Assembly (NCBI RefSeq): GCF_036046055.1
Contig: NZ_CP107939.1
Location: 3,534,001-3,598,000, forward strand
Length of the DNA stretch: 64,000 bases
Origin: Nocardia sp. NBC_00403
Lineage (GTDB): Bacteria > Actinomycetota > Actinomycetes > Mycobacteriales > Mycobacteriaceae
Direction of reading: 5' to 3'
This document shows positions 1 to 64,000 of this stretch, piece by piece; the stretch's first letter is position 1; every line of letters starts with the position of its first letter. Position numbers and translations under genes: made by a program. The notes under the pieces are model-generated. The model was not told where the DNA came from. It was given only the letters and a program-made list of their open reading frames with translations, and made no database searches.

Positions 1-146
1 CGGTGAGCGGGTTCATCATGGCCACCGCCAACGCCACGCACGGCGAATTGTCCTTCAACGTGGGCTATGTCGAGCCCGCGGTATCCCGCGAGCGGGCCGA
101 GCGTCTCGCCGACGAAAGCGTACGCGCGCTGCTGGCCGTTCTCTGA
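1..146 (+). CDS. C-terminal end of a condensation-domain-type protein (partial)
   Basis: An open frame enters from the left edge, starts in frame at base 3 and stops at TGA 144-146, giving the last 47 residues. They contain GELSFNVGYVEPAVSRE followed by an amphipathic helix ending ALLAVL. This matches the closing strand and helix of NRPS condensation domains and related acyltransferases, and resembles the end of the first C domain of the NRPS downstream. It runs in the same direction, 149 bases before that gene, so it probably belongs to the same biosynthetic cluster. The rest of the gene lies outside the window, so full architecture and function cannot be stated. Confidence 0.5.
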   Translation, partial: VSGFIMATANATHGELSFNVGYVEPAVSRERAERLADESVRALLAVL

Positions 147-295
147 CCGGCGGCGTTCGCCCCGAAAACAATCGAGACGCCCGGCATCGAAGTCGATGCC
201 GGTGCTTATCGGTATCCGAAAACTGGATAACTGTGGCAACAGCCTAGGCAGATCTGCGCACGGCCGGTGCCGCGACTGTCGCGATAGGAGAGACT

Positions 296-3200
296 GTGAC
301 GTCGGAAACCAGCGCAACCCCCGAGAGACCCGACGAGGCCTGGCCGGTCAGCGCGTATCAGCGCGATGTACTCGGCTTGGCCTTCCGGCTGGCACCGGAT
401 CCGGTCGCGCAGCAGACCTACAGCTTCCGCATGGATGAACCGCTGGAGATCGCCAGGCTGCAGGCGTGCTGGGAGCGCGCGCTGATGAGTGACGACGCGC
501 TGCGGCTGCGGTTCTCCTTCGAGGATGGCGAGTTCCGCCAGTGGGTGTGCGACGACATTCCCGAGGTCGAGGTGTTCGATCTTACCGGTGCGCCGAATCC
601 GGTTGCCGCGGCACAGGAGTGGCTGTGGCGCGCGGTCGCCGACCCGGAGCTGCCCGGTCGGCCCGCGCGGCTCGCCGCGGTGGTGGACCGGCCGGACCGG
701 TTCTGGATGTTCATCTCGGTGCATCACGCGCTGGCCGATGGCTACGGGCTGAATCCGCTGATCGCGCTGCTCAACGACAGCTACACCAAGTCCGATGGCG
801 TGCCGCTGGCGGAGCTGGCGAAGCCGGAGTCGCCCACCGAGCACACCGATCGCTCGGTGACCACGTATCGGGCGATCGCCGAGGACGACCGGGCCTACCG
901 CGAGTCCGAGCAGTACATAAAGGATCGCGACGCGCTGCTCACCGCGCTGGACGGGATCGAACCCGCCCTCTTCACCGGCCGGTCGGAGCGGCCGAAAGTC
1001 GTGCGCGGGCACTACAGCACGATGATTCCCGGCGACTTCCTCGACCGCATCCGGGCGACCGGCTTCACCGTCTTCGCCTATACGACCGCTGCGGTGGCGG
1101 CCTATCTGACGGCGATCCACCGCACCGACCAGGTGGTCATCGGCTGCCCGATGCTCAACCGGCACTCGGCCGAGACCTTCCGTACCCAGGGCCATCGCGC
1201 GAATGTCGTCCCGCTGCCGGTACGCGTAGACCGGAACGTGCCGTTGGCGCAGGTTGCGGCGGAGGTCACCCAGCAGATCCGTGGTCTGAAGAAGCATCAG
1301 CGGTTTCCCTACGGCGATCTGGCGCGTGCGTTGAACAGTGATCCGTCGGCGCCACCGCTATATGACGTCCAGTACTCCTTCACCAAGCTGCCCGACGCGG
1401 ATTACGTCCACGACCTCATCTCGAAGTGGACGGTTCTCAATCCCGGCACGGTGTCGGACGCGCTCACCATCGTCGTCGCCGAGGACGGCAGAGACGGATC
1501 GATCAATCTCCAGTTGTTCTACGACACGGACGTTTTCACCGAGACCTTCCCGGTCGAATCCGCGCTGCGCAGTGTGGGGGAAATGATCACCGCGGCACTG
1601 GACCATCCGGAGATGCCGGTGGGCGCGCTGCCGATGCTGTCGGTGCAGGAGGCCGCGGCAATAGCCGCCTTCGAAACGGGTCCGCGCACCGATTTCCCGT
1701 ACACCACCCTCGACCGGTTGTTCACCGAACAGGCCGTCGGCAACCCGAACCGCGTTGCGCTGGTGCCTGCCGCGGATTCCGGCGACAAGCCGCTCACCTA
1801 CGCCGAATTATCCCGTCGCGTGGATGGTTTCGCCACCAGGCTGCGCGAGCTGGGCGCCGCGGGCAACGAGTGCATCCCGGTGGTGTTGCCACGATCGACG
1901 GACCTGCTGATCGCGGTGCTCGGCATTCTGCGTGCGGGCTGCGCCTATGTTCCGCTCGATCCGGACTATCCGGCGGCGCGCATCGAAACGGTGCTCGCCG
2001 ACTGCGGCGCCAGGTTCGTGGTCGCCGGCCCCGAGCACGCCCCGGTGTACGCCGGGCTCGGTGTCGCCCGGGTATCGGTGGCGAACACGTTGCCCGCACG
2101 TCAGGCCGTCGAAAACATCTCGCATCCGGCCGATCTGAGCTACCTCATCTACACCTCGGGCTCCACCGGCGAGCCGAAGGGCGTGATGATCGAACATCGC
2201 TCGGTGGTCAATCGGCTGACCTGGATGCAGCGTCATTACCCGTTGGCCGCAGGCGACGTCATCCTGCAGAAGACTCCGGTGACCTTCGATGTGTCGGTGT
2301 GGGAGTTGTTCTGGTGGGCCATCGCAGGCGCGCGCGTCGCGCTGCTGGCGGCGGGCGGCGAACGGGACCCGCGCCGCATCGTCGATGCCATCGAGACGAA
2401 CTCGGTGACGGTCATCCACTTCGTGCCGTCCATGCTGGCCGCCTTCGTCGACGAACTGGAGGCCGATCGCACGATCCTGCCGCGCCTCGCGACGCTGCGC
2501 CGGGTCTTCTGCAGCGGTGAGGCGCTGGCGCCCGCCCTGCTGCGCCGCTTTCACGCGCTATACGCGGCGGCGCGGACGACCCCGCCGCAACTGGTGAATT
2601 TGTACGGCCCGACCGAGGCCACCGTCGACGTCTCGTATTTCGACTGCCCGGACGATGATTCGCTCGCCGTGGTGCCCATCGGCCGCCCGATCGACAATAT
2701 CGATCTGCTGGTGCTCGACGAGGCGGGCCGACGACTGCCCGTCGGGGTGCCCGGCGAACTGAATATCGCGGGCGTCGGTGTGGCCCGCGGCTATCGGGGC
2801 CGCCCCGAACTCACCGCGGCGGCCTTCGTCGACGACCGCACGGTGCCGGGCCGCCGCCGTTATCGCACCGGCGACCTGGCCCGCTGGCTGCCCGACGGCA
2901 CCCTCGAATACCTGGGCCGCTACGACGATCAGGTGAAGGTCCGCGGCAACCGGGTGACCCTCGGCGAGGTCGAGAACGCGATCCTCGGCTGCACCGGGGT
3001 GCGGGCGGTCGCCGTCGTCGACGAGCGGTCCGACACCAACGGTGTGCAGCTCGTCGGATACTTCGTCGGCGACGAGATCACCAGCGACGAGATCGCCGAT
3101 CTGCTCGCCGCTCGACTGCCGCGTTACATGATTCCGGCGCGCCTGGTGCGGGTGGATCGGATTCCCCTGACCCGCAACGGAAAACTGGATCGACGCGCGC

Positions 3201-6200
3201 TGCTCGAGGAGTCCGCCGCCGAGCTCACGGGCATCGGACACCGCGCCGAGCCGCGCACCGCCGTCGAGGCCGAGCTGGTGCAGGTCTGGCGCTCTGTGCT
3301 CGGCGTCGACTCGATCGGCGTGCACGACAACTTCTTCACTCACGGCGGTGACTCCATCCTCGCGCTGTCGGTGCGCACCGCCGCCGAGCGGGCCGGCCTG
3401 TACTTCGATGTCGACGGGTTCTACGAGAATCCGACCATCGCCGAGCTGGCCGGGATCGTCGCCGACGGCCAGGAAGGCACGCGGATTCGGATCGCCGCGG
3501 CCTTCGAGACGGTGCCGCTGATCGACCGGGCCGCGCTGTATCAGGCCGAGGACGCATTCCCCGCCACCGCATTACAACTCGGTATGCTCTTCCACAGTAT
3601 CGAGCGCGCCGATTCGGTCAGCTACAAGGACGTGTTCCGCTACCGGTTCGAGCTGCCCTGGGACGCGGCGGAATTCCGGGTCGCCTTCGATCGGCTGGTG
3701 TCGCGGCAGCCCGCGCTGCGGTCCTCGTTCGACCTGAGCAGGTATTCGATCCCGCTGCAGGTGGTGCACACCGCCATCGACTACGAGCTGGAGATTGTCG
3801 ATCTCACCGGCATCGACTCCACGCTCGCCTACGAGCGGGTCGAGTCCTACTTGCAGGAGCGCGGGCACGCGCAGTACGACATCGCCCGTGCCCCACTGCA
3901 TGCCGTGCGCGTTTTCCTCCGGCCGGGCGCGGACACCAGGCAGACTGTCGACCTGGTACTCAGCTTCCACCACGCGATCCTCGACGGCTGGAGCGTTGCG
4001 ACCTCGGTGCTCGAACTACTGCTGGACTATCTGCATCGCCTCGGGCTCGTCGAGTCCGCCCTCGACGACCGCCCGCACTCTTCGACCGTTCTCGCCGAGT
4101 ACGCACAGGCCGAACAGGCTGCCATTCACGATGATTCGGCGCGCGAGTACTGGCGCACCGCTTTGTCAGACGCGGAGCCGACCGCATTGACGGCGCTGGG
4201 CGTCCACCAGGCCGCCGTCACGGCACCACCGCAGGCGCAGGCGTTGGTGCCGCGCCGGCTCGCCGAACGGGTGACCGCGTTCGCCATCCGGAACCAGGTG
4301 CCGGAAAAAGCGGTCTATTTGGCCGCGCACTGCCTTGCGCTGCGCACGGTCACCGGCCGTTCCGATGTCACCACGGGCGTCGTCAGTCACGGCCGTCCGG
4401 ATCGGGCCGGGGCCGAACGCATTGCGGGACTGTTCCTCAACACGCTGCCGATACGGCTGGACGCGTGCGCGGGCACCTGGTGGGAGGCGGTCGAGCAGGT
4501 CGCGCGCCGGGAGCGGGAGGCCTATCCGCACCGGCGCTACCCGCTGCGGTCCATCCTGGCCGACGGCGGGCCCGCCTTCGAGACGGCGTTCAACTTCGTC
4601 AACTACCACGTGTTCGCGCCGATCGCAGGCATCGACGGCGTCCGGTTGCGCGACTTCGATGTTCGCGAGGAGACCAACTTCCAGCTACTGGTTACGGTGG
4701 CGACCGATCCGCGCGACGGCCGCATGTGGGTGCGGGTCAACGGCGATCACACCCTGACCAAGGACCAGTGCGAGACCGTCGCGCTGACCCAGCTGCGGAT
4801 GCTGGCAGGCATTGTCGGTGAACCGGATTCGGCGATCGATCGGGGCTCCGGTCCGGCCACCGCCCGCGATGTCGGCACCCTCGTCGCCGATGCCGCCGCC
4901 CTCAACCCCGACGCGATCGCGCTGATCGGCGACGACCACACGGTGACCTATGCCGAGCTGATCGAGCACTGCGATCGACTCGTGCAGCGGCTCAGCGGTT
5001 TCGGGATAGCGCCCGGCAACCGGATCGGCATCATGATGGCCCGACGCCCGGAGCTCGTGGTGCTCGTGCTCGCCCTCACCAGGATCGGGGCGACTTGCGT
5101 GCCGCTCGATGTCAGCTATCCGGGGGCCCGGCTGAACCTGATGATCGACCGGGCCCGCCCGCATCGCGTCATCGCCGACGCGGAATACGCCTGCATCGTC
5201 GACGACACCGCCCTGGTGCTCGATACTGCCGCGCTGTTCGACACCGGCGACGTCACCGGTGTGGCACGGGTGGTACCGGATTACGTGTCGCCGGACGCGG
5301 TGGCCTATGTGCTGTTCACCTCCGGCTCCACCGGGGAGCCCAAGGGCGTCGCCATGCCGCACCGCGGCCTGACCACGTTGGTGGAATGGCAGAACCGCAC
5401 ACCGTCGGGGATGGGTCTGGCCAGCACCCTGCAATTGGCGCCGTTGAGCTTCGATGTCTCGTTCCAGGAAATCTTCACCACCCTCGCCGCGGGCTCGGCG
5501 CTGCGGGTGAGCTCGGTGGATCTGCGGTCGAATGTCGAGGAACTGCTGAATCTTGTTGTCGAGGAGGGCATCGAGCGGCTGTTTCTGCCCTATGTCGCGC
5601 TGCAGGCGTTCGCGGAGGCCGTCGTCGCTAAGCGCGCGTTCCCGACCAGCCTGAAGGCCCTCGTGTCCTCCGGTGAGCAACTGCGCATCACCGACGAGAT
5701 CCGCGCCCTGTGCAAGGTGGTGCCCGGCCTGCTGCTGGAAAACCAATACGGCCCCACCGAATCCCACGTGGCCACCAAGTACGCGCTGCTCGGGCCTGCC
5801 GATGATTTCCCCGCGCTGCCCGCGATCGGCCGAGCGGTCGACGGCGATACCGCGGAACTGCTCGACGGTGCGCTGCGATCGGTGCCCGACGGGGTGATCG
5901 GCGAAATCTATCTGGGCGGTCGTTCGATCGCCAGCGGCTACCACGGTAGGCCGGGCCTGACCGCGCAGCGGTTCGTGGCTACTCACGGCGGCGCGATCCT
6001 GTACCGGACCGGCGATCTCGGCGTGCGGCTGTCCTCCGGAGACATCGTGTATCTGGGCCGCAGCGACAGTCAGGTGAAGATCCGCGGCTTCCGGGTCGAA
6101 CCCGCCGAGGTCGAGCTGTGCATTCTCGGATTCGAGGAATTTCCCGCCATTACCGAGGCGGCCGTGGTCGCCCGCGGTTTCGGCGGTATCGACGGTGCGC

Positions 6201-7531
6201 TGATCGCCTTCCTGGTCGGTGCGGCCGACCAGACCGATATGGCCGCACTGCGCCACGATCTGCGCGCGGTGCTGCCCGCCCACATGGTGCCGTCGCGGTT
6301 CATCTGGCTCGACGAACTGCCCCGTACGCCGAGCGGCAAGCGCGACGACAACGCCCTGCGCGCGATCGTCGAGAATGCCCCCGATTCGGCTGCCGCCCAG
6401 CGAGAACCGGCCGACCAATACGAGCGGTCGGCCGTGGAGCTGCTCGCCGAGTACGCCGGGCTGCGCTCGATCGGGCTCGATGACGACTTCTTCGCCTCCG
6501 GCGGCACCTCTATCGGGGCCATGCGTGTGGTGATGGGATTGTCGCGGCGCTGGGGCGTGGAGGTGCCCCTCGATACGTTCATCGGCGCACCGACCGCGGG
6601 CGAGCTGGCCGCACTCATCCGGGCCGGGAACACCCACCGCACCTTCGACCCGGTGGTGCCGATCAGTGGCGGTGCCAAGACGCCGCTGTTCCTTGTGCAC
6701 CCTATCGGCGGAAATGTGCTGTGCTACTTGGCACTTGCCCGCTACCTCGGCCCGGACCGTCCGGTGTACGGATTGCAGGCGGCAGGTGCCGACTCGGGCA
6801 GCACACCCGAGACGTCCATCCCGGCGATGGCGCAGTCCTATCTGGAGGCCATCCGCCGGGTCCATCCGGAAGGTCCTTATCACCTTGCGGGTTGGTCCTT
6901 CGGCGGCAATGTCGCGCTGGAGATGGCGCGGCGGCTGCCCGAACACGAGGTCGCCAGTGTGACGCTGCTCGACACGCTCGCATTGCGGCAGCAAGACAGG
7001 CGTGCGCCGGTCGCGCAGGAGCAGCTGATCCGCTGGTTCTTCCTCGAACTGCTCTGGTACGCGCGCGGAAACCAGGTCGCACTGGTCGATTTCGAGCCCG
7101 ACGTGCACGGCACCGACGAACTGTTCGACGCGGTGCTCGCTGAGACGATCAGATCGGGGATTCTGCCCGCCGACAGCTCCCCGCAGGCCATTCGCAGGCT
7201 TTACGACGTGTTCCACGCCAATTACACCGCGCTGCTGGGATACAAGCTCGAGCCCTACGACCGCGACTTCACACTGTTGCGGGCCAGCGAGGGACTGCCG
7301 CCCGGCGTCGATGTGGCACATCGGACAGTCGGCAGCATGTTCGACAGCGCGGACAACGGCTGGAAGCGGTACGCAGGACGCCGCTTCACCCAGGTGGCGG
7401 TGCCGGGTGACCACCTGCAGATGATGGCCGAGCCGCACATCGGTGTGGTTGCCATGCACTTGGACGCGGCGTTGTCGACAGCTGATTCCCGCCTTGATCA
7501 GGAGCTCGGCGCGCAGATGCTCGACGCGTGA
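296..7531 (+). CDS. Bimodular nonribosomal peptide synthetase, C-A-T-C-A-T-TE
   Basis: A 2411-residue cytoplasmic assembly-line enzyme. GTG at 296 is preceded by AGGAG at 286-290. Order: condensation domain 1 (HHALADG near 142), adenylation 1 (YTSGSTGEPKG near 617, YRTGDLA, NGKLDRRALL near 962), carrier 1 (GGDSI near 1017), condensation 2 (HHAILDG near 1226), adenylation 2 (FTSGSTGEPKG near 1671), carrier 2 (GGTSI near 2070), thioesterase (GWSFGG near 2200, late GDH). Read by eye, the A1 pocket is D-V-W-H-F-S-L-V-D-K, the EntF serine code. A2 reads D-V-Q-L-V-S-Q-V-A-K, which I cannot assign. No epimerase or methyltransferase domain is seen. The terminal TE implies release of a product containing Ser-X; the leading C domain implies an upstream donor. 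A siderophore or lipopeptide is possible, but unproven. Confidence 0.95.
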   Translation: MTSETSATPERPDEAWPVSAYQRDVLGLAFRLAPDPVAQQTYSFRMDEPLEIARLQACWERALMSDDALRLRFSFEDGEFRQWVCDDIPEVEVFDLTGAPNPVAAAQEWLWRAVADPELPGRPARLAAVVDRPDRFWMFISVHHALADGYGLNPLIALLNDSYTKSDGVPLAELAKPESPTEHTDRSVTTYRAIAEDDRAYRESEQYIKDRDALLTALDGIEPALFTGRSERPKVVRGHYSTMIPGDFLDRIRATGFTVFAYTTAAVAAYLTAIHRTDQVVIGCPMLNRHSAETFRTQGHRANVVPLPVRVDRNVPLAQVAAEVTQQIRGLKKHQRFPYGDLARALNSDPSAPPLYDVQYSFTKLPDADYVHDLISKWTVLNPGTVSDALTIVVAEDGRDGSINLQLFYDTDVFTETFPVESALRSVGEMITAALDHPEMPVGALPMLSVQEAAAIAAFETGPRTDFPYTTLDRLFTEQAVGNPNRVALVPAADSGDKPLTYAELSRRVDGFATRLRELGAAGNECIPVVLPRSTDLLIAVLGILRAGCAYVPLDPDYPAARIETVLADCGARFVVAGPEHAPVYAGLGVARVSVANTLPARQAVENISHPADLSYLIYTSGSTGEPKGVMIEHRSVVNRLTWMQRHYPLAAGDVILQKTPVTFDVSVWELFWWAIAGARVALLAAGGERDPRRIVDAIETNSVTVIHFVPSMLAAFVDELEADRTILPRLATLRRVFCSGEALAPALLRRFHALYAAARTTPPQLVNLYGPTEATVDVSYFDCPDDDSLAVVPIGRPIDNIDLLVLDEAGRRLPVGVPGELNIAGVGVARGYRGRPELTAAAFVDDRTVPGRRRYRTGDLARWLPDGTLEYLGRYDDQVKVRGNRVTLGEVENAILGCTGVRAVAVVDERSDTNGVQLVGYFVGDEITSDEIADLLAARLPRYMIPARLVRVDRIPLTRNGKLDRRALLEESAAELTGIGHRAEPRTAVEAELVQVWRSVLGVDSIGVHDNFFTHGGDSILALSVRTAAERAGLYFDVDGFYENPTIAELAGIVADGQEGTRIRIAAAFETVPLIDRAALYQAEDAFPATALQLGMLFHSIERADSVSYKDVFRYRFELPWDAAEFRVAFDRLVSRQPALRSSFDLSRYSIPLQVVHTAIDYELEIVDLTGIDSTLAYERVESYLQERGHAQYDIARAPLHAVRVFLRPGADTRQTVDLVLSFHHAILDGWSVATSVLELLLDYLHRLGLVESALDDRPHSSTVLAEYAQAEQAAIHDDSAREYWRTALSDAEPTALTALGVHQAAVTAPPQAQALVPRRLAERVTAFAIRNQVPEKAVYLAAHCLALRTVTGRSDVTTGVVSHGRPDRAGAERIAGLFLNTLPIRLDACAGTWWEAVEQVARREREAYPHRRYPLRSILADGGPAFETAFNFVNYHVFAPIAGIDGVRLRDFDVREETNFQLLVTVATDPRDGRMWVRVNGDHTLTKDQCETVALTQLRMLAGIVGEPDSAIDRGSGPATARDVGTLVADAAALNPDAIALIGDDHTVTYAELIEHCDRLVQRLSGFGIAPGNRIGIMMARRPELVVLVLALTRIGATCVPLDVSYPGARLNLMIDRARPHRVIADAEYACIVDDTALVLDTAALFDTGDVTGVARVVPDYVSPDAVAYVLFTSGSTGEPKGVAMPHRGLTTLVEWQNRTPSGMGLASTLQLAPLSFDVSFQEIFTTLAAGSALRVSSVDLRSNVEELLNLVVEEGIERLFLPYVALQAFAEAVVAKRAFPTSLKALVSSGEQLRITDEIRALCKVVPGLLLENQYGPTESHVATKYALLGPADDFPALPAIGRAVDGDTAELLDGALRSVPDGVIGEIYLGGRSIASGYHGRPGLTAQRFVATHGGAILYRTGDLGVRLSSGDIVYLGRSDSQVKIRGFRVEPAEVELCILGFEEFPAITEAAVVARGFGGIDGALIAFLVGAADQTDMAALRHDLRAVLPAHMVPSRFIWLDELPRTPSGKRDDNALRAIVENAPDSAAAQREPADQYERSAVELLAEYAGLRSIGLDDDFFASGGTSIGAMRVVMGLSRRWGVEVPLDTFIGAPTAGELAALIRAGNTHRTFDPVVPISGGAKTPLFLVHPIGGNVLCYLALARYLGPDRPVYGLQAAGADSGSTPETSIPAMAQSYLEAIRRVHPEGPYHLAGWSFGGNVALEMARRLPEHEVASVTLLDTLALRQQDRRAPVAQEQLIRWFFLELLWYARGNQVALVDFEPDVHGTDELFDAVLAETIRSGILPADSSPQAIRRLYDVFHANYTALLGYKLEPYDRDFTLLRASEGLPPGVDVAHRTVGSMFDSADNGWKRYAGRRFTQVAVPGDHLQMMAEPHIGVVAMHLDAALSTADSRLDQELGAQMLDA

Positions 7532-7905
7532 GCACCGGTCCGACCGCCCGGCCAGGGGGCATGCGCGCAACGCATGACCTCGGGTGTCGGTGGCCGGGTC
7601 CTGGTCGCGCATCGGGTGTCTTCTCTCTCATGAAAAGTTCGGTAGGGGACGACATTTCGATCCGACTAGGGTTCACTGTGGCAGGGCCGCCGCGGCCCGA
7701 CGATGTGGTGCGGCGTACACCCTGCTGCGGATCGGGTCCGGCCCCGTGATGTTGAGGTAGCTAGAGGACAAACTGGTCATCGGTGCTCGCCCTGCCAGCG
7801 ATGGCCGCAGAACTGTCGGGGCGGTACTCCAGCACGTGCAGGGTGGGCTGTCGTGTGGCCGATTCCGATGTCGGCCTGTGGGTTTCGAGAAGGAGAGTAC
7901 TGAGC
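7532..7905. other. Intergenic region between NRPS and S1 peptidase
   Basis: About 370 bases with no convincing gene. Short open frames here lack ribosome sites and family resemblance. The stretch presumably holds the end-of-transcript signal of the NRPS gene and the promoter of the peptidase, but I see no clear hairpin or promoter motif. Confidence 0.5.
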
Positions 7906-8604
7906 GTGAAGTTCAAGTGGATGGCGGCCGTTGCGGTTGTCGTCGCGGGCGTCGGTCTCGTCGGTGCGGGCACCGCGCAGGCAGCCGGAAACGCGGTGCT
8001 CGGCGGCGGCTCCGGCCTGGTGTTCGACAACAATTCGGCGTGCTCGCTGACCTCCATCGGTTATGACAGCGCGAATCGGTTGGTCGGCCTGACCGCCGGT
8101 CACTGCGCTTCGGCAGGCGCGCGCCTGGCCGCCGAGAAGACGCTGGATGCCGGTGTGATCGGCGTAGTGGCCTACTCGGACAATGGTGAGGGGCTGGACT
8201 TCGCGGTCTTGCAATTCGATCCGGCCTTGGTCACCCCGGTGCGCACTGTTGGGCCGACCACTATTGCCGGGCTCGGTGCGGCGCCCGGACCAGGCGCCAC
8301 CGTCTGCACCAGCGGGCGCACCAGCGGATCCGACTGTGGTGTGGTGTGGGGCGGGCTGGAAGGCTCCACCATCAATCAATCCTGCTCGAAGCCTGGCGAT
8401 TCCGGTGGTCCGGTGACCGTCGGCGATCGACTGGTCGGCATGAACCAGGGCCGACTGACCGGCCTCGGCGGCATCGGCTTCAACGTGCCGTGCGTCGGCG
8501 CGGGCAACCCCTTGCACTCACCGGCTTTCTTCGCGCCGATCGATCAGATTCTGGAGGCCGTGAACGCCACCGGTGGCGTGGGGGCCGGATTCCGGCCGTT
8601 CTGA
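7906..8604 (+). CDS. Secreted S1-family (chymotrypsin-fold) serine peptidase
   Basis: A 232-residue exported peptidase. GTG at 7906 is chosen because AAGGAG lies nine bases upstream and a signal peptide follows at once: KFKWMAAVAVVVAGVGL and an Ala-rich cleavage site (TAQA/A). The triad is visible as His in LTAGHC, Asp in GLDFAVLQ and Ser in KPGDSGGPV. Four cysteines around His and Ser fit disulphides of this family. The protein is close in length to small actinobacterial trypsin-like peptidases. It probably cleaves proteins outside the cell; the substrate is unknown. The last 87 bases overlap the end of the convergent regulator gene on the other strand. Confidence 0.85.
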   Translation: MKFKWMAAVAVVVAGVGLVGAGTAQAAGNAVLGGGSGLVFDNNSACSLTSIGYDSANRLVGLTAGHCASAGARLAAEKTLDAGVIGVVAYSDNGEGLDFAVLQFDPALVTPVRTVGPTTIAGLGAAPGPGATVCTSGRTSGSDCGVVWGGLEGSTINQSCSKPGDSGGPVTVGDRLVGMNQGRLTGLGGIGFNVPCVGAGNPLHSPAFFAPIDQILEAVNATGGVGAGFRPF

Positions 8605-9453
8605 ACCGGATTCGGAGGGCGACGTCGCCGCTGCGAGCCCACGCAGGGCCGCGGCGGTGAATTCGTCGAGGGGATAGAACAATTCGATAGCGAGCTCCGA
8701 GAGCGTGACATCGGCGGGTGCGCCGAAGGTGGCCATGGTGCTGAACATGCGCATCTCGCCGAACGGCGTCCGGATGCGCAGTGGCACCTCGAACGGACTC
8801 GGTTGCACCACATCATCGTTCGGTTCACTCGGTGGGTCCGGCAGCCACGGGTAGGCGGCGACCTCGTCGTAGAGCGCGCGCAACTGTGGGTCGCCGCTCG
8901 CACTCGCCTGCCGGGCCAGCCGATCCAGGAACAGCTCGCGGACCTGGGTCAGGTTGGCCAGCCGCGCCGACAGCCCGTCCGGATGCAGGACCAGGCGATA
9001 GACATTGGGCTGCGGTAGTAGCAACTCTTCCGGAATGCCGTGCATCATGACGCCCATGGCCGCGTTGCCGGTGACCACATTCCACAGCCGATCCACCACC
9101 ACCGCCGGGTACGGCTCGTGCGCGGCGAGCATCGTGTCCAGCGCCGAGCGCACCGAGGCGAGCCCGGCGTCGTCGAGGCTGCTCTCCCGGTAGGCGGGTG
9201 CGTAGTCGGCGGCGAGCAACAGGATGTTGCGTTCCCGCAGCGGCACATCCAGGGCTTCGCACAACCGCAGCACCATCGCCCGGCTCGGCTTGGACCTGCC
9301 GGTCTCCACATAGGACAGATGCCGGGACGAGGTGTCGGCTGCCAGCGCCAGATCGAGCTGGCTGAGTCTGCGCCGCTGTCGCCAGTCCCGCAACAGGCCA
9401 CCGACCCGCGAAGGGGTCTCCATCAGATTTTCTGCCGTCCGCGTGCCAACCAC
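8518..9453 (-). CDS. XRE/MmyB-like transcriptional regulator
   Basis: About 311 residues (301 if ATG at 9423 is used, METPSRVGG). The N-terminal helix-turn-helix is clear (LLRDWRQRRRLSQLDLALAA, RHLSYVETGRSKPSR), followed by the MmyB-type ligand-binding domain (WNVVTGNAAMG, LFLDRLARQA, AAYPWLPDPP, FGEMRMFSTMATFG). This family often binds small hydrophobic ligands and frequently controls a divergent neighbour. The divergent gene here is the membrane protein at 9583, 129 bases away, the likely target. The C-terminal tail runs 87 bases into the convergent peptidase gene, which is unusual but the frame stays open to TGA at 8518. Confidence 0.85.
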   Translation of the reverse strand: MVGTRTAENLMETPSRVGGLLRDWRQRRRLSQLDLALAADTSSRHLSYVETGRSKPSRAMVLRLCEALDVPLRERNILLLAADYAPAYRESSLDDAGLASVRSALDTMLAAHEPYPAVVVDRLWNVVTGNAAMGVMMHGIPEELLLPQPNVYRLVLHPDGLSARLANLTQVRELFLDRLARQASASGDPQLRALYDEVAAYPWLPDPPSEPNDDVVQPSPFEVPLRIRTPFGEMRMFSTMATFGAPADVTLSELAIELFYPLDEFTAAALRGLAAATSPSESGSERPESGPHATGGVHGLQNLIDRREESR

Positions 9454-9582
9454 GTGACCAGCCTAATCACCGGCGTATCGGCGTAGCCATGACCTCCGAG
9501 GTTATTGAGACCTTCACCTCGGGGCCGCATGGTGGTTCCAGGAGCCGACCGGCTCGCAGGGAAACGATCACAGGAGATAGAC

Positions 9583-10011
9583 ATGAGCACGCCAAGCCTC
9601 GCCGTCCCGCCCGCCCTTTCCGGAACACGGGCAGGCGCCGACTATCTGCGCTCCGCACTGCGGGTGGACGGCTGGAGTACAGGTGGGTTCGGGGTGGTCA
9701 TGCTCGCCGGAGCAGTCGCGTTGCGTGATCCGCTCGGGCTGCCGACGACGTGGTCGATCCCATTCGGCATCGCGATGCTCGGTGGCGCGCTCGCGCTGCT
9801 GTTGATCGCGGGCTATCCGGATATTTCGCCGCGACAGGCCACCGCTGTCGTGACCGTCAACGCGCTGTCCGCGGTGGGCATGGTGGCGCTGACGTTCTCG
9901 GGTCTGATCGACCTGACCAGGCTCGGTGTCGCGTTCATGCTGATCGGAGCAACCGTTGTGGCGGTGTTCGCCTGCCTCGAGTACACCGGCCTGCGCCGGG
10001 TGGGCCGATGA
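9583..10011 (+). CDS. Four-helix integral membrane protein of unknown function
   Basis: 142 residues from ATG 9583, chosen because CAGGAGATAGAC sits just upstream. After about 30 polar residues come four hydrophobic segments: around GFGVVMLAGAVAL, SIPFGIAMLGGALALLLIAG, AVVTVNALSAVGMVALTFSG and LGVAFMLIGATVVAVFACL. It looks like the small actinobacterial membrane proteins that accompany MmyB regulators, and is divergent from one. No catalytic motif is visible and I do not assign a function. Confidence 0.7.
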   Translation: MSTPSLAVPPALSGTRAGADYLRSALRVDGWSTGGFGVVMLAGAVALRDPLGLPTTWSIPFGIAMLGGALALLLIAGYPDISPRQATAVVTVNALSAVGMVALTFSGLIDLTRLGVAFMLIGATVVAVFACLEYTGLRRVGR

Positions 10012-10067
10012 GGGGAGCCGGATACGCCACGTCCGAAATCCGGGCGGTGGGATCGAGCCCGATCGGC

Positions 10068-10928
10068 TCAGGGCCGCGACTGCGGTGCGCCGATGTCGTC
10101 GACGCCCAGGTTGGCGAGCAATCGAAGATTGTCCTCATCGATGCTGTCCGATTCGGGAGCCAATGTGATCAGCTCCTGGCCGGAACCGTCCGGCAGCATG
10201 AAGCGCTCCTGATGCAACGTGATCACACCGATCATCGGATGCCGAAAGCGTTGCGATCCGTGACCGCGGACGCTGACATCGGCGGCGGCCCACAGTTCGC
10301 TGAACCGGCGGCTGCCGATGGACAGCTCACCGATGAGCGCGGCCAGCTCCGGGTCATCGGGAAACTCACCGGCAGCGTGGCGCAGGTGGGCCACTGTGGC
10401 GGCGGTGCACGACGATCGATCGGCGTACAGGTCGAAGCGGTCGGCGTCGAGAAAGATCATCCTGGCCAGATTGCGGTCGTCGACCGGCACCTGGTCCAGA
10501 TCCCAGTACAGCAGACCGGCCAGCCGGTTGTACGCCAGCACGTCGATGCGGTGGTTGAGGATCATCGCTGGATATTCCGACATCGTGTCGAGGATTTGCC
10601 GCAGTCGCGGCCGAATCGTGGCCGGATAGCTGGTCGGCCGCGGCCGACGGTTGCGCTGTTTGGCGAGGTTGTGCAGGTGCGCGCGGGCCACGTCGTCGAG
10701 TTGCAGCGCCCGCGACAGTGCATCCAACACCTGCTCCGACGGTTGTGTCGCTCGGCCCTGCTCGAGCCGGGTGTAGTAGTCGACGCTCACGCCGGCCAGC
10801 TGCGCCAGCTCCTCGCGTCGCAAACCGGCCACCCGCCGGCGGCCACCGATGGTGACGCCGACCGATTCCGGCGGCACGTTCGCTCGACGCAACTGTAGGA
10901 ACGTGCCGAGGTCGCCGAGATCATCCAT
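10068..10928 (-). CDS. XRE/MmyB-like transcriptional regulator
   Basis: 286 residues. ATG at 10928 opens with MDDLGDLGTFLQLRRANV; longer upstream readings lack family similarity. The helix-turn-helix reads LRREELAQLAGVSVDYYTRL and is followed by EQGRATQPSEQVL, a signature of MmyB-type proteins. The C-terminal domain has ILDTMSEYPAMILNHRIDVL, AYNRLAGLLYWD and LTLAPESDSIDEDNL-type features of the ligand-binding part. It is divergent from the flavodoxin-fold quinone reductase at 11058 with 129 bases between, a common regulator-target pair. It probably senses a small ligand or redox-active compound; this is inferred from the neighbour. Confidence 0.85.
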   Translation of the reverse strand: MDDLGDLGTFLQLRRANVPPESVGVTIGGRRRVAGLRREELAQLAGVSVDYYTRLEQGRATQPSEQVLDALSRALQLDDVARAHLHNLAKQRNRRPRPTSYPATIRPRLRQILDTMSEYPAMILNHRIDVLAYNRLAGLLYWDLDQVPVDDRNLARMIFLDADRFDLYADRSSCTAATVAHLRHAAGEFPDDPELAALIGELSIGSRRFSELWAAADVSVRGHGSQRFRHPMIGVITLHQERFMLPDGSGQELITLAPESDSIDEDNLRLLANLGVDDIGAPQSRP

Positions 10929-11057
10929 GCATCCCAGTATGCGCATGGGCCGCTCGGGCCGGTCGTGACGATGGTGGTCCTGCCAGTCCCAGGAACCCCC
11001 GTCCGGTGGACAAGCAGTCTCTGGTCGATGCCTGATATCGGGCGCAGGATCGCTGGC

Positions 11058-11834
11058 ATGAACGTACTGATCGTCTACGCACACCCTGACCCGAACTCGT
11101 TGACCGGCTCCCTGAAGGACCTCGCCGTCAACGTCCTGCGCGCGGACGGCCACGAAGTCGTGGTCACCGACCTGTACACCATGAAATGGCAGGCAGCGGC
11201 CGACTACACCGACTTCGACGACATCACCGGTCCGGATTTCATGCATGCCTCCGGCGAGGCCTACCGATCCGGTCGGCTTAGTGAGGACATCCGCGTCGAA
11301 CAACAAAAGTTGCTCGACGCCGACCTGGTCATCCTGCAGTTCCCGCTGTGGTGGTTCACCATGCCCGCGATCCTCAAGGGGTGGATCGACCGAGTGTTCA
11401 CCTACGACTTCGCGTACGGCGCGAGGGTGGCGCGTTATGGTGCGGGTCCGTTCGCCGGTAAACGTGCCATGGTCGCCACCACCGCGGGCGGCAGGATTGG
11501 GCACTACACCGAGCGGGGAGTCAATGGTCCCATCGACGACCTGCTGTTCCCGATCAACCACGGCGTGCTGTCCTTCACCGGGTTCGATGTGCTGCCGCCG
11601 TTCGTCGAGCACAGTGCCGTCCACCTGGACGACGAGCGCTACACCGAGATCGCCGAACATTACCGGCAACGACTCGCGACCGCCTTCACCGCCGAACCGA
11701 TCCCGTACCGCCCGGAGTCCGGCGGCGACTACACCGGCCTGACATACCAGGACGGTTCGGAGCTGGTACCGGGTCGAGAATCTCCCGGCACCGGCGGATT
11801 CGCTCTGCACATCGCTGGCCAGGACCGGCGATGA
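11058..11834 (+). CDS. NAD(P)H dehydrogenase (quinone), flavodoxin-fold
   Basis: 258 residues from ATG 11058 (MNVLIVYAHPDPNSLTGSL). The start shows the FMN/FAD-binding loop of the flavodoxin_2 / NQO1-like family. LVILQFPLWWFTMPAILKGW is the diagnostic central motif, followed by WIDRVF and AMVATTAGG. The expected reaction is two-electron reduction of quinones or similar electrophiles by NAD(P)H in the cytosol. It lies divergent from an MmyB regulator, suggesting induction by a toxic quinone or other ligand. The C-terminal tail (about 40 residues beyond the fold) is hydrophilic and without motif. Confidence 0.9.
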   Translation: MNVLIVYAHPDPNSLTGSLKDLAVNVLRADGHEVVVTDLYTMKWQAAADYTDFDDITGPDFMHASGEAYRSGRLSEDIRVEQQKLLDADLVILQFPLWWFTMPAILKGWIDRVFTYDFAYGARVARYGAGPFAGKRAMVATTAGGRIGHYTERGVNGPIDDLLFPINHGVLSFTGFDVLPPFVEHSAVHLDDERYTEIAEHYRQRLATAFTAEPIPYRPESGGDYTGLTYQDGSELVPGRESPGTGGFALHIAGQDRR

Positions 11835-11969
11835 CGATCGTGGTCCACTCCTCGAAATAAGCAAGTGCCCGGCGCCGAAGCCCGTCTCTTGATCGCCGCG
11901 CCGCCGGTCCGTGGTTATCACGACCACTGTGGACTGCTCGGAGTGACCCTCGGCAGTACGCCACAGCGA

Positions 11970-12566
11970 TCACGGCACGTCACCCGCACGTCGCTGAGTT
12001 GGCGAAGCGTGCAGTGCTGATTCGAGTTTCGCGAGGAATCGCGGGAAGTGCGGGTCGGGGTCGGGGATGGCGAAGGTGTCGATGTCCCACCAGCGGCCCT
12101 CGCTGAATTCTCTGGGATCCAGGGCATACTCGCGGGAGCGGTCGCCTCGGATGAGATACCAGAGGCTGACGTCCTGGTGTCCGCTGTGGGTTCCGACGGT
12201 GGTGGTCATGGTGAGGAACAGCGGTTCGGTTCCGGTGACCGTGAATTCGGCGGGGATGCCCAGTTCTTCGGCGGCCTCGCGGCCCGCGGCGTCGAGCGGG
12301 TGTTCGCCCGGGGCGATGTGGCCGCCGGTCGGCAACCACAGGTCCGCGAGGAGGTGGCGTCCGAGGAAGACGGCGTGGCCCTCCGGGTCTACCAGGACGA
12401 CATAGGAGACCAGATGACGCGGGGGCGTATCGGGTTTGACCCGACGGAATACGTCATCGGTCGATTCGAGCCAGGCCAGCGTCTCGGCGATATGCTGCCG
12501 CTCGAGCGCGTCGAATGGTGTGATCGCACGTACGATCTCGGCGATGACGGCGGTCGCGGGGTTCAT
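11970..12566 (-). CDS. NUDIX hydrolase
   Basis: 198 residues from ATG 12566 (MNPATAVIAEIVRAI). A complete NUDIX box is visible near residues 96-118: G-H-I-A-P-G-E, seven residues, then REAAEELGI, fitting GX5EX7REUXEEXGU. The N-terminal 40 residues (ALERQHIAETLAWLESTDDVFR) resemble the helical lead seen in NUDIX proteins of nucleotide clean-up type in actinobacteria. It hydrolyses a nucleoside diphosphate linked to another group; the substrate cannot be told from sequence. Transcribed alone. Confidence 0.9.
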   Translation of the reverse strand: MNPATAVIAEIVRAITPFDALERQHIAETLAWLESTDDVFRRVKPDTPPRHLVSYVVLVDPEGHAVFLGRHLLADLWLPTGGHIAPGEHPLDAAGREAAEELGIPAEFTVTGTEPLFLTMTTTVGTHSGHQDVSLWYLIRGDRSREYALDPREFSEGRWWDIDTFAIPDPDPHFPRFLAKLESALHASPTQRRAGDVP

Positions 12567-12933
12567 GGCAGGAAACTGTAGTGCGGGGCACCGACACTGT
12601 CGGCCGGTCCATCGGTCACGAATACAGCTGGGCCTTCTCGCTGGAATCTTGCTGGTCCGTTGATTGCACTGCGCCGCTCGAACGCGGAACTCGGCCGAGT
12701 TCAGGATCGTGCCTTCTCGGCAATCCCCGACAAGGCCGGGGCCGGTGGGGATTCGGCCGCTGATGTCCGGTCCGCGCTCACCGAACCGCTGTCGCCGCGA
12801 CCGTCCCAAGAGTCGATGTCCCCTAGTTTGGGAACGGGCCGGGTGAACCTCCAGTTACGCTCCGTGCAGCGGCCGTCGGACCAGATCACTGGGCGCCGTA
12901 CGCCGCCACGATCGAACGACGTCGGAGTCGAGC
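12567..12933. other. Intergenic region between NUDIX gene and editing-domain gene
   Basis: About 370 bases between divergent genes. It must hold both promoters. Open frames here are G+C-driven and carry no family similarity. I see no repeat or RNA structure that I can support. Confidence 0.5.
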
Positions 12934-13425
12934 ATGAGGATCTACAGCAGCCGTTGCCACACTTTCGAGTACACCGTGACAACGCCGAGCCCGGCCGCCA
13001 TCGATCTCGAACCCGCCGCGCTCGGCGTAACGAACACGTTCTCCGACTGCTTGCTTCTCATGGTCGGCGTCGAGCGCGGCGATCTGTCGTTCTCGAAGGT
13101 GGCGACGAAAAACGTTTGGCGCATTGCGGCCAAGACCCATGCGACGTGCATCGTCATCAACGGGTTCGCACATCTGGCAAGTCCGGGGGAGCGATCCGAT
13201 GTACCGACAGCGCTCAGTGTGCTGTCGAACCTTGCCGAACGTCTGCAACAACGCGGCGTGCAAGTGCACCTCATGCCGTTCGGCTGGAACAAGCGATGGC
13301 AGGCCGACGTGCTGGACGGGGAATGGGAGCAGCGGGTGGTCCATTTGCCGACCGCCAGCGCGAACCATGACGGCCAGCATTCCGCCGCGCCGGAAACAAC
13401 CCTTCGGATCGACGCGAGGATTTGA
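12934..13425 (+). CDS. Free-standing threonyl-tRNA synthetase editing-domain homologue
   Basis: 163 residues from ATG 12934. The opening MRIYSSRCHTFEYTVTTPSP, the middle VVINGFAHLASP-like stretch (CIVINGFAHLASPGERSD), LAERLQQRGVQVHLMPFGWN and the KRWQADVLDGEW stretch follow the N-terminal editing domain of archaeal ThrRS, which has the D-aminoacyl-tRNA deacylase fold and removes serine from tRNA-Thr. No synthetase core is attached and the gene ends shortly after the domain. It may act in trans as a tRNA proofreading hydrolase, or have been recruited to another ester. The last 25 residues are unrelated to the domain. No operon partner is visible. Confidence 0.75.
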   Translation: MRIYSSRCHTFEYTVTTPSPAAIDLEPAALGVTNTFSDCLLLMVGVERGDLSFSKVATKNVWRIAAKTHATCIVINGFAHLASPGERSDVPTALSVLSNLAERLQQRGVQVHLMPFGWNKRWQADVLDGEWEQRVVHLPTASANHDGQHSAAPETTLRIDARI

Positions 13426-13586
13426 GGACCGGCGACCACGCGACGCGCTGCCCGACCTCCCCTGCACCGCTCTGCCGACCACTTCTGCGCCTTTCTCACC
13501 ATGGCCGCGACACTGACCTGCTACCGGAAACATCCACTGAGACAGGCTGTTAGATCGGACAAGGCGGTGAGCACCTACCGGCATCC

Positions 13587-13925
13587 GTGGGCACAGACGC
13601 CACCCAGGGTTGTCCGAACCACGGACACCGTCCGATCAACGTCTGGATTCATTGGGGGAATCATGCGAAACCGTTCACATCTCTACTCATTTGCCTGCTC
13701 GCCTTCGGCGCTCTGGTGAGCGGCCACACCGCGTACGCCAGTACAAGCCGACCATTGGTCGCCGAGGCCCGAAAGCCCCTTTGCGACAATGACTTCCTCT
13801 TCTCCAAGCCGACGATCGTGCGACCAGAGATCCACGGCGACGGATGGGCACATAAGCAGATCAGTCCGTGTCAAATCACGTTGTTCCAGTGGATAATTCG
13901 AATGGGCGGAGCCCTTACCCGATGA
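13587..13925 (+). CDS. Possible small exported protein (uncertain)
   Basis: An open frame from GTG 13587 to TGA 13923-13925. From about 13665 it contains a good signal-peptide-like segment, KPFTSLLICLLAFGALVSG then HTAYA/STSRP, followed by about 50 residues with two cysteines (KPLCDNDF, ISPCQITL). The start is unclear: an ATG at 13663 is in another frame and gives only 18 residues, and no strong ribosome site precedes a start in the right frame. A recent frameshift near 13663 would explain this. The end overlaps the convergent gene by 11 bases. Function unknown. Confidence 0.35.
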   Translation: MGTDATQGCPNHGHRPINVWIHWGNHAKPFTSLLICLLAFGALVSGHTAYASTSRPLVAEARKPLCDNDFLFSKPTIVRPEIHGDGWAHKQISPCQITLFQWIIRMGGALTR

Positions 13926-14199
13926 GCCCTGTTCGCGGTTCCTCGGTATCTACAACGCTGGTCGGCTCGACCCTGATCGAATTCTCTCGAAGGTCGAACT
14001 CGTCCCACTCAGCGTCTGTGTTCGAGACCCACCAGTCGTCTAGCCTGCACGTCTCGCCGTCCGACGGACGCCGATATATGGGGGCTGTGTTGTCGGGAGC
14101 TAGTTCGAGCTTCGCGGCGGTCTCCTGATGGAAGACTGCGAGCTGGTTCTGTATCCACGGCTCGAGTTTGCCGCGCCGACGCTTCTCACCCTCGGACAT
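13915..14199 (-). CDS. Small hypothetical protein, third gene of a coupled operon
   Basis: 94 residues from ATG 14199 (MSEGEKRRRGKLEPWIQNQL). The ATG shares its A with the TGA of the gene before it (TGATG), so translation is coupled. The sequence is hydrophilic, with a basic N-terminus and an acidic C-terminus that contains DDWWVSNTDAEWDEFDLREN. No signal peptide or membrane segment. I do not recognise a family. It is the third gene of a three-gene unit (14728 to 13915) divergent from an XRE/TPR regulator. Confidence 0.55.
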   Translation of the reverse strand: MSEGEKRRRGKLEPWIQNQLAVFHQETAAKLELAPDNTAPIYRRPSDGETCRLDDWWVSNTDAEWDEFDLRENSIRVEPTSVVDTEEPRTGLIG

Positions 14200-14516
14200 C
14201 ACGACCACGACCCCAACGGGTTTGGCAGGTCAGTCATGCACAGCAAGGCAGCCCAGAAGTCCGAACGCAGCGCGTTCCAGAGATCGCCGTGCCCGGGGAA
14301 TGCGTCTCGGGCCTCCCACAGGTTCGGCGGGCCGTCGAGTATCACCAGTCCTGGCGTAGCGGCGGGCAGTTCCACCCCACTGGGCCATCGGTAGGCGGGT
14401 GACGCGTCCTCGCGGTTCTGGATGTTGATCACCTGGCAGTCGCGACGCATGAGTCGCCACGTTGCGACCTTCCTGCCGTCCGGTGATTCGGTGGTACGCA
14501 TCCGGTCACGGTTCAT
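14199..14516 (-). CDS. Small hypothetical protein, second gene of a coupled operon
   Basis: 105 residues from ATG 14516 (MNRDRMRTTESPDGRKVATW). Its start overlaps the stop of the gene before it and its stop overlaps the start of the gene after it, both as TGATG. A likely domain runs through RLMRRDCQVINIQNREDASP and a hydrophobic segment ATPGLVILDGPPNLWEARDA. No known motif is recognised. A GTG one codon upstream (14519) is a less likely start. The tight coupling argues that the three proteins act together or in fixed ratio. Confidence 0.55.
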   Translation of the reverse strand: MNRDRMRTTESPDGRKVATWRLMRRDCQVINIQNREDASPAYRWPSGVELPAATPGLVILDGPPNLWEARDAFPGHGDLWNALRSDFWAALLCMTDLPNPLGSWS

Positions 14517-14728
14517 CACGCCATCTCGCTGTTCGTGCGCCCGATGCTGGAGGTTGGTTCTTCACCCCAGCACCGGGACGATTCTGAGGGCGCGGTCTGA
14601 TCGGCCCACTCCTGGACAGCAACGGCAAAGCGCTCGGTCACTTCCATTGGCAGTGGTCGCCATCCTCGTACTTCATGCTGTTCAGGGCCGACGAACGGGC
14701 TTCGGTGCGGCAGTTCTCTCGCAGTCAT
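14516..14728 (-). CDS. Small hypothetical protein, first gene of a coupled operon
   Basis: 70 residues from ATG 14728 (MTARELPHRSPFVGPEQHEV). AGGGGA lies seven bases upstream on the minus strand; a longer reading to 14839 has no such site. It contains WRPLPMEVTERFAVAVQEWADQ, a probable amphipathic helix, and a Ser-rich tail. No family recognised. It opens the three-gene unit; the interval to the divergent regulator start at 14990 (261 bases) holds the promoters for both directions. Confidence 0.5.
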   Translation of the reverse strand: MTARELPHRSPFVGPEQHEVRGWRPLPMEVTERFAVAVQEWADQTAPSESSRCWGEEPTSSIGRTNSEMA

Positions 14729-14989
14729 GGTCTGTCCCCTAATTGCTGCGGATGTTGGGGCACCGACGTCAGGGACTACGACGGCAGTCGGTTCAATCTG
14801 GCGCCGGGTACCGACTACAACCGTGTCGCAGAGTGACACTTGCGTTGAAGTGGCAACGACAGTGGCATAACGTCCTGCTCCGATTTCGCCAGCAGAGGCG
14901 ACGGCCGGGTAGTGGCATCAGGGGTGGCATCCGTGCCACGCGAGGGTGTATCGCTTTCGTCCTGGCTACGGGCGGGGAATGATCGAAGT

Positions 14990-16129
14990 ATGAGCAGCGG
15001 GACCGGCGACCTGATCCGCCAACTTCGCTTGGCCAAGGGATGGTCGCAGGGAAGACTGGCCGATGAACTGTGCAAGGCATCTGGTGCCAACATCAGCCGT
15101 GAGTACATTTCCCGGCGTTGGGAGTCCAACGCCACCGAGCCCTCTGCGTTTTGGCTGCGTCATCTTGCGGCGGTACTGGATTTCCCCCCTGAGCTGTTGG
15201 AGGCGAATGTGAACCGTCGCGAATTCCTCAGTCACCTAGCCGCCACGTCCGTAGCGCCCGTGGTGGCGTCCGACCTCTTGGCGCAAGGGTTCTCGGCTCG
15301 GTTGAACCCGGCGCGGCCGGGTGTCGAGGAGTGGGAAGACCGACTTGTCACGTACGGCCGGGACTACATGAGTGCGGGAGGTGCTGAGATACAACGACGT
15401 TTGGCGGCGGACATGATCGTGCTTCAACAGCAATTGGACTCGCCCCGGATGTGGTCCATCGCTGCACGTCTGATGACGTTGTACGCCAAGACCTTTCCCG
15501 GCAGCGACGGGCGCAAGGCGATCAACTGGTATTCGATGGCCGCGGCAGCGGCCGACAGATCGGAAGACACGGATATCCGGGTATGGGTCCGTGGACGTGC
15601 GGCGATCGCATTGGGCTACGAGGGTGCAGCACTGCCGGTGGCGCACGGGTTCGCCGATCAGGCGTTGGCTATCAGTGATCGCCCTGGCTTGGGCCGATTG
15701 AACGCGCTCTGGGGCAAGGCTCATGCCGCTGCACTCCAGGGTGACACGCCGACGGCACATGGGCTGATCGACACGGGCCGTAGGGAATTCGACCGCTCAG
15801 GGTCCGACGATCAGGCGAGCGACTACGCGGTCCCTTGGTGGCGGGTGAACGTCTTTCTTTCCCTGCTGGCTGCCCGCCTCGGCGAGGAACGGGTCGCGGT
15901 GGCGGCCCAGGAAGCGGCGAGGGTGGATCTGCCGGAGTCGCTGCCTCGGTTCCGCACGCACCTGGACATGCATCAAGGGCTGATGCTGGTTCGCGACGGC
16001 GACCGCACTGAGGGTGTGAAGCTGGCACGGGCCGCACTGGATGCGCTACCGCCAGAGAAGCATTCGCTCACGCTCCGAATGCTCATGGACGAGATCGCTG
16101 ACTCCGCAACGGCCTCCGCACGCGGGTAG
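14990..16129 (+). CDS. XRE-family regulator with TPR-like C-terminal domain
   Basis: 379 residues from ATG 14990 (MSSGTGDLIRQLRLAKGWSQ). The N-terminal helix-turn-helix (LIRQLRLAKGWSQGRLADEL, YISRRWESNATEPS) is followed by NRREFLSHLAATSVAPVVAS, a linker common in actinomycete regulators of this class, then helical repeats of TPR type (ARLMTLYAKTFPG, YEGAALPVAHGFADQAL, LGRLNALWGKAHAAALQGD, ARLGEERVAVAAQEAARV). Such proteins are found on actinomycete plasmids and near antibiotic genes. It is divergent from the three coupled small genes and probably controls them. Confidence 0.8.
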   Translation: MSSGTGDLIRQLRLAKGWSQGRLADELCKASGANISREYISRRWESNATEPSAFWLRHLAAVLDFPPELLEANVNRREFLSHLAATSVAPVVASDLLAQGFSARLNPARPGVEEWEDRLVTYGRDYMSAGGAEIQRRLAADMIVLQQQLDSPRMWSIAARLMTLYAKTFPGSDGRKAINWYSMAAAAADRSEDTDIRVWVRGRAAIALGYEGAALPVAHGFADQALAISDRPGLGRLNALWGKAHAAALQGDTPTAHGLIDTGRREFDRSGSDDQASDYAVPWWRVNVFLSLLAARLGEERVAVAAQEAARVDLPESLPRFRTHLDMHQGLMLVRDGDRTEGVKLARAALDALPPEKHSLTLRMLMDEIADSATASARG

Positions 16130-16260
16130 GGAGTGCGTCTCGGTCACACCTCGGTGGCAATACTCACTGTTGGAGCGGGATGTAAAACTCGACAATCGAG
16201 TAGGCGGACGGCACCGCCGCGGCGGTGTTCGGGTGCCGCGCCCGTACTGTCTGATTGTCA

Positions 16261-16779
16261 TCAGCACAGTCCGGCCAACTTGTAGAGCACCAGTGACCCC
16301 GCGACCGCCACGTTGAGGCTGTGGCCGGTGCCGACCATCGGAATTTCGACGGCGACATCGAGGAGTTCGAGTCCCTCAGGCGGTATGCCGCTGCTTTCGT
16401 GACCGAGCACGATAATGGTGCGCTTGCGGGCGGCGGGGAGGTCGGCCAGGCGGATGGACTCGTCGGTGAGCTCGACCCCGACGATCGCGGAACCTTCGGT
16501 GCGTTGGCGATCCAGCCACCGTTCCACGCGACCGTCGATCCAGTGCACACACTGTCTGTGGCGCAAAGTGTTTCCCTGGGCGAGCGCGTCCGGTATCCAC
16601 GGTCGCCGCGGCACCGCCAGGCACGCGCCGACCGCATCGCAAGTGCGCAGCAGAGTGCCGAGGTTGACGCCGTGCATCGGCCACAGCGGCGCGATGAGTA
16701 GGTGGTTCCAGCAGCCGTGCGCCCGCCGCCTGCGTTGGCGACGGAGTTCGGGGCGGGTACGGACCCGCGCGGCGGTCAA
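16261..16779 (-). CDS. SpoU/TrmH-family RNA 2'-O-methyltransferase
   Basis: 172 residues. The three motifs of the SPOUT knot are visible: motif 1 as LGTLLRTCDAVGAC near residue 42, motif 2 as TIIVLGHESSGIPPEGLELL near 122, motif 3 as IPMVGTGHSLNVAVAGSLVL near 147. It transfers a methyl group from S-adenosylmethionine to a ribose in tRNA or rRNA. The N-terminus is short and basic, so it lacks the usual substrate-binding extension and corresponds to the catalytic domain only. Exact RNA target not assignable. Confidence 0.85.
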   Translation of the reverse strand: MTAARVRTRPELRRQRRRRAHGCWNHLLIAPLWPMHGVNLGTLLRTCDAVGACLAVPRRPWIPDALAQGNTLRHRQCVHWIDGRVERWLDRQRTEGSAIVGVELTDESIRLADLPAARKRTIIVLGHESSGIPPEGLELLDVAVEIPMVGTGHSLNVAVAGSLVLYKLAGLC

Positions 16780-16953
16780 CGAAGGACGGGAAGGTCCTTC
16801 CCCGGGAGCGCGGGGGAGACAACGAGATTCATCGTGAGGATGCTTCGCGGCGCATCCGGGCCATCGTTGGTGGTGGCCGACGAACCGGCCGAACCGTACC
16901 GCTCGAGCATACCGACGTCGAGACCACCGGCAAAGCCCCGACGCCGGGCTCGG

Positions 16954-17841
16954 TCACGGACGCAGCACCGAGACCAGGAATTCCGTCTGGTCGTAGACCG
17001 CCAGCTCGAAGTGGTCGTCGAAGTAGACGTCGAAATGCCCTATCGGATAGCGCTTCACGACGGCGTGCTTGGTGCGTTCCGCGGCCCGCAGCGTCGGTTT
17101 GATCGGGGCGATCGAGTCGTTGTCGGCGACGATGTACATGACCGGCATCTTCAGCGACTTGGCTCGGCGGCCGGGGGAGTCGAACAGCGTCGACAGTGCG
17201 ACCCGGGCCGCGACTTTCGGTTCGTAGCTTTCACTTTCGTCGGCGAGCCTGCCGAAACCCTCCGGCACATCCGGCGCACTCATCAGTGCGGCGGCGCGCT
17301 TGCGGCCCGCGAGTCGGATGCGCACCGGCTTGCGGCGCAGCGATCCGACGAGCAGGTCGGTGGCGGCGATGGTGGCTACCTTGGTCAGGCTGGTCGGGCC
17401 CTTCGCCAAGGCCGAGGCCAGGCCGCTGGTGAAGGGGACCTGCGCCACGACGGCCGCGATGTAGTCGTCGTCGGGTGCCACCGACAGCACATGGCCGCCG
17501 CCGAAAGAGGTGCCCCACAGGGCAATTCGGGTCGCATCGATACCACGCAGCGTGCGCGCGTAGGCAACGGCCGCCCGCCAGTCTTCGCGCTGGCGGGCGA
17601 TGTGTAGTAGCTGGCGTGGTGAACCCTGGCTGGCGCCGAAATGCCGGTAGTCGAACACCAGCACGGCCATTCCCGCGGCGGCGAACCGGCGCGCGTACCT
17701 GTCCAATCCCATTTCTCGATTGGCCCCCAGACCGTGCCCCATGACCACCAGCGGGCGGGGCTTGGGGACGCCGTCGGGTGGATACAGCCAGGCGGCGCAA
17801 TGCTCGCTACCCGAAGGAAAACTGACCTCGACACGTTCCAT
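16954..17841 (-). CDS. Alpha/beta hydrolase (dienelactone-hydrolase/esterase-like)
   Basis: 295 residues from ATG 17841 (MERVEVSFPSGSEHCAAWLY). Oxyanion region LVVMGHGLGANREMGLDRYA, strand LVFDYRHFGASQGSPRQLL, nucleophile elbow IALWGTSFGGGHVLSVA, acid in VMYIVADNDSIAP and His in RYPIGHFDVYFDDHFE give a full triad. This matches actinobacterial hydrolases of the lysophospholipase/acetyl-xylan-esterase-like group that act on small esters in the cytosol. No signal peptide. Its start lies about 70 bases from the 5' end of the divergent rnpB gene, so the two share a promoter interval. Confidence 0.85.
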   Translation of the reverse strand: MERVEVSFPSGSEHCAAWLYPPDGVPKPRPLVVMGHGLGANREMGLDRYARRFAAAGMAVLVFDYRHFGASQGSPRQLLHIARQREDWRAAVAYARTLRGIDATRIALWGTSFGGGHVLSVAPDDDYIAAVVAQVPFTSGLASALAKGPTSLTKVATIAATDLLVGSLRRKPVRIRLAGRKRAAALMSAPDVPEGFGRLADESESYEPKVAARVALSTLFDSPGRRAKSLKMPVMYIVADNDSIAPIKPTLRAAERTKHAVVKRYPIGHFDVYFDDHFELAVYDQTEFLVSVLRP

Positions 17842-17912
17842 GGCACCCCACCGTACTGTTCTGCTCCGACCAGCTGCGAGGTCAGGCCCGGGAACAACGT
17901 ACCCTGGACGCT

Positions 17913-18328
<416 letters not shown>

Positions 18329-18404
18329 CGCACGGTGCCATGATGGAAGTGAACCGCGAGACCGGGTTCCGGCGCGGCAGACGATTCGCCTTGGCGGTGC
18401 AGTT

Positions 18405-19223
18405 ATGGACATTCTTACCCTTATCGGCAGCATTTTCGGTATAGGAGCGGTCGTCGGCGGTGTCCTGACCGCCATGAGTGCGCGGATCGTCACCCAGTAC
18501 GAGAAGGGGCTGGTTTTCCGGTTCGGTCGGGTTGCGGGGACGCGGGATCCCGGGCTGCGCATGTTGATTCCGTTCATCGATCGGATGCGCAAGGTCTCCA
18601 TCCAGATCATCACCATGCCGGTGCCCGCGCAGGACGGCATCACGCGCGACAACGTGACGGTGCGGGTGGACGCGGTGGTGTATTTCCGGGTGATCGACCC
18701 CGTCGCCGCCGTCATCGAGGTGCAGAACTATCTGTTCGCGGTCGGCCAGGTAGCCCAGACCTCGCTGCGCTCGATTATCGGCAAGAGCGAACTCGACGAT
18801 CTGCTGTCGAATCGGGAGCAGCTGAACAAGGGGCTCGAGCTCATGATCGACAGCCCGGCACTGGCGTGGGGCGTGCACATCGACCGGGTGGAAATCAAGG
18901 ATGTGGCGCTGCCGGATGCACTGAAGCGCTCGATGTCGCGGCAGGCGGAGGCGGAGCGGGAACGCCGGGCCAGGGTCATCTCGGCGGAGGGAGAGTTGCA
19001 GGCCGCGCAGATGCTGGCCCAGGCGGGCGCCCAGATGTCGGAACATCCCGCGGCATTGCAACTGCGGCTGCTGGAAACTGTTGTCCAGGTCGCGGCCGAG
19101 AAGAACTCGACGCTGGTGCTGCCGTTCCCGGTGGAGCTGCTGCGCTTTCTCGAGCGCAGTAGCCCACCGGCGCAACGTCAGGACGACACACCCGCGGCGG
19201 GCCAGGACGGAACTCACACGTAA
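18405..19223 (+). CDS. Slipin / SPFH (band 7) domain membrane protein
   Basis: 272 residues from ATG 18405. One N-terminal membrane segment (MDILTLIGSIFGIGAVVGGV) is followed by a complete SPFH domain: VTQYEKGLVFRFGRVAG, MPVPAQDGITRDNVTVRVDA, AQTSLRSIIGKSELDDLLSN, WGVHIDRVEIKDVALPDALK. Then comes an E/A/R-rich coiled-coil segment (MSRQAEAERERRARVISAEG). Members assemble into membrane-associated oligomers in lipid microdomains. Often slipins are paired with NfeD; none is seen here. It is followed by a tiny membrane-protein gene. Confidence 0.9.
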   Translation: MDILTLIGSIFGIGAVVGGVLTAMSARIVTQYEKGLVFRFGRVAGTRDPGLRMLIPFIDRMRKVSIQIITMPVPAQDGITRDNVTVRVDAVVYFRVIDPVAAVIEVQNYLFAVGQVAQTSLRSIIGKSELDDLLSNREQLNKGLELMIDSPALAWGVHIDRVEIKDVALPDALKRSMSRQAEAERERRARVISAEGELQAAQMLAQAGAQMSEHPAALQLRLLETVVQVAAEKNSTLVLPFPVELLRFLERSSPPAQRQDDTPAAGQDGTHT

Positions 19224-19315
19224 CACCGGAGGCGTATACCGATACAGGTACCGCGCGCCTCGGTGGTGTGCGGCACGATCCCTCTATCGGTAGCACAACG
19301 TAAAGGACCGGACCG

Positions 19316-19411
19316 ATGTCCGTGCTTATCCCTTTGATCGCCATCATCGTCATGATCACGGTGGGCTACGTATTGAAGTACCTGCCGAATTATCTGCCCT
19401 GGAACAAATAG
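19316..19411 (+). CDS. 31-residue single-pass membrane peptide
   Basis: ATG 19316 to TAG 19411, preceded by AAAGGACC about eight bases upstream. The product is nearly all one hydrophobic helix (MSVLIPLIAIIVMITVGYVL) with a short tail KYLPNYLPWNK. It is 92 bases after the slipin gene on the same strand. Such small membrane peptides may modulate a membrane complex; pairing with the slipin is only suggested by position. It ends one base before the convergent lipoprotein stop. Confidence 0.45.
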   Translation: MSVLIPLIAIIVMITVGYVLKYLPNYLPWNK

Positions 19412-19412
19412 T

Positions 19413-19838
19413 TCAGCAGAGCAGTTTGGCCATCTGATAGATGGCCTGCGCCTCTTCCTTGCTCGCCTCGACCGATCCGGTCTTGGTGTGCTTGATGATG
19501 TTCTGCACAACGGCGTCCTCCGACTTGCCGTCCTTGACGTCTTTGCAGGTTTCGACGAGGACGTCGCGAATCTTGTTGTTGTCTTTGCCGTCGGCGAGTT
19601 TGGGGAAGGCGGTGCGGAAGCTCACCACAAAGGTGCCCGCTTTGATGTTGTCGGGGGCGTCGCCGGCCGCGGCGGACGATCCGGCGCTCGCCGTGGTCGA
19701 AGAGGTGGCGCTGCCTGCTGTGTCGTCGTTGCAGCCTGCGAGAAGCAGGGTGAAGAGGGTGGCGCTGGCCGCGATAGCGGCGGAGGTTCTATGCACGGAG
19801 CGGGATGCTAGCGGCACTTGACGAACGTCGCCTCCCAT
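19413..19838 (-). CDS. DUF732-like lipoprotein
   Basis: Up to 141 residues. A lipoprotein signal is visible (SAAIAASATLFTLLLAGCND, lipobox LLAG/C), so the mature protein is anchored outside the cell membrane. A Thr/Ser/Ala-rich linker is followed by a small helical domain with two cysteines (DVLVETCKDVKDGKSEDAVV, AIYQMAKLLC), the pattern of DUF732, a family common in mycobacteria and Nocardia and of unknown function. The start is uncertain: GTG at V8 or V15 would give a more normal signal peptide. Confidence 0.75.
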   Translation of the reverse strand: MGGDVRQVPLASRSVHRTSAAIAASATLFTLLLAGCNDDTAGSATSSTTASAGSSAAAGDAPDNIKAGTFVVSFRTAFPKLADGKDNNKIRDVLVETCKDVKDGKSEDAVVQNIIKHTKTGSVEASKEEAQAIYQMAKLLC

Positions 19839-19881
19839 GTGGTTAACGGGAGGCGACGAAGCCGTGCGGGAGGCGGTGAGG

Positions 19882-19974
19882 TCAGGCCGGCGAGATTGTG
19901 AAGACCTGAGCCCAGTACGCGGCCTGTTCCGGGCCGAGCAGTGGCATCAGGTAGTCGAAAAGCAGCGATGACAT
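19882..19974 (-). CDS. Possible 30-residue small protein
   Basis: ATG 19974 to TGA 19882 encodes MSSLLFDYLMPLLGPEQAAY plus WAQVFTISPA. GGGAG lies about nine bases upstream of the start. The peptide is helical and amphipathic, not clearly transmembrane. It sits 43 bases upstream of the lipoprotein gene on the same strand. Too short to judge from this window alone. Confidence 0.35.
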   Translation of the reverse strand: MSSLLFDYLMPLLGPEQAAYWAQVFTISPA

Positions 19975-20222
19975 GAGTGCGTAACTCCCAATTGTCGACG
20001 TACGGATACTTCGAAATGTGCGGGAATATCGAACCCCCGCTACGCCCGGCAACCCTAGCAGTCGGCCGCGGTGGGCGGCGGCTCGGCGTGTCCGGCATGG
20101 CGATTCGTCCGGAACTGGCTAATAACGTGAGCGACGTCATAGAGTGGTCGCCGTTGGCAAGGCCCGTTGCCGGGCAGCAGCGGGCCGTTCATTCTTCGAT
20201 CGCGGAAGCAGGTCTCAACTCT

Positions 20223-20555
20223 ATGCGGGTAGTTCGTTCACTGGTCGCCGGCGCTTTGATCGCCGGGGCTGCATCGGTTTTCGCAGTGTTTGGCGCCGGG
20301 ACCGCTAGTGCGGTCGCGGTGACCCCGTTGGCGGGCGGGGTCCAGGTGGACCTCAGCCCCGCCGACACGGCCTGGGTGCACCAGAGCCACATCGGGAAGG
20401 CGATCGCCGGCCTGCCGCATCCGTCGGCGGCGTCGTTCGGCCAGGCGCTCGACGCGGCGGCCGGAGTGTCGTCGAGTGTTCCCAACGGTCGGGTGACTTT
20501 CACCATGTACGGCCCGTTGAATGAATTGAACGGCACCATGCTGGCGCTGCAGTAG
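20223..20555 (+). CDS. Small secreted protein of unknown function
   Basis: 110 residues from ATG 20223 (MRVVRSLVAGALIAGAASVF). A clear signal peptide ends near AGTASA/VAVTP. The mature part, about 80 residues, has VQVDLSPADTAWVHQSHIGK and a C-terminal GRVTFTMYGPLNELNGTMLA, with no cysteines. Similar short exported proteins are frequent in Nocardia and Rhodococcus; no function is known. It lies 14 bases upstream of the ribonuclease gene. Confidence 0.65.
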   Translation: MRVVRSLVAGALIAGAASVFAVFGAGTASAVAVTPLAGGVQVDLSPADTAWVHQSHIGKAIAGLPHPSAASFGQALDAAAGVSSSVPNGRVTFTMYGPLNELNGTMLALQ

Positions 20556-20569
20556 CGCCCACCGACAGC

Positions 20570-22162
20570 GTGGAACTTCACCAACGGATCGTGTCGGCGC
20601 CGGTTGATTTCGGCGCCATCCGTTCCGAATTCGGATTGGCCTCGGCGTATCCCGCCGAGGCCGCCACGGAAGCCCGCGACGCGATCGACGCGTTCGCGGG
20701 CAACCGCATCGATCGCACCGATATCCCCTTCGTGACGATCGACCCGCCGGGTGCGATGGATCTCGACCAGGCACTGCACCTGGACCGCACCGATTCCGGC
20801 TTCACACTGCACTACGCCATCGCCGATGTCGGCGCTGTGATCGTGCCGGGTGGTGCGCTCGACACCGAGGCCGTCGCTCGGGGCCAGACCTTCTATCTGC
20901 CGGACAGCACCGTGCCGCTGCATCCGCCGGTGCTCTCCGAGAATGCCGCGAGCCTGCTGCCCGAGCAGACCAGGCCCGCCGCGCTGTGGACCATCGAACT
21001 GGACGAGAACGCTGAACCGCAGCGGTGCTCGGTGGTGCGCGCGCTCATTCGGTCCCGAGCCAGGCTCGACTACGCGAGTGTGCAAGCCGACGCCGACGCA
21101 GGTCGCCTGCACCCCTCGATCGCGGCCCTGCCGGAATTCGGCACGCGGCGCATCGAGGCGGGGCTCGCCCGCGGCGCGATCGGGCTGCGCTTGCCCGCAC
21201 AGAGCGTGATCAGCGACGACAAGGCCGACGGGCATTGGCGACTGGTGCTGGAGCCGCGCACCGCCGCTGACGACTGGAACGAGCAGGTGTCGCTGCTGAC
21301 CGGGATGTGCGCGGCCATGATCATGCTCGACAGGACGACTCCGTCGGGTGAACGCATCGCACTGCTGCGCACTATGCCGCCGCCGCCCGACTCGGCGATC
21401 ACCTCGATACGCAGGACCGCCGCGGCCTTGGGGATCGCCTGGCCTGCCCAGGAGCCGGTCGGGCGCATGCTGGCCGGACTCGACCCGAACACGCCCGCTG
21501 CCCTTGTGCTCATGTCGGAGGCCACCGGGCTGCTCCGCGGGGCCGCGTACACCGTGCTGGACGGGGTCGTCGCAGACGGATCCGCCAGGTCTGCCGCAGC
21601 ACCTTCGAACGGCGTGCCGCCGAGCCCAGCACAAGGGGAGGTCGAGCCCGCTGCGGGGCCGAGTGCCGAGCAGTCGAACAGCAGGCGGTCCAACTCCGGG
21701 GCGAACACCAGGCAGTCGGCCGACCAGCCGAATAACCTGCAGCACAGCGCGATCGGCGCACCGTACGCGCATGTGACCGCGCCGCTGCGTCGACTCGCCG
21801 ACCGGTTCGCCACCGAGATCTGCCTTGCCCTGTGTGCGGGAACCGAAGTACCGCAATGGGTTCGAGACGGCCTGTCACCCACCGCCGAGTCGATGCGGCG
21901 CAGCGACGCCCTCGCGAACAAGGTGGAACGTGCGTGCATCGACCTGACCGAGGCGACCCTGCTCGCCGAGCGCAGCGGTGCGGAGTTCGACGCGGTGGTG
22001 ATCCGTGAAGCCAACGGCAGCCGTCCCGCCGAGGTGTTCATCGCCGACCCGCCGGTCGCGGGACCCTGTGTCGGCTCACCACGGGAAGGTGCGGCCGTGC
22101 GCGTTCGGTTGGTTTCCGCGGACCCGGCCACTCGCAAGATCAGCTTCGCATTCCCGGTCTGA
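20570..22162 (+). CDS. RNB-domain exoribonuclease (RNase II/R family)
   Basis: 530 residues from GTG 20570. The RNB catalytic domain is visible: FVTIDPPGAMDLDQALHLDR holds the metal-binding Asp cluster, then LHYAIADVGAVIVPGGALDT, FYLPDSTVPLHPPVLSENAA and the late AYAHVTAPLRRLADRF-type motif (PYAHVTAPLRRLADRFATEI). It degrades RNA from the 3' end. S1/CSD flanks are missing, as in the short actinobacterial form. Oddity: about 50 Ser/Ala/Asn/Pro/Gln-rich residues (roughly 340-400) interrupt the domain just before the last motif. Confidence 0.88.
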   Translation: MELHQRIVSAPVDFGAIRSEFGLASAYPAEAATEARDAIDAFAGNRIDRTDIPFVTIDPPGAMDLDQALHLDRTDSGFTLHYAIADVGAVIVPGGALDTEAVARGQTFYLPDSTVPLHPPVLSENAASLLPEQTRPAALWTIELDENAEPQRCSVVRALIRSRARLDYASVQADADAGRLHPSIAALPEFGTRRIEAGLARGAIGLRLPAQSVISDDKADGHWRLVLEPRTAADDWNEQVSLLTGMCAAMIMLDRTTPSGERIALLRTMPPPPDSAITSIRRTAAALGIAWPAQEPVGRMLAGLDPNTPAALVLMSEATGLLRGAAYTVLDGVVADGSARSAAAPSNGVPPSPAQGEVEPAAGPSAEQSNSRRSNSGANTRQSADQPNNLQHSAIGAPYAHVTAPLRRLADRFATEICLALCAGTEVPQWVRDGLSPTAESMRRSDALANKVERACIDLTEATLLAERSGAEFDAVVIREANGSRPAEVFIADPPVAGPCVGSPREGAAVRVRLVSADPATRKISFAFPV

Positions 22163-22254
22163 ACCGGAACCGCGAAGTACGCCGAACGACTCCGAGCATC
22201 GAGCGGGCGCGGTCGATCCGGGCCAGGTGTGCGGGGAACCCGACAGGTCCGGTG

Positions 22255-23208
22255 TCAGCCGCCCGAGACGAACGCGGCGGCGATCGGGTAGCGGGCGAGG
22301 GCCATGCCTGCCTCGATTTCCTCTGCGTCGGCCAGGATTTCGTAGAGCGCGGCGACCCGACCTCGAACGGGGGATTCGGCGGCGCGGGCGAGGATGGCTT
22401 CGCGGGACTCGACGGCATCGCGGTGGTCACCGAGGACGGTTTGCAGACGTTTCGCACTGCTGCCCAGATCGGCTGCGGCAGCGCCGAGCGTCTCCGCGGC
22501 GCCTTCGCACGAATACCGTAAGCGCTTGGCGCTCTTGCGGATATCATGCAGCAGCTCAACTCGTTCGGCGGGCGGTACGGCAGGTTCGGCGAATACCAGC
22601 CGGCGCAGTCGTTTGCGGTCCCGCCGCAGGACCCGCTCGAAGGCGTTGGCCGCGGGCCGGGCGGCCTCGGTGGGGTCGAGCGGGGGATCGGTACGCCAGG
22701 CGGACAATTCATCGCGCAGTTTGCGATACCGGTGGCCGTCGAGCTCCGCGAGGATCTCGGCATGTGCGCGCGCATATTTCGCTTGCTCTGCGCCGACCAA
22801 CTCGGTGGTGACGGCAACGATGTCGGCGTCGGTGGGTTCGGCACTGTCGGGCTGCCCTGCTGTCGTCGCCGACGATTCGGCAGCGGCACCTGAATCGCTT
22901 GCGGCCGTGCCGGATTCGGGCCCGGCGTGCTCGGCCAACAGAGCGGTGAACCGCTCGGCACGCACCTCGGCATCCCGTGCGACACCCAGCAACCCGGCCA
23001 GCCACTTGAGTTCGTCACCCATCGCAGCGGCGGGCGCCTGCTCGAACAGGCTGCGATAGGAACGCAGCACGCTGCGCAGTCGTCGCGTCGCGACCCGCAT
23101 CTGGTGCACCGAATCGTGAGTGTCCGCACGGACTTCCGGTTCAGCGGCCAGCAGCCGGTCCACGTCGTCGCTGAGTGCCGCGACGAGGGCGTTTCCGGCG
23201 CTGACCAT
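22255..23208 (-). CDS. CHAD-domain protein
   Basis: 317 residues. Conserved His and basic helices of the CHAD family are clear: DTHDSVHQMRVATRRLRSVL near residue 30, ARDAEVRAERFTALL, KLRDELSAWRTDPPLDPTEA, LLHDIRKSAKRLRYSCEGAA, LQTVLGDHRDAVESREAILA. CHAD proteins bind inorganic polyphosphate through these basic helices and are often found on polyphosphate granules. No CYTH (triphosphatase) domain is present. It starts two bases after the prolyl iminopeptidase stop, so it is co-transcribed with it. Confidence 0.9.
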   Translation of the reverse strand: MVSAGNALVAALSDDVDRLLAAEPEVRADTHDSVHQMRVATRRLRSVLRSYRSLFEQAPAAAMGDELKWLAGLLGVARDAEVRAERFTALLAEHAGPESGTAASDSGAAAESSATTAGQPDSAEPTDADIVAVTTELVGAEQAKYARAHAEILAELDGHRYRKLRDELSAWRTDPPLDPTEAARPAANAFERVLRRDRKRLRRLVFAEPAVPPAERVELLHDIRKSAKRLRYSCEGAAETLGAAAADLGSSAKRLQTVLGDHRDAVESREAILARAAESPVRGRVAALYEILADAEEIEAGMALARYPIAAAFVSGG

Positions 23209-23210
23209 CT

Positions 23211-25594
<2,384 letters not shown>

Positions 25595-25607
25595 CGTTGG
25601 TCCCCTA

Positions 25608-26468
25608 TCAGAAGCTGTGCTCGGGGCCGGGGAAGGTACCGCGACGCACCTCGTCGGCGTAAGCGGCTGCGGCAGTGCGCAGTTCGTCACCGATATTGCC
25701 GAAGCGCTTGACGAACTTTGCGGTCTTGCCACTGGTGTAGCCGGCCATGTCCTGCCACACCAGCACTTGTGCGTCGCACTCGGCGCCCGCGCCGATGCCG
25801 ACGGTCGGAATGGTCAGCTTCCGGGTGACCTGACCGGCGAGTTCGGCCGGAACCATCTCCATCACCACGGCGAACGCGCCGGCCTCCTGGACCGCGATGG
25901 CGTCGGCGACCAGCTGCTCGGCGGCGTCGCCACGCCCTTGCACCCGGAAGCCGCCGAGGGTGTTGACGCTCTGCGGCGTGAAGCCGATGTGCGCCATCAC
26001 CGGAATGCCCGCCGAGGTGATCAGTGCGATCTGTTCGGCCACTCGCTCGCCGCCCTCCAGCTTCACTGCGTGCGCCTGACCCTCCTTCATGAACCGGGTC
26101 GCGGTGGCCAGCGCCTGCTGCGGCGAGGACTCGTAGGTGCCGAATGGTAGATCGGCGACGACGAGTGCGTGCGGTGCGCCGCGGACGACACCACGCACCA
26201 GCGGGATCAGCTCGTCGACGGTGATCGGCACGGTGGTGTCGTAGCCGTACACCACGTTCGCGGCGGAGTCGCCGACCAACAGCACCGGAATACCGGCCTC
26301 TTCGAACAAACGCGCCGAGGAATAGTCGTAGGCGGTGAGCATCGACCAGCGCTCACCCTCGGCCTTCATCTGCTGCAGGTGATGCACCCGCGTCTTGCGT
26401 TTCGCCGCCTTGGTTGCGGTCGGTGCTGCGCCGTACGCGGGGGTTTCCGAATCGGACACGGACATCAT
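25608..26468 (-). CDS. panB: 3-methyl-2-oxobutanoate hydroxymethyltransferase
   Basis: 286 residues from ATG 26468, with AAAGGGACG just upstream. It transfers a hydroxymethyl group from methylene-tetrahydrofolate to ketoisovalerate to give ketopantoate, the first step of pantothenate synthesis. Family motifs: [96 protein letters not shown]. The N-terminal 30 residues (Ala/Lys-rich) are an extension typical of mycobacterial PanB. It stands beside the divergent hydrolase gene, as in Mycobacterium tuberculosis. Confidence 0.97.
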
Positions 26469-26562
26469 CGTCCCTTTCGTCGTGTCTCCTCGAGGCCCAT
26501 GCGGGTCCCCGGGTTTGTCTGACGAGTCCAGTCTGCACCGACGCAACGATCGTATTAAGGCC

Positions 26563-26585
26563 TGTGACCGGTGCGATTGGTCACA
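26563..26585. promoter_or_regulatory. Inverted repeat TGTGACC-N9-GGTCACA between divergent genes
   Basis: A perfect 7-bp inverted repeat with a 9-base spacer, lying in the 181-base interval between panB (minus) and the Hip1/CaeA-like gene (plus). Position and symmetry suit an operator for a dimeric regulator. The spacer is too long for a CRP site. The regulator is unknown. Confidence 0.35.
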
Positions 26586-26649
26586 CCACCGACGCGGCGG
26601 TTTCCAGTGCGCCGCACAGGCGCGGCGGCGGCCCTGCCAGGATTTCACT

Positions 26650-28185
26650 ATGGCGTGGATGCGGAGTTGGCGTGGTGTGCTCGTTGGAGCGGTGCTGGCG
26701 ATGGTGGCGGCAGGATGCACCGTCGAGAAGGACGAGCCGAAGGCGCCATTACCCGCGCCGCCCGCCGGGTTGGAGAAGTTCTATTCGCAGGTGCCGCAGT
26801 GGGGTGGTTGCGAGGGCTTCGGCGACCCCGAGGACAACCTCGCACCGAAGACGCAGTGCACACGCATCACAGTGCCGATCGATTACGAGAAGCCGGACGG
26901 CCCGACCGCCCAGATAGCGCTGTCACGGCTGGAGGCGAGCGGCAAACGCATCGGTTCGCTGTTGCTGAACCCGGGTGGCCCGGGGGTGTCGGGCCTGTCG
27001 ATGGCGAGCATCGCGGGCAAGACGCCGCTCGCCGAGCGCTTCGATCGGGTCGGCTTCGACCCACGCGGGGTCGGTTCCTCGTTGCCTGCCGTCGCCTGCC
27101 TGACCCCGCAGGAGTCCGATTCCGAGCGCGCCGAGCGGCCGACGGACAACACCCCGGAAGGCATCGCCGACTCGGAGGACGAGAACCGCCAATACGCGGG
27201 CCACTGCGTCGACCGCACCGGGGCGGAGCTACTCGCTCACCTCGGCACCCGCGAGGTGGTGCAAGACATGGATGTGATCCGCGCCGTGCTCGGCGACCAC
27301 AAGCTCACCTATCTCGGCTACTCCTACGGCACCAAGCTCGGTTCGGCCTATGCCGAGAAGTTCCCCGCCAACGTGCGGGCGCTGGTGCTCGACGGCGCGG
27401 TCGACTCCGCGGCAGACCCCGTGCAGGAGTCGTTGCGGCAGGCTGCCGGCTTCCAGAAGGCATTCGACGGCTACAGCGCCGACTGTGCCAAGGAGCCGGA
27501 CTGCCCGCTCGGCACCGACCCGGCGCAGTCCGTCGCACGGTTCCGGGCCCTGGTGAACCCGTTGCGCGACAAGCCCGCCGCGACCACCGACCCGCGTGGG
27601 CTCAGCTACAGCGATGCGATCACCGGCGTGCAGCAGGCGCTCTACACCGATGAATTCTGGCGTGTGCTCACCCTCGGCCTTTCGGAATTGCGCGACGGCC
27701 GCGGCGACACGTTGCTCCAGCTCGCCGACATCTACGACGGCCGCCGCGACGACGGCACCTACAACAACACCCAGGACGCGTTCAACGCGATCCGCTGTGT
27801 CGATGATCCGCGCATCGCCGATCCCGCGATCACGGGCAAGCAGGACACCGAGTACCGCAAGGCGGCACCGTTCCTCGACGACGGCCGCGGCACCGGGGCC
27901 GCGCCGCTCGAGGTGTGCAACGCCTGGCCGGTGCCGAACACGAGTGAACCGCACAAGATCTCGGTGACCGGGCTGCCGAAAACGGTCGTGGTGTCGACGA
28001 CGGAGGATCCGGCGACGCCCTACCAGGCCGGTGTCGACCTCGCCGCGCAGCTGGGCTCAGCACTGATCACCTTCCGCGGCACCAGGCACACCGCGGCCCT
28101 TGTCGCAGGCGACGCCTGCCTCGATGATGCGGTCATCGCCTACCTCACCGAGCTGACCGTTCCGGAGCAAGGACTCACCTGCTGA
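26650..28185 (+). CDS. caeA: Exported alpha/beta hydrolase lipoprotein, Hip1/CaeA family
   Basis: 511 residues from ATG 26650. A lipobox (AMVAA/GC) follows the signal helix [16 protein letters not shown]. The tripeptidyl-aminopeptidase/SlpD-like fold shows the oxyanion stretch [32 protein letters not shown], nucleophile elbow [20 protein letters not shown], acid [12 protein letters not shown] and His in [10 protein letters not shown]. In mycobacteria this cell-envelope serine protease cleaves GroEL2 and affects envelope properties. The gene symbol rests on family plus context (panB on one side, glnA2 on the other). M. tuberculosis has two adjacent copies; here there is one. Confidence 0.82.
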
Positions 28186-28292
28186 CCTCGTGCCGGCGGG
28201 TGGATCCGGCGCGCCACCGGGCGCTCACAGGTGCTGCGAACCGATAGTGCGATCTGTTCCAACTCACCGAATTGCAATCCCTCAGCGTGTAT

Positions 28293-28308
28293 GTAACACG
28301 GATTTAAC
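28293..28308 (+). promoter_or_regulatory. GlnR-box-like half-pair upstream of glnA2
   Basis: GTAAC, six bases, then TTAAC, 23 bases before the glnA2 start. This partly fits the GlnR half-pair gTnAC-n6-GaAAC. Only a single pair is present and its second half deviates, unlike the full tandem site upstream of glnA1. It may be a weak GlnR site or chance. Confidence 0.35.
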
Positions 28309-28331
28309 GCCAGGTGCTTACGCTCGCGTTC

Positions 28332-29669
28332 ATGGATCGCCAGAAGGAATTCGTGCTGCGGACGCTCGAAGAGCGGGATATCCGCTTCGTACGTCTCTGG
28401 TTCACCGACGTGCTGGGTTATCTGAAGTCGGTCGCCATCGCGCCGGCCGAGCTGGAAGGCGCCTTCGAGGAGGGCATCGGCTTCGACGGCTCTGCCATCG
28501 AAGGCTTCGCGCGGGTCTCGGAAGCGGACATGGTCGCCCGCCCGGATCCGTCCACCTTCCAGGTCCTACCGTGGTCCACCAGCAAGGGCCACCAGCATTC
28601 GGCGCGCATGTTCTGCGACATCACCATGCCGGACGGTTCGCCGTCCTGGGCCGACCCGCGCCACGTACTGCGCCGTCAGCTCAACAAGGCCGGTGACGTC
28701 GGCTTCAGCTGCTATGTGCACCCGGAGATCGAGTTCTTCCTGCTGGAGAACGGACCGCAGGGCGCAGAGCCCCGCCCCGCCGACACCGGCGGCTTCTTCG
28801 ACCAGGCCGTGCACGATTCGGCGCCGAACTTCCGCAGGCACGCGATCGATGCGCTCGAGTCGATGGGCATCTCGGTCGAGTTCAGCCACCACGAGGGCGC
28901 GCCGGGTCAGCAGGAGATCGACCTGCGTTACGCCGACGCGCTGTCCATGGCCGACAACGTGATGACCTTCCGCTACCTGATCAAGGAAGTGGCCATCGAC
29001 GAGGGCGTGCGCGCGACGTTCATGCCCAAGCCGTTCGCTCAGTACCCGGGCTCGGCGATGCACACGCACATGAGCCTGTTCGAGGGCGAGGCGAACGCCT
29101 TCCACGATCCCGACGACCCGATCAACCTGTCGGAGACCGCGCGGGCGTTCATCGCGGGCATCCTCGAGCACGCACCGGAGATCAGCGCGATCACCAACCA
29201 ATGGGTGAACTCCTACAAGCGGCTCATCCACGGCGGCGAGGCGCCGACCGCCGCCTCGTGGGGCCGGTCCAACCGCTCGGCGCTGGTGCGCGTCCCGATG
29301 TATACCCCGAACAAGTCCTCCTCGCGTCGCGTCGAGATCCGCAGCCCAGATTCGGCATGCAACCCGTACCTGACCTTCGCGGTGCTGCTCGCCGCCGGTC
29401 TGCGGGGTATCGAGAAGGGCTACACGCTGCCTCCGGAGGCCGAGGACGACGTCTGGTCACTCACCGCCGCCGAGCGGCGCGCGATGGGTTTCCGTGAACT
29501 GCCCGGCACCCTGGACGAGGCACTGCGGGCGATGGAGCGCTCCGAATTGGTCGCCGAGACGCTCGGCGAGCACGTGTTCGACTTCTTCCTGCGCAACAAG
29601 CGCAGGGAATGGGCGGACTACCGCAGCCAGGTGACGCCGTTCGAGCTGAAGGAATACCTCGGTTTGTGA
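28332..29669 (+). CDS. glnA2: Type I glutamine synthetase, GlnA2 class
   Basis: 445 residues from ATG 28332 (MDRQKEFVLRTLEERDIRFV). Catalytic-domain motifs: IGFDGSAIEGFARVSEADMV, YVHPEIEFFLL, the glutamate/ATP loops PKPFAQYPGSAMHTHMSLFE and SNRSALVRVPMY, and RVEIRSPDSACNPYL. It condenses glutamate and ammonia with ATP. Unlike GlnA1 it lacks the adenylylation tyrosine: the stretch reads DDVWSLTAAERRAMG. So GlnE should not modify it although glnE is the next gene. It is about 30 residues shorter than GlnA1, as expected for the alpha-like GlnA2 form. Confidence 0.95.
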   Translation: MDRQKEFVLRTLEERDIRFVRLWFTDVLGYLKSVAIAPAELEGAFEEGIGFDGSAIEGFARVSEADMVARPDPSTFQVLPWSTSKGHQHSARMFCDITMPDGSPSWADPRHVLRRQLNKAGDVGFSCYVHPEIEFFLLENGPQGAEPRPADTGGFFDQAVHDSAPNFRRHAIDALESMGISVEFSHHEGAPGQQEIDLRYADALSMADNVMTFRYLIKEVAIDEGVRATFMPKPFAQYPGSAMHTHMSLFEGEANAFHDPDDPINLSETARAFIAGILEHAPEISAITNQWVNSYKRLIHGGEAPTAASWGRSNRSALVRVPMYTPNKSSSRRVEIRSPDSACNPYLTFAVLLAAGLRGIEKGYTLPPEAEDDVWSLTAAERRAMGFRELPGTLDEALRAMERSELVAETLGEHVFDFFLRNKRREWADYRSQVTPFELKEYLGL

Positions 29670-29762
29670 CCCCGTGTCGCGAATAGGCCGATAACGGCTA
29701 CGTTTGCATGTCGTTCCACCCTCCCGTGTGGAAAGACATGGGCGGCGAACTAAGTTGGACAT

Positions 29763-32700
29763 ATGGTACGGCCGCCGACTGCTCGTTCAGCTGTTCCCGG
29801 TGTCGGTCGGCTCGGTTTGCTCGAGCCGACCGCTGCCCAGTCCTTGCGAGAGTTGGCGTGGGATAACGTCGACAGCATTCCGGTGCTGTGGGCCCTGTCG
29901 CGATCGCCGGATGCCGATCTGGCGTTGCTGACACTGATTCGGTTGCGCGCGGCGCTGGGTGCGGGCTGGGCGGAACTGGATTCGCAGTTGCGTGCCGACA
30001 CTTCGTTGCGCGGCAGGCTGTTCGCGTTGATCGGTTCGTCGAGCGCGTTCGCCGATCACCTGGTCGCCGATCCGGCGGCGTGGCGGATCCTGCGGCGCGA
30101 CAAGTTGCCGAGTCGCGAGGAACTGATCGCGGATCTGCTTGCTTCGGTCGAAGCTGTGCCTGCCGAAAGCCTTGAGGCCACCGCCGCGCTGTATCGGGCC
30201 GCCATCTCCGGTCCGGAGGCGATTGCCTTGCTGCGCAAGCGGTATCGCGATCAGCTGATGGTCCTCGCCGCGCTCGATCTCGCCGCGACGGTGGAGAACG
30301 AACCGGTCTTGCCGTATCAAGTTGTCGGTCGCCACCTCACCGACCTGGCCGACGCCGCGCTGACCGCTGCGCTGTCGGTAGCGGTGGCGCGGGTGTGTAA
30401 AGAAGGACCGGTGCCGGTGCGGCTCGCGGTCATTGCCATGGGCAAAAGCGGTGCGCGCGAACTGAATTACGTCAGCGACGTCGATGTGGTGTTCGTCGCC
30501 GAGCCCGCCGACGCCACCGCGACCCGGCTGGCGGCCGAGCTGATGAGCGTGGGCAGCGCGGCCTTCTTCGAGGTCGATGCGGCGTTGCGGCCGGAGGGCA
30601 AGGCCGGTGCCTTGGTGCGCACGCTGGAGTCGCATATCGCGTACTACAAGCGGTGGGCGCGGACCTGGGAGTTCCAGGCATTGCTCAAGGCCAGGCCGAT
30701 GACCGGCGACCTGGAGCTGGGGGAGCAGTATCGCGCCGCACTGATGCCGATGGTCTGGACCGCGTCGGAGCGGCCGGATTTCGTGGCCGACGTGCAGGCA
30801 ATGCGGCGTCGGGTGGAGGATCTGGTGCCCGCCGATCTGCGCGAACGTGAGCTGAAGCTCGGGCGCGGCAGTCTGCGCGACGTCGAATTCGCTGTGCAGC
30901 TCCTGCAATTGGTGCACGGCCGAGTGGATGAAACGCTGCATGTGCAGGGCACCGTCGAGGCGTTGACGGCACTGGCCGCGGGCGGCTATGTCGGTCGCGA
31001 CGACGCGGCCAATCTCAATGCCTCCTACGAATTCCTGCGGTTGCTCGAGCATCGCCTGCAACTGCAGCGACTCAAGCGAACACACACCCTGCCCGCCGCC
31101 GACGACGAGGAAGGCATGCGCTGGCTGGCGCGCGCCGCGCATATCCGGCCCGACGGCAGGCAGGATGCGGTCGGCGTGCTGGGCAACGAAATTCGGCGTA
31201 ATTCGGTGCGGGTGCGGCGATTACACGCCAAGCTCTTCTACCGCCCGCTGCTCGAATCGGTGGTCAAACTCGATCCCGACGCGCTGCGGTTGAGTCCGGA
31301 CGCGGCGATTCGGCAGTTGGCCGCACTGGGTTACGTGGCGCCCGAACACGCGCTCGGACACCTGAAGGCACTGACCGGCGGGGTCTCGCGCAAGGGCCGC
31401 ATCCAGGCGCTGCTGCTGCCGACTCTGCTCGAATGGCTCGGTGACACACCGAATCCCGATTCCGGACTGCTGGCCTATCGGCGGGTGTCGGAGGGTCTCG
31501 ACGATCAGATCTGGTTCCTGCGCGAGTTGCGCGACGAAGGGGCGATCGCGCAACGGCTGATGATCGTGCTCGGTTCGTCGGAGTATCTGCCCGATCTGCT
31601 GATCAATGCGCCGGACACGATTCGGATGTACGCCGACGGTCCTGGTGGTCCGCTGCTGCTCAGTCCGCAACCGGAGGACGTCGCACGCGGAATCCTCACG
31701 GCGGCAGCACGTTACGACGATCCGAAACGGGCGGTGGCCGCGGCGCGTTCGCTGCGGCGGCACGAACTGGCCAGGGTGGCATCGGCGGACCTGCTCGGCA
31801 TGCTCGACGTGCCGCAGGTGTGCCGCGCGCTGTCCTCGGTGTGGGTCGCGGTGCTGGAAGCCGCGCTGCGCGCGGTGATTCGGGCCAGCGAGGCCGAACT
31901 CGGCGAGCCCGCACCCGCCGATTTCGCGGTGATCGGCATGGGCAGGCTCGGCGGTATGGAGCTGGGCTACGGCTCCGACGCCGATGTGCTGTTCGTCTGT
32001 GATCCGCGTCCGGGCCAGGACGAGACCAAGGCCGTGAAGTGGGCGATCGGTATCGCCGAGCGGGTGCAGCGGATGCTCGGCGCGCCGAGCACCGATCCGC
32101 CGCTGCAGGTGGATGCCGGGCTGCGGCCGGAGGGCCGCAACGGTGCGCTGGTGCGCACCTTGGCCGCCTACGCCGCTTACTACGAGCAGTGGGCGCAGCC
32201 GTGGGAGGTGCAGGCGCTGCTGCGCGCGCACCAGGTGGCGGGGGACGAGGCGCTCGGGGTGCGGTTCCTGCACATCATCGACAAGGTGCGCTATCCCGAT
32301 GGCGGGGTGTCCGCGGAGTCGGTGCGCGAGATCCGGCGGATCAAGGCGCGGGTGGATTCCGAGCGGCTGCCGCGCGGTGCCAACCCGGCCACCCACACCA
32401 AGCTCGGCCGCGGTGGACTGGCCGATATCGAATGGACAGTGCAGCTGATGCAGCTGCGCTACGCCCATGACGTGCTCGGTCTGCACAACACCTCTACGCT
32501 GCAATCGCTCGAGGTCATCGAGCAGACCAAGCTGCTCGACGCCGAGGATGTGGCGCTGCTGCGCGATGCCTGGCTCACCGCGACGAAGGCGCGCAACGCC
32601 CTTGTCCTGGTACGCGGCAAGCCTGCCGATCAGCTGCCCGGCCCGGGCCGCCTACTATCGGCCGTCGCGCGGGTCGCGGGTTGGCCGAACGATGATGGCA

Positions 32701-32774
32701 GTGAATTCCTGGACAATTACATGCGGGTCACGCGCCGCGCCAAGGCCGTCGCGGAGCGGGTGTTCGGCGGGTAG
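29763..32774 (+). CDS. glnE: Bifunctional glutamine synthetase adenylyltransferase/adenylyl-removing enzyme
   Basis: 1003 residues. Two nucleotidyltransferase domains are visible. The N-terminal (removal) domain has [20 protein letters not shown] near 225; the C-terminal (transfer) domain has [20 protein letters not shown] near 725. Each has the G-[GS]-x9-D-x-D metal site. Helical domains follow each ([40 protein letters not shown]). It adds and removes AMP on a tyrosine of GlnA1 according to glutamine level. It lies 93 bases after glnA2, and the target glnA1 lies 25 kb away in this window, an interval that includes the integrated element. Confidence 0.96.
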
Positions 32775-32799
32775 TTCCGCGGCGGCGAGAACGGTTCGC

Positions 32800-33138
32800 T
32801 CAGCCGGGCAGTTCGATGTGCACGCGATCGGCGCGCTTGCGGCCCCACTCGTACAGCGCCGTCAACACGGGCACCAGGCTCCAGCCTTCTTCGGTCAAGC
32901 GGTACTCGACCTGGGGCGGGACGGTGTCGAAGACGGTGCGCTCGACCAGATTGTCGGCCTCGAGCTCCCGCAGCTGCTGGATCAGCATTTTCTCACTGGT
33001 GGAAGGCATCAATCGGCGCAGCTCGCCGTAGCGGTGTACACCTTTCTTGAGCTGGGCGAGAATCACCGGCTTCCATTTGCCGCCGATCAGGTCGACGGTC
33101 ACCTCCACCGCACAGTTGTAGCGCTTCTGCACACCCAT
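32800..33138 (-). CDS. HxlR-family winged-helix regulator
   Basis: 112 residues. HxlR signature: DLIGGKWKPVILAQLKKGVH near residue 17, RRLMPSTSEKMLIQQLRELE (recognition helix), LVERTVFDTVPPQVEYRLTE (wing). The early Cys (YNCAVE, residue 8) is the typical sensing cysteine of this family. Divergent from the 33259/33593 pair with 120 bases between. In that interval CACT-AAAA-AGTG at 33156-33167 is a small inverted repeat that could be part of its operator. Confidence 0.88.
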   Translation of the reverse strand: MGVQKRYNCAVEVTVDLIGGKWKPVILAQLKKGVHRYGELRRLMPSTSEKMLIQQLRELEADNLVERTVFDTVPPQVEYRLTEEGWSLVPVLTALYEWGRKRADRVHIELPG

Positions 33139-33258
33139 CTCTCGCCTCCGGTACTCACTAAAAAGTGCGTTCTTGTAACACTGTAATCATCCGGCTTTCA
33201 TAGATGTCGTCCCCGCGGCTCGCCGCATCAGCTACTGCAGACATGGAGTCCAAATCCT

Positions 33259-33585
33259 ATGAAGGTCATCGTTTTCGACCGTTTCAAGCCCGGTGTGACG
33301 ATGGAGACCATCAACCCGTACCTGCCCGAAGAGGTCGCCAATGTGTGGCGGCTGTGGAAGGCGGGCATCGTGCGGGAGAACTACGCGCGTGCCGACGAGC
33401 CGGGTGTGGTCATCGTGTTCGAGGTCGACAGCGTCGAGGAGGCACAGAAGTACGTCGCCGACTTCCCGCTGACCAAGGCGGGCTACCTGGAATGGACCTA
33501 CGTTCCGGTGCAGGCGCCGCTGCCGCTCGAGGCACTGATGGACCCGAAGGTCGACGTTGCCGAGCCCTACGACCGGACGAACTGA
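33259..33585 (+). CDS. Small dimeric alpha/beta-barrel protein (muconolactone-isomerase-like)
   Basis: 108 residues from ATG 33259 (MKVIVFDRFKPGVTMETINP). Pattern of beta-alpha-beta-beta-alpha-beta: IVFDRF, YLPEEVANVWRLWKAGIVRE, GVVIVFEVDSVEEAQKYVAD, LEWTYVPVQAPLPLEALM. This matches the ferredoxin-like fold of muconolactone-isomerase-like proteins. Reaction unknown; the residues of muconolactone isomerase active sites cannot be assigned. Seven bases separate it from the isochorismatase-fold gene, with which it forms an HxlR-controlled unit. Confidence 0.7.
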   Translation: MKVIVFDRFKPGVTMETINPYLPEEVANVWRLWKAGIVRENYARADEPGVVIVFEVDSVEEAQKYVADFPLTKAGYLEWTYVPVQAPLPLEALMDPKVDVAEPYDRTN

Positions 33586-33592
33586 GTCCGTC

Positions 33593-34240
33593 ATGAGACA
33601 CGCATTCGGTCTCGACATCCCGCACACCCTCGACGATGCCTGCGACCCCCGTCGCATGGCGTTGATCATCTACGACATGCAGGTCGGCATCGTCAGCCAG
33701 ATTCCGGACGGCGACAAAATCGTCCAGACCTGCGTGCAGCTGCGAGATGCGGCGCGGGCCAACGGGTTCCGCGTGTTCTACACCCGGCACATGTCGCTGC
33801 CGTCGGCGGTGGCGGGCGTATCCCAGTTGCGTATGGCGATGGCATGGCAGCGGCTGGACGATCCGGCCGAAGTGCGTTCCAGCTTCCCGCAGGGCTCGCC
33901 CCAATTCCAGCTCGTGCCGGAGCTCACCCCCGGCCCCGACGAGATGGTCTTCGACAAGATCACCATGTCCGCCTTCGCCGCGACGCCGCTGGATATCGCG
34001 TTGCGCGACTGCGGAATCGACACCTACGCGATTGCCGGCATCGCCATGGAGGTCGGCATCGAACCCACCGTCCGGCACAGCCTGGACCTGGGTTACTTCC
34101 CGGTCGTCGTCACCGACGCCTGCGGTGCGGGACACCCCGACGCCGCCGAACGTTCGCACGCGACACTCGAATTCGCCGGAGGCTCGCTCAGCACCGACAC
34201 CGCCACACTCACGGCGGCATTGAGTCGACCTCGCGATTGA
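33593..34240 (+). CDS. Isochorismatase-fold hydrolase lacking the cysteine nucleophile
   Basis: 215 residues from ATG 33593 (MRHAFGLDIPHTLDDACDPR). The fold is clear: RMALIIYDMQVGIVSQI carries the catalytic Asp and VFDKITMSAFAATPLDIALR carries the Lys. In the third motif, IAGIAMEVGIEPTVRHSLDL, the position usually occupied by Cys is Gly. Cys-lacking members include true isochorismatases (EntB, PhzD), which split a vinyl ether and need no nucleophile; amide-hydrolysing members keep the Cys. So a vinyl-ether-like or other non-amidase activity is more likely than nicotinamidase activity. Co-transcribed with the gene before it. Confidence 0.82.
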   Translation: MRHAFGLDIPHTLDDACDPRRMALIIYDMQVGIVSQIPDGDKIVQTCVQLRDAARANGFRVFYTRHMSLPSAVAGVSQLRMAMAWQRLDDPAEVRSSFPQGSPQFQLVPELTPGPDEMVFDKITMSAFAATPLDIALRDCGIDTYAIAGIAMEVGIEPTVRHSLDLGYFPVVVTDACGAGHPDAAERSHATLEFAGGSLSTDTATLTAALSRPRD

Positions 34241-34318
34241 CGCCGGGCAGGGCGAGACGCCGCCGTGCTGGTTCGGCCATCTGTGGTCGCTCGGCACGGC
34301 AGCGTCGTGGCACGAGGG

Positions 34319-34624
34319 CTATCGCCGCGCGGTGCCCGAGGTCGGCGACCGGAAGCGGGAGACGAAATCGCGGAGGGCGCGGCGGTCTTCGAAGTCGGGC
34401 GGGCGGTAACCGCTGTCGGCGGTAACCGAGATGGTGGAGCCGGCGACTATTCGTAGGTCGGTCCAACAGTATGGCAGGACGAGGGCCTGGACAGTGTGGC
34501 CATTGCTGCTCACCGTGATTCGCGTGGTGTAGCGCCCCGCGAGCGCCGCGAGGTCTTCGGCGGTGTCGGCCGTCATGGCACCGGAGGCGACGAATTCTTC
34601 GACGTACACAGCTGCATTCTCCAC
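34319..34624 (-). CDS. Conserved small hypothetical protein
   Basis: 101 residues from GTG 34624, with GGAGG six bases upstream on the minus strand. Sequence begins ENAAVYVEEFVASGAMTADT, then a probable beta sheet region TTRITVSSNGHTVQALVLPY and SGYRPPDFEDRRALRDFVSR. No signal peptide or metal motif. Codon pattern is that of a real gene with third-position G/C. No function recognised. It is divergent from the endonuclease-fold gene at 34683. Confidence 0.55.
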   Translation of the reverse strand: MENAAVYVEEFVASGAMTADTAEDLAALAGRYTTRITVSSNGHTVQALVLPYCWTDLRIVAGSTISVTADSGYRPPDFEDRRALRDFVSRFRSPTSGTARR

Positions 34625-34682
34625 ACAAAACCTCCACAAGGTCGACACCGCGCCCGCACCGAGCGTGCGTAGGGTTCGAGGC

Positions 34683-35627
34683 ATGCGTACATGGATGGAT
34701 CGGGCGCTACTCGGTGTGGGGTGGTGCGCGGTGGCGGCGGGCGTCGTCGGGGTCGCTCTGTATTTCGGAACATGGCAGCGGCGGGCGGTTGTGCTCGTCG
34801 CTTCCGGCGCGTCGTATCTGATGATCGGGGCCGTCGTCGGGCTGGTGCTGTTCTTGATCGCGCGCGGCTGGCGCAGTGCCGCTGTTGCGGGGGTGCTCGT
34901 CGCCACGGTGGCGTGGACCCAGCTGCCGATCTTCGTGCCGGACGGCCGAGCGGCCAGTGGGCCGGAAGTCGTGGTGATGCAGTCGAATCTGATGCTCGGC
35001 GCGGCCGATGCCGCGACCGTGGTGCGGGCGGTGCGCGACAATCGGGTCGATGTGCTGACCGCCGAGGAGTTGACCGCGGACATGGTCGCGCGGCTCGCCG
35101 CGGCGGGACTCGCGCAGGCACTGCCGTATCAGTACCTCGAGCCGACCTCCGCTGCGGGCGGCACCGGGATCTACAGCCGATACCCGTTGCGCGACACCAA
35201 GAAATACGTCGGTTTCGTGCTCAACCAGGTGTCGGCGACGATGGATCATCCGCAGGCCGGAGCGGTCGCGGTGTTCGCGTTCCATCCGATTCCGCCGACG
35301 GTGGACTTTCCCGCATGGAGTTCGGAGCTGCACAGCATCCGCGACATTCTCGACGCACAGCAGGGTCCGGCGATCGTCGGCGCGGATTTCAATGCGACGC
35401 GCGATCATTCGGCCTTTCGCGATCTACTGCGCGGGCGCTTCGCCGCGGCCGCCGAGCAGGCCGGCGCGGGCCCGCTGCCCACTTATCCGACCGATTACCA
35501 GTGGGGCCCGGTGATCGGCATCGACCACGTCCTGGTCGCCGATGCGGCCGCCGACGAGGTGCACACACTCACCATGCCGGGCTCCGACCACCGGGCCATG
35601 ATTGCCACGATCCGGCTGAACGGATAA
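34683..35627 (+). CDS. Endonuclease/exonuclease/phosphatase-fold membrane protein
   Basis: 314 residues from ATG 34683. Three hydrophobic segments occupy the first 90 residues (LLGVGWCAVAAGVVGVALYF, AVVLVASGASYLMIGAVVGL, AAVAGVLVATVAWTQLP). The rest is an EEP domain outside or facing the membrane: VVVMQSNLML, GIYSRYPLRD, AVAVFAFHPIPPTVDF, AIVGADFNATRDHSAFRDLL and IDHVLVADA...GSDHRAMIATI, giving the Asn, Asp and His of the catalytic centre. Family members hydrolyse phosphodiesters in nucleic acids, lipids or sugars. Substrate unknown. Confidence 0.8.
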   Translation: MRTWMDRALLGVGWCAVAAGVVGVALYFGTWQRRAVVLVASGASYLMIGAVVGLVLFLIARGWRSAAVAGVLVATVAWTQLPIFVPDGRAASGPEVVVMQSNLMLGAADAATVVRAVRDNRVDVLTAEELTADMVARLAAAGLAQALPYQYLEPTSAAGGTGIYSRYPLRDTKKYVGFVLNQVSATMDHPQAGAVAVFAFHPIPPTVDFPAWSSELHSIRDILDAQQGPAIVGADFNATRDHSAFRDLLRGRFAAAAEQAGAGPLPTYPTDYQWGPVIGIDHVLVADAAADEVHTLTMPGSDHRAMIATIRLNG

Positions 35628-35772
35628 CGGTGCGTTGCGTTCTCGCCCGCGCGAGGTATACACACCGCGCGCCTGCGGCGATTAGCATATGAACGCTCGA
35701 TGGCCGTGCGTCTGCGACACCGGCCGGAGGGGCGGGCTCGGAGACGAGTCCCGGGATTCGGGGAGGAACCTG

Positions 35773-37218
35773 ATGAAGACAACACGGCTGCGTTTCGGGG
35801 CGGTCGCCGTGCTGATGGTGCTCGGCGTCGAGCTGACCGGATGCGGGAGCGACACGGTAGGCGGCGCGGATATTGCGGCGAGCAGCGCCGACAACCCATG
35901 GGAGCTGGCCGGGTCGGCCTCTTCCTCGGGACCGAACGGACCGCGCGTCGGTGTGCCGGACGCGCCACTGACCGCGGTGAACGGCGACGGAGGAGCCGTC
36001 GACAAGCTTGCTCTCAACACCATCGCCGACCTGCAGGACTACTGGAAGACCGAGTACGGCAAGACCTTTCCCGGCACCTTCGAACCGGTGACCCGCTATC
36101 TCTCGTGGGATGCCAAGGCGCCCGAGGAGCAGGCGATCACGTTCTGCAAGTCCAGTACCTTTCACGTGGTCAACGCCGCCTACTGCGGCCTCGACCACAC
36201 CATCGGCTGGGACCGCGGCGTGCTGCTGCCGAAGCTGAAGGAGAAGTTCAGTGAGATGGCGGTGGTGATGGTGCTCGCGCACGAGTACGGCCACGCCATC
36301 CAGGGACAGGCCAAGATCGCGGGCTTCCTCACCTCGGCCATCGTCAAGGAGCAGCAGGCGGACTGCTTGGCGGGAGTCTTCCTACGCCATGTGGCGGAAG
36401 GTAATTCGGCACACTTCACGCTGAACACGACCGATGGGCTCAACGCAGTGCTCGGCGCGACGGTCGCGGTGCGCGACCAGGATCCGGATAATCCGAAGAA
36501 CGTGCACGGTTCCGCGTTCGAGCGCGTGACCGCCGTGCAGATCGGATACACCGACGGGGCGTCGGCCTGCAAAAAGATCAATAAGGGTGAGATCAACAAG
36601 CGTCGCGGAAATCTGCCGAAGTCCTTCGAGCAGGACGAAGAGAACCATCAGCTTCCGGTCGACGTGGATTCGCTGACCAGCCTCGGTCAGGCGCTCGGCA
36701 AGATCTTCCCGCTGCCGAAGCCGCCCCAATTCGACTACGCCGGCGTGGTGCGCACCTGCTCGAAGGTCACCACCACCGAGCCGGTGTCCTATTGCCCGAG
36801 CTCCGGGAAGATCGGCACCGATGTGTCCGCTCTCGCCGCGCGCGGCGGGCCGATGACGGGGGCAGGCGAACCGCTCTCGGCGGTCGTGGACGGCGACTAC
36901 AACGCCTTCGCGATGTTCATCTCCCGCTATGTCCTTGCGGTGCAACAGGATCGCAAGCTCACGCTGACCGGCGCCGGCACGGCCGGACTGCGCACCGCGT
37001 GCTTGACCGGCGTGGTGACAACCGAGCTGAGCGAGCCGAGCAGCGATCCGCACCTGTCGGCCAACGACCTCGACGAGGCGGTCTCCGGTCTGCTGGCCGA
37101 CGGCTTGGTCGCCGCCGACGTGGACGGCAAGGTGGTGGCAGGCGGCTTCCAGCGGCTCGAAGCGTTCCGGATGGGTGTTCTCGACGGTGAGTCCGCCTGC
37201 CTGACGCACTACAGGTAG
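35773..37218 (+). CDS. Neutral zinc metallopeptidase, secreted lipoprotein
   Basis: 481 residues from ATG 35773 with GGAGG upstream. Signal helix (FGAVAVLMVLGVELTG) ends in a lipobox (LTG/C). The zinc motif HEYGH lies in VMVLAHEYGHAIQGQ near residue 173, with the third-ligand pattern EQQADCLAG about 25 residues later. This is the YpfJ-like (PF04228) family. Four or more cysteines in the C-terminal half (VVRTCSKVTTTEPVSYCPSS, TACLTGVV) fit disulphides outside the cell. It probably acts on envelope or extracellular proteins. Confidence 0.88.
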   Translation: MKTTRLRFGAVAVLMVLGVELTGCGSDTVGGADIAASSADNPWELAGSASSSGPNGPRVGVPDAPLTAVNGDGGAVDKLALNTIADLQDYWKTEYGKTFPGTFEPVTRYLSWDAKAPEEQAITFCKSSTFHVVNAAYCGLDHTIGWDRGVLLPKLKEKFSEMAVVMVLAHEYGHAIQGQAKIAGFLTSAIVKEQQADCLAGVFLRHVAEGNSAHFTLNTTDGLNAVLGATVAVRDQDPDNPKNVHGSAFERVTAVQIGYTDGASACKKINKGEINKRRGNLPKSFEQDEENHQLPVDVDSLTSLGQALGKIFPLPKPPQFDYAGVVRTCSKVTTTEPVSYCPSSGKIGTDVSALAARGGPMTGAGEPLSAVVDGDYNAFAMFISRYVLAVQQDRKLTLTGAGTAGLRTACLTGVVTTELSEPSSDPHLSANDLDEAVSGLLADGLVAADVDGKVVAGGFQRLEAFRMGVLDGESACLTHYR

Positions 37219-37232
37219 GTCCTATCCGGAGG

Positions 37233-37697
37233 TCAGTGCGCAGCGGCAGGCAGCGCACGCAGGGAGCTGAGGGTGTTCGCCATCGCGCGAGCGGCCTCGG
37301 CTCCCTTCGTCACGAAATGCACGGTGAAGTAGGTGACGTGCTCGCTGTGCTCGTGGAAGTGGTGCGGGGTGAGCACCACCGAGAAGACCGGCACGTCGGT
37401 GTCGAGCTGCACCCGCATCAGCCCGTCGATTACCGAGGAGGCAACGAAATCGTGCCGGTAGATGCCGCCGTCGACGACCAGCGCCGCCGCCACGATCGCC
37501 GCGTACTTGCCGCTCTGTGCCAAGCGCTTGGCGTGCAGTGGGATCTCGAACGCGCCGGGGACCTCGAAGACGTCGATGGTGGCGGGATCGAAGCCGAGGT
37601 CGGCGTACTCGGCGGCGAAGCCCTCGTACGCCTTGCCGACGATCGAGCTGTGCCACATGGCGCGAATGAACGCGACGGATCCGGTGCTAGTGCCCAT
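37233..37697 (-). CDS. ribH: 6,7-dimethyl-8-ribityllumazine synthase, type II-like
   Basis: 154 residues. Lumazine synthase motifs: VFEVPGAFEIPLHAKRLAQS near 43, YAAIVAAALVVDGGIYRHDF, VASSVIDGLMRVQLDTDVPV, VVLTPHHFHEHSEHVTYFTV (catalytic-loop His). The VDGGIYRHDF form matches the type II enzymes found in addition to the classic one. It makes lumazine from ribityl-aminouracil and dihydroxybutanone phosphate in riboflavin synthesis. No other rib gene is nearby: it is the last gene of a hydrolase operon, starting nine bases after the lipase stop. Confidence 0.93.
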   Translation of the reverse strand: MGTSTGSVAFIRAMWHSSIVGKAYEGFAAEYADLGFDPATIDVFEVPGAFEIPLHAKRLAQSGKYAAIVAAALVVDGGIYRHDFVASSVIDGLMRVQLDTDVPVFSVVLTPHHFHEHSEHVTYFTVHFVTKGAEAARAMANTLSSLRALPAAAH

Positions 37698-37706
37698 AGT
37701 CGGATC

Positions 37707-38558
37707 CTACTTCCCGGTAACGTGCGCTTCCAGCCAGTCCACGACATCGCCGAGCACCTTGTCCTGCTCGGGCTCGTTGAAGATTTCGTGATACAGCCCG
37801 TCATAGCGGATCACCGTGAGATCCTTCGAACCCGCGCCGTCCTCGATGAGGGTGGAGCTGGACGGCGCGGCGATGGCGTCCGCGGTGCCGTGCAGGACCA
37901 GCAGCGGCACGGTGAGCTTGTCCAACCGCCCCTTGACCAGCGTCGTCGTGGTCAGGATCTCGGTGCCGGTGCGGGCGGGGAGTTTGCCTCGGAACACCAG
38001 CGGATCATTGTCATAGGCTCGGATCACCTCGGGGTCACGGCTGATCATCGACGAATCCAGCTTCAGCACACCGAGATTCGGCGTCAGCCGGGACAACACC
38101 GGTGCGAGCAGACGCTGTAGCGGATTGCCGATCGGGATGTCCAGTGGTGGTGCCGACAGCACGATGCCCGCGACATCGATCGGTGCGCGGGTGGCCAGGT
38201 GCAGCACGATGAGGCTGCCCATCGAATGGCCGATCAGGAAGCGCGGTAGGTCGGGATGCTCGCGCCCGGCGAGGTCGAGCATGAAGGCGACATTGTCGGC
38301 GGAGCCGTCCATCGAGCCGATGTTCGCATTGCTGCCCGCGGACTTGCCGTGCCCGATGTGGTCGAGCGCGTAGACGGCGAAACCGGAGGCCGCGAGCCGC
38401 TTTCCGACATGCGCGTAGCGGCCGGAGTGTTCGGCGACCCCGTGCACGAGCACGATCACGGCCTGCGTGACGGTGTCGGGCAACCAGGCGCGCCACGCGA
38501 CCCGGCTGCCGCGTCCTTCGAATTCGCCGGTGGCGGACTCGAGGCTGTCGGATGTCAT
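37707..38558 (-). CDS. Monoacylglycerol lipase-like alpha/beta hydrolase
   Basis: 283 residues. Homologous in pattern to mycobacterial monoglyceride lipase: IVLVHGVAEHSGRYAHVGKR, VYALDHIGHGKSAGSNANIG, nucleophile elbow FLIGHSMGSLIVLHLATRAP, acid in LLVLHGTADAIAAP, His in YDGLYHEIFNEPEQD. It releases fatty acid from monoacylglycerols. ATG 38558 overlaps the stop of the M20 peptidase gene (ATGA). No signal peptide, so cytosolic or membrane-associated. Confidence 0.9.
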   Translation of the reverse strand: MTSDSLESATGEFEGRGSRVAWRAWLPDTVTQAVIVLVHGVAEHSGRYAHVGKRLAASGFAVYALDHIGHGKSAGSNANIGSMDGSADNVAFMLDLAGREHPDLPRFLIGHSMGSLIVLHLATRAPIDVAGIVLSAPPLDIPIGNPLQRLLAPVLSRLTPNLGVLKLDSSMISRDPEVIRAYDNDPLVFRGKLPARTGTEILTTTTLVKGRLDKLTVPLLVLHGTADAIAAPSSSTLIEDGAGSKDLTVIRYDGLYHEIFNEPEQDKVLGDVVDWLEAHVTGK

Positions 38559-39955
38559 ACGTCGGCTCCTGACGTCTGCGGCGGCGCGGTGGTCGACACG
38601 TGTGCGAAATGGTCGATCAGCCGCCGATTGAACTCGATGAGCCGAGCGTAGTTCACCAGGGAGATGCGTTCGTCGGTTCCATGGATCGTCGCGAGGTCGG
38701 CCTTGGTCAGCACAATGGGCGCGAAATTACAGCGCGCGGTGGCGAGATCGTTGTAGTGCCTGGCGTCGGTGGCGCCGGGGACGATGCCGGTGGTCACCGC
38801 GATGCCGGGCACCACGTCCTCGGCCAGTCGGGCAATCAGTTCGAACCCCGCGCCGGGTCGGGCAGGCCTGGTCGGCTCCGAGGTCATGCCGACCAGATCG
38901 ATGCGGACCCCCGCGTCACGCACCACCTTCCGGCAGTGTTCGAGCACCGACGCGACCGAATCACCGGGCAGGATACGGAAATTCACCAGGGCCTCGGCCT
39001 GTTGCGGCAGCACATTGGCCTTCACTCCGCCGCTGATCACCGTGGGCGCGGTGGTGGTGCGCACCAGCGCCTCGGTCTGCGGCGTCGCCGCCATCACCCG
39101 GGTGATCAACGGCGTGGCCAACCCGGCGAGGCCGAGCAGGCGGCGTCGGGAATCGGGCATGACATGCCGCAGCCTGGCCAGCATGTCGGACACCAACGGA
39201 ATCAGGCGCAACGGCATCGGATGGTCCTGGACGCGGCTCACCGCGCGAGCGATGCGGCCGACCGCGGTCTGGCGGCCCGGCATGGACGAATGCCCGCCTA
39301 CCTCCGACACCGACAACCGGATGGTGGCATAGCCCTTCTCGCCCAACATGATCGAGGCGACCGGACGATCCACGCCATCGGCAACGCCATCGGTGATCAC
39401 GCCGCCCTCGTCGAGCAGCAGGTCCGCGCGCACACCCGCGTCACGCAGCCGCTGCGCCATCCGCACCGCGCCCTGGTCGCCGAACACCTCCTCGTCGTGC
39501 CCGAAGGCCAGATATACGGTGTGTTCGGGCCGGATGCCCGCCGCGAGCGCGGCTTCGACGGCCTCCAGGATGGCCATCAGGCGGCTCTTGTCGTCGATGG
39601 CGCCGCGGCCCCAGATGAACTCGTCGTCGACAACGCCCGCGAATGGTGGATGAGTCCAGCGCGCCGGGTCGTCGACGGGCACCACGTCCTGGTGGGCGAG
39701 CAGGATCGCCGCCACGGTGTCCGGTGCCGTACCCGCCCACCGGTAGAGCCTGCTGTGGCCGAACCGCTCCAGCTCGAGCTCGTCGTGCACGAGCGGGAAG
39801 GACCGCTCCAGATGCTCGCCCAGTCGGGTGAACTCCGGGGCGTCGGCAGCGGGTTCTTCAGCGGACACCGTCACGCAACGCAGTGCTTGCGCCAATCGCT
39901 CGGCGACCAGCGCATCGACCGCGGTCGGGTTGATAGACGCGGCATCTTCGGTCAT
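38555..39955 (-). CDS. M20-family metallopeptidase (ArgE/DapE/CPG2-like)
   Basis: 466 residues. Metal-site motifs: AILLAHQDVVPVDDPARWTH (first His and Asp), FIWGRGAIDDKSRLMAILEA (bridging Asp), YLAFGHDEEVFGDQGAVRMA (Glu pair), and a late AR HYNDLA (GATDARHYND). Dimerisation domain with GGHSSMPGRQTAVGRIARAV. These enzymes remove terminal residues or acyl groups from peptides or amino acids using zinc. ATGA overlap on both sides links it to the CocE hydrolase before and the lipase after. Confidence 0.9.
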   Translation of the reverse strand: MTEDAASINPTAVDALVAERLAQALRCVTVSAEEPAADAPEFTRLGEHLERSFPLVHDELELERFGHSRLYRWAGTAPDTVAAILLAHQDVVPVDDPARWTHPPFAGVVDDEFIWGRGAIDDKSRLMAILEAVEAALAAGIRPEHTVYLAFGHDEEVFGDQGAVRMAQRLRDAGVRADLLLDEGGVITDGVADGVDRPVASIMLGEKGYATIRLSVSEVGGHSSMPGRQTAVGRIARAVSRVQDHPMPLRLIPLVSDMLARLRHVMPDSRRRLLGLAGLATPLITRVMAATPQTEALVRTTTAPTVISGGVKANVLPQQAEALVNFRILPGDSVASVLEHCRKVVRDAGVRIDLVGMTSEPTRPARPGAGFELIARLAEDVVPGIAVTTGIVPGATDARHYNDLATARCNFAPIVLTKADLATIHGTDERISLVNYARLIEFNRRLIDHFAHVSTTAPPQTSGADV

Positions 39956-41616
39956 CGATCACCGGTCTCGTACGGCGGCAGATTCATGGGCACCGTTGCA
40001 TTGTTCAACAGAACGGGGCCGAGCGTGATCGTCTTCTCGGCGCGCCATTTGACCAGGGCCTCGCTGACCCCGCCCGTCAGGTCGGGTTGCCGAGGCGCAC
40101 CGAGCAGCGGCAGGTCGAGCCGGGCCGCCGTCACGGTGACCGCGGTGTTCGCCGGGGTGTGCGACCACACATCGTCGATGACATCGGTGATCATCGCCCC
40201 GATTCGATGGCCCGCGGACAGCGGCCAATCCTGGGCCAACATCCTGACCTCGGCGGTCTCCGACACCGGCGCGATACCGCGGGTGATGATGGTGGCACGC
40301 CCGTCCGGGGCAATGTCGTACAGCTCGACCGTGACAGTGGCCGTCGGCGGACCGACCAGCCGCAACGACGCCGTCGGCGCGCCGGCCAGGTGCTGGTCCT
40401 GGGCGAGCGGTTCGGAGACCGACCAGATCTCTCGATCGGGCCCGGGAACAATGCCGCGGTCGGTGTAGACGCCGGGCCGCAGATCGACCGAGATCCGTCG
40501 CATGTCCTTCGGCGGCCACGCGGATTCCGAGCGCCAACCCCCGTCGTACTGACCGACCCTGACGCGCGGACCCGGTACCTCTACGTCGCGGCCCGCGACA
40601 TGCCTGTCGAAGAACGCGAGCAGTTCGGCGTCGAAATTCGGGGTGCCGCACTTCTCGTGGCAATCGCTGTGACTCCACTGGCCGAACCAGGCCCGGTGCT
40701 CGCCGGGGCCGAGCGCATCCCACACATCGAACACGCGGTAGGCCCTGGTGTTGTAGTCGAGGAACCCTTGGGCGAGAAATAGCGGAATCGTGTTACCGCG
40801 CAACTTGTCGACCAGATTGCGGTCGCGCCAGAACTCGGAGTTCACATTGTGGTCGGCGGTGTTCGCGGCGTACGGCGCGTAGCATTGCGGCGACATCTGC
40901 ACGGCGTTGGCTCGATATTCGGGGGAGTCGTCCCACCGACCCGGAGTGGAGGCGATGAGCAGGTGTTCCAGGCCCACCTGGTCGGCCGGGCGGATACCTC
41001 TGTCGATGACCGGCTTACCGCTGAACTTCCACGACACGCCCTGCATGTACAGGTAGGTGTACGGATCGACCGCAGACGCGAACGAGCCCACCGCGGCAAG
41101 GCCCTTCGGCTTGCCGGCGAGACCCATCATCGCGGTCCACCCCTCATAGGAGACGCCGACCATGCCGACCTTGCCGGTCGACCACGGCTGGCTCGCCGCC
41201 CACTCCACCGCGCTGGTGACATCCGAACGTTCCCCCGGCCCACCGTAATCCGGGCATCCCGACGACCCGCCGAACCCGCGCAGATCGACGATCACATAGG
41301 TGTAACCGGCCCGCAGGAACATGTCGACAGGGAGGAAGTCGATCGAAGGACCGTCCGCCAGGTGCGGGATGCTCAGATAGGCCAGGTGCGAACGATACGG
41401 GCTCACGGTGAGCACCACCGGAGTACGCGTGTCCTCCGAGATCCCGCGCGGGCGCATGATGTCCGCGTGCAACCGGGTGCCGTCCGGCGCGGTGATATAG
41501 CTCTGCGACCACGTGAACGGCAACCCGGCCGGATCGGCGGCGGACACCGGCGCCACCACCCCGAGTAGCAGCAGCACCCCGACCAACACCCGCGACAACG
41601 CGGCACCCACATTCAC
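39952..41616 (-). CDS. CocE/NonD (X-Pro dipeptidyl-peptidase-like) hydrolase, secreted
   Basis: 554 residues from GTG 41616. Signal peptide ends near PVSA/ADPAG. Catalytic alpha/beta domain: RTPVVLTVSPYRSHLAYLSI, VIVDLRGFGGSSGCPDYGGP, nucleophile elbow GKVGMVGVSYEGWTAMMGLA, acid and His near IPLFLAQGFLDYNTRAYRVF and GQWSHSDCHEKC. The C-terminal jelly-roll (PPTATVTVELYDIAPDGRAT) is typical of CocE. It cleaves esters or X-Pro peptides outside the cytosol. First gene of a four-gene operon with the M20 peptidase, lipase and ribH. Confidence 0.88.
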   Translation of the reverse strand: MNVGAALSRVLVGVLLLLGVVAPVSAADPAGLPFTWSQSYITAPDGTRLHADIMRPRGISEDTRTPVVLTVSPYRSHLAYLSIPHLADGPSIDFLPVDMFLRAGYTYVIVDLRGFGGSSGCPDYGGPGERSDVTSAVEWAASQPWSTGKVGMVGVSYEGWTAMMGLAGKPKGLAAVGSFASAVDPYTYLYMQGVSWKFSGKPVIDRGIRPADQVGLEHLLIASTPGRWDDSPEYRANAVQMSPQCYAPYAANTADHNVNSEFWRDRNLVDKLRGNTIPLFLAQGFLDYNTRAYRVFDVWDALGPGEHRAWFGQWSHSDCHEKCGTPNFDAELLAFFDRHVAGRDVEVPGPRVRVGQYDGGWRSESAWPPKDMRRISVDLRPGVYTDRGIVPGPDREIWSVSEPLAQDQHLAGAPTASLRLVGPPTATVTVELYDIAPDGRATIITRGIAPVSETAEVRMLAQDWPLSAGHRIGAMITDVIDDVWSHTPANTAVTVTAARLDLPLLGAPRQPDLTGGVSEALVKWRAEKTITLGPVLLNNATVPMNLPPYETGDR

Positions 41617-41681
41617 CTGAGCACTATCGACCGCTCCCGGGCGGCTGTCCAGCCCCCGGAAGCGGGGTGTCGGTCACCCGG

Positions 41682-42023
41682 TCACGGCTGCAGCAGGCCG
41701 AGGACATTGCCGTCGGCATCGGTGACCGTGGCGATCAGCTTCCCGCCCCCTACGTCCGTGGGCTTCTGCCCTGCCTCGGCGCCCGCCTCGACCAGGGCCG
41801 CGAGGTGCTTGTGGATGTCCTCGACGTGCCAGTAGCCGATCGGTCCCGTCATGCCCTTCTGCGCGCCGTTCGGGTCGAGGCCGATGTCCTGGCCTGCCAC
41901 GCGGTAGCCGACGTAGTACGCAGTGTCGGCGATCGGCTCCGCGCCGAACAGCGCATTGAACAAGCTCTTCGCCTTGACGAGGTCGGTGACGGGGTACACG
42001 ATGGTCTGCAGTCCTGCGGTCAT
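41682..42023 (-). CDS. VOC-family (glyoxalase-fold) protein
   Basis: 113 residues from ATG 42023 with AAGGAG six bases upstream. Typical beta-alpha-beta-beta-beta module: LQTIVYPVTDLVKAKSLFNA, YVGYRVAGQDIGLDPNGAQK, IGYWHVEDIHKHLAALVEAG and IATVTDADGNVLGLLQ. Metal ligands of classic glyoxalases are only partly conserved, so catalysis or simple ligand binding are both possible. Divergent from the SigJ-like sigma factor, 89 bases apart, and often found with it. Confidence 0.8.
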   Translation of the reverse strand: MTAGLQTIVYPVTDLVKAKSLFNALFGAEPIADTAYYVGYRVAGQDIGLDPNGAQKGMTGPIGYWHVEDIHKHLAALVEAGAEAGQKPTDVGGGKLIATVTDADGNVLGLLQP

Positions 42024-42112
42024 GATCGACTCCTTGTGTTCGCTTGCCAGCGGATTTCCCCGGTGTTCGCTCCGGTTCGTCTACTTGACCGACCGAATCG
42101 GGAGAATGTGAC

Positions 42113-42955
42113 ATGGACGAGGATTTTCTTGCCGAGCGCTTCGAAGAGCATCGGACGCACCTGCTCGCGGTGGCGTACCGGATGCTCGGCACCGGAAGCG
42201 AAGCCGACGACGCGCTCCAGGAAGCGTGGCTACGGCTGAGTCGTTCGGACACCGACGAGATCGACAATCTGGGTGGCTGGCTGACCACCGTGGTGGCGCG
42301 GGTCTGCCTGAACATGCTCCAGTCCCGCAAGACGCGGCGCGAGGAACCACTCGACGAGCTCGAGCCGCTGCCGTCCGCCGACGGTCCGGAACAGCAAGCG
42401 GTGCTCGGTGATTCGATCGGACTGGCGTTGCTGGTGGTGCTCGACACGCTGGCACCCCCGGAGCGGTTGTCCTTTGTCCTGCACGACATGTTCGCAGTGC
42501 CGTTCGATGAGATCGCCCCGATCGTCGGCAAGAGTCCGGCGGCGGCACGACAACTGGCGAGCCGGGCGCGGCGGCGGGTCCAGGGTGCGCGTGCGACTGT
42601 CGACCGCGATCGGCAGCGTGAGGTTGTCGACGCGTTTCTGGCGGCGTCGCGCAGCGGCGAGTTCGAGCGGTTGCTGACACTGCTCGACCCGGATGTGGTG
42701 CTGCGCGTGGATGCCGCCGCCATGGCCACGGGTGCGGTGGGCGCGCTCGGTGCGGGCGCGGTGGCCGAAACCTTCTCCGGCCGGGCCAAGGCGGCGCGAC
42801 TGGCGCTCATCGACGGCCGAGCGGGCGCGGTGTGGACCGTGGGCGGGACACCGCGGGTGGTCTTCGACTTCACCGTGTCCGACGGCCGGATCGTCGCTAT
42901 CGACCTGCTGGCCGACGCGGAGACGCTCGGACTGATGGAGCTCGAAGTCCAGTAG
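42113..42955 (+). CDS. ECF sigma factor with SnoaL-like C-terminal domain (SigJ type)
   Basis: 280 residues from ATG 42113. Sigma region 2: HRTHLLAVAYRMLGTGSEAD, DDALQEAWLRL. Region 4: LLVVLDTLAPPERLSFVLHD, FDEIAPIVGKSPAAARQLAS. Residues 170-280 form a SnoaL/NTF2-like domain (VVDAFLAASRSGEFERLLTL, VLRVDAAAMATGAVGALG). This is the ECF41/SigJ layout, in which the C-terminal domain replaces an anti-sigma factor. The gene is usually beside a small redox or VOC protein, as here. A copy of its last codons is found at 43687-43746. Confidence 0.88.
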   Translation: MDEDFLAERFEEHRTHLLAVAYRMLGTGSEADDALQEAWLRLSRSDTDEIDNLGGWLTTVVARVCLNMLQSRKTRREEPLDELEPLPSADGPEQQAVLGDSIGLALLVVLDTLAPPERLSFVLHDMFAVPFDEIAPIVGKSPAAARQLASRARRRVQGARATVDRDRQREVVDAFLAASRSGEFERLLTLLDPDVVLRVDAAAMATGAVGALGAGAVAETFSGRAKAARLALIDGRAGAVWTVGGTPRVVFDFTVSDGRIVAIDLLADAETLGLMELEVQ

Positions 42956-43065
42956 GGCTGGACTTGGCTGCGCCCTGCGCTGTCACATCTGGGCTGTGCG
43001 AACGGTCAGGGGTGTGACGGCGCAGCACCCACTCGCGCCGGAGGAGCGAGGCTAGGAGAGCCGCC

Positions 43066-43527
43066 ATGAGCAATGCACGATCGATCGGATACTGGACCAC
43101 GACCGCGGTGACAGTGTTCATTCTGGCGTCGGGTGGTGTCGCCGACCTGGTGCACCGTGCCGACACCGCGAGCGGCATGACCGAACTGGGGTACCCGACC
43201 TACGTCATGACCATTCTGGGTGTGTGGAAAGTGCTCGGTGCCTTGACAATTGCCGCGCCGCGATTCCCGCTGGTGAAGGAATGGGCGTACGCGGGCACAT
43301 TCTTCGATCTGACCGGAGCGTTCGCCTCGCACATTGCGCACGGCTCCGGCGCGAACCACCTGTACTACACCGGCTTCTTCGCGTTGTGCGCAGTGGCGTC
43401 GTGGGGGCTGCGGCCCGCGAGTCGCAAGCTCGCGGTGCCGGTCTTCCGTGGATTCGGGCGGGTTGCCGAGCCGCAGGCAAAGGACGCGCGGGCAGTGGCG
43501 ACCGGACGGATGCCCGCGGTCGCTTAG
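43066..43527 (+). CDS. DoxX-like membrane protein
   Basis: 153 residues from ATG 43066 with AGGAG at 43052-43056. Four hydrophobic segments: SIGYWTTTAVTVFILASGGV, TYVMTILGVWKVLGALTIAA, EWAYAGTFFDLTGAFASHIA, LYYTGFFALCAVASWGLRPA. This is the DoxX/DoxX-like pattern, a quinone-pool-linked family of poorly known role. The gene follows the sigma factor by 110 bases and is a plausible target. A strong terminator follows at 43550. Confidence 0.75.
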   Translation: MSNARSIGYWTTTAVTVFILASGGVADLVHRADTASGMTELGYPTYVMTILGVWKVLGALTIAAPRFPLVKEWAYAGTFFDLTGAFASHIAHGSGANHLYYTGFFALCAVASWGLRPASRKLAVPVFRGFGRVAEPQAKDARAVATGRMPAVA

Positions 43528-43549
43528 CGAAGAGCTCGTCCGTGCGCCG

Positions 43550-43587
43550 AAAATGGCCCGCCGTTCGGTAGGACGGCGGGCCATTTT
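43550..43587. terminator. Rho-independent terminator after DoxX gene
   Basis: Perfect 15-bp stem AAAATGGCCCGCCGT / ACGGCGGGCCATTTT with an 8-base loop, followed by CTTTT. It starts 23 bases after the DoxX stop and is symmetric, so it may also stop transcription from the right. Confidence 0.88.
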
Positions 43588-43610
43588 CTTTTGCTACAAC
43601 ATATAGCCGG

Positions 43611-43746
43611 AATTCGCTCGGGCCCATCCGCCGAAACGGATGGACCCGAACGAATTTCATGAATATCAGCCGACGAGGTTCTGATCGACCTGCTCGCCGA
43701 CGCGGAGACGATCGAGATGATGGAGCTCGAGCTCAGGGCCGGCTGA
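43611..43746 (+). pseudogene. Fossil junction: phosphatase-end terminator copy fused to sigma-factor tail
   Basis: Two fragments joined. Bases about 43611-43686 hold an imperfect hairpin (GAATTCGCTCGGGCCCATCCG-type stem) and CAGCCGACGAGGTTCT, closely resembling the region at 44878-44946 that is the terminator and last codons of the tyrosine phosphatase gene. From about 43687 to TGA 43744-43746 the frame reads VLIDLLADAETIEMMELE, a close copy of the last residues of the SigJ-like sigma factor (IDLLADAETLGLMELE). It is therefore the remnant of a lost paralogous sigma gene and a lost phosphatase copy, not a working gene. Confidence 0.65.
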
Positions 43747-43809
43747 CTGGGCGTCTGCGATCGGGTGCGGAATTGCGTGGCCGAGACGGCGAGACGGCGA
43801 GACGGCCGG

Positions 43810-44766
43810 TCAATACTGTTTGGGGAGGTCGGAGCGTCCGGCCGACCATGGTGACCCCCAGTACGATTCGAACGTCGGCAGCTGACGACCCGTACGGTCG
43901 AACAATGCCTCCGAACCCAGCCAAGACCATCCGACGTCTTCGTCCCACGGGAGGGTGAGGAGGGACTTGGCGGTGTGGATGTCTCGGTCCATCTCGGCTT
44001 CGTTGATCAGATACTCGGCCGATAATTGTGCTGTCGCGCTTCCCGTCTGGGCCGGGCTGCACGATACGAGCACGACCGGGCTTTCGGGATTGTCTTCGAC
44101 CGCTTCCAAGGTGTGCTCATTACCGGCGACGGCGGGCCCGTAGCTGTTTCCGTCGACGAACACCCGACGACGTTCGCCATTGATATCGACCTGGACAACG
44201 TGGGACTCCGGGTAGGCGTGGGAGAGGATGTACAACGGAGGGCGGCCGGTCCGTTGTACCTCCCTTTGCCACGGTGCGTCTCGGCGCTCGCTGTACTGCC
44301 AGAGTGGAGGCGAATGCTGCGTTGCGGGCCTTATCTGGTAGGTGTCGCGGTAGTAGAGGTCGCTGTCGCGGTTGCGCGCGCTCGCCCAGCTAGGAATATT
44401 CGCGATGTCGCGGTCGGTCTCGGGGAACAGTACGCCGAGCGGGCGTCCATCGGCATCGTGCAGCCCGACACTGTAGATATCCTCCGGTCGAAACGACAGA
44501 GACGTGCCGGTCTGCGTATCGATGCCGAAGATGGGTCCGCCCGCGGAACTATGCGGCGAATTGTCTGGTAGACCAAGCGAATTCGGACTCATCAGCCAGT
44601 CCCCGCCCAGTGTCAAGTTTCGGTCGCCCTGGACGATCGTGTTCGTGCCCGGGCCGCTGACGTCGGCGAACCGGGTAATCCGCTCGCTCACCACCCGTGC
44701 GAGATCCGTGGTGTCGGTCGCGAGTCGTCCTGTCAGACCCTCCAGCACATAGGTGGCGCTGCGCAT
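43810..44766 (-). CDS. Hypothetical protein with possible His-Cys peptidase dyad
   Basis: 318 residues from ATG 44766 (MRSATYVLEGLTGRLATDTT), with AGGGAC upstream. The first half is Gly/Asp/Ser-rich with no clear motif. In the second half LYILSHAYPESHVVQVDING (His183) and PVVLVSCSPAQTGSATAQLS (Cys236) are spaced and placed as in CHAT/C80/caspase-like cysteine peptidases, where His ends one strand and Cys the next. Similar strands occur in very large actinobacterial polymorphic proteins. No signal peptide. This may be a free-standing peptidase or the detached end of a larger toxin-like protein. The catalytic role is my inference only. Confidence 0.6.
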   Translation of the reverse strand: MRSATYVLEGLTGRLATDTTDLARVVSERITRFADVSGPGTNTIVQGDRNLTLGGDWLMSPNSLGLPDNSPHSSAGGPIFGIDTQTGTSLSFRPEDIYSVGLHDADGRPLGVLFPETDRDIANIPSWASARNRDSDLYYRDTYQIRPATQHSPPLWQYSERRDAPWQREVQRTGRPPLYILSHAYPESHVVQVDINGERRRVFVDGNSYGPAVAGNEHTLEAVEDNPESPVVLVSCSPAQTGSATAQLSAEYLINEAEMDRDIHTAKSLLTLPWDEDVGWSWLGSEALFDRTGRQLPTFESYWGSPWSAGRSDLPKQY

Positions 44767-44877
44767 ATCTGGATGTCCCTTGTCCGTGAAACTTCTGCGA
44801 AGCAGTATAGGGCCACTGCCGCACGACACGCCTGTGATGCTTGCCTGTTCGCTGCGGCGCGGACCTTCGGACGCGGT

Positions 44878-44915
44878 CGTTCGGGTCCAGCGTCGAAAAT
44901 ACCTGGACCCGAACG
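44878..44915 (-). terminator. Terminator of the tyrosine phosphatase gene
   Basis: Perfect 13-bp stem CGTTCGGGTCCAG / CTGGACCCGAACG with a 12-base loop, starting 13 bases beyond the stop of the phosphatase gene on the minus strand. No long T tract. A degenerate second copy exists at about 43615-43655. Confidence 0.7.
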
Positions 44916-44927
44916 AATTCCGAGTGT

Positions 44928-45815
44928 TCAGCCGACGAGGTTCTTACGCAGTTGCAGGATGGTGGTGGCGTCGAGGCCGAGCCCCTGGGTCAGGAACTTT
45001 CCGAAGTCTCCGTAATCCGCTTCCAGTTTGTCGACCGCCGTTTCCAGATAGGCGGCACGGACTTCCTGCAACGGAATCAGCAGATCGGGGTTCTGCATCA
45101 GGCCTGCTCGTTTCACGTCCTCGCGCAGCTTCGCGTCGGCCGCGGCCCGGAACTGATTCGACAGCAAATAGTCCTGGCGCGCAGTCTGTTCCGGCACGCC
45201 GACCGCCCGCAGGACCACGTAGGTCACCCAGCCGGTTCGATCCTTGCCCGCGGTGCAGTGATAGAGCGTGGCCTTGTCGGTTGCCGCGAGATCCTTGATC
45301 GTCTGCCCGAATTCAGCCAGCGAGTCCGTGTTGAAGAAGCTCCGGTAGACCCCCGCCATGATCTCCTCGGCCCGTCCGTTACCGAGCAATTCCTCCTGCC
45401 GCTGCGGATCGCGAGACTGAATCGCCTGCAGCATCTGCTGGAACAGCCCGGTGTCATCGATCGGCCGCGAGACCTGTTGCACACCCGCGGGCAGCTTGTC
45501 GGGCCCCGAGAACTGGACCTCCGCGGGCGTCCGTAGATCGATGGCCGCCTTCAGGTTCAGACTGCCCAGCTTCTGTACATCCGCAGCGGTCAGCTTGTCC
45601 AAGGAATCGGCTCGAATAGCCTTGCCGGACTTGACCTTCGCCCCGTCATAGGTCCGATATCCACCGATATCCCGAACATTCACCGCCCCCTGCAACTCGA
45701 TCCGCGCCGCCGCCTCGACGGTGGGATCGGCAATCGCGGTAGGCGGCGAACCGGTCGCGGTAAGTGCGAATGTCGCAAGGGCGGCGGTAATGAAAGAAAT
45801 AACAGAAATCTTCAT
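44928..45815 (-). CDS. Secreted tyrosine-protein phosphatase (Y_phosphatase3 family)
   Basis: 295 residues from ATG 45815 (MKISVISFITAALATFALTA). Signal peptide ends near AIA/DPTVE. Core motifs: ELQGAVNVRDIGGYRTYDGA, AIDLRTPAEVQFSGPDKLPA, and the P-loop TLYHCTAGKDRTGWVTYVVL with HC-x2-GKDR-TG. The last 60 residues (PDLLIPLQEVRAAYLETAVD, YGDFGKFLTQGLGLDATTIL) are typical of the family. It removes phosphate from phosphotyrosine or lipid phosphates outside the cell; PtpB-like enzymes of pathogens have this domain. Role in virulence is possible but not shown. Confidence 0.9.
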   Translation of the reverse strand: MKISVISFITAALATFALTATGSPPTAIADPTVEAAARIELQGAVNVRDIGGYRTYDGAKVKSGKAIRADSLDKLTAADVQKLGSLNLKAAIDLRTPAEVQFSGPDKLPAGVQQVSRPIDDTGLFQQMLQAIQSRDPQRQEELLGNGRAEEIMAGVYRSFFNTDSLAEFGQTIKDLAATDKATLYHCTAGKDRTGWVTYVVLRAVGVPEQTARQDYLLSNQFRAAADAKLREDVKRAGLMQNPDLLIPLQEVRAAYLETAVDKLEADYGDFGKFLTQGLGLDATTILQLRKNLVG

Positions 45816-46092
45816 GGCGGGGGACAGTAGGACCAAGGCCGAGGTGTCTGCAGCTGTTCTCTCCGCTTTCGCCGCAACGGCCCCGCTCACCGGGATTCTC
45901 TTCCTGTTCAACAGGATTCCAGTTCCATCCAACGGGATTCACCCTGCCGCAGGAAGATTCAGTGTATGAACGCGGAATATCCTTCATTTCTGCGCACCCG
46001 ACAGCTGCAGGCCACAGGCTAAGATCTCACTGCAGATCTCGTGACGCGAGGCCGCCCTCAGCGGCGTGGGTGGCGTCCTGGATGATGCGGGC

Positions 46093-46488
46093 ATGCTGGT
46101 GCGCACGGAGAAGATGCCGCAGGCCCCGCAGTGGCCGATGAAAGTTCGGGTTCACACGCCCGTCGGAGTCGCCGAGGTGCTCTGGCGCGGTGATCCGCAA
46201 GAAGCCGACGGCCACCACCTCATCGAGTGGACCGTCGATGACGACATCTTCTGGGGCCAGAACACGCAGCCGGCCCCACTTGCCGAGGCGGGACTCCGGC
46301 AGGAAGGCGACAGAGTAGTCGTGCGCGGGCGGCTCCAGCTGACCGAGGACGGCGCTGTGTACCTTCAGATGGGCGACTCACTGATTCTGTTCGATCTTGC
46401 ATCACCAATCCCCGCCAGCACCGACGGCGCCTGGGTGGAGATCAGCGTCGAAGTGAACAGCGTCGCTATCTACCCCTACCAGATCTGA
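46093..46488 (+). CDS. Hypothetical protein, likely cargo of the older element
   Basis: 131 residues from ATG 46093 (MLVRTEKMPQAPQWPMKVRV). Mostly beta-strand: VHTPVGVAEVLWRGDPQEAD, HHLIEWTVDDDIFWGQN, RVVVRGRLQLTEDGAVYLQM, WVEISVEVNSVAIYPYQI. No cysteines or membrane segment. Such small all-beta proteins are common in actinomycete mobile elements, and this gene lies just before the integrase fossil. Function unknown. No clear ribosome site, so the start could be different. Confidence 0.5.
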   Translation: MLVRTEKMPQAPQWPMKVRVHTPVGVAEVLWRGDPQEADGHHLIEWTVDDDIFWGQNTQPAPLAEAGLRQEGDRVVVRGRLQLTEDGAVYLQMGDSLILFDLASPIPASTDGAWVEISVEVNSVAIYPYQI

Positions 46489-46516
46489 AAGAACATCTGG
46501 GGACTCAGGTGTCTCC

Positions 46517-46726
46517 GACTACCTCGCGTCGATGCTCATCGCGAGCGGCGCGAACATCAAAGTCGTGCAAGCGCGAACACGGCACGCGAACGCGAAAACC
46601 ACGCTCGACACCTACGGTCATCTGTGGCCGGAAACAGACAAGTCCACCCGCCAGGCGATCGCCGGAGTGATTGCCCAACGGGTGGACTCTAATTCTGCTG
46701 CTACCGAGAGCCCGAATCAGGCGTAA
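46517..46726 (+). pseudogene. 3' fragment of a tyrosine-recombinase integrase gene
   Basis: Sixty-nine codons, in frame from 46517 to TAA 46724-46726, match the end of the intact integrase at 57577-57783: DYLASMLIASGANIKVVQAR then TRHANAKTTLDTYGHLWPET. It keeps the last catalytic His and the Tyr of TYGHL but has lost the rest. Protein similarity is high but not identical, so it came from a related, separate element. It ends seven bases before the left att repeat, exactly where an element's int gene would stop. Confidence 0.85.
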
Positions 46727-46733
46727 AAGCCCT

Positions 46734-46763
46734 GGTCAGGCTTACACGTCGAAGTAGAGCTCG
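46734..46763. repeat. attL, 30-bp direct repeat copy
   Basis: Begins GGTCAGGCTTACACGTCG and ends AGTAGAGCTCG. Identical for 30 bases to 57797-57826; the next base differs (G here, A in glnA1). It contains the last 22 coding bases of glnA1 including the stop, in reverse. Confidence 0.9.
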
Positions 46764-46869
46764 GACTAGGAACTGGGCGTTTGGTTCGTTGGTGGCCGTT
46801 GGTCTCGATGGCTGTGAGCTGGGGGTTTGCAGTCATAACGTTGGTCGGAATCGGCTCTCGGTGGGGCCG

Positions 46870-46887
46870 CTGCGTATGAACTGCGTA
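46870..46887 (+). repeat. 18-bp copy of a probable integrase arm site, left side
   Basis: CTGCGTATGAACTGCGTA, identical to 57749-57766 in the same orientation. Each copy contains TGCGTA twice, 11 bases apart (one DNA turn). Weaker similarity extends to GGCCTACTCGT beyond it. In the excised circle the two copies would flank the core as arm-type sites for Int or Xis. The right copy lies inside the end of int. Confidence 0.55.
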
Positions 46888-46931
46888 TGACGAAGGCGGT
46901 CGGACGGCCTACTCGTCGTTCTGTGTGGGCG

Positions 46932-47324
46932 TCATCGGCCGCCGAGTCCCATGCCGGCCATGATGACAGCCGTTAGAGCGTATTCAAAGATAAGGTCCGG
47001 GTCCTGTGTGGCCTCACGTAGGAGCTTGTCTGCGGTAGTTCGGTCTTCGTTGAGTTGGGCGCCTATCAGTCGTAGCGACCATCGTTCTCTCTGCTCCATG
47101 TCCGCTGGCCAGATGTCGGGGACCGGATAGGGACCTGTGTGGGTACCTTCCGGTGATGCTTCGATCAGGCAGTCGACCCAAAACAAGATGGCCTCGGCTA
47201 TTCCCTCGCTGTCGACCGATTCGTCTTCGATGAGCTGTCGGACCTTCATCCCGGCTGATGGATCCTCTGATATCGCTGCTCTGAGTGCCACGCGTGCGTG
47301 CTGAAGCCAAACTGGATCTGCCAT
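46932..47324 (-). CDS. Small hypothetical protein at the left end of the element
   Basis: 130 residues from ATG 47324 (MADPVWLQHARVALRAAISE), with GGGGG five bases upstream. All-helical appearance: MKVRQLIEDESVDSEGIAEA, ILFWVDCLIEA, LRLIGAQLNEDRTTADKLLR, EYALTAVIMAGMGL. No known motif. It faces outward towards attL, the usual place for accessory cargo in an AICE. Function unknown. Confidence 0.55.
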   Translation of the reverse strand: MADPVWLQHARVALRAAISEDPSAGMKVRQLIEDESVDSEGIAEAILFWVDCLIEASPEGTHTGPYPVPDIWPADMEQRERWSLRLIGAQLNEDRTTADKLLREATQDPDLIFEYALTAVIMAGMGLGGR

Positions 47325-48195
47325 CGGATCCCCCAATGCCGCTGAAATCGTTCCTGGACCGAGCCTTTCGGTCGGTCACCAGTTTAGGACGCGGTTCTGA
47401 CGAGCCGACGGTTTCGTCAGCTCGGTGACTTCCCTTCCCCTGCTTCCTCATACTGGCCATCCCTGAGCGGAGGGAGGGCGTGTCAAGGGCGCTCTTTCCC
47501 TTGACTCGTCCGAGTGAGGTCAGACAATTGGGCCATGAGGAGGCAGGGATCTACGCAACCATAGCCAGTCACCCTGTCCGCGGATTCCGTTCAGCAATTC
47601 ACTTGCACCTGGTGAGCGGCTTGGTGATCGGGCAAAAGGCCGGCCTTTTCGGCTGATCGGTGACGGCTCGGTGACCTCCTACGCGGGCTCGGCAGGCTGG
47701 GTCTTATGAGGCAAGCGAGCGAAGCTCGTGCGGCAGCACCGTATGAGAGTCAGTGCGCTGGGGGCCGTCGATCGGGCAGAGTGGCGGCCGGTTCGGGTCG
47801 GCGATCCGTTCAGCAATTCGCTGCCGGGCACACGTCCACAGCTCGGATCGGTGCTGTAGTGAGCAATCAGGAGTCTGGGTGCACGCTGTTGGCGTATGCG
47901 TGCTGCCGACGCGCCCGGTGGGCCGCCAGCGCAGCCAGGCACGCCGGTTGCGTGGCGGCGGCGCGCATGCGCCGTCGCGCGCTCTTGACTCTATATAGCG
48001 AAATTCAGCAACAACTTCGTGAAGTGACAGGCGCTCTGCAACTGGGGGCGTCGGACACGGGGCCTCGTCGTGGAATCGGTTGCCGTTCTTGCGATTCCGC
48101 TCGGACTGCTCAAGTACGCTGGGATCACCTCCAGCTCAGGGGCGGTGTGGCAGCTGGTCCAGGCCGCATCGCGCCGAGGAAGGAGGTGGTGGGAG
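47325..48195. other. 871-base region without a confident gene; candidate cis-acting transfer locus
   Basis: Open frames here are short and unlike known proteins. The DNA has structure: a 16-bp perfect palindrome AAAAGGCCGGCCTTTT at 47634-47649; a 15-bp direct repeat TCCGTTCAGCAATTC at 47586-47600 and 47805-47819; and the octamer TCGGTGAC three times in one orientation (47422-47429, 47657-47664, 47668-47675). TraB-type translocases of actinomycete plasmids recognise repeated 8-bp sequences at a clt locus, so this region is a candidate. A long frame at 47706-48311 (plus) cannot be excluded but lacks signals. Confidence 0.4.
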
Positions 48196-48315
48196 ATGGC
48201 GAAACATCGCCGGAGCAAAACAAAGGCCCCGGTCGACTACGGCATCGTCTTGATCGGTGCTGCCGTGATCGCCGGGGCGCTCATGTTGGTCCGCCGAGTC
48301 TGGCTGGCTAGCTAA
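48196..48315 (+). CDS. 39-residue membrane peptide of the element
   Basis: ATG 48196 preceded by AAGGAGGTGGTGGGAG, a strong ribosome site. Product: basic start MAKHRRSKTKAPVD then one hydrophobic helix YGIVLIGAAVIAGALMLVRR. An in-frame GTG at 48070 would give 81 residues but lacks a good site. Small membrane proteins of this sort are frequent in AICEs (Spd-type spread functions). Followed by a hairpin at 48324-48356 (GGGCAGG / CCTGCCC) that could end its transcript. Confidence 0.5.
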   Translation: MAKHRRSKTKAPVDYGIVLIGAAVIAGALMLVRRVWLAS

Positions 48316-48406
48316 ACCCACCAGGGCAGGGCGTCGGTAGCAACGGCGTCCTGCCCGCTCGGCATCACTCACGTGACTGCTTAAGGATACTTGACTTTGT
48401 ACGGCA

Positions 48407-48425
48407 CATGCCATGCTATGGCATG
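48407..48425. promoter_or_regulatory. Perfect inverted repeat CATGCCAT-GCT-ATGGCATG
   Basis: An 8-bp perfect inverted repeat with a 3-base spacer, 18 bases beyond the stop of the XRE regulator. TTGACT at 48391-48396 precedes it at promoter-like distance, so it may be an operator on a rightward promoter antisense to the regulator gene. A weak terminator for that gene is the alternative. Confidence 0.4.
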
Positions 48426-48442
48426 GCTCGTATGCCCCACGT

Positions 48443-49675
48443 CTAGCGGACAGTGCGCGCGAGTGCTTGCAACTGGAGGCGGTATTCATCGGCCTCGGGT
48501 TCGCCTGCGTACCGGTCGGTGAGCACGGCAGTGAGATCGCGCGAGACCATGAGCAATGACGGAACCGATTTTCGGTCGGTCGATATCGCTCGCCGTCCGT
48601 AGTGGATGGCTTCGGATAGCTCGCCTTCGCGGGCTGCGGCTACGGCCAACGTTATGCGTGCCTCAGCGCTCCGCATGGGGGTGTGGTCTGTGCCGTCGAA
48701 GTCGGAGCGTCCGTTGCGTAGGACTTCTTCGGCGAGAGTTCGCGCGATGCGATCGTTCCCGGTATGGCGGTAGCAATCCATCGCATAGAAGTCGAACTTT
48801 GCGGGATCAACTACAAAGTGATTGTGGATATTGTCGGGATAGGGCATGCGGTCAAGTACTTGGCGACCTCTTTCGAGTGCTACTTCCATCTCGTCGGCAT
48901 GTCCCATTCTCGCGAGGGCTTTCGCCTCCTGGGCTATGAGTTGGACCTGGACACCATGGCTGCCGGCCGCGGCTTGACCTGCCTCGGCTGCGGCGATCAC
49001 TCCCCGGTAGTTGCCACTTGTAAGGGCGAACCACGCTTGCAGCTCGTGCGACCAACCGAGGATGCCTGGATTCTCGATCTCGGTTCCCAGTTTCAACGCC
49101 ATCTTTCTGGTGGCGTCCGCTGCTCGTCTATCGCCGAGGTCATATTCGAGGCAGCCAACGAGAAGTGCAAGCCATCCAGCGAGTTCGAGCGTACGACGGC
49201 GCTGCCGGAACGTGAGATGGCGTTCTTGCATGTCAACGATGCGCCGGAGCCACTGCCGACCTTCGATTATGAGGTCTTGGGGTGGCGTGTAGGAGTATTC
49301 GGAGCAGAGTTTGTCGACTGTGATGTGCAAAGCCTCGATCGTGGCGTCTGTGACGTCCGAGGCGTGCAAGCGACCGATGATTTCGAGTGTGTCCATGCCA
49401 GTAGCCGAGAGCAACGACAGGTCGAGTTCGCGGGATTGTGGCGGAAACAGGGAATCGGTGACCGTGCCGAGAGTGGCGGCGATCAAGCTCGCATACTCGC
49501 GGCTCGGCTTGTTCTCGCCCAGTTCCCATGCTTTCCATCGCCGGATTAGGTGCTCTGCATCCGGCAATGTGCGATCTGCGTGAGTGCGCATGACCGCCGC
49601 GGCTTCGGACTGCGAGTAGCCTCGGGCCTCTCGCAATGCTCGAATACGCCGTGCCCAGTCGGGTTGTTCAGCCAT
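48443..49675 (-). CDS. XRE-family regulator with TPR-like domain (element-borne)
   Basis: 410 residues from ATG 49675 (MAEQPDWARRIRALREARGY). The helix-turn-helix reads RRIRALREARGYSQSEAAAV with RRWKAWELGENKPSREYASL. The rest is helical repeats: LAGWLALLVGCLEYDLGDRR, HELQAWFALTSGNYRGVIAA, AQEAKALARMGHADEMEVAL, DCYRHTGNDRIARTLAEEVL. Proteins of this form regulate transfer or cargo genes on actinomycete plasmids and may bind signal peptides through the TPR part. It is transcribed away from the transfer operon and probably autoregulated. Confidence 0.82.
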   Translation of the reverse strand: MAEQPDWARRIRALREARGYSQSEAAAVMRTHADRTLPDAEHLIRRWKAWELGENKPSREYASLIAATLGTVTDSLFPPQSRELDLSLLSATGMDTLEIIGRLHASDVTDATIEALHITVDKLCSEYSYTPPQDLIIEGRQWLRRIVDMQERHLTFRQRRRTLELAGWLALLVGCLEYDLGDRRAADATRKMALKLGTEIENPGILGWSHELQAWFALTSGNYRGVIAAAEAGQAAAGSHGVQVQLIAQEAKALARMGHADEMEVALERGRQVLDRMPYPDNIHNHFVVDPAKFDFYAMDCYRHTGNDRIARTLAEEVLRNGRSDFDGTDHTPMRSAEARITLAVAAAREGELSEAIHYGRRAISTDRKSVPSLLMVSRDLTAVLTDRYAGEPEADEYRLQLQALARTVR

Positions 49676-49849
49676 CGCGCGTCTGCTCCTGCTTAAGGGA
49701 TCGGTACACCACAAGTGTCCTGGCGCCGATAGGTGTTGGCGAGGTGTTGCCGGGGTGATACACGCCCATCACCCTTGTCACCAAGTCCACACCCCGAGTG
49801 ACACTGTTTCGCGGACTGGCCTGGCGGCAGAGTAGTTGACATGCAGAAA

Positions 49850-50203
49850 CTACTGATGAGCTTGATCAACGGATTGACTGGCTTCGATTCGCTCGACTCG
49901 TTCCGCGAGGTCGCTGATCCGTGATCTGAGGTCCCGAACTTCGTCGGCAAGTGAGTGATCTTGCTCAGCTGGTATGGAGTCGCTGACAAAGACACCCAGG
50001 GACGGAGTGGAAAACGTCCAGCCTTCGTCACACAACGTGCGTACGGCTTTTGCCGCGGTCATGGGCGCAATGTCGTATTCGTCCGCGAGGGCTCTCTGGG
50101 ATGAGATCCGGTCACCGGGCTTTAGTTCTCCGGACTTGATCTTCTTCTGGATATCCCCCACGACCTGCCGGTATGGGGCTCGCCCGGTGTTGGTGTCACT
50201 CAT
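49850..50203 (-). CDS. GntR-family repressor (KorSA-like)
   Basis: 117 residues from ATG 50203 (MSDTNTGRAPYRQVVGDIQK). Winged helix of GntR type: QVVGDIQKKIKSGELKPGDR, ISSQRALADEYDIAPMTAAK, AVRTLCDEGWTFSTPSLGVF. The C-terminal effector domain is missing; instead a short coiled coil (DEVRDLRSRISDLAERVERI) follows, suited to dimerisation. In pSAM2 a GntR protein, KorSA, represses transfer and replication genes; position here, divergent from the transfer operon with an inverted repeat between, matches that role. Confidence 0.87.
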   Translation of the reverse strand: MSDTNTGRAPYRQVVGDIQKKIKSGELKPGDRISSQRALADEYDIAPMTAAKAVRTLCDEGWTFSTPSLGVFVSDSIPAEQDHSLADEVRDLRSRISDLAERVERIEASQSVDQAHQ

Positions 50204-50211
50204 AAGGCCAG

Positions 50212-50240
50212 CATACCGACAGCTGCCATAGGTCGGTATG
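50212..50240. promoter_or_regulatory. Inverted-repeat operator for the GntR repressor
   Basis: Perfect 9-bp arms CATACCGAC (50212-50220) and GTCGGTATG (50232-50240) with an 11-base spacer, nine bases upstream of the gntR start. GntR dimers bind such symmetric sites, so the repressor probably controls its own gene and the divergent transfer operon here. Confidence 0.7.
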
Positions 50241-50270
50241 GACACGATCCGGCAACAGGCATTGCTAACC

Positions 50271-50290
50271 GCACTAGGGTGCACTAGGGT
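50271..50290 (+). promoter_or_regulatory. Tandem 10-bp repeat and likely promoter of the transfer operon
   Basis: GCACTAGGGT occurs twice without spacer at 50271-50290, one helical turn apart, directly followed by GGTATATATCAG, a possible -10 element. It lies 72 bases before the first gene of the operon and next to the GntR operator. A second regulator binding here is possible. Confidence 0.5.
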
Positions 50291-50362
50291 GGTATATATC
50301 AGTTAAGTGGCATGGAACTAACCGAGGCCACGAAAAGGCAAACAACACAAGGAGATACGACC

Positions 50363-50806
50363 ATGGCACTCAAGGGCTACCGCTTCCCCATCTCCCACGC
50401 CGAAGCCTTCCCTCAGGGCTTGGTTTTGGTCGGCCAGATCGAGGCGCTGACCAAGTACAACCCGGATCGCAATGCAGTGCCTGAGCAGCGTCGTGATTTC
50501 GACGTGAAGACAGGCGAGGGCACGGGCCTGCTGATGTGGAAGGCCACGGTCACCGATCCGTCGGAGACGAATTCCAGGCGCGCTAGCTTCCAGTTGATCT
50601 TCGTGGCCGAGAACGTCCCGGTGCCCTCGACACCGGAGGTGTTGCCGGGTATGCGTCAGATCGAGCTGGAGGGTCTGCTCGCCGAGCCGAAGGTCATGGG
50701 TCAGGGCGAGTTCAAGTACCAGGGCTTCAACTTCTATGCCGGTGGCATCAAGGGCGACAACTCCGGCGCGAAGGTCAACCAGCCTGCCGCGGCGAAGGCT
50801 GCGTGA
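50363..50806 (+). CDS. Conserved AICE protein, first gene of the transfer operon
   Basis: 147 residues from ATG 50363 with AAGGAGAT upstream. Starts MALKGYRFPISHAEAFPQGL, then mostly beta strands: VLVGQIEALTKYN, GTGLLMWKATVTDPSETNSR, ASFQLIFVAENVPVPSTPEV, IELEGLLAEPKVMGQGEFKY, GFNFYAGGIKGDNSG. The pattern resembles small OB-fold-like proteins commonly encoded upstream of the translocase in these elements; a single-strand-DNA-binding role is possible but not shown. Leads a run of closely spaced genes to 54567. Confidence 0.65.
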   Translation: MALKGYRFPISHAEAFPQGLVLVGQIEALTKYNPDRNAVPEQRRDFDVKTGEGTGLLMWKATVTDPSETNSRRASFQLIFVAENVPVPSTPEVLPGMRQIELEGLLAEPKVMGQGEFKYQGFNFYAGGIKGDNSGAKVNQPAAAKAA

Positions 50807-51075
50807 TCGTCATGTCGTACATGAGTGTTCGGTCGGTCCGCTCCACGGGCATCGAGCTGCACTACGAGGCTGCCCGCGCAACCGAGTTCGGCTTGGAGGT
50901 TCCGGCCTGTGTGTACGTCTACCTCGACGAGGCGGGCTACGCGACGCTTCAACTGACGATGGACGACGCTCGGGTCCTGGCCGAGATGCTGCCGGGGCTG
51001 GTGATGGCTCACGACGCCACCGAGCATGCCGCAGCAGAGCACGCCGCGGCTGTGGCTGAGTCCAAGGCGGCGTGA
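50803..51075 (+). CDS. Small hypothetical AICE protein
   Basis: 90 residues from GTG 50803, which overlaps the previous stop (GTGA); ATG 50812 is the alternative start. Contains STGIELHYEAARATEFGLEV, CVYVYLDEAGYATLQLTMDD and an Ala/Glu-rich tail. No membrane segment or metal motif. Similar short genes lie upstream of spd and tra in pSAM2-like elements. Function unknown. Confidence 0.55.
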   Translation: MIVMSYMSVRSVRSTGIELHYEAARATEFGLEVPACVYVYLDEAGYATLQLTMDDARVLAEMLPGLVMAHDATEHAAAEHAAAVAESKAA

Positions 51076-51743
51076 CCGTGAGCGCGGCGGATCAGCAGTC
51101 CAAGGGGATGGCGTGGGCTCGCTGGTCCGCCGTTCTCGTTGTCGTGGTCATCGGTGTTGCCGCGTTCGTGTTGTCGTTCGCGGCGTTAGAGGACCTCGCG
51201 AAGAAGGCCCATACACCCGAACGGTTGGCGTGGCTGTTCCCGGTCATCGTGGACGGCACCATCATTCAGGCCACCATCGCTGTGTTGGCGTTGGCCGACA
51301 GTGACGGCCGTAAGTGGTTCGAACGTGTCCTGGTCGCTGGGGCGGCGGTCTCGATCGGCGGCAACATCGCTCACGCTCTGGTGTCCGGTCACGGTGTCGG
51401 TGCTGCCGTGCTCGCGGTGATCGCCCCGGCTGCTCTGCTGATCGACACACACGGCCTGGCGGTGCTGTTGCGCACCCACCGACCCGTTCCGAGCGAACCG
51501 GCTGAGCCCGTAAGGGATTCCGCGCCCGTCGAATCCTCGACCCCCGAACCACTCACCGCGGAACCTCCGGTCGCCGAACCCCTGGCCCCGGAACCCGTCC
51601 CGGTGTCCGTGCCGGTGAGTTCCCCGATTCCGCCGGCACCTGTCCGGCTCATCGCTCCACCGAGGCATGTGGCTCAACCCTTCCAACCCCCGCGTCCGAT
51701 ACCAGTCCGGCCGGTCGCGGTTCCTGTCAACGGAGGCAACTGA
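51072..51743 (+). CDS. DUF2637 membrane protein (plasmid spread, Spd-like)
   Basis: 223 residues from GTG 51072, overlapping the previous stop. Four hydrophobic helices: WSAVLVVVVIGVAAFVLSFA, LAWLFPVIVDGTIIQATIAV, RVLVAGAAVSIGGNIAHALV, AAVLAVIAPAALLIDTHGLA. The tail is Pro/Val/Glu-rich (SEPAEPVRDSAPVESSTPEP). This is the DUF2637 pattern, a family linked to spread of actinomycete plasmids through the mycelium with the TraB pump. It probably forms part of a membrane complex with the translocase at 51978. Confidence 0.8.
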   Translation: MTVSAADQQSKGMAWARWSAVLVVVVIGVAAFVLSFAALEDLAKKAHTPERLAWLFPVIVDGTIIQATIAVLALADSDGRKWFERVLVAGAAVSIGGNIAHALVSGHGVGAAVLAVIAPAALLIDTHGLAVLLRTHRPVPSEPAEPVRDSAPVESSTPEPLTAEPPVAEPLAPEPVPVSVPVSSPIPPAPVRLIAPPRHVAQPFQPPRPIPVRPVAVPVNGGN

Positions 51744-51744
51744 C

Positions 51745-51978
51745 ATGGCAGAACACAGTTCGTTCATGACGATTCACCACAGTGACTACAGCCTGAACTC
51801 CCAGGCTATCGGCACTGACCTCGCCGCCGCCTACATCCCCGCGATCGGCATGGTGATGGTCTGTGTCGGCAACGGATCGCTGTGCATGTTCCCCGACCAG
51901 GCCGCCGAGCTGATCGAGATGGTCACCGCGGCTCTCGACTCCCACACCTCAACGACGCAGGCCAAGGCGGTGGCGTGA
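51745..51978 (+). CDS. Small hypothetical AICE protein
   Basis: 77 residues from ATG 51745 (MAEHSSFMTIHHSDYSLNSQ). Weak hydrophobic middle (DLAAAYIPAIGMVMVCVG) and DQAAELIEMVTAALDSHTS at the end. It is not predicted as clearly transmembrane. Its TGA overlaps the ATG of the translocase gene (TGATG), so the two are translationally coupled. Function unknown. Confidence 0.6.
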   Translation: MAEHSSFMTIHHSDYSLNSQAIGTDLAAAYIPAIGMVMVCVGNGSLCMFPDQAAELIEMVTAALDSHTSTTQAKAVA

Positions 51979-53252
51979 TGAGTTTGGCAACCACGTTGCC
52001 CCCACTGGCCGCGATAGCCGGTGGTGTGGGCATGGCGGCTCGGATGGCGTACTGGTCGCGGCAGAAACCTGCGGCTCGTAAGGAAACGGTCGCCGATTGG
52101 GTGGCTGCGGCACCGGTCGAGTTGAAGGCTTCGATCCTGGTGTTCTGCGATCGCCAGCAAGAGCTGATGCTGTGGCGTGAGCTGGATCTCGGCTCGGAGG
52201 ATGACGGGTTCCCCACGGTCCTGGATGTCGAGTACACCGCCTACGGGCTGGATGTGGACGTGCAGATGCGCGGTGGCCACAAACTGTCCGACTGGACCGA
52301 TCAGAACACCCTCGACGCGTTCGCCCAGTACCTCGGCGTTCCCGAAGTCACCGCGGCCTCGTCGTCTCCCGGATTCATCCGTATCCAGGTCAGAGTCCAC
52401 GACACCCTCGCTGCTGATGTGCCGGTGCCGACCGAAGTGCCTGATCACGTGGATTTGGAAGCGGTCACCGCAGGAGTGTTCGAGGACGGCCAGAGCTGGA
52501 CTGTTCCGATCCAGGGCCGTCACGTCCTGATAGCCGGCGGAACGGGTTCGGGTAAGTCGAGCGTGTTGTGGTCGCTGGTCAACGGCATGGGTCCGGCGAT
52601 CCGTTCCGGTCGGGTGGAGTTGCGGGTGATCGACCCGAAGGGCGGCATGGAGCTGGGGTACCTGGAACCACTGTGCACCCGGTTCGCCTGCACCGGCGAA
52701 GAGGAAATGGTCGGACTGCTCGAGGAGACCGTCACCGATCTTCAAGAAGCCACGCAACGCTACCGCGGCAAGGTCCGCAAACCCGTTCCTACACCGCAGA
52801 ACCCCTTGGTTGTCACGATCATCGATGAGGCGGCGACGCTCTCGGCGTTCTCGGACCCGAAGAAGCAGGCGCGGTTCGAACGCGCTCATGGTCTGCTGCT
52901 GTCGCAGGGACGCGCACCGTTGTATTCGGTGATCGAGACGGTGATCGATCCGTCGAAAGAGAATGTGCCGCAACGGCAGTTGCTTCCGTACCGGGTCGGT
53001 ATGCGGATGGACGAAGCCGCCCAGGTCGCCATGATCCACGGCCAGGGCGCCCGTAACCGCGGCTCGTACTGTGACCGGATCCCGCATACGACACCGGGCG
53101 TTTGCTATGTGCAGGAGGACGGTAAGGCTGGTTTCCAGCGGGCTCGGGCGTTCATGGTCACCGACGCCGATGTGGACCGGATCGTGGCGCAGTACAAGCC
53201 GATCCCTCGCCCGGTCGACCTGGACGCGTTCGCCCAGGGGCGTGCGGCATGA
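51978..53252 (+). CDS. FtsK/SpoIIIE-type DNA translocase for conjugation (TraSA/TraB-like)
   Basis: 424 residues from ATG 51978. A short hydrophobic start (LPPLAAIAGGVGMAARM) anchors it. Walker A is LIAGGTGSGKSSVLWSLVNG near residue 187, Walker B is LVVTIIDEAATLSAFSD near 281, and RVGMRMDEAAQVAMIHGQGA near 347 contains the arginine-finger/sensor region. In AICEs one such hexameric pump moves double-stranded DNA to the recipient, unlike type IV systems. It lies in the repressor-controlled operon. Confidence 0.9.
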   Translation: MSLATTLPPLAAIAGGVGMAARMAYWSRQKPAARKETVADWVAAAPVELKASILVFCDRQQELMLWRELDLGSEDDGFPTVLDVEYTAYGLDVDVQMRGGHKLSDWTDQNTLDAFAQYLGVPEVTAASSSPGFIRIQVRVHDTLAADVPVPTEVPDHVDLEAVTAGVFEDGQSWTVPIQGRHVLIAGGTGSGKSSVLWSLVNGMGPAIRSGRVELRVIDPKGGMELGYLEPLCTRFACTGEEEMVGLLEETVTDLQEATQRYRGKVRKPVPTPQNPLVVTIIDEAATLSAFSDPKKQARFERAHGLLLSQGRAPLYSVIETVIDPSKENVPQRQLLPYRVGMRMDEAAQVAMIHGQGARNRGSYCDRIPHTTPGVCYVQEDGKAGFQRARAFMVTDADVDRIVAQYKPIPRPVDLDAFAQGRAA

Positions 53253-53572
53253 GGACAGGGTTTGTCATGGAGTGCCATGTGGTCATCTACTGCGACGGCT
53301 GCGGCGACACCTACACCGAGAACACCGGTGAGGGTATCTGTTTCGACACGGTCAATCAGGCTGTCGGCTACCTCAACGCCCGATCCGCTGGTGTCGGCTG
53401 GGCCTATGACGGCGACAAGGTTCTCTGCGACGGCTGCCAAGCATTGGCCCGCTGCACCGAACACGGTCACACCTTCCCCGAACGCCGTATCTCCCTGCGG
53501 CGGCTCACCAAAACCACCCATTCCCGCACCTGCACCGTGTGCGGCATCTCCGAAACCGAGGTCCTGTCATGA
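53249..53572 (+). CDS. Zinc-ribbon small protein of the element
   Basis: 107 residues, start ATGA-overlapping the translocase stop. Metal-binding pairs: VVIYCDGCGDTY, KVLCDGCQALARC and RTCTVCGISETEVL, that is CxxC three times, enough for one or two zinc ribbons. The middle has FDTVNQAVGYLNARSAGVGW. Possibly a DNA-binding accessory of transfer. No close family recognised. Confidence 0.6.
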   Translation: MRTGFVMECHVVIYCDGCGDTYTENTGEGICFDTVNQAVGYLNARSAGVGWAYDGDKVLCDGCQALARCTEHGHTFPERRISLRRLTKTTHSRTCTVCGISETEVLS

Positions 53573-53745
53573 ACACCAGCAGCCGTTACGACGACAACGT
53601 CATCGACCTGCAAGCCCGTCGCCGCTGCCAGCTGCAAGCCCGTGGCCTCGATCCCGTCACGGTCGCGGTTCACGTGCTCGCCGAAACCGGGACACTGCCG
53701 GCTTGGGGCAGCGATGACTACGACGGTGGGGACTGGGCGGCATGA
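53569..53745 (+). CDS. Small hypothetical AICE protein
   Basis: 58 residues from ATG 53569 (MNTSSRYDDNVIDLQARRRC), overlapping the previous stop by ATGA. A basic first half is followed by GLDPVTVAVHVLAETGTLPA and an acidic end DDYDGGDWAA. No motif recognised. The reading frame is kept by overlaps on both sides, which supports it being translated. Confidence 0.5.
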   Translation: MNTSSRYDDNVIDLQARRRCQLQARGLDPVTVAVHVLAETGTLPAWGSDDYDGGDWAA

Positions 53746-54041
53746 ACAGCCACGGGTCTTCACACGGCTATTGGAAACCGGAGCGGGGTATGGACTTTCA
53801 CCGGGTGCTGGTCTCCGCCGATCGTGGGCATCTGCGCGAATCGTGCGAGGTATTCGCCAACTACCTTCCCGACGCCACCCAGCAGCGACAGATCCAGGTG
53901 ACCCTGCACAAGGAACACAACTTTGCCGCCGTGCTGCATCTGGCCATGACCGTAGACGACGCCATCGCGGTAGTTGGTGTGCTGCAAGCCGCAATCCGAC
54001 AGGCGACAGGCGGCGAGCACGACTGGGAAGACCTGTCATGA
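53742..54041 (+). CDS. Small hypothetical AICE protein
   Basis: 99 residues from ATG 53742 (MNSHGSSHGYWKPERGMDFH), ATGA overlap. Alternating strands and helices: HRVLVSADRGHLRESCEVFA, QQRQIQVTLHKEHNFAAVLH, LAMTVDDAIAVVGVLQAAIR. No recognised family. Predicted soluble. Part of the overlapping chain 53249-54567. Confidence 0.5.
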   Translation: MNSHGSSHGYWKPERGMDFHRVLVSADRGHLRESCEVFANYLPDATQQRQIQVTLHKEHNFAAVLHLAMTVDDAIAVVGVLQAAIRQATGGEHDWEDLS

Positions 54042-54208
54042 GCGGCACTGCGAAACCTGTTTCGCAACAACGGAATTCAACGAATCGGATCGTTGCGAAG
54101 GCAGCAGCGTCGATCCGGAAGCCGCGTCCCAAACGCAAGAACCTGCACGAACCCTGCCCAGGACAGCTGACCCTGTTCGCACCACCCGAGAGAGGGACAC
54201 CGAAATGA
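54038..54208 (+). CDS. Small basic hypothetical AICE protein
   Basis: 56 residues from ATG 54038 (MSGTAKPVSQQRNSTNRIVA), ATGA overlap with the gene before and after. Strongly basic middle: KAAASIRKPRPKRKNLHEPC, so it might bind DNA or RNA. Short and without a named domain. Confidence 0.45.
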   Translation: MSGTAKPVSQQRNSTNRIVAKAAASIRKPRPKRKNLHEPCPGQLTLFAPPERGTPK

Positions 54209-54567
54209 CCCGGTCGATCGTTTCCCCGGTTCGTGCCCGCTACCTCGCCTGGTACCGCTACCGGCGCCGTTGGACCCGTCTCATGACCACCGCCCGCCTC
54301 ACCCGCACGACTGACGACGGCGCCATCCGTGTTCCGCGGTTGTTGTCGGTTCGTATCGGTGAGGCCACCGACCGGGTTCGGGTGCGGATGCTCGACGGAC
54401 ACTGCCCCGCCGACTACGAAAACCGCACCATCCAGCTCGCCGGCACCTTCGGCGCACGTGGCTGTGACGCCGCCTTGATCGGCCCTGGAACGGTGGAAAT
54501 CATTCTCCACCAACAAGATTCACCAGCAATTGCCGCACTATCGAACGACTTGGACGACGTGGCATGA
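54205..54567 (+). CDS. Small hypothetical AICE protein, possibly DNA-binding
   Basis: 120 residues from ATG 54205 (MTRSIVSPVRARYLAWYRYR), overlapping the previous stop. The N-terminal half is Arg-rich (RRRWTRLMTTARLTRTTDD), the rest beta-rich: PRLLSVRIGEATDRVRVRML, AGTFGARGCDAALIGPGTVE. It resembles the N-terminal part of plasmid TraB-region proteins but I cannot name it. Last gene of the overlapping chain; a strong hairpin follows. Confidence 0.5.
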   Translation: MTRSIVSPVRARYLAWYRYRRRWTRLMTTARLTRTTDDGAIRVPRLLSVRIGEATDRVRVRMLDGHCPADYENRTIQLAGTFGARGCDAALIGPGTVEIILHQQDSPAIAALSNDLDDVA

Positions 54568-54580
54568 CCGACATGGTCGA

Positions 54581-54622
54581 CGGAGGCCGGACCGGGGACA
54601 CCAACCCCTGATCCGGCCTCCG
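54581..54622. repeat. Strong hairpin between transfer operon and rep gene
   Basis: Perfect 11-bp arms CGGAGGCCGGA (54581-54591) and TCCGGCCTCCG (54612-54622), with an inner GGGG/CCCC pairing possible in the 20-base loop. No T tract follows. It may be an attenuator or part of the double-strand origin nicked by the initiator encoded 47 bases downstream. Confidence 0.6.
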
Positions 54623-54668
54623 GGCACTGATCAGTCGAATTCCGAAACACGAAGGGGGACAACACGTT

Positions 54669-56381
54669 ATGGCTGCACCGATCATCGGTATCGCCCCCAA
54701 CCGGGAAACCGCCGCCGACCGACGCGCGATGCCCGACATCAACGACATCGCCGAATCAGCCGCCGAAAAAGAAGGCGTGTGCGCTCGGGTCGTGCCGATG
54801 CGGGCGTTCGATCCGATCACCTCCCGCACCTCTTATGTCGGCGCCCCCTGCAAGTCCACGAACGCCACGACCTGTCCGGCCTGCGCGAAAGCCAACCGGT
54901 ATCTGCGCATGACCCAGCTGCGCGAAGGCTGGTGCACCGAACACGAACCCGTCGACACCACAACCGAACCGACCCAAGCCCAGCAAGACGTATTAGCCGG
55001 TCGCGCAATGTTTTTCACCGACTATCACGATGCTCGCCGCGACGGTGATGACGAACTCGCCGATGCGATCAAAGCGTTGGTGGCCGATATGGATGTCGAG
55101 CTGCGTGCACTCGGTGTCCGGGGCAAGCTCCCACCGCTGGACGCCAAGCCCCGCCGTAAAGCGAAGTCCACGCGCCGCCGTGACGACGTGCCGGACCTGC
55201 CACGCAAGAAGGTCAACAAGGCCCTGACCGTGGGCGCCGCGTACGCGGACGGTAAGTATCGGCCCTCGACGTTCTTCACTATCACCCTGGACTCGTACGG
55301 GCACATCAACAAGGTCCGCGACCCCAAGACCGGGAAGATGGTCTCCGATGGTTCCCCGCGTGACCCGGAGTCCTACGACTACACCCGTCAGGCCCGCGAC
55401 ACCATCCACTTCGCCCGGTTGTTCGACCGGTTCATGCAGAACCTGCGCCGGGCGGTCGGCTGGAACGTCCAATACTTCGCGACCGTGGAACCACAGAAAC
55501 GTGGTGCCCCGCACCTGCATATCGCTATCCGGGGTTCGATCCCCTCGCAGTTGCTGTATCAGGTCACCGCGGCGACTTACGTCAACATTTGGTGGCCGCA
55601 CTTCGACAAGCCCGTGTACAGCGATGCGAATATGCCGCAGTGGGACTACAAGGCCGGCACTTTCACCGACCCCCGCACCCACAAGCCGCTCACCTATTGG
55701 GATGACGCGCTGGAAACGATGGATTCGGTCGGTGACCTCGAACCGGCCCACACGCTGAAGTTCGGTGGTCAGTCCAAGGCGGTGCAGATCCTCGGCGGCA
55801 CGGAAGAGATGGACATCAAGGTCCGGTATCTGACCAAATACCTGACCAAGTCCATCGGGGAAGTCCTGGAGACCGACTCGACTCGCGTTGCGGTGCATTA
55901 CGACCGGCTCCACGCCGAGCTGCAGCAGACTCCGTGCTCGCCTCGGTGTGGTGTGTGGTTGCGCTACGGCATCGTCCCGAAAGGCGCCACCGAGAAGACC
56001 CAGCCGGGCAAGTGCAAAGGCCGTGCGCACCGCCGCGACACCCTCGGCCTGCCCGGTCGACGTTGCTTGAACTCGGGCAAGTGGTCGGGCAAAACGATTC
56101 CCGATCACAAAGCTGATCGCCTCGACTTCGTCCGCCAGCAACTCGCCGCTGTCGGCATCTACCCGCCGGATACCTCGCATCTGCGGATCACACCGGTTGG
56201 GCCTGGCGACAAGGACGCGCCACCGCGGTCGCATCTGGTCATGGCGCTGGTGGCTGCCCGGATCAACCAACGCGCCGACTACACCAAAGCGCGGCTCGCC
56301 AGGACCGAGGGGCCACCAGGAGATACCTGGGGAACCGTTGTGTCGCAAGAGTTTTCGACTGTTCAGCAATCAGCAGCATAG
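54669..56381 (+). CDS. Rolling-circle replication initiator (RepSA-like)
   Basis: 570 residues from ATG 54669. HUH motif in GAPHLHIAIRGSI (His-Leu-His near residues 281-283) and the catalytic Tyr region VRYLTKYLTKSIGE near 385. Upstream FFTITLDSYGHINKVRDPKT and FMQNLRRAVGWNVQYFATVE are conserved in actinomycete Rep proteins; cysteine pairs (CPACAKANRY, CSPRCGVWLRYG) suggest zinc binding. It nicks the origin and starts rolling-circle copying of the excised circle. It sits next to xis-int, as in pSAM2. Confidence 0.9.
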   Translation: MAAPIIGIAPNRETAADRRAMPDINDIAESAAEKEGVCARVVPMRAFDPITSRTSYVGAPCKSTNATTCPACAKANRYLRMTQLREGWCTEHEPVDTTTEPTQAQQDVLAGRAMFFTDYHDARRDGDDELADAIKALVADMDVELRALGVRGKLPPLDAKPRRKAKSTRRRDDVPDLPRKKVNKALTVGAAYADGKYRPSTFFTITLDSYGHINKVRDPKTGKMVSDGSPRDPESYDYTRQARDTIHFARLFDRFMQNLRRAVGWNVQYFATVEPQKRGAPHLHIAIRGSIPSQLLYQVTAATYVNIWWPHFDKPVYSDANMPQWDYKAGTFTDPRTHKPLTYWDDALETMDSVGDLEPAHTLKFGGQSKAVQILGGTEEMDIKVRYLTKYLTKSIGEVLETDSTRVAVHYDRLHAELQQTPCSPRCGVWLRYGIVPKGATEKTQPGKCKGRAHRRDTLGLPGRRCLNSGKWSGKTIPDHKADRLDFVRQQLAAVGIYPPDTSHLRITPVGPGDKDAPPRSHLVMALVAARINQRADYTKARLARTEGPPGDTWGTVVSQEFSTVQQSAA

Positions 56382-56395
56382 GAAGGTATCCAGCG

Positions 56396-56605
56396 ATGAT
56401 CGAGAATGACGTGTTCCTCCGGGCCAAGCAGTGTGAGGAACTGACCGGGATTCCAGAAGCAACGTGGCGGTGGTGGGCGCACGTCGGCCGTGGCCCGGAA
56501 TCGTTCAAGCTGGGTCCGCGTCGACGGGTCTGGCGAAAGTCCGTCGTGCTGGCCTGGATCGCCGAACAGGAGCAGGCCACCGGTAGCAACCCGGCAGCGG
56601 CATAG
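56396..56605 (+). CDS. xis: Excisionase (Xis), winged-helix/MerR-like
   Basis: 69 residues from ATG 56396. The helix-turn-helix reads FLRAKQCEELTGIPEATWRW, then GRGPESFKLGPRRRVWRKSV, VLAWIAEQEQ. This is the usual small DNA-bending protein of actinomycete integrative elements, which helps Int to excise the element. Its stop TAG shares a base with the int GTG start, so int is coupled to it. It is 14 bases after the rep stop. Confidence 0.85.
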   Translation: MIENDVFLRAKQCEELTGIPEATWRWWAHVGRGPESFKLGPRRRVWRKSVVLAWIAEQEQATGSNPAAA

Positions 56606-57783
56606 TGGCTACTCGACGTAATCGCCGCTCCGGTATCGAAGACCTCTGGACCAAGGAGAAACGTCTACCGGATGGCTCGATGCAGCGAGTGCCTTCCGCG
56701 ATCCATGGCAAGTGGAAGCGTTGGCGTGCGAGGTATGTGGATGACACCGGTCAGGAGCATTCGAAGACCTTCGCCCGCAAGACTGATGCAAAGACATGGC
56801 TGAATGGTCAGATGTCCTCGCTGGTGCAGGGCACGCACGTTGCGCCGAAGGACATGCGGCGCACGGTTTCGGAATGGTGTGAGGAGTGGCTCCGCGGCTA
56901 CGCCAACAACCGGGACGGAACTGTGCGCCAGGCCCGCGTCCACATTGCCCAGATCAACGCGGAGTTCGGTGGTGTGCAGCTGGCAGCCATCCGGCCGTCC
57001 GCAATCAAGACGTGGACGGCCAAGCTCAAGGCCCGCGGTCACGAGCCCAGCTATATCTACGCGTTGCACGGTCGGCTGTCTCAGATCCTCAGTGATGCTG
57101 TGCTGGACGGCATCCTGGCGCGCAATCCGTGCTCGAAACGGACGACTCCGCCGATGGGCAAGCAGAAGGTCTATTGCGCTACCACCGAACAGGTTTGGGC
57201 GCTCCACGACCTGATGCCAGCGCATTTGCGGCCCGCGATCCTGCTCGGGGCTTTCGCTGGACTCCGCATCTCCGAAGCGTGCGGACTGCGGGTGCTGGAT
57301 GTTGATTTCGTGCGGGGTGTCGTCCACCCGAAACAACAGTGGCCCGCCAGGGAGCTGAAGACGGATGGCTCCGAAGCTCCTATCCCGATACCGCGTGAAC
57401 TCGCTCTTTTGCTGTCGTCAGCTGTTCAGCAACGTCCGGGGGAGCGTGTACTCACCGATGACGACGGCAAGTCGGTCCCGCCCTGGCAGATCGATCGTGC
57501 GCTACGGGCGGTGCGCGGGGATGTAGTCGGCCTTCCCGAGGAGTTCGGGTTTCAGGACCTGCGTCACTACCTGGCGTCGCTGCTGATTGCGAACGGGGCG
57601 AACATCAAGGTGGTTCAGGCCAGAATGCGGCACGCGACGGCGAAGACGACTCTCGACACGTACGGGCATCTGTGGCCGGATACGGACGAGTCCACCCGCC
57701 GCGTGATCTCGTCTGTGATCACGGAACGGATGGACTCGATGCCGTCTACTGCGTATGAACTGCGTACGAAACGGGCCAAGTAG
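56605..57783 (+). CDS. int: Tyrosine-recombinase integrase of the element
   Basis: 392 residues from GTG 56605. An arm-type N-terminal domain (KWKRWRARYVDDTGQEHSKT) and SAM-like core-binding domain (GYANNRDGTVRQARVHIAQI) precede the catalytic domain. Catalytic residues: Arg in GAFAGLRISEACGL near 220, Arg-His in QDLRHYLASLLIANG near 320, His in RMRHATAKTTLD near 342, Tyr in TYGHLWPDTD at 353. The usual box-II His-x-x-Arg His is Gln here (QDLRH), common in this group. It recombines attP with the 3' end of glnA1. Ends 13 bases from the attR core. Confidence 0.95.
   Translation: MATRRNRRSGIEDLWTKEKRLPDGSMQRVPSAIHGKWKRWRARYVDDTGQEHSKTFARKTDAKTWLNGQMSSLVQGTHVAPKDMRRTVSEWCEEWLRGYANNRDGTVRQARVHIAQINAEFGGVQLAAIRPSAIKTWTAKLKARGHEPSYIYALHGRLSQILSDAVLDGILARNPCSKRTTPPMGKQKVYCATTEQVWALHDLMPAHLRPAILLGAFAGLRISEACGLRVLDVDFVRGVVHPKQQWPARELKTDGSEAPIPIPRELALLLSSAVQQRPGERVLTDDDGKSVPPWQIDRALRAVRGDVVGLPEEFGFQDLRHYLASLLIANGANIKVVQARMRHATAKTTLDTYGHLWPDTDESTRRVISSVITERMDSMPSTAYELRTKRAK
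57749..57766 (+). repeat. 18-bp copy of a probable integrase arm site, right side
   Basis: CTGCGTATGAACTGCGTA inside the last codons of int, 30 bases before the attR core. See the left copy at 46870-46887. Confidence 0.55.
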
Positions 57784-57796
57784 GCCTATTCGTGCA

Positions 57797-57826
57797 GGTC
57801 AGGCTTACACGTCGAAGTAGAGCTCG
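57797..57826. repeat. attR, 30-bp direct repeat copy at the glnA1 3' end
   Basis: Identical to 46734-46763. Bases 57805-57826 are the last codons and stop of glnA1, so the element restores an intact gene on integration. It begins 13 bases after the integrase stop. Confidence 0.9.
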
Positions 57827-59241
57827 AACTCGTACGGGTGCGGGCGGAGGTTCACCGGGGCGATTTCCTGCTCGCGCTTGATGGAGATCCAGGTCTCGAT
57901 CAGGTCCTCGGTGAAGACGTTGCCTTCGGTGAGGTAGTCGTGGTCCTGCTCGAGCTTGTCGATGACCGACGCCAGGCTGGTGGGGGCCTGGGGGATGTTC
58001 TTGGCCTCCTCCGGCGGGAGCTCGTAGAGGTCCTTGTCGACCGGGGCCATCGGCTCGAGCTTGCGCTTGATGCCGTCCAGGCCCGCCATCATCATGGCGG
58101 CGAAGGCCAGGTACGGGTTGCCCGAGGAGTCCGGCGCGCGGAACTCGATGCGCTTGGCCTTCGGGTTGTTGCCGGTGACCGGGATACGCACGGCAGCCGA
58201 GCGGTTGCGCTGCGAGTACACCAGGTTGATGGGGGCCTCGTAGCCGGGAACCAGACGGTGGTAGGAGTTCACGGTCGGGTTGGTGAACGCCAGCAACGAC
58301 GGGGCATGGTGCAGGATGCCCCCGATGTAGTGACGCGCCAGATCCGACAGACCCGCGTAACCGGCCTCGTCGTGGAACAGCGGCTTGCCGTCCTTCCACA
58401 GCGACTGGTGCACGTGCATGCCCGAGCCGTTGTCACCGAAGAGCGGCTTCGGCATGAAGGTGACGGTCTTGCCTTCCTGCCATGCGGTGTTCTTCACGAT
58501 GTACTTGAACAGCTGCAGGTCGTCGGCGGCCGAAAGCAGGGTGCCGAACTTGTAGTTGATCTCGGCCTGACCGGCGGTGCCGACCTCGTGGTGGCCGCGC
58601 TCCAGCTCGAAGCCCGCTTCCTGCAGGTTGGTCGAGATCTTGTCGCGCAGGTCGACGTAGTGGTCGTACGGAGCGACCGGGAAGTAACCGCCCTTGTTGC
58701 GAACCTTGTAACCGCGGTTGCGGGTGCCGTCCGGGTTGAACTCCGCGCCGGTGTTCCACGAACCCGAGATCGAGTCGATCTCGTAGAACGCGCCGTTCAT
58801 CCCCGATTCGTAGCGCACCGAGTCGAAGATATAGAACTCCGCCTCGGCGCCGAAGTAGGCGGTGTCGGCGATACCGGTCGAACGCAGGTACTCCTCGGCC
58901 TTGCGCGCGATGTTGCGCGGGTCGCGGCTGTAGGCCTCGCGGGTGAACGGGTCGTGCACGAAGAAGTTGAGGTTCAGGGTCTTCGCGGCGCGGAACGGGT
59001 CCAGTCGCGCGGTGCTGAAGTCGGGGAGTAGGAGCATGTCCGACTCGTCGATCGACTGGAAGCCACGGACGGAGGAGCCGTCGAACGCGAGCCCTTCCTC
59101 TGCGAGGTCGGTGGTGAACGCCTTCGCGGGAATCGAGAAGTGCTGTTGTACACCAGGAAGATCGCTGAAGCGGATGTCGACATACTCGACTTCCTCGTCA
59201 GCGAGGAATTTGATGACCTCGTCGGCCGTGCTGAACGTCAC
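57805..59241 (-). CDS. glnA: Glutamine synthetase type I, GlnA1
   Basis: 478 residues. Motifs: [93 protein letters not shown]. Tyr406 in [14 protein letters not shown] is the adenylylation site for GlnE. It makes glutamine from glutamate, ammonia and ATP and is the main enzyme under high demand. Regulated through a full GlnR operator upstream. The last 22 coding bases form the attR core, yet the reading frame and end (YEFELYFDV) are intact, so insertion did not damage it. Confidence 0.98.
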
Positions 59242-59317
59242 TTGTACTCCTTACGGATCGGTTCCCAGCCCGTGTCGATTGCATGGGTTCGTCGCGACCA
59301 GACGCTATGGATGCGGT

Positions 59318-59355
59318 GTTTCCCGGCAGTCAAGGCTGTGTTTCGCCAGTGTTAC
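59318..59355 (-). promoter_or_regulatory. Tandem GlnR operator upstream of glnA1
   Basis: On the minus strand: GTAAC-n6-GAAAC-n6-TTGAC-n6-GAAAC, with each spacer exactly six bases. This fits the actinobacterial GlnR consensus (gTnAC-n6-GaAAC-n6-gTnAC-n6-GaAAC) in all four half-sites. It lies 77-114 bases before the glnA1 start, as expected for activation under nitrogen limitation. Confidence 0.85.
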
Positions 59356-59492
59356 ACGTGCGGCTGGCCGGGTGGCGCTGACCACCCGGGCTCGAACAGC
59401 ATGGTAATCCTCCCATCCCTGGCAACACCCACCGACCTGAACTCTGCTTATGCGGTGCCAGACGGCCGGTTGGGCGCGCTTATTGTGGGGGT

Positions 59493-59948
59493 ATGGCACG
59501 CAGCACCGGATCATGGCTCTCGGGACCCCCGACGGACCCGGATGACCCGGAAACCCCTGAGTTCCCCGGTCAGTACCTCGGTCTGCCGCAGTCGGGTCCC
59601 GGGTCGTTGCCCGGCATTGGACGCCGGATCGCCGCGCTGTTCGTGGACTGGATGATCGCGGTCGGGATCTCGCTGTTGATCGTGCGCGGCGGCTCGGCCT
59701 CCAGCTCGACCCTGCTGATCTGGTTCGTGATCGGTGTGGGTGCGGTCACGTTGTTCGGTTACACACCGGGGCAGTACTTCCTTCGGCTGCGGGTGATCCG
59801 GGTCGATGCGCCGGTAGGTGTCGGTTTCGTGCGTGCGCTGGCTCGGCAGGCGCTGCTGGTATTCGTGGTGCCCGCGCTGTTCACCGATGCCGACGGTCGC
59901 GGCATGCACGACCGGGCCACCGGGACCGCGGTCGCCCGCGCGCGCTGA
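59493..59948 (+). CDS. RDD-family membrane protein
   Basis: 151 residues. RDD signature: Gly-Ile-Gly-Arg-Arg-Ile-Ala (PGIGRRIAALFVDWMIAVGI), second segment STLLIWFVIGVGAVTLFGYT, PGQYFLRLRVIRVDAPVGVG, ARQALLVFVVPALFTDADGR, GMHDRATGTAVARAR. Three membrane helices. Role unknown, possibly transport. It is divergent from glnA1 (251 bases between), the same neighbour as in M. tuberculosis. Confidence 0.88.
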   Translation: MARSTGSWLSGPPTDPDDPETPEFPGQYLGLPQSGPGSLPGIGRRIAALFVDWMIAVGISLLIVRGGSASSSTLLIWFVIGVGAVTLFGYTPGQYFLRLRVIRVDAPVGVGFVRALARQALLVFVVPALFTDADGRGMHDRATGTAVARAR

Positions 59949-60088
59949 CGCGGCGTCACGTTACGGCCCAAACGCGGGTTCGAGACCGTCCGACCGCGAG
60001 GCGATCGAGAGGCTGCATCATTCGCTGTGGACTGCAGATGTCCGAAAACGGCCGGGCAATGGCGACCCCGCGTCGGTAGGCTCTGCGG

Positions 60089-60469
60089 GTGTCATTGAAT
60101 CCGGCGTTGCTCGCCGTTCGCTTACTCCTCGAACTCACCGCAATCGCTTCCTTCGGGGTGTACGGCTGGCGGGTCTTCGAATCGCCCTGGCGGTTCATCC
60201 TGGTGGTGGCGCTGCCGATCGTGGCCGCCGCGCTGTGGGGCACGTTCGCCGTTCCTGGTGACCCGAGCCGAAGCGGTGCGGCGCCGGTCGCGGTGGCCGG
60301 TCCGGTCCGCCTCGCGGTCGAGGTTGGCGTGCTGTTCGGCGGAGCCGCCCTCCTGTGGGCCGCGGGGCTGCCGCGGTGGGCACTGGTGTCGGGGGCGGCG
60401 CTCGTGGTCTATCACCTGCTCGCCTACGACCGGATCACTTGGCTGCTCACCAGGGAAAAGTCGGCGTAA
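60089..60469 (+). CDS. YrdB-family (DUF2568) membrane protein
   Basis: 126 residues from GTG 60089. Four hydrophobic segments: LLAVRLLLELTAIASFGVYG, FILVVALPIVAAALWGTFAV, VRLAVEVGVLFGGAALLWAA, WALVSGAALVVYHLLAYDRI. The WGTFAVPGDPSRSG motif between helices 2 and 3 is the mark of DUF2568/YrdB. Function unknown. It ends at a bidirectional terminator, convergent with the DUF4191 gene. Confidence 0.85.
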   Translation: MSLNPALLAVRLLLELTAIASFGVYGWRVFESPWRFILVVALPIVAAALWGTFAVPGDPSRSGAAPVAVAGPVRLAVEVGVLFGGAALLWAAGLPRWALVSGAALVVYHLLAYDRITWLLTREKSA

Positions 60470-60485
60470 CGGCACCGAACAACCG

Positions 60486-60521
60486 AAGGCCCGCGTCCGG
60501 ATTCCCGGGACGCGGGCCTTT
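60486..60521. terminator. Bidirectional terminator between convergent genes
   Basis: Stem AAGGCCCGCGTCC / GGACGCGGGCCTT with a 9-base loop, flanked by T on the right and A on the left. It serves both the YrdB-like gene and the convergent DUF4191 gene. Confidence 0.85.
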
Positions 60522-60542
60522 CGAAATTCTTACCGCGCTTGG

Positions 60543-61286
60543 TCAGCGCCTGCGGATGCTGCGCTGCACGCCGCGCATCTTGGCGCCCGCGGGCATCGGG
60601 CCCTTCGGCAGAGCCGGGCCGCTGCGCGCGTTGAGGGCGCTGAGCCTGCCCTCGATGAGGTCCATGCGCTTGACGTCGATATTGCGGGGCAGCTTGGTGA
60701 GGTGGCGCTGCAGCTCCTTCAGCGATACCTGGCCCTCGTCGTTACCGATGATGATGTCGTAGATCGGGGTGTCGCCGATGAGTCGCGCGGTGCGCTTCTT
60801 CTCCTGCGCAATCAGCGATTTCAACCGCTGCGGGGAACCCTCGCCGATCAGGATCACCCCGGGCAGGCCGATCACCCGGTGCACGGCGTCCAGCTGGGTG
60901 GTCGCCGCGATGCCGTTGCTGACCCGCCACTTGCCCTGCAGGTTCTCCAGCACCCACGCCCCGGCGCCCGCCTGGCCCTCGGCCTTGGCGTAGACGTTCT
61001 TCTGTACGCGCCGCCCGAAGATGATGAACGCCACGAGCACACCGAGCAGCAGGCCGAGCGGCAGCAGGAACCACTGCAATCCGAAGATCAGGCCGACCAC
61101 CACGAATACGGCCGTGATGCCGACCACGGCGCCGATCATCAAGGGCAGCAGCAGCTTGTCTTCCTTGCGCTGCATCTGGAACGCCTGCCACAACTGCTGG
61201 CGGCGTTCTTTCGACTGCTGCTTGCGCGCCGCTTTCGCCGCGGCCTTCGCTTCCTTCGACGGGGTGCCGCCCTTGCCTACTGCCAT
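60543..61286 (-). CDS. DUF4191-family membrane protein
   Basis: 247 residues from ATG 61286 (MAVGKGGTPSKEAKAAAKAA). A basic Lys/Ala-rich start is followed by two membrane helices (LLLPLMIGAVVGITAVFVVV, LQWFLLPLGLLLGVLVAFII) and a cytosolic domain: AWVLENLQGKWRVSNGIAAT, HRVIGLPGVILIGEGSPQRL, YDIIIGNDEGQVSLKELQRH. Matches the DUF4191 proteins found near glnA1 and lipA in mycobacteria. Function unknown. In mycobacteria lipA lies beside it; here a different gene follows, so synteny breaks. Confidence 0.88.
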   Translation of the reverse strand: MAVGKGGTPSKEAKAAAKAARKQQSKERRQQLWQAFQMQRKEDKLLLPLMIGAVVGITAVFVVVGLIFGLQWFLLPLGLLLGVLVAFIIFGRRVQKNVYAKAEGQAGAGAWVLENLQGKWRVSNGIAATTQLDAVHRVIGLPGVILIGEGSPQRLKSLIAQEKKRTARLIGDTPIYDIIIGNDEGQVSLKELQRHLTKLPRNIDVKRMDLIEGRLSALNARSGPALPKGPMPAGAKMRGVQRSIRRR

Positions 61287-61713
61287 GTCTCTCAGGATAG
61301 TGGCTGCGTATAGCCCGGTCGGCGGCGGGACGGGCGTGGTTCGAGTGATCGCGATGCGGCCTGCTCGCCGATACGAGATGATCGCGATCACACACGCTCG
61401 ACCACCAGGCCTTGCTCGTGCGGTACGGCGACGCACACGGTAGCGCCTTCGCTACCGTGGCCGCGGCGGCCACCGAGGCGCGGATCGGGCGAACAGTCCA
61501 CCGGGTTCGAATGCGATACACGAGGGTCGTTCCAGATCCGCGCCTGAACGGCGACGGACAGGCAGTGATCGAATTCGTCCGACGCGCTGGCCTATGACCG
61601 CCCTTGTGCCGCCAATGCCCTGCTCTTGCAGTGCCTTTCGGATTTCCAACTGGCCCTCGCATCGAATATCTTTGAGCGGTCGATAGCGTGGACGCGATGA
61701 AGGGTGGCCGTCG
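61287..61713. other. Intergenic region with a perfect stem-loop
   Basis: About 430 bases between divergent genes. It includes a perfect 10-bp stem CACGGTAGCG / CGCTACCGTG (61436-61445 and 61450-61459) with a CCTT loop, without a T tract. Otherwise I see no gene. The promoter of the gene at 61714 is expected here. Confidence 0.5.
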
Positions 61714-63693
61714 ATGCGGGTCATCAACGAGCGAACGGCGATACCGGGATTCGAGCAGCGAGTGCTCGACTGGATGCGGACATGGACCGGGCAAAGCATC
61801 ATTGTGGGATTGGCGATTCCTGGGTGTTCTATCCCAGGGCCTGGCCGCGCGGACCATGTGACAGAAACCGATCTGGTGGTGATCACGCCGCAGGCAGTGG
61901 TCGTGATCGGAGCGAAAGCGGCCGTTCCGGTGGCCGCCACCGGTGGCTTGCCGGTGTGGGCCGATGGGCGACAGCCCAGGTTCGAGGGTGATCAGAGCCA
62001 GGTGCCTGACGACAGCAGCCTGTTCGATCAGATGACGAATGCTGTCTCCAGGCTGAAAGAACTGGTTCGTGAGCGCCATGTCGACGCCCATGTCGACGGG
62101 CTGATGGTCGTGGTGCCGCCCGCGGAAGCGGGGATCATGTCGAATGTCGAATCGCCGCACGACGAATTCCCGGTGGTGTTGGGGTCGACTCCCGGTCAGC
62201 TGCGTGCCTGGTTCATCCGCACCGCGAACCGACGGCTGATCTGGTCCGCCGAGGACGTGCACGCGTTGCTCGGTGACTTGCACATGTCCGATCTGGTCAC
62301 CCGTGAAGACCTGGTCGCGGAGGGCTTTCCGTCGCAGACACGCCCGGATGCGGGTTCGAGCGGGCCGCCGTGCCCGACCGATCTGGATCACTCGCCGACC
62401 TCGTCGCTGCTCGCAGTGGCCGCGGCCCCATCCGGCTCGGTGCGCTCGGCCGAACTCGACTGTCCGCCGGACGAAGATCAGTCGATGCCTGCGTCGGACC
62501 AATCGGAGTTGCCGCAGGCGGCGACTCTCCTGCGGGTGCAACCGGACGAGTCGGAACAGGTAACGCGGTTCGGGCCTCCGGTGCGACCACTGGATGATCA
62601 GAGCCCGCGCCGCTCCCTGTCCACCCGCGTGGATCATCGCCGGACCGACGATGTATCCGACGCCGCCGGGGCGGCGTCGATGTCGCATTCCGGTGCGAGT
62701 GCTACCGCCGGAAGCTGCACAGACACGCAACTCGTCACAGACGCACCCGGCGCGTGGTCGACCGTGGAGGGGCGAAGTGCTCCGGACTCGAGCGGGCAGC
62801 AACGGGGGGCGCCCGCGGTGGTCCCGCCACCATGGATCACACCTGACACCGAGATGGAGCCGCCAGGAAGATCGTCGTTTCTGGATGGTCAGTCGCCGTT
62901 GATCGTGCCGGATTCCGAGGTCGAGCCGCCGTCGCCGAGCACTTTCCATGCAGATCATCACGTGTCGTCGACCATCCACGATCTCGATGTGGATCCGGCG
63001 CAGTCGTACCGAACCCCGGCACCATACCGGGGCCGGCAGTACGAGACCGAAGTCGATGCGAGTGATGTGGAGCCGGCGGAATCCGACGGTCCGGAGTCGT
63101 CCTTCACCGGCCAATGGTCGTCGTGGATCGATGCCGATGCCGATGCCGATGCCGATGCCGATGCCGATGCCGATGCCGATAGCTACGACTACGACTACGA
63201 CTACGACTACGACGAGGACTATGACGACATGCTGTCGCGCCCGGTCAGCGCGCAGCCACCCGCCGAGAGCTGGTTACCGTCACAAACCGCACCGAGACTG
63301 TTGCCGGGCCGAACCAAGCCGGTCGTCAACGAACGTCGGCTCCGCATGCCATCGCTTCGACCTGCGCTGTCCATTCGTCAGCTTTTCCCAGCTCAGGCGA
63401 CTCGACCTGCGCTGTCCATCCGTCAGCTTCTCCCAGCCCAGGCCACCGGCCCGGTGCAGGTCAACCGGCATCTTCCGCAGCAGCTGGCGGCGGTGGCTGT
63501 CATCGTGGGCGCCTTTGTCGCGCTGTGGTTGCTGGCCGCCGCTTGCTCGTCGTCGCACCAGGACGCAGTAGTGCCGCCCCAGCCCACACCGACCACCGAG
63601 GCCGCCGTACCGCCCGGACCTGTCGCTGAAACGGCGGAACCAGCACCTATGCTCATGCCGCCGCTGTGCTTTCCGTACCCACCAGAATGTTGA
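61714..63693 (+). CDS. NERD-like domain protein with repeat-rich linker and C-terminal membrane helix
   Basis: 659 residues. The N-terminal 180 residues resemble the NERD (nuclease-related) domain: TETDLVVITPQAVVVIGAKA fits the strand before its catalytic Glu-x-Lys, but here Gly-x-Lys replaces Glu-x-Lys, so nuclease activity is doubtful. Then about 400 disordered residues rich in Ser/Pro/Asp/Glu with PDTEMEPPG-like repeats, (Asp-Ala)8 encoded by GATGCC x8 at 63130-63177, (Tyr-Asp)5 at 63184-63213, and a 15-residue duplication (RPALSIRQLFPAQAT). One membrane helix (AAVAVIVGAFVALWLLAAAC) and a short Pro-rich tail end it. Function unknown. Confidence 0.7.
   Translation: MRVINERTAIPGFEQRVLDWMRTWTGQSIIVGLAIPGCSIPGPGRADHVTETDLVVITPQAVVVIGAKAAVPVAATGGLPVWADGRQPRFEGDQSQVPDDSSLFDQMTNAVSRLKELVRERHVDAHVDGLMVVVPPAEAGIMSNVESPHDEFPVVLGSTPGQLRAWFIRTANRRLIWSAEDVHALLGDLHMSDLVTREDLVAEGFPSQTRPDAGSSGPPCPTDLDHSPTSSLLAVAAAPSGSVRSAELDCPPDEDQSMPASDQSELPQAATLLRVQPDESEQVTRFGPPVRPLDDQSPRRSLSTRVDHRRTDDVSDAAGAASMSHSGASATAGSCTDTQLVTDAPGAWSTVEGRSAPDSSGQQRGAPAVVPPPWITPDTEMEPPGRSSFLDGQSPLIVPDSEVEPPSPSTFHADHHVSSTIHDLDVDPAQSYRTPAPYRGRQYETEVDASDVEPAESDGPESSFTGQWSSWIDADADADADADADADADSYDYDYDYDYDEDYDDMLSRPVSAQPPAESWLPSQTAPRLLPGRTKPVVNERRLRMPSLRPALSIRQLFPAQATRPALSIRQLLPAQATGPVQVNRHLPQQLAAVAVIVGAFVALWLLAAACSSSHQDAVVPPQPTPTTEAAVPPGPVAETAEPAPMLMPPLCFPYPPEC
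63130..63213 (+). repeat. Hexanucleotide coding repeats (GATGCC)8 and (TACGAC)5
   Basis: Eight uninterrupted GATGCC units at 63130-63177, GATAGC, then five TACGAC units at 63184-63213. Both are in frame, so copy-number change alters protein length by two residues per unit without frameshift. Perfect repeats suggest recent slippage. Confidence 0.95.
63358..63447 (+). repeat. Tandem 45-bp coding duplication
   Basis: Two 45-base units (63358-63402 and 63403-63447) encode RPALSIRQLFPAQAT and RPALSIRQLLPAQAT. They differ at only a few bases. A local duplication inside the linker of the preceding protein. Confidence 0.85.
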
Positions 63694-63855
63694 CGCTGCC
63701 ACCCGAGTCGAGCAGGCGAGCATCGTGGTCGGACTCGGTGGGGCCGTTGAGTCTGCTGTTGGTGGCCCGTCGACGGAGATCGGCTGATTGCAAACCTGAG
63801 CGCGTGGCCACAGCACACGACGGATGGCCGCAGGGAGAAGTCGCAGCGGTGGCGG

Positions 63856-64000
63856 CTAGGTCCGGACCGTGGCCTGCCCGCGGACAGCGGTGGCAATCGA
63901 CTGGGGCATTTGCTCGTGCCGGGTGTAGGTGCGGCTGAAGTCACCCGTGCCGTGTGAGAGGGAACGCAGGTCGATGGCGTAGCGGCTGAGTTCGAGTTCG
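63856..64000 (-). CDS. C-terminal end of an elongation factor G-like protein (partial)
   Basis: An open frame enters from the right edge and stops at TAG 63858-63856, giving 47 residues: ELELSRYAIDLRSLSHGTGD then FSRTYTRHEQMPQSIATAVR. The pattern Y-A-x-D-L-R-S-x-S-H-G-T-G is the domain V end of EF-G-type GTPases, in particular the EF-G2 (FusA2-like) group of actinobacteria whose role in translation is unclear. The rest lies beyond the window. Confidence 0.7.
   Translation of the reverse strand, partial: ELELSRYAIDLRSLSHGTGDFSRTYTRHEQMPQSIATAVRGQATVRT

Follow-up and report, generated by a model that had tools for sequence, protein, structure and literature searches.

An 11-kb, probably self-transmissible element in the last codons of glnA in a Nocardia chromosome, beside an older element's decayed integrase tail

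Gene content and ends of the element

The window, i.e., the whole 64-kb stretch of Nocardia chromosome that was analysed, contains an 11-kb element bounded by direct repeats at the 3′ end of a glutamine synthetase gene. The features of the locus are given below by window coordinates and strand.

46518..46726, + strand: scar of an older element, left of attL, what remains of the C-terminal part of a related integrase; nt sequence 78% identical to 57566-57737
46734..46763, no strand: attL, direct repeat (22-bp core 46742-46763); exact match to 57797-57826
46870..46890, + strand: probable left arm-type sites for the integrase, two CTGCGTA copies spaced by 11 bp, at +128/+139 from the core
48443..49714, − strand: HTH regulator, NsdA-like TPR protein; NF053720 91.2 bits, cut-off 75
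49850..50284, − strand: GntR-type repressor; PF00392 43.7 bits
50312..50806, + strand: uncharacterised protein kept in related AICEs; 50% identical in genome G053, 85% over residues 17-112 in G025
51072..51743, + strand: DUF2637 protein; PF10935 69.3 bits
51882..53252, + strand: FtsK/SpoIIIE-type DNA translocase, probable Tra; PF01580 41.6 bits, cut-off 24
54669..56381, + strand: RepSA replication initiator; PF20199 304 bits
56396..56605, + strand: HTH_17/AlpA-like protein, probable excisionase, between rep and int
56605..57783, + strand: tyrosine integrase; PF00589 57.5 bits
57749..57769, + strand: probable right arm-type sites within the last int codons, −56/−45 from the core
57797..57826, no strand: attR, direct repeat (core 57805-57826); last seven glnA codons, stop included, plus one nucleotide
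57805..59241, − strand: glnA1, type I glutamine synthetase, 478 aa, integration target; TIGR00653 672 bits

The number 1 in glnA1 is our assignment, from size and neighbours, and the GntR-type repressor is assumed from its position to be KorSA-like. Four of the features that define an AICE are present: a recombinase beside att, flanking att repeats with a recognisable target, an FtsK/SpoIIIE-type translocase and RepSA. The first-pass annotation had described a complete-looking AICE, and this description is borne out, as RepSA, FtsK-type Tra, GntR, DUF2637, a candidate excisionase and the tyrosine integrase all lie between the repeats. The excisionase and TraB assignments are probable, with sub-threshold or weak profile scores behind both. 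The HTH protein at 56396..56605 scores 21.3 bits with PF12728 and 20.5 bits with PF05930, both below cut-off, and its position and conservation agree with a role as excisionase; the translocase reaches just 23.2 bits with the NCBIfam TraB model, far below the cut-off of 800. The protein at 50312..50806 gave no Pfam match.

In gene set, order and size the element is like the pSAM2-type AICEs, whose gene list we take to be RepSA, FtsK-type Tra, KorSA-like GntR, Xis and Int. The replication initiator is 42% identical to that of an 11.2-kb plasmid record from Micromonospora rosaria, presumably pMR2.

The repeat at the two ends is exact, direct and 30 nt long, as first read from the letters. However only about 22 of the 30 bp form the att core, which consists of the last seven glnA codons, stop included, plus one nucleotide. 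The right copy, earlier equated with the end of glnA1, corresponds to it in its last 22 nt, whereas the other 8 nt lie past the stop codon. It lies 13 nt from the end of int at 57783. When the 64 kb were scanned with the core pattern, allowing up to 3 mismatches, only the two end copies matched, and there were matches in 0 of 100 shuffles. A tRNA gene as target is ruled out: none is present at either end of the element, and the sole tRNA gene of the window (941-1022) is 45 kb away.

Arm sites and att architecture

Paired CTGCGTA motifs are likely to be arm-type integrase sites. The pairs are found at fixed distances from both cores in six of 11 elements tested, and the elements that have them differ in their interiors, one having phage portal and head genes. 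Beyond the window, repeat pairs at glnA ends were found in L005-L008, L012, L016, L017, G053, G069 and G131. In L005-L008, L017 and G053 the left CTGCGTA pair lies no more than 1 bp from its place in the window; L017, a seventh case, has this left pair and one right copy, which is shifted. The pairs were not found in four of the 11 elements (L012, L016, G069 and G131), and therefore the arm sites of other subfamilies must be different ones. Seven other loci have an exact run of 17-27 nt in common between their two ends. One core position differs between attL and attR in N. vulneris (position 1) and in L006 (position 4), as would be expected if attR receives its stop-codon side from the element. 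GCAGGTC flanks occur at 12 more loci where an integrase was not detected (background, 20 of 3,152 stretches) and are suggestive only.

Is the element still mobile? The reading frames of the Int, Rep, Tra and HTH genes are open over their full or almost full length, and the arm-site pairs and cores, both of each, are intact. In the integrase, R221, R320, H343 and Y353, located by alignment, are assumed to be the catalytic residues, and glutamine 317 is found where the HxxR histidine is expected. This substitution would fit an element that landed by site-specific recombination and has since become an immobile remnant, but the same glutamine is present in many relatives, in Nocardia and beyond. 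Loss of mobility is also consistent with the tendency of AICEs to decay, noted in the portion of PMC9513070 consulted, and with the presence of one full int copy, and no other full copy of the element, in this genome, a single closed contig where no excised circle was seen. Given the open genes and intact sites, we consider an immobile remnant unlikely, and the element probably self-transmissible.

The older integrase remnant

The scar sequence at 46518-46689 shows 78% identity over 172 nt to the 3′ part of the element's own int, and the scar protein is 67% identical to residues 315-381 of the intact integrase. Therefore the AICE was stacked on a decayed predecessor. Entry into a virgin site does not hold, as the decayed integrase tail (46518-46726) stands just left of attL. 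The DNA before the window attL is the right end of the older element (ggtcaggc/TTACACG). Five Nocardia elements (L005-L008 and L017) have other DNA there, e.g., tacgac/TTACACG, and in the N. vulneris locus (L007) it is the chromosome of the empty site. The 8 repeat bp outside the 22-bp core match because the AICE inserted beside the older element.

Related genomes that do not have the element were sought, and one was found for each of two elements: the scar-only G142 for the window element and the empty G031 for that of N. vulneris. In G142 the scar is joined straight to glnA, with the AICE absent, and the joined window flanks align with it continuously, at 91.3% over 1,724 nt that span the joint. 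The G142 joint therefore represents the pre-insertion state. The joined N. vulneris flanks match G031 at 98.4% over 1,070 nt across the joint and form with it a filled/empty pair.

Two repeats and two integrase tails could also arise by segmental duplication, or by homologous recombination between resident elements, in place of two successive site-specific integrations. Recombination between tandem relatives is conceivable with tails that are 78% identical over 172 nt, and tandem element junctions are present in G025. However, besides showing the scar beside glnA without the AICE, G142 has a scar 87% identical to the window scar, closer than the window scar is to its own int, and single insertions exist in other genomes. 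This explanation is largely refuted by G142 and is very improbable. The AICE is thus, as read from the sequence, the upper layer of a stack at glnA, over an older element's integrase tail.

The integrase family and its targets

In named genomes, 21 of 23 integrase-family loci, from eight actinobacterial families, are beside glnA; the 23 include two loci from one contig (L013 and L014) and one tail 513 nt from glnA (L026). Among 396 genomes sampled from the phylum (window counted), matches at E 1e-70 were found in four, all beside glnA. The search of 150 Nocardia genomes, including that of the window, gave 19 whose integrase is unbroken and matches at 59% identity or more over 350 residues or more: 10 beside glnA, 7 beside ccsB and 2 (G007 and G111) beside neither. 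The G114 integrase is split in two frames and is also beside neither gene. The two checks named in the first-pass annotation, on whether relatives of this integrase map to glnA and on whether sites without the element exist, thus both came out in favour.

The glnA ends of other Nocardia genomes (130 loci in 129 of the 150; the window's genome, G054 and G131-G149 left out) were located with a DNA pattern together with a match to 45 C-terminal residues. At 30 of the 130 loci there is an integrase or a fragment of one, and none was detected at 100, counting as such three loci with less than 400 nt downstream (L124, L128 and L164); a few ends may belong to glnA paralogues (G085 has two). Downstream DNA was about 1,500 nt in 30 loci and about 3,000 nt in most others. 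That adjacency to glnA is a neighbourhood inherited from one ancient insertion and not a repeated choice of site is very improbable: some scars do have common flanks (four loci in each of two groups, and one further pair) and very old shared flanks could be lost, but 24 scar loci fall into 17 groups that share no flanking DNA over 150 nt, complete elements differ in their interiors, an empty site exists, and glnA-adjacent integrases are found in several families of the phylum.

A sister clade of the integrase sits at ccsB, and a distant clade at tRNA-Arg on a similar AICE backbone. Site labels are clustered on the integrase tree (5 changes vs a shuffled mean of 15.6). A simple relation of one clade to one target was not found on this tree, as the 19 glnA rows need 5 changes and the ccsB clade lies among them. 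Excluded from the tree were L014 and L018 (duplicates of L013 and L041), repeat fetches of the same genomes, and the broken integrases of L017/L047, L048 and L055; L010 was included as its longest open piece only. In G041, the two ends of a ccsB element have between them a junction that resembles an attP of the glnA type. Integration beside glnA is a property of much of the integrase family, and it is carried by different kinds of mobile elements.

Close relatives of the integrase in phages or plasmids were rejected, with none of at least 60% identity in 133 matching plasmid records (32% in the first-listed match) or 1,132 phage records. A megablast of the whole element against plasmids gave one match, of 428 nt, to a Nocardia farcinica record. 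The exact attP pattern had 0 matches in viral contigs. Three integrase loci are in such contigs (L259, L260 and L261). The ORFs of L259 are arranged as in the Micromonospora rosaria locus L011, the L259 and L260 contigs stop just after int, and L261 has no glnA in the 7.8 kb that follow int on the right.

Comparison with known elements

The available part of PMC3218068 gives tRNA genes as the site of most tyrosine-recombinase AICEs, and the 3′ end of glnA1 differs in this respect. The pSLS integrase subfamily is similar to that of the window in that its members are tyrosine integrases of AICEs with sites other than tRNA genes; this comparison is by description only, the site being absent from the main text (PMC3218068, seen in part). 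In the accessible portion of PMC9513070, 14 of 51 insertions are in protein-coding genes, AICE03 of Streptomyces RLB3-6 sits at rlmN, and stacked AICEs are found at tRNA-Arg. These share with the window a protein-gene target, integrase switching on one backbone and accretion over an ancient trace at the same site, but have another target and another integrase. The same text states that integrase sequence and site do not correlate, in contrast to the clustering of site labels on the present tree. AICE accretion, integrase switching and protein-gene sites are thus already known. The first-pass suggestion that glnA is an undescribed AICE site stands in so far as glnA was not found among the matches listed in the literature searched, supplementary site tables not included; it does not extend to protein-gene sites as such (PMC9513070, in part).

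Proposed mechanism and meaning

The element is best read as an AICE docked in the 3′ end of glnA1 by its own tyrosine integrase, on top of an older element's integrase tail (probability about 0.9). The ends, genes, scar, pre-insertion state and recurrent site are sequence observations. The integrase would recombine the ~22-bp attP core with the identical last codons of glnA1, with the crossover presumably inside the core, at a site already marked by the older tail, and the element restores the stop and last codons. Int and the HTH protein should excise the AICE as a circle, RepSA would replicate this circle, and the FtsK-type Tra would move the AICE as double-stranded DNA.

A broader model is favoured with some reserve. 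The glnA 3′ end may be a docking site shared across actinobacteria. A single lineage of integrases, whose att layout is constant (a 22-bp core from glnA, with arm-site pairs near +128/+139 and −56/−45), would have moved as a module among conjugative AICEs and satellite-like elements that encode a capsid. These elements would compete for the site, overwrite the last glnA codons and leave layered integrase-tail fossils as the next targets, and the ccsB 3′-end clade would have arisen once from this lineage.

Glutamine synthetase is essential in M. tuberculosis, according to the part of PMC2667176 consulted. Many elements make use of the 3′ end of this gene for a central enzyme, at the price that the last codons and downstream DNA are replaced at each insertion, and the site is a marked fossil record of successive elements. 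Related integrases are found at glnA or ccsB, their att pairs and probable arm sites have been located, and they therefore provide a testable system for target change in tyrosine integrases. The glnA 3′ end may also serve as a landing site for integration vectors in actinobacteria.

Structure and gene content of the element

The element is bounded by a direct repeat, GGTCAGGC-TTACACGTCGAAGTAGAGCTCG, whose two copies are exact and whose right copy contains the end of the glutamine synthetase gene glnA, both as stated in the first-pass annotation. A search with the 22-nt core pattern, allowing up to 3 mismatches, revealed no third site in the window; among 100 shuffles, 0 contained a match.

Features of the element and its attachment site
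46734–46763: attL, left copy of the repeat
57797–57826: attR, right copy; last 7 glnA codons (stop included) plus one nucleotide, and 8 nt past the stop
59241 to 57805, minus strand (leftward): glnA
56605–57783, plus strand: tyrosine integrase (int), stops 13 nt short of attR
Between the repeats: HTH_17/AlpA-like protein, candidate excisionase
Between the repeats: RepSA, 304 bits
Between the repeats: FtsK/SpoIIIE protein, 41.6 bits
Between the repeats: DUF2637 protein
Between the repeats: GntR regulator
Between the repeats: NsdA-like HTH protein

The gene set and order are those of a pSAM2-type AICE. The Int, RepSA, FtsK/SpoIIIE, DUF2637, GntR and HTH genes found between the repeats bear out the earlier identification as an AICE; none of eight more small ORFs of the element reaches a Pfam cut-off. 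By gene content the element is assigned to the AICEs, with an unusual docking site, and its mobility and the excisionase role are putative. The earlier observation is real and its reading in the main correct. The genome, a single 8.73-Mb contig, has one full copy of the integrase. In this protein the HxxR histidine is replaced by glutamine (Q317, in QDLRHY), as it is in many, not all, aligned relatives.

Two CTGCGTA motifs, 11 bp apart, flank each core: relative to the left core they lie at +127..129/+138..140, relative to the right core at -56/-45, where the pair falls within the last int codons. Both pairs are present in the window, in loci L005, L006, L007 (N. vulneris) and L008 (Nocardia transvalensis), and in genome G053; L017 displays the left pair and a single right copy at -67. 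The pairs are absent from L012, L016, G069 and G131. The middle parts of the 11 elements contain the motif twice forward and twice in reverse in total. The pairs are putative arm-type integrase sites.

Empty sites and stacked insertions

Left of attL, the sequence at 46518–46689 resembles the AICE's own int, with 78% identity to its 3′ end. In a related genome, G142, the same integrase scar abuts glnA directly, without the AICE, and the joined window flanks align with it unbroken, beginning at the scar, with 91.3% identity over a 1,724-nt stretch that includes the joint. Farther left, G142 has ~2.2 kb that is absent from the window, followed by the common phosphatase-gene flank. The G142 scar–glnA joint is the state that preceded arrival of the AICE. 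For the 7,181-bp element of N. vulneris, joining the flanks gives a sequence 98.4% identical to the G031 locus over the 1,070 nt that span the joint. The first-pass annotation had proposed a related genome with an empty site as a check: G142 has a scar-only site without this element, and G031 an empty site for the N. vulneris element.

In five other Nocardia elements, other DNA lies to the left of attL and the exact run common to both ends is 17–23 nt. In the window, the repeat offered as marking the element's ends is indeed exact over 30 bp, but 8 of its identical bases are extra, because an earlier element has its right end directly before attL. Layering is also found in G103, where two integrase tails ~1.75 kb apart each have a core beside them, and in Haloactinopolyspora alba (L012), with an integrase tail immediately before attL; G025 shows right end–core–left end tandem junctions on two contigs. 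Left of the window scar, a 140-aa ORF (46066–46488) has no Pfam matches and a relative in G060 (74% at the nt level) away from glnA; it is perhaps cargo of the older element.

At the glnA stop, N. vulneris has TTA in attL versus CTA in attR, and L006 has TTAGACG versus TTACACG. The simplest reading of these core differences is that the element supplies the stop-codon side of glnA and that crossover occurs rightward of core position 4.

Distribution of the integrase family

Related integrases or pieces of them occur at 23 loci in named genomes, and at 21 of these glnA adjoins the match (exceptions, L010 and L018), in agreement with the family location proposed earlier as a check. The glnA-adjacent loci are from Nocardia, Mycobacterium, Micromonospora, Haloactinopolyspora, Tetrasphaera (two of the 23 loci, from one contig), Leifsonia, Paeniglutamicibacter and a Sporichthyaceae bin. 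In an even, phylum-wide sample, 4 of 396 genomes, one of them the window's, reach E 1e-70 or better, and in each of the four the match is beside glnA. Unbroken matches (at least 350 residues, 59% identity) number 19 among 150 Nocardia genomes: 10 at glnA, 7 at ccsB and 2 at neither. Broken integrases lie beside glnA in G139, G016 and G020, beside ccsB in G099 and G120, and beside neither in G114.

A survey of the DNA 3′ of glnA, covering 130 loci from 129 other Nocardia genomes, found 6 full and 2 partial integrases and 22 tails; the remaining 100 loci have no detectable integrase. The 24 partial and tail loci fall into 17 groups without common flanking DNA over 150 nt past the tail, which suggests many separate insertion events, though old shared flanks may be lost. 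Of the 22 tail loci, 7 retain both putative arm sites, and the element-type flank GCAGGTC is kept in 12 further loci without detectable integrase (background, 20 of 3,152 stretches). In the Sporichthyaceae bin (L023), an integrase tail adjoins glnA, and 38 nt of the gene's 3′ end are repeated ~2.5 kb away (~7774 and 10242); this appears to be a decayed element in another family.

Changes of target and cargo

Related integrases are also found at the 3′ end of a Cytochrom_C_asm gene, which we take to be ccsB, in L018:1609-11260 (Nocardia donostiensis), L036, L041–L046, L048 and L049; the call is based on the Pfam match in L018 and on 72–100% identity to the L018 protein in the nine others. Upstream of its int, L018 encodes a major head protein and a primase. 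In a 36-integrase tree, the 8 ccsB-associated rows group together in a single supported clade (99/99), placed among glnA-associated rows with moderate branch support (85/90) under midpoint rooting only. Six tRNA-Arg(CCT) integrases, ~34% identical to that of the window, lie far outside. Over the fetched parts, RepSA of the tRNA-Arg elements L051 and L054 is 70–71%, and their HTH protein 85–88%, identical to that of the window: a common backbone with a different integrase and a different site.

The ccsB element of G041 (L234:1540-13290, G041:C1) contains, between its two flanking ccsB repeats, a glnA-type right end–core–left end junction that has its arm words, with a short trace of an int tail in one reading frame. 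This junction, from another attachment system, is either a fossil attP or a tandem junction that was captured. This is the only exact match to the junction pattern in the 150 Nocardia genomes; with up to 3 mismatches, 26 of them have one, almost always at the end of glnA.

By tblastn, the window RepSA and Tra have no counterparts in L005–L008 and L017. The 10.2-kb L008 element (L008:955-11195), at glnA with both att cores and four arm words, has matches to phrog_104 (phage portal protein, 357 bits) and phrog_10 (major head protein, 156 bits), encodes a replication initiator of phage type (40 bits), and looks like a capsid-encoding phage satellite. At the Micromonospora rosaria locus L011, one ORF has matches to families of portal, head protease and major head proteins, and upstream of int there is a primase/polymerase (locus content). 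By gene content, the integrase is thus carried both by AICEs and by capsid-encoding, satellite-like elements. Modules are shuffled within AICEs too: identities to the window are 88% (int), 58% (rep) and 49% (tra) in G053, versus 64%, 88% and 86% in G025.

Relation to known AICE sites

tRNA genes are the main sites of tyrosine-recombinase AICEs, with the exception of the pSLS subfamily, whose site the main text leaves unnamed (PMC3218068). Insertions in a Streptomyces population comprise 36 in tRNA genes, 14 in protein genes and 1 intergenic, with accretion at tRNA-Arg and integrase switching between tRNA-Val and rlmN (PMC9513070). The available text of PMC8190616 describes a single AICE-like contig, in Mycolicibacterium, and does not mention glnA; nor is a glnA site found in the available portions of PMC12884075, PMC11755657, PMC8270828, PMC8218464, PMC12169178 and PMC6071183. 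Among the matches listed, titles and abstract openings contain no element at glnA, supplementary tables and most subscription papers being outside this scope. The docking site glnA may therefore be undescribed. Docking at glnA turns out to belong to a larger family of integrases, whose insertions include stacked and decayed ones and to which a clade at another gene is related.
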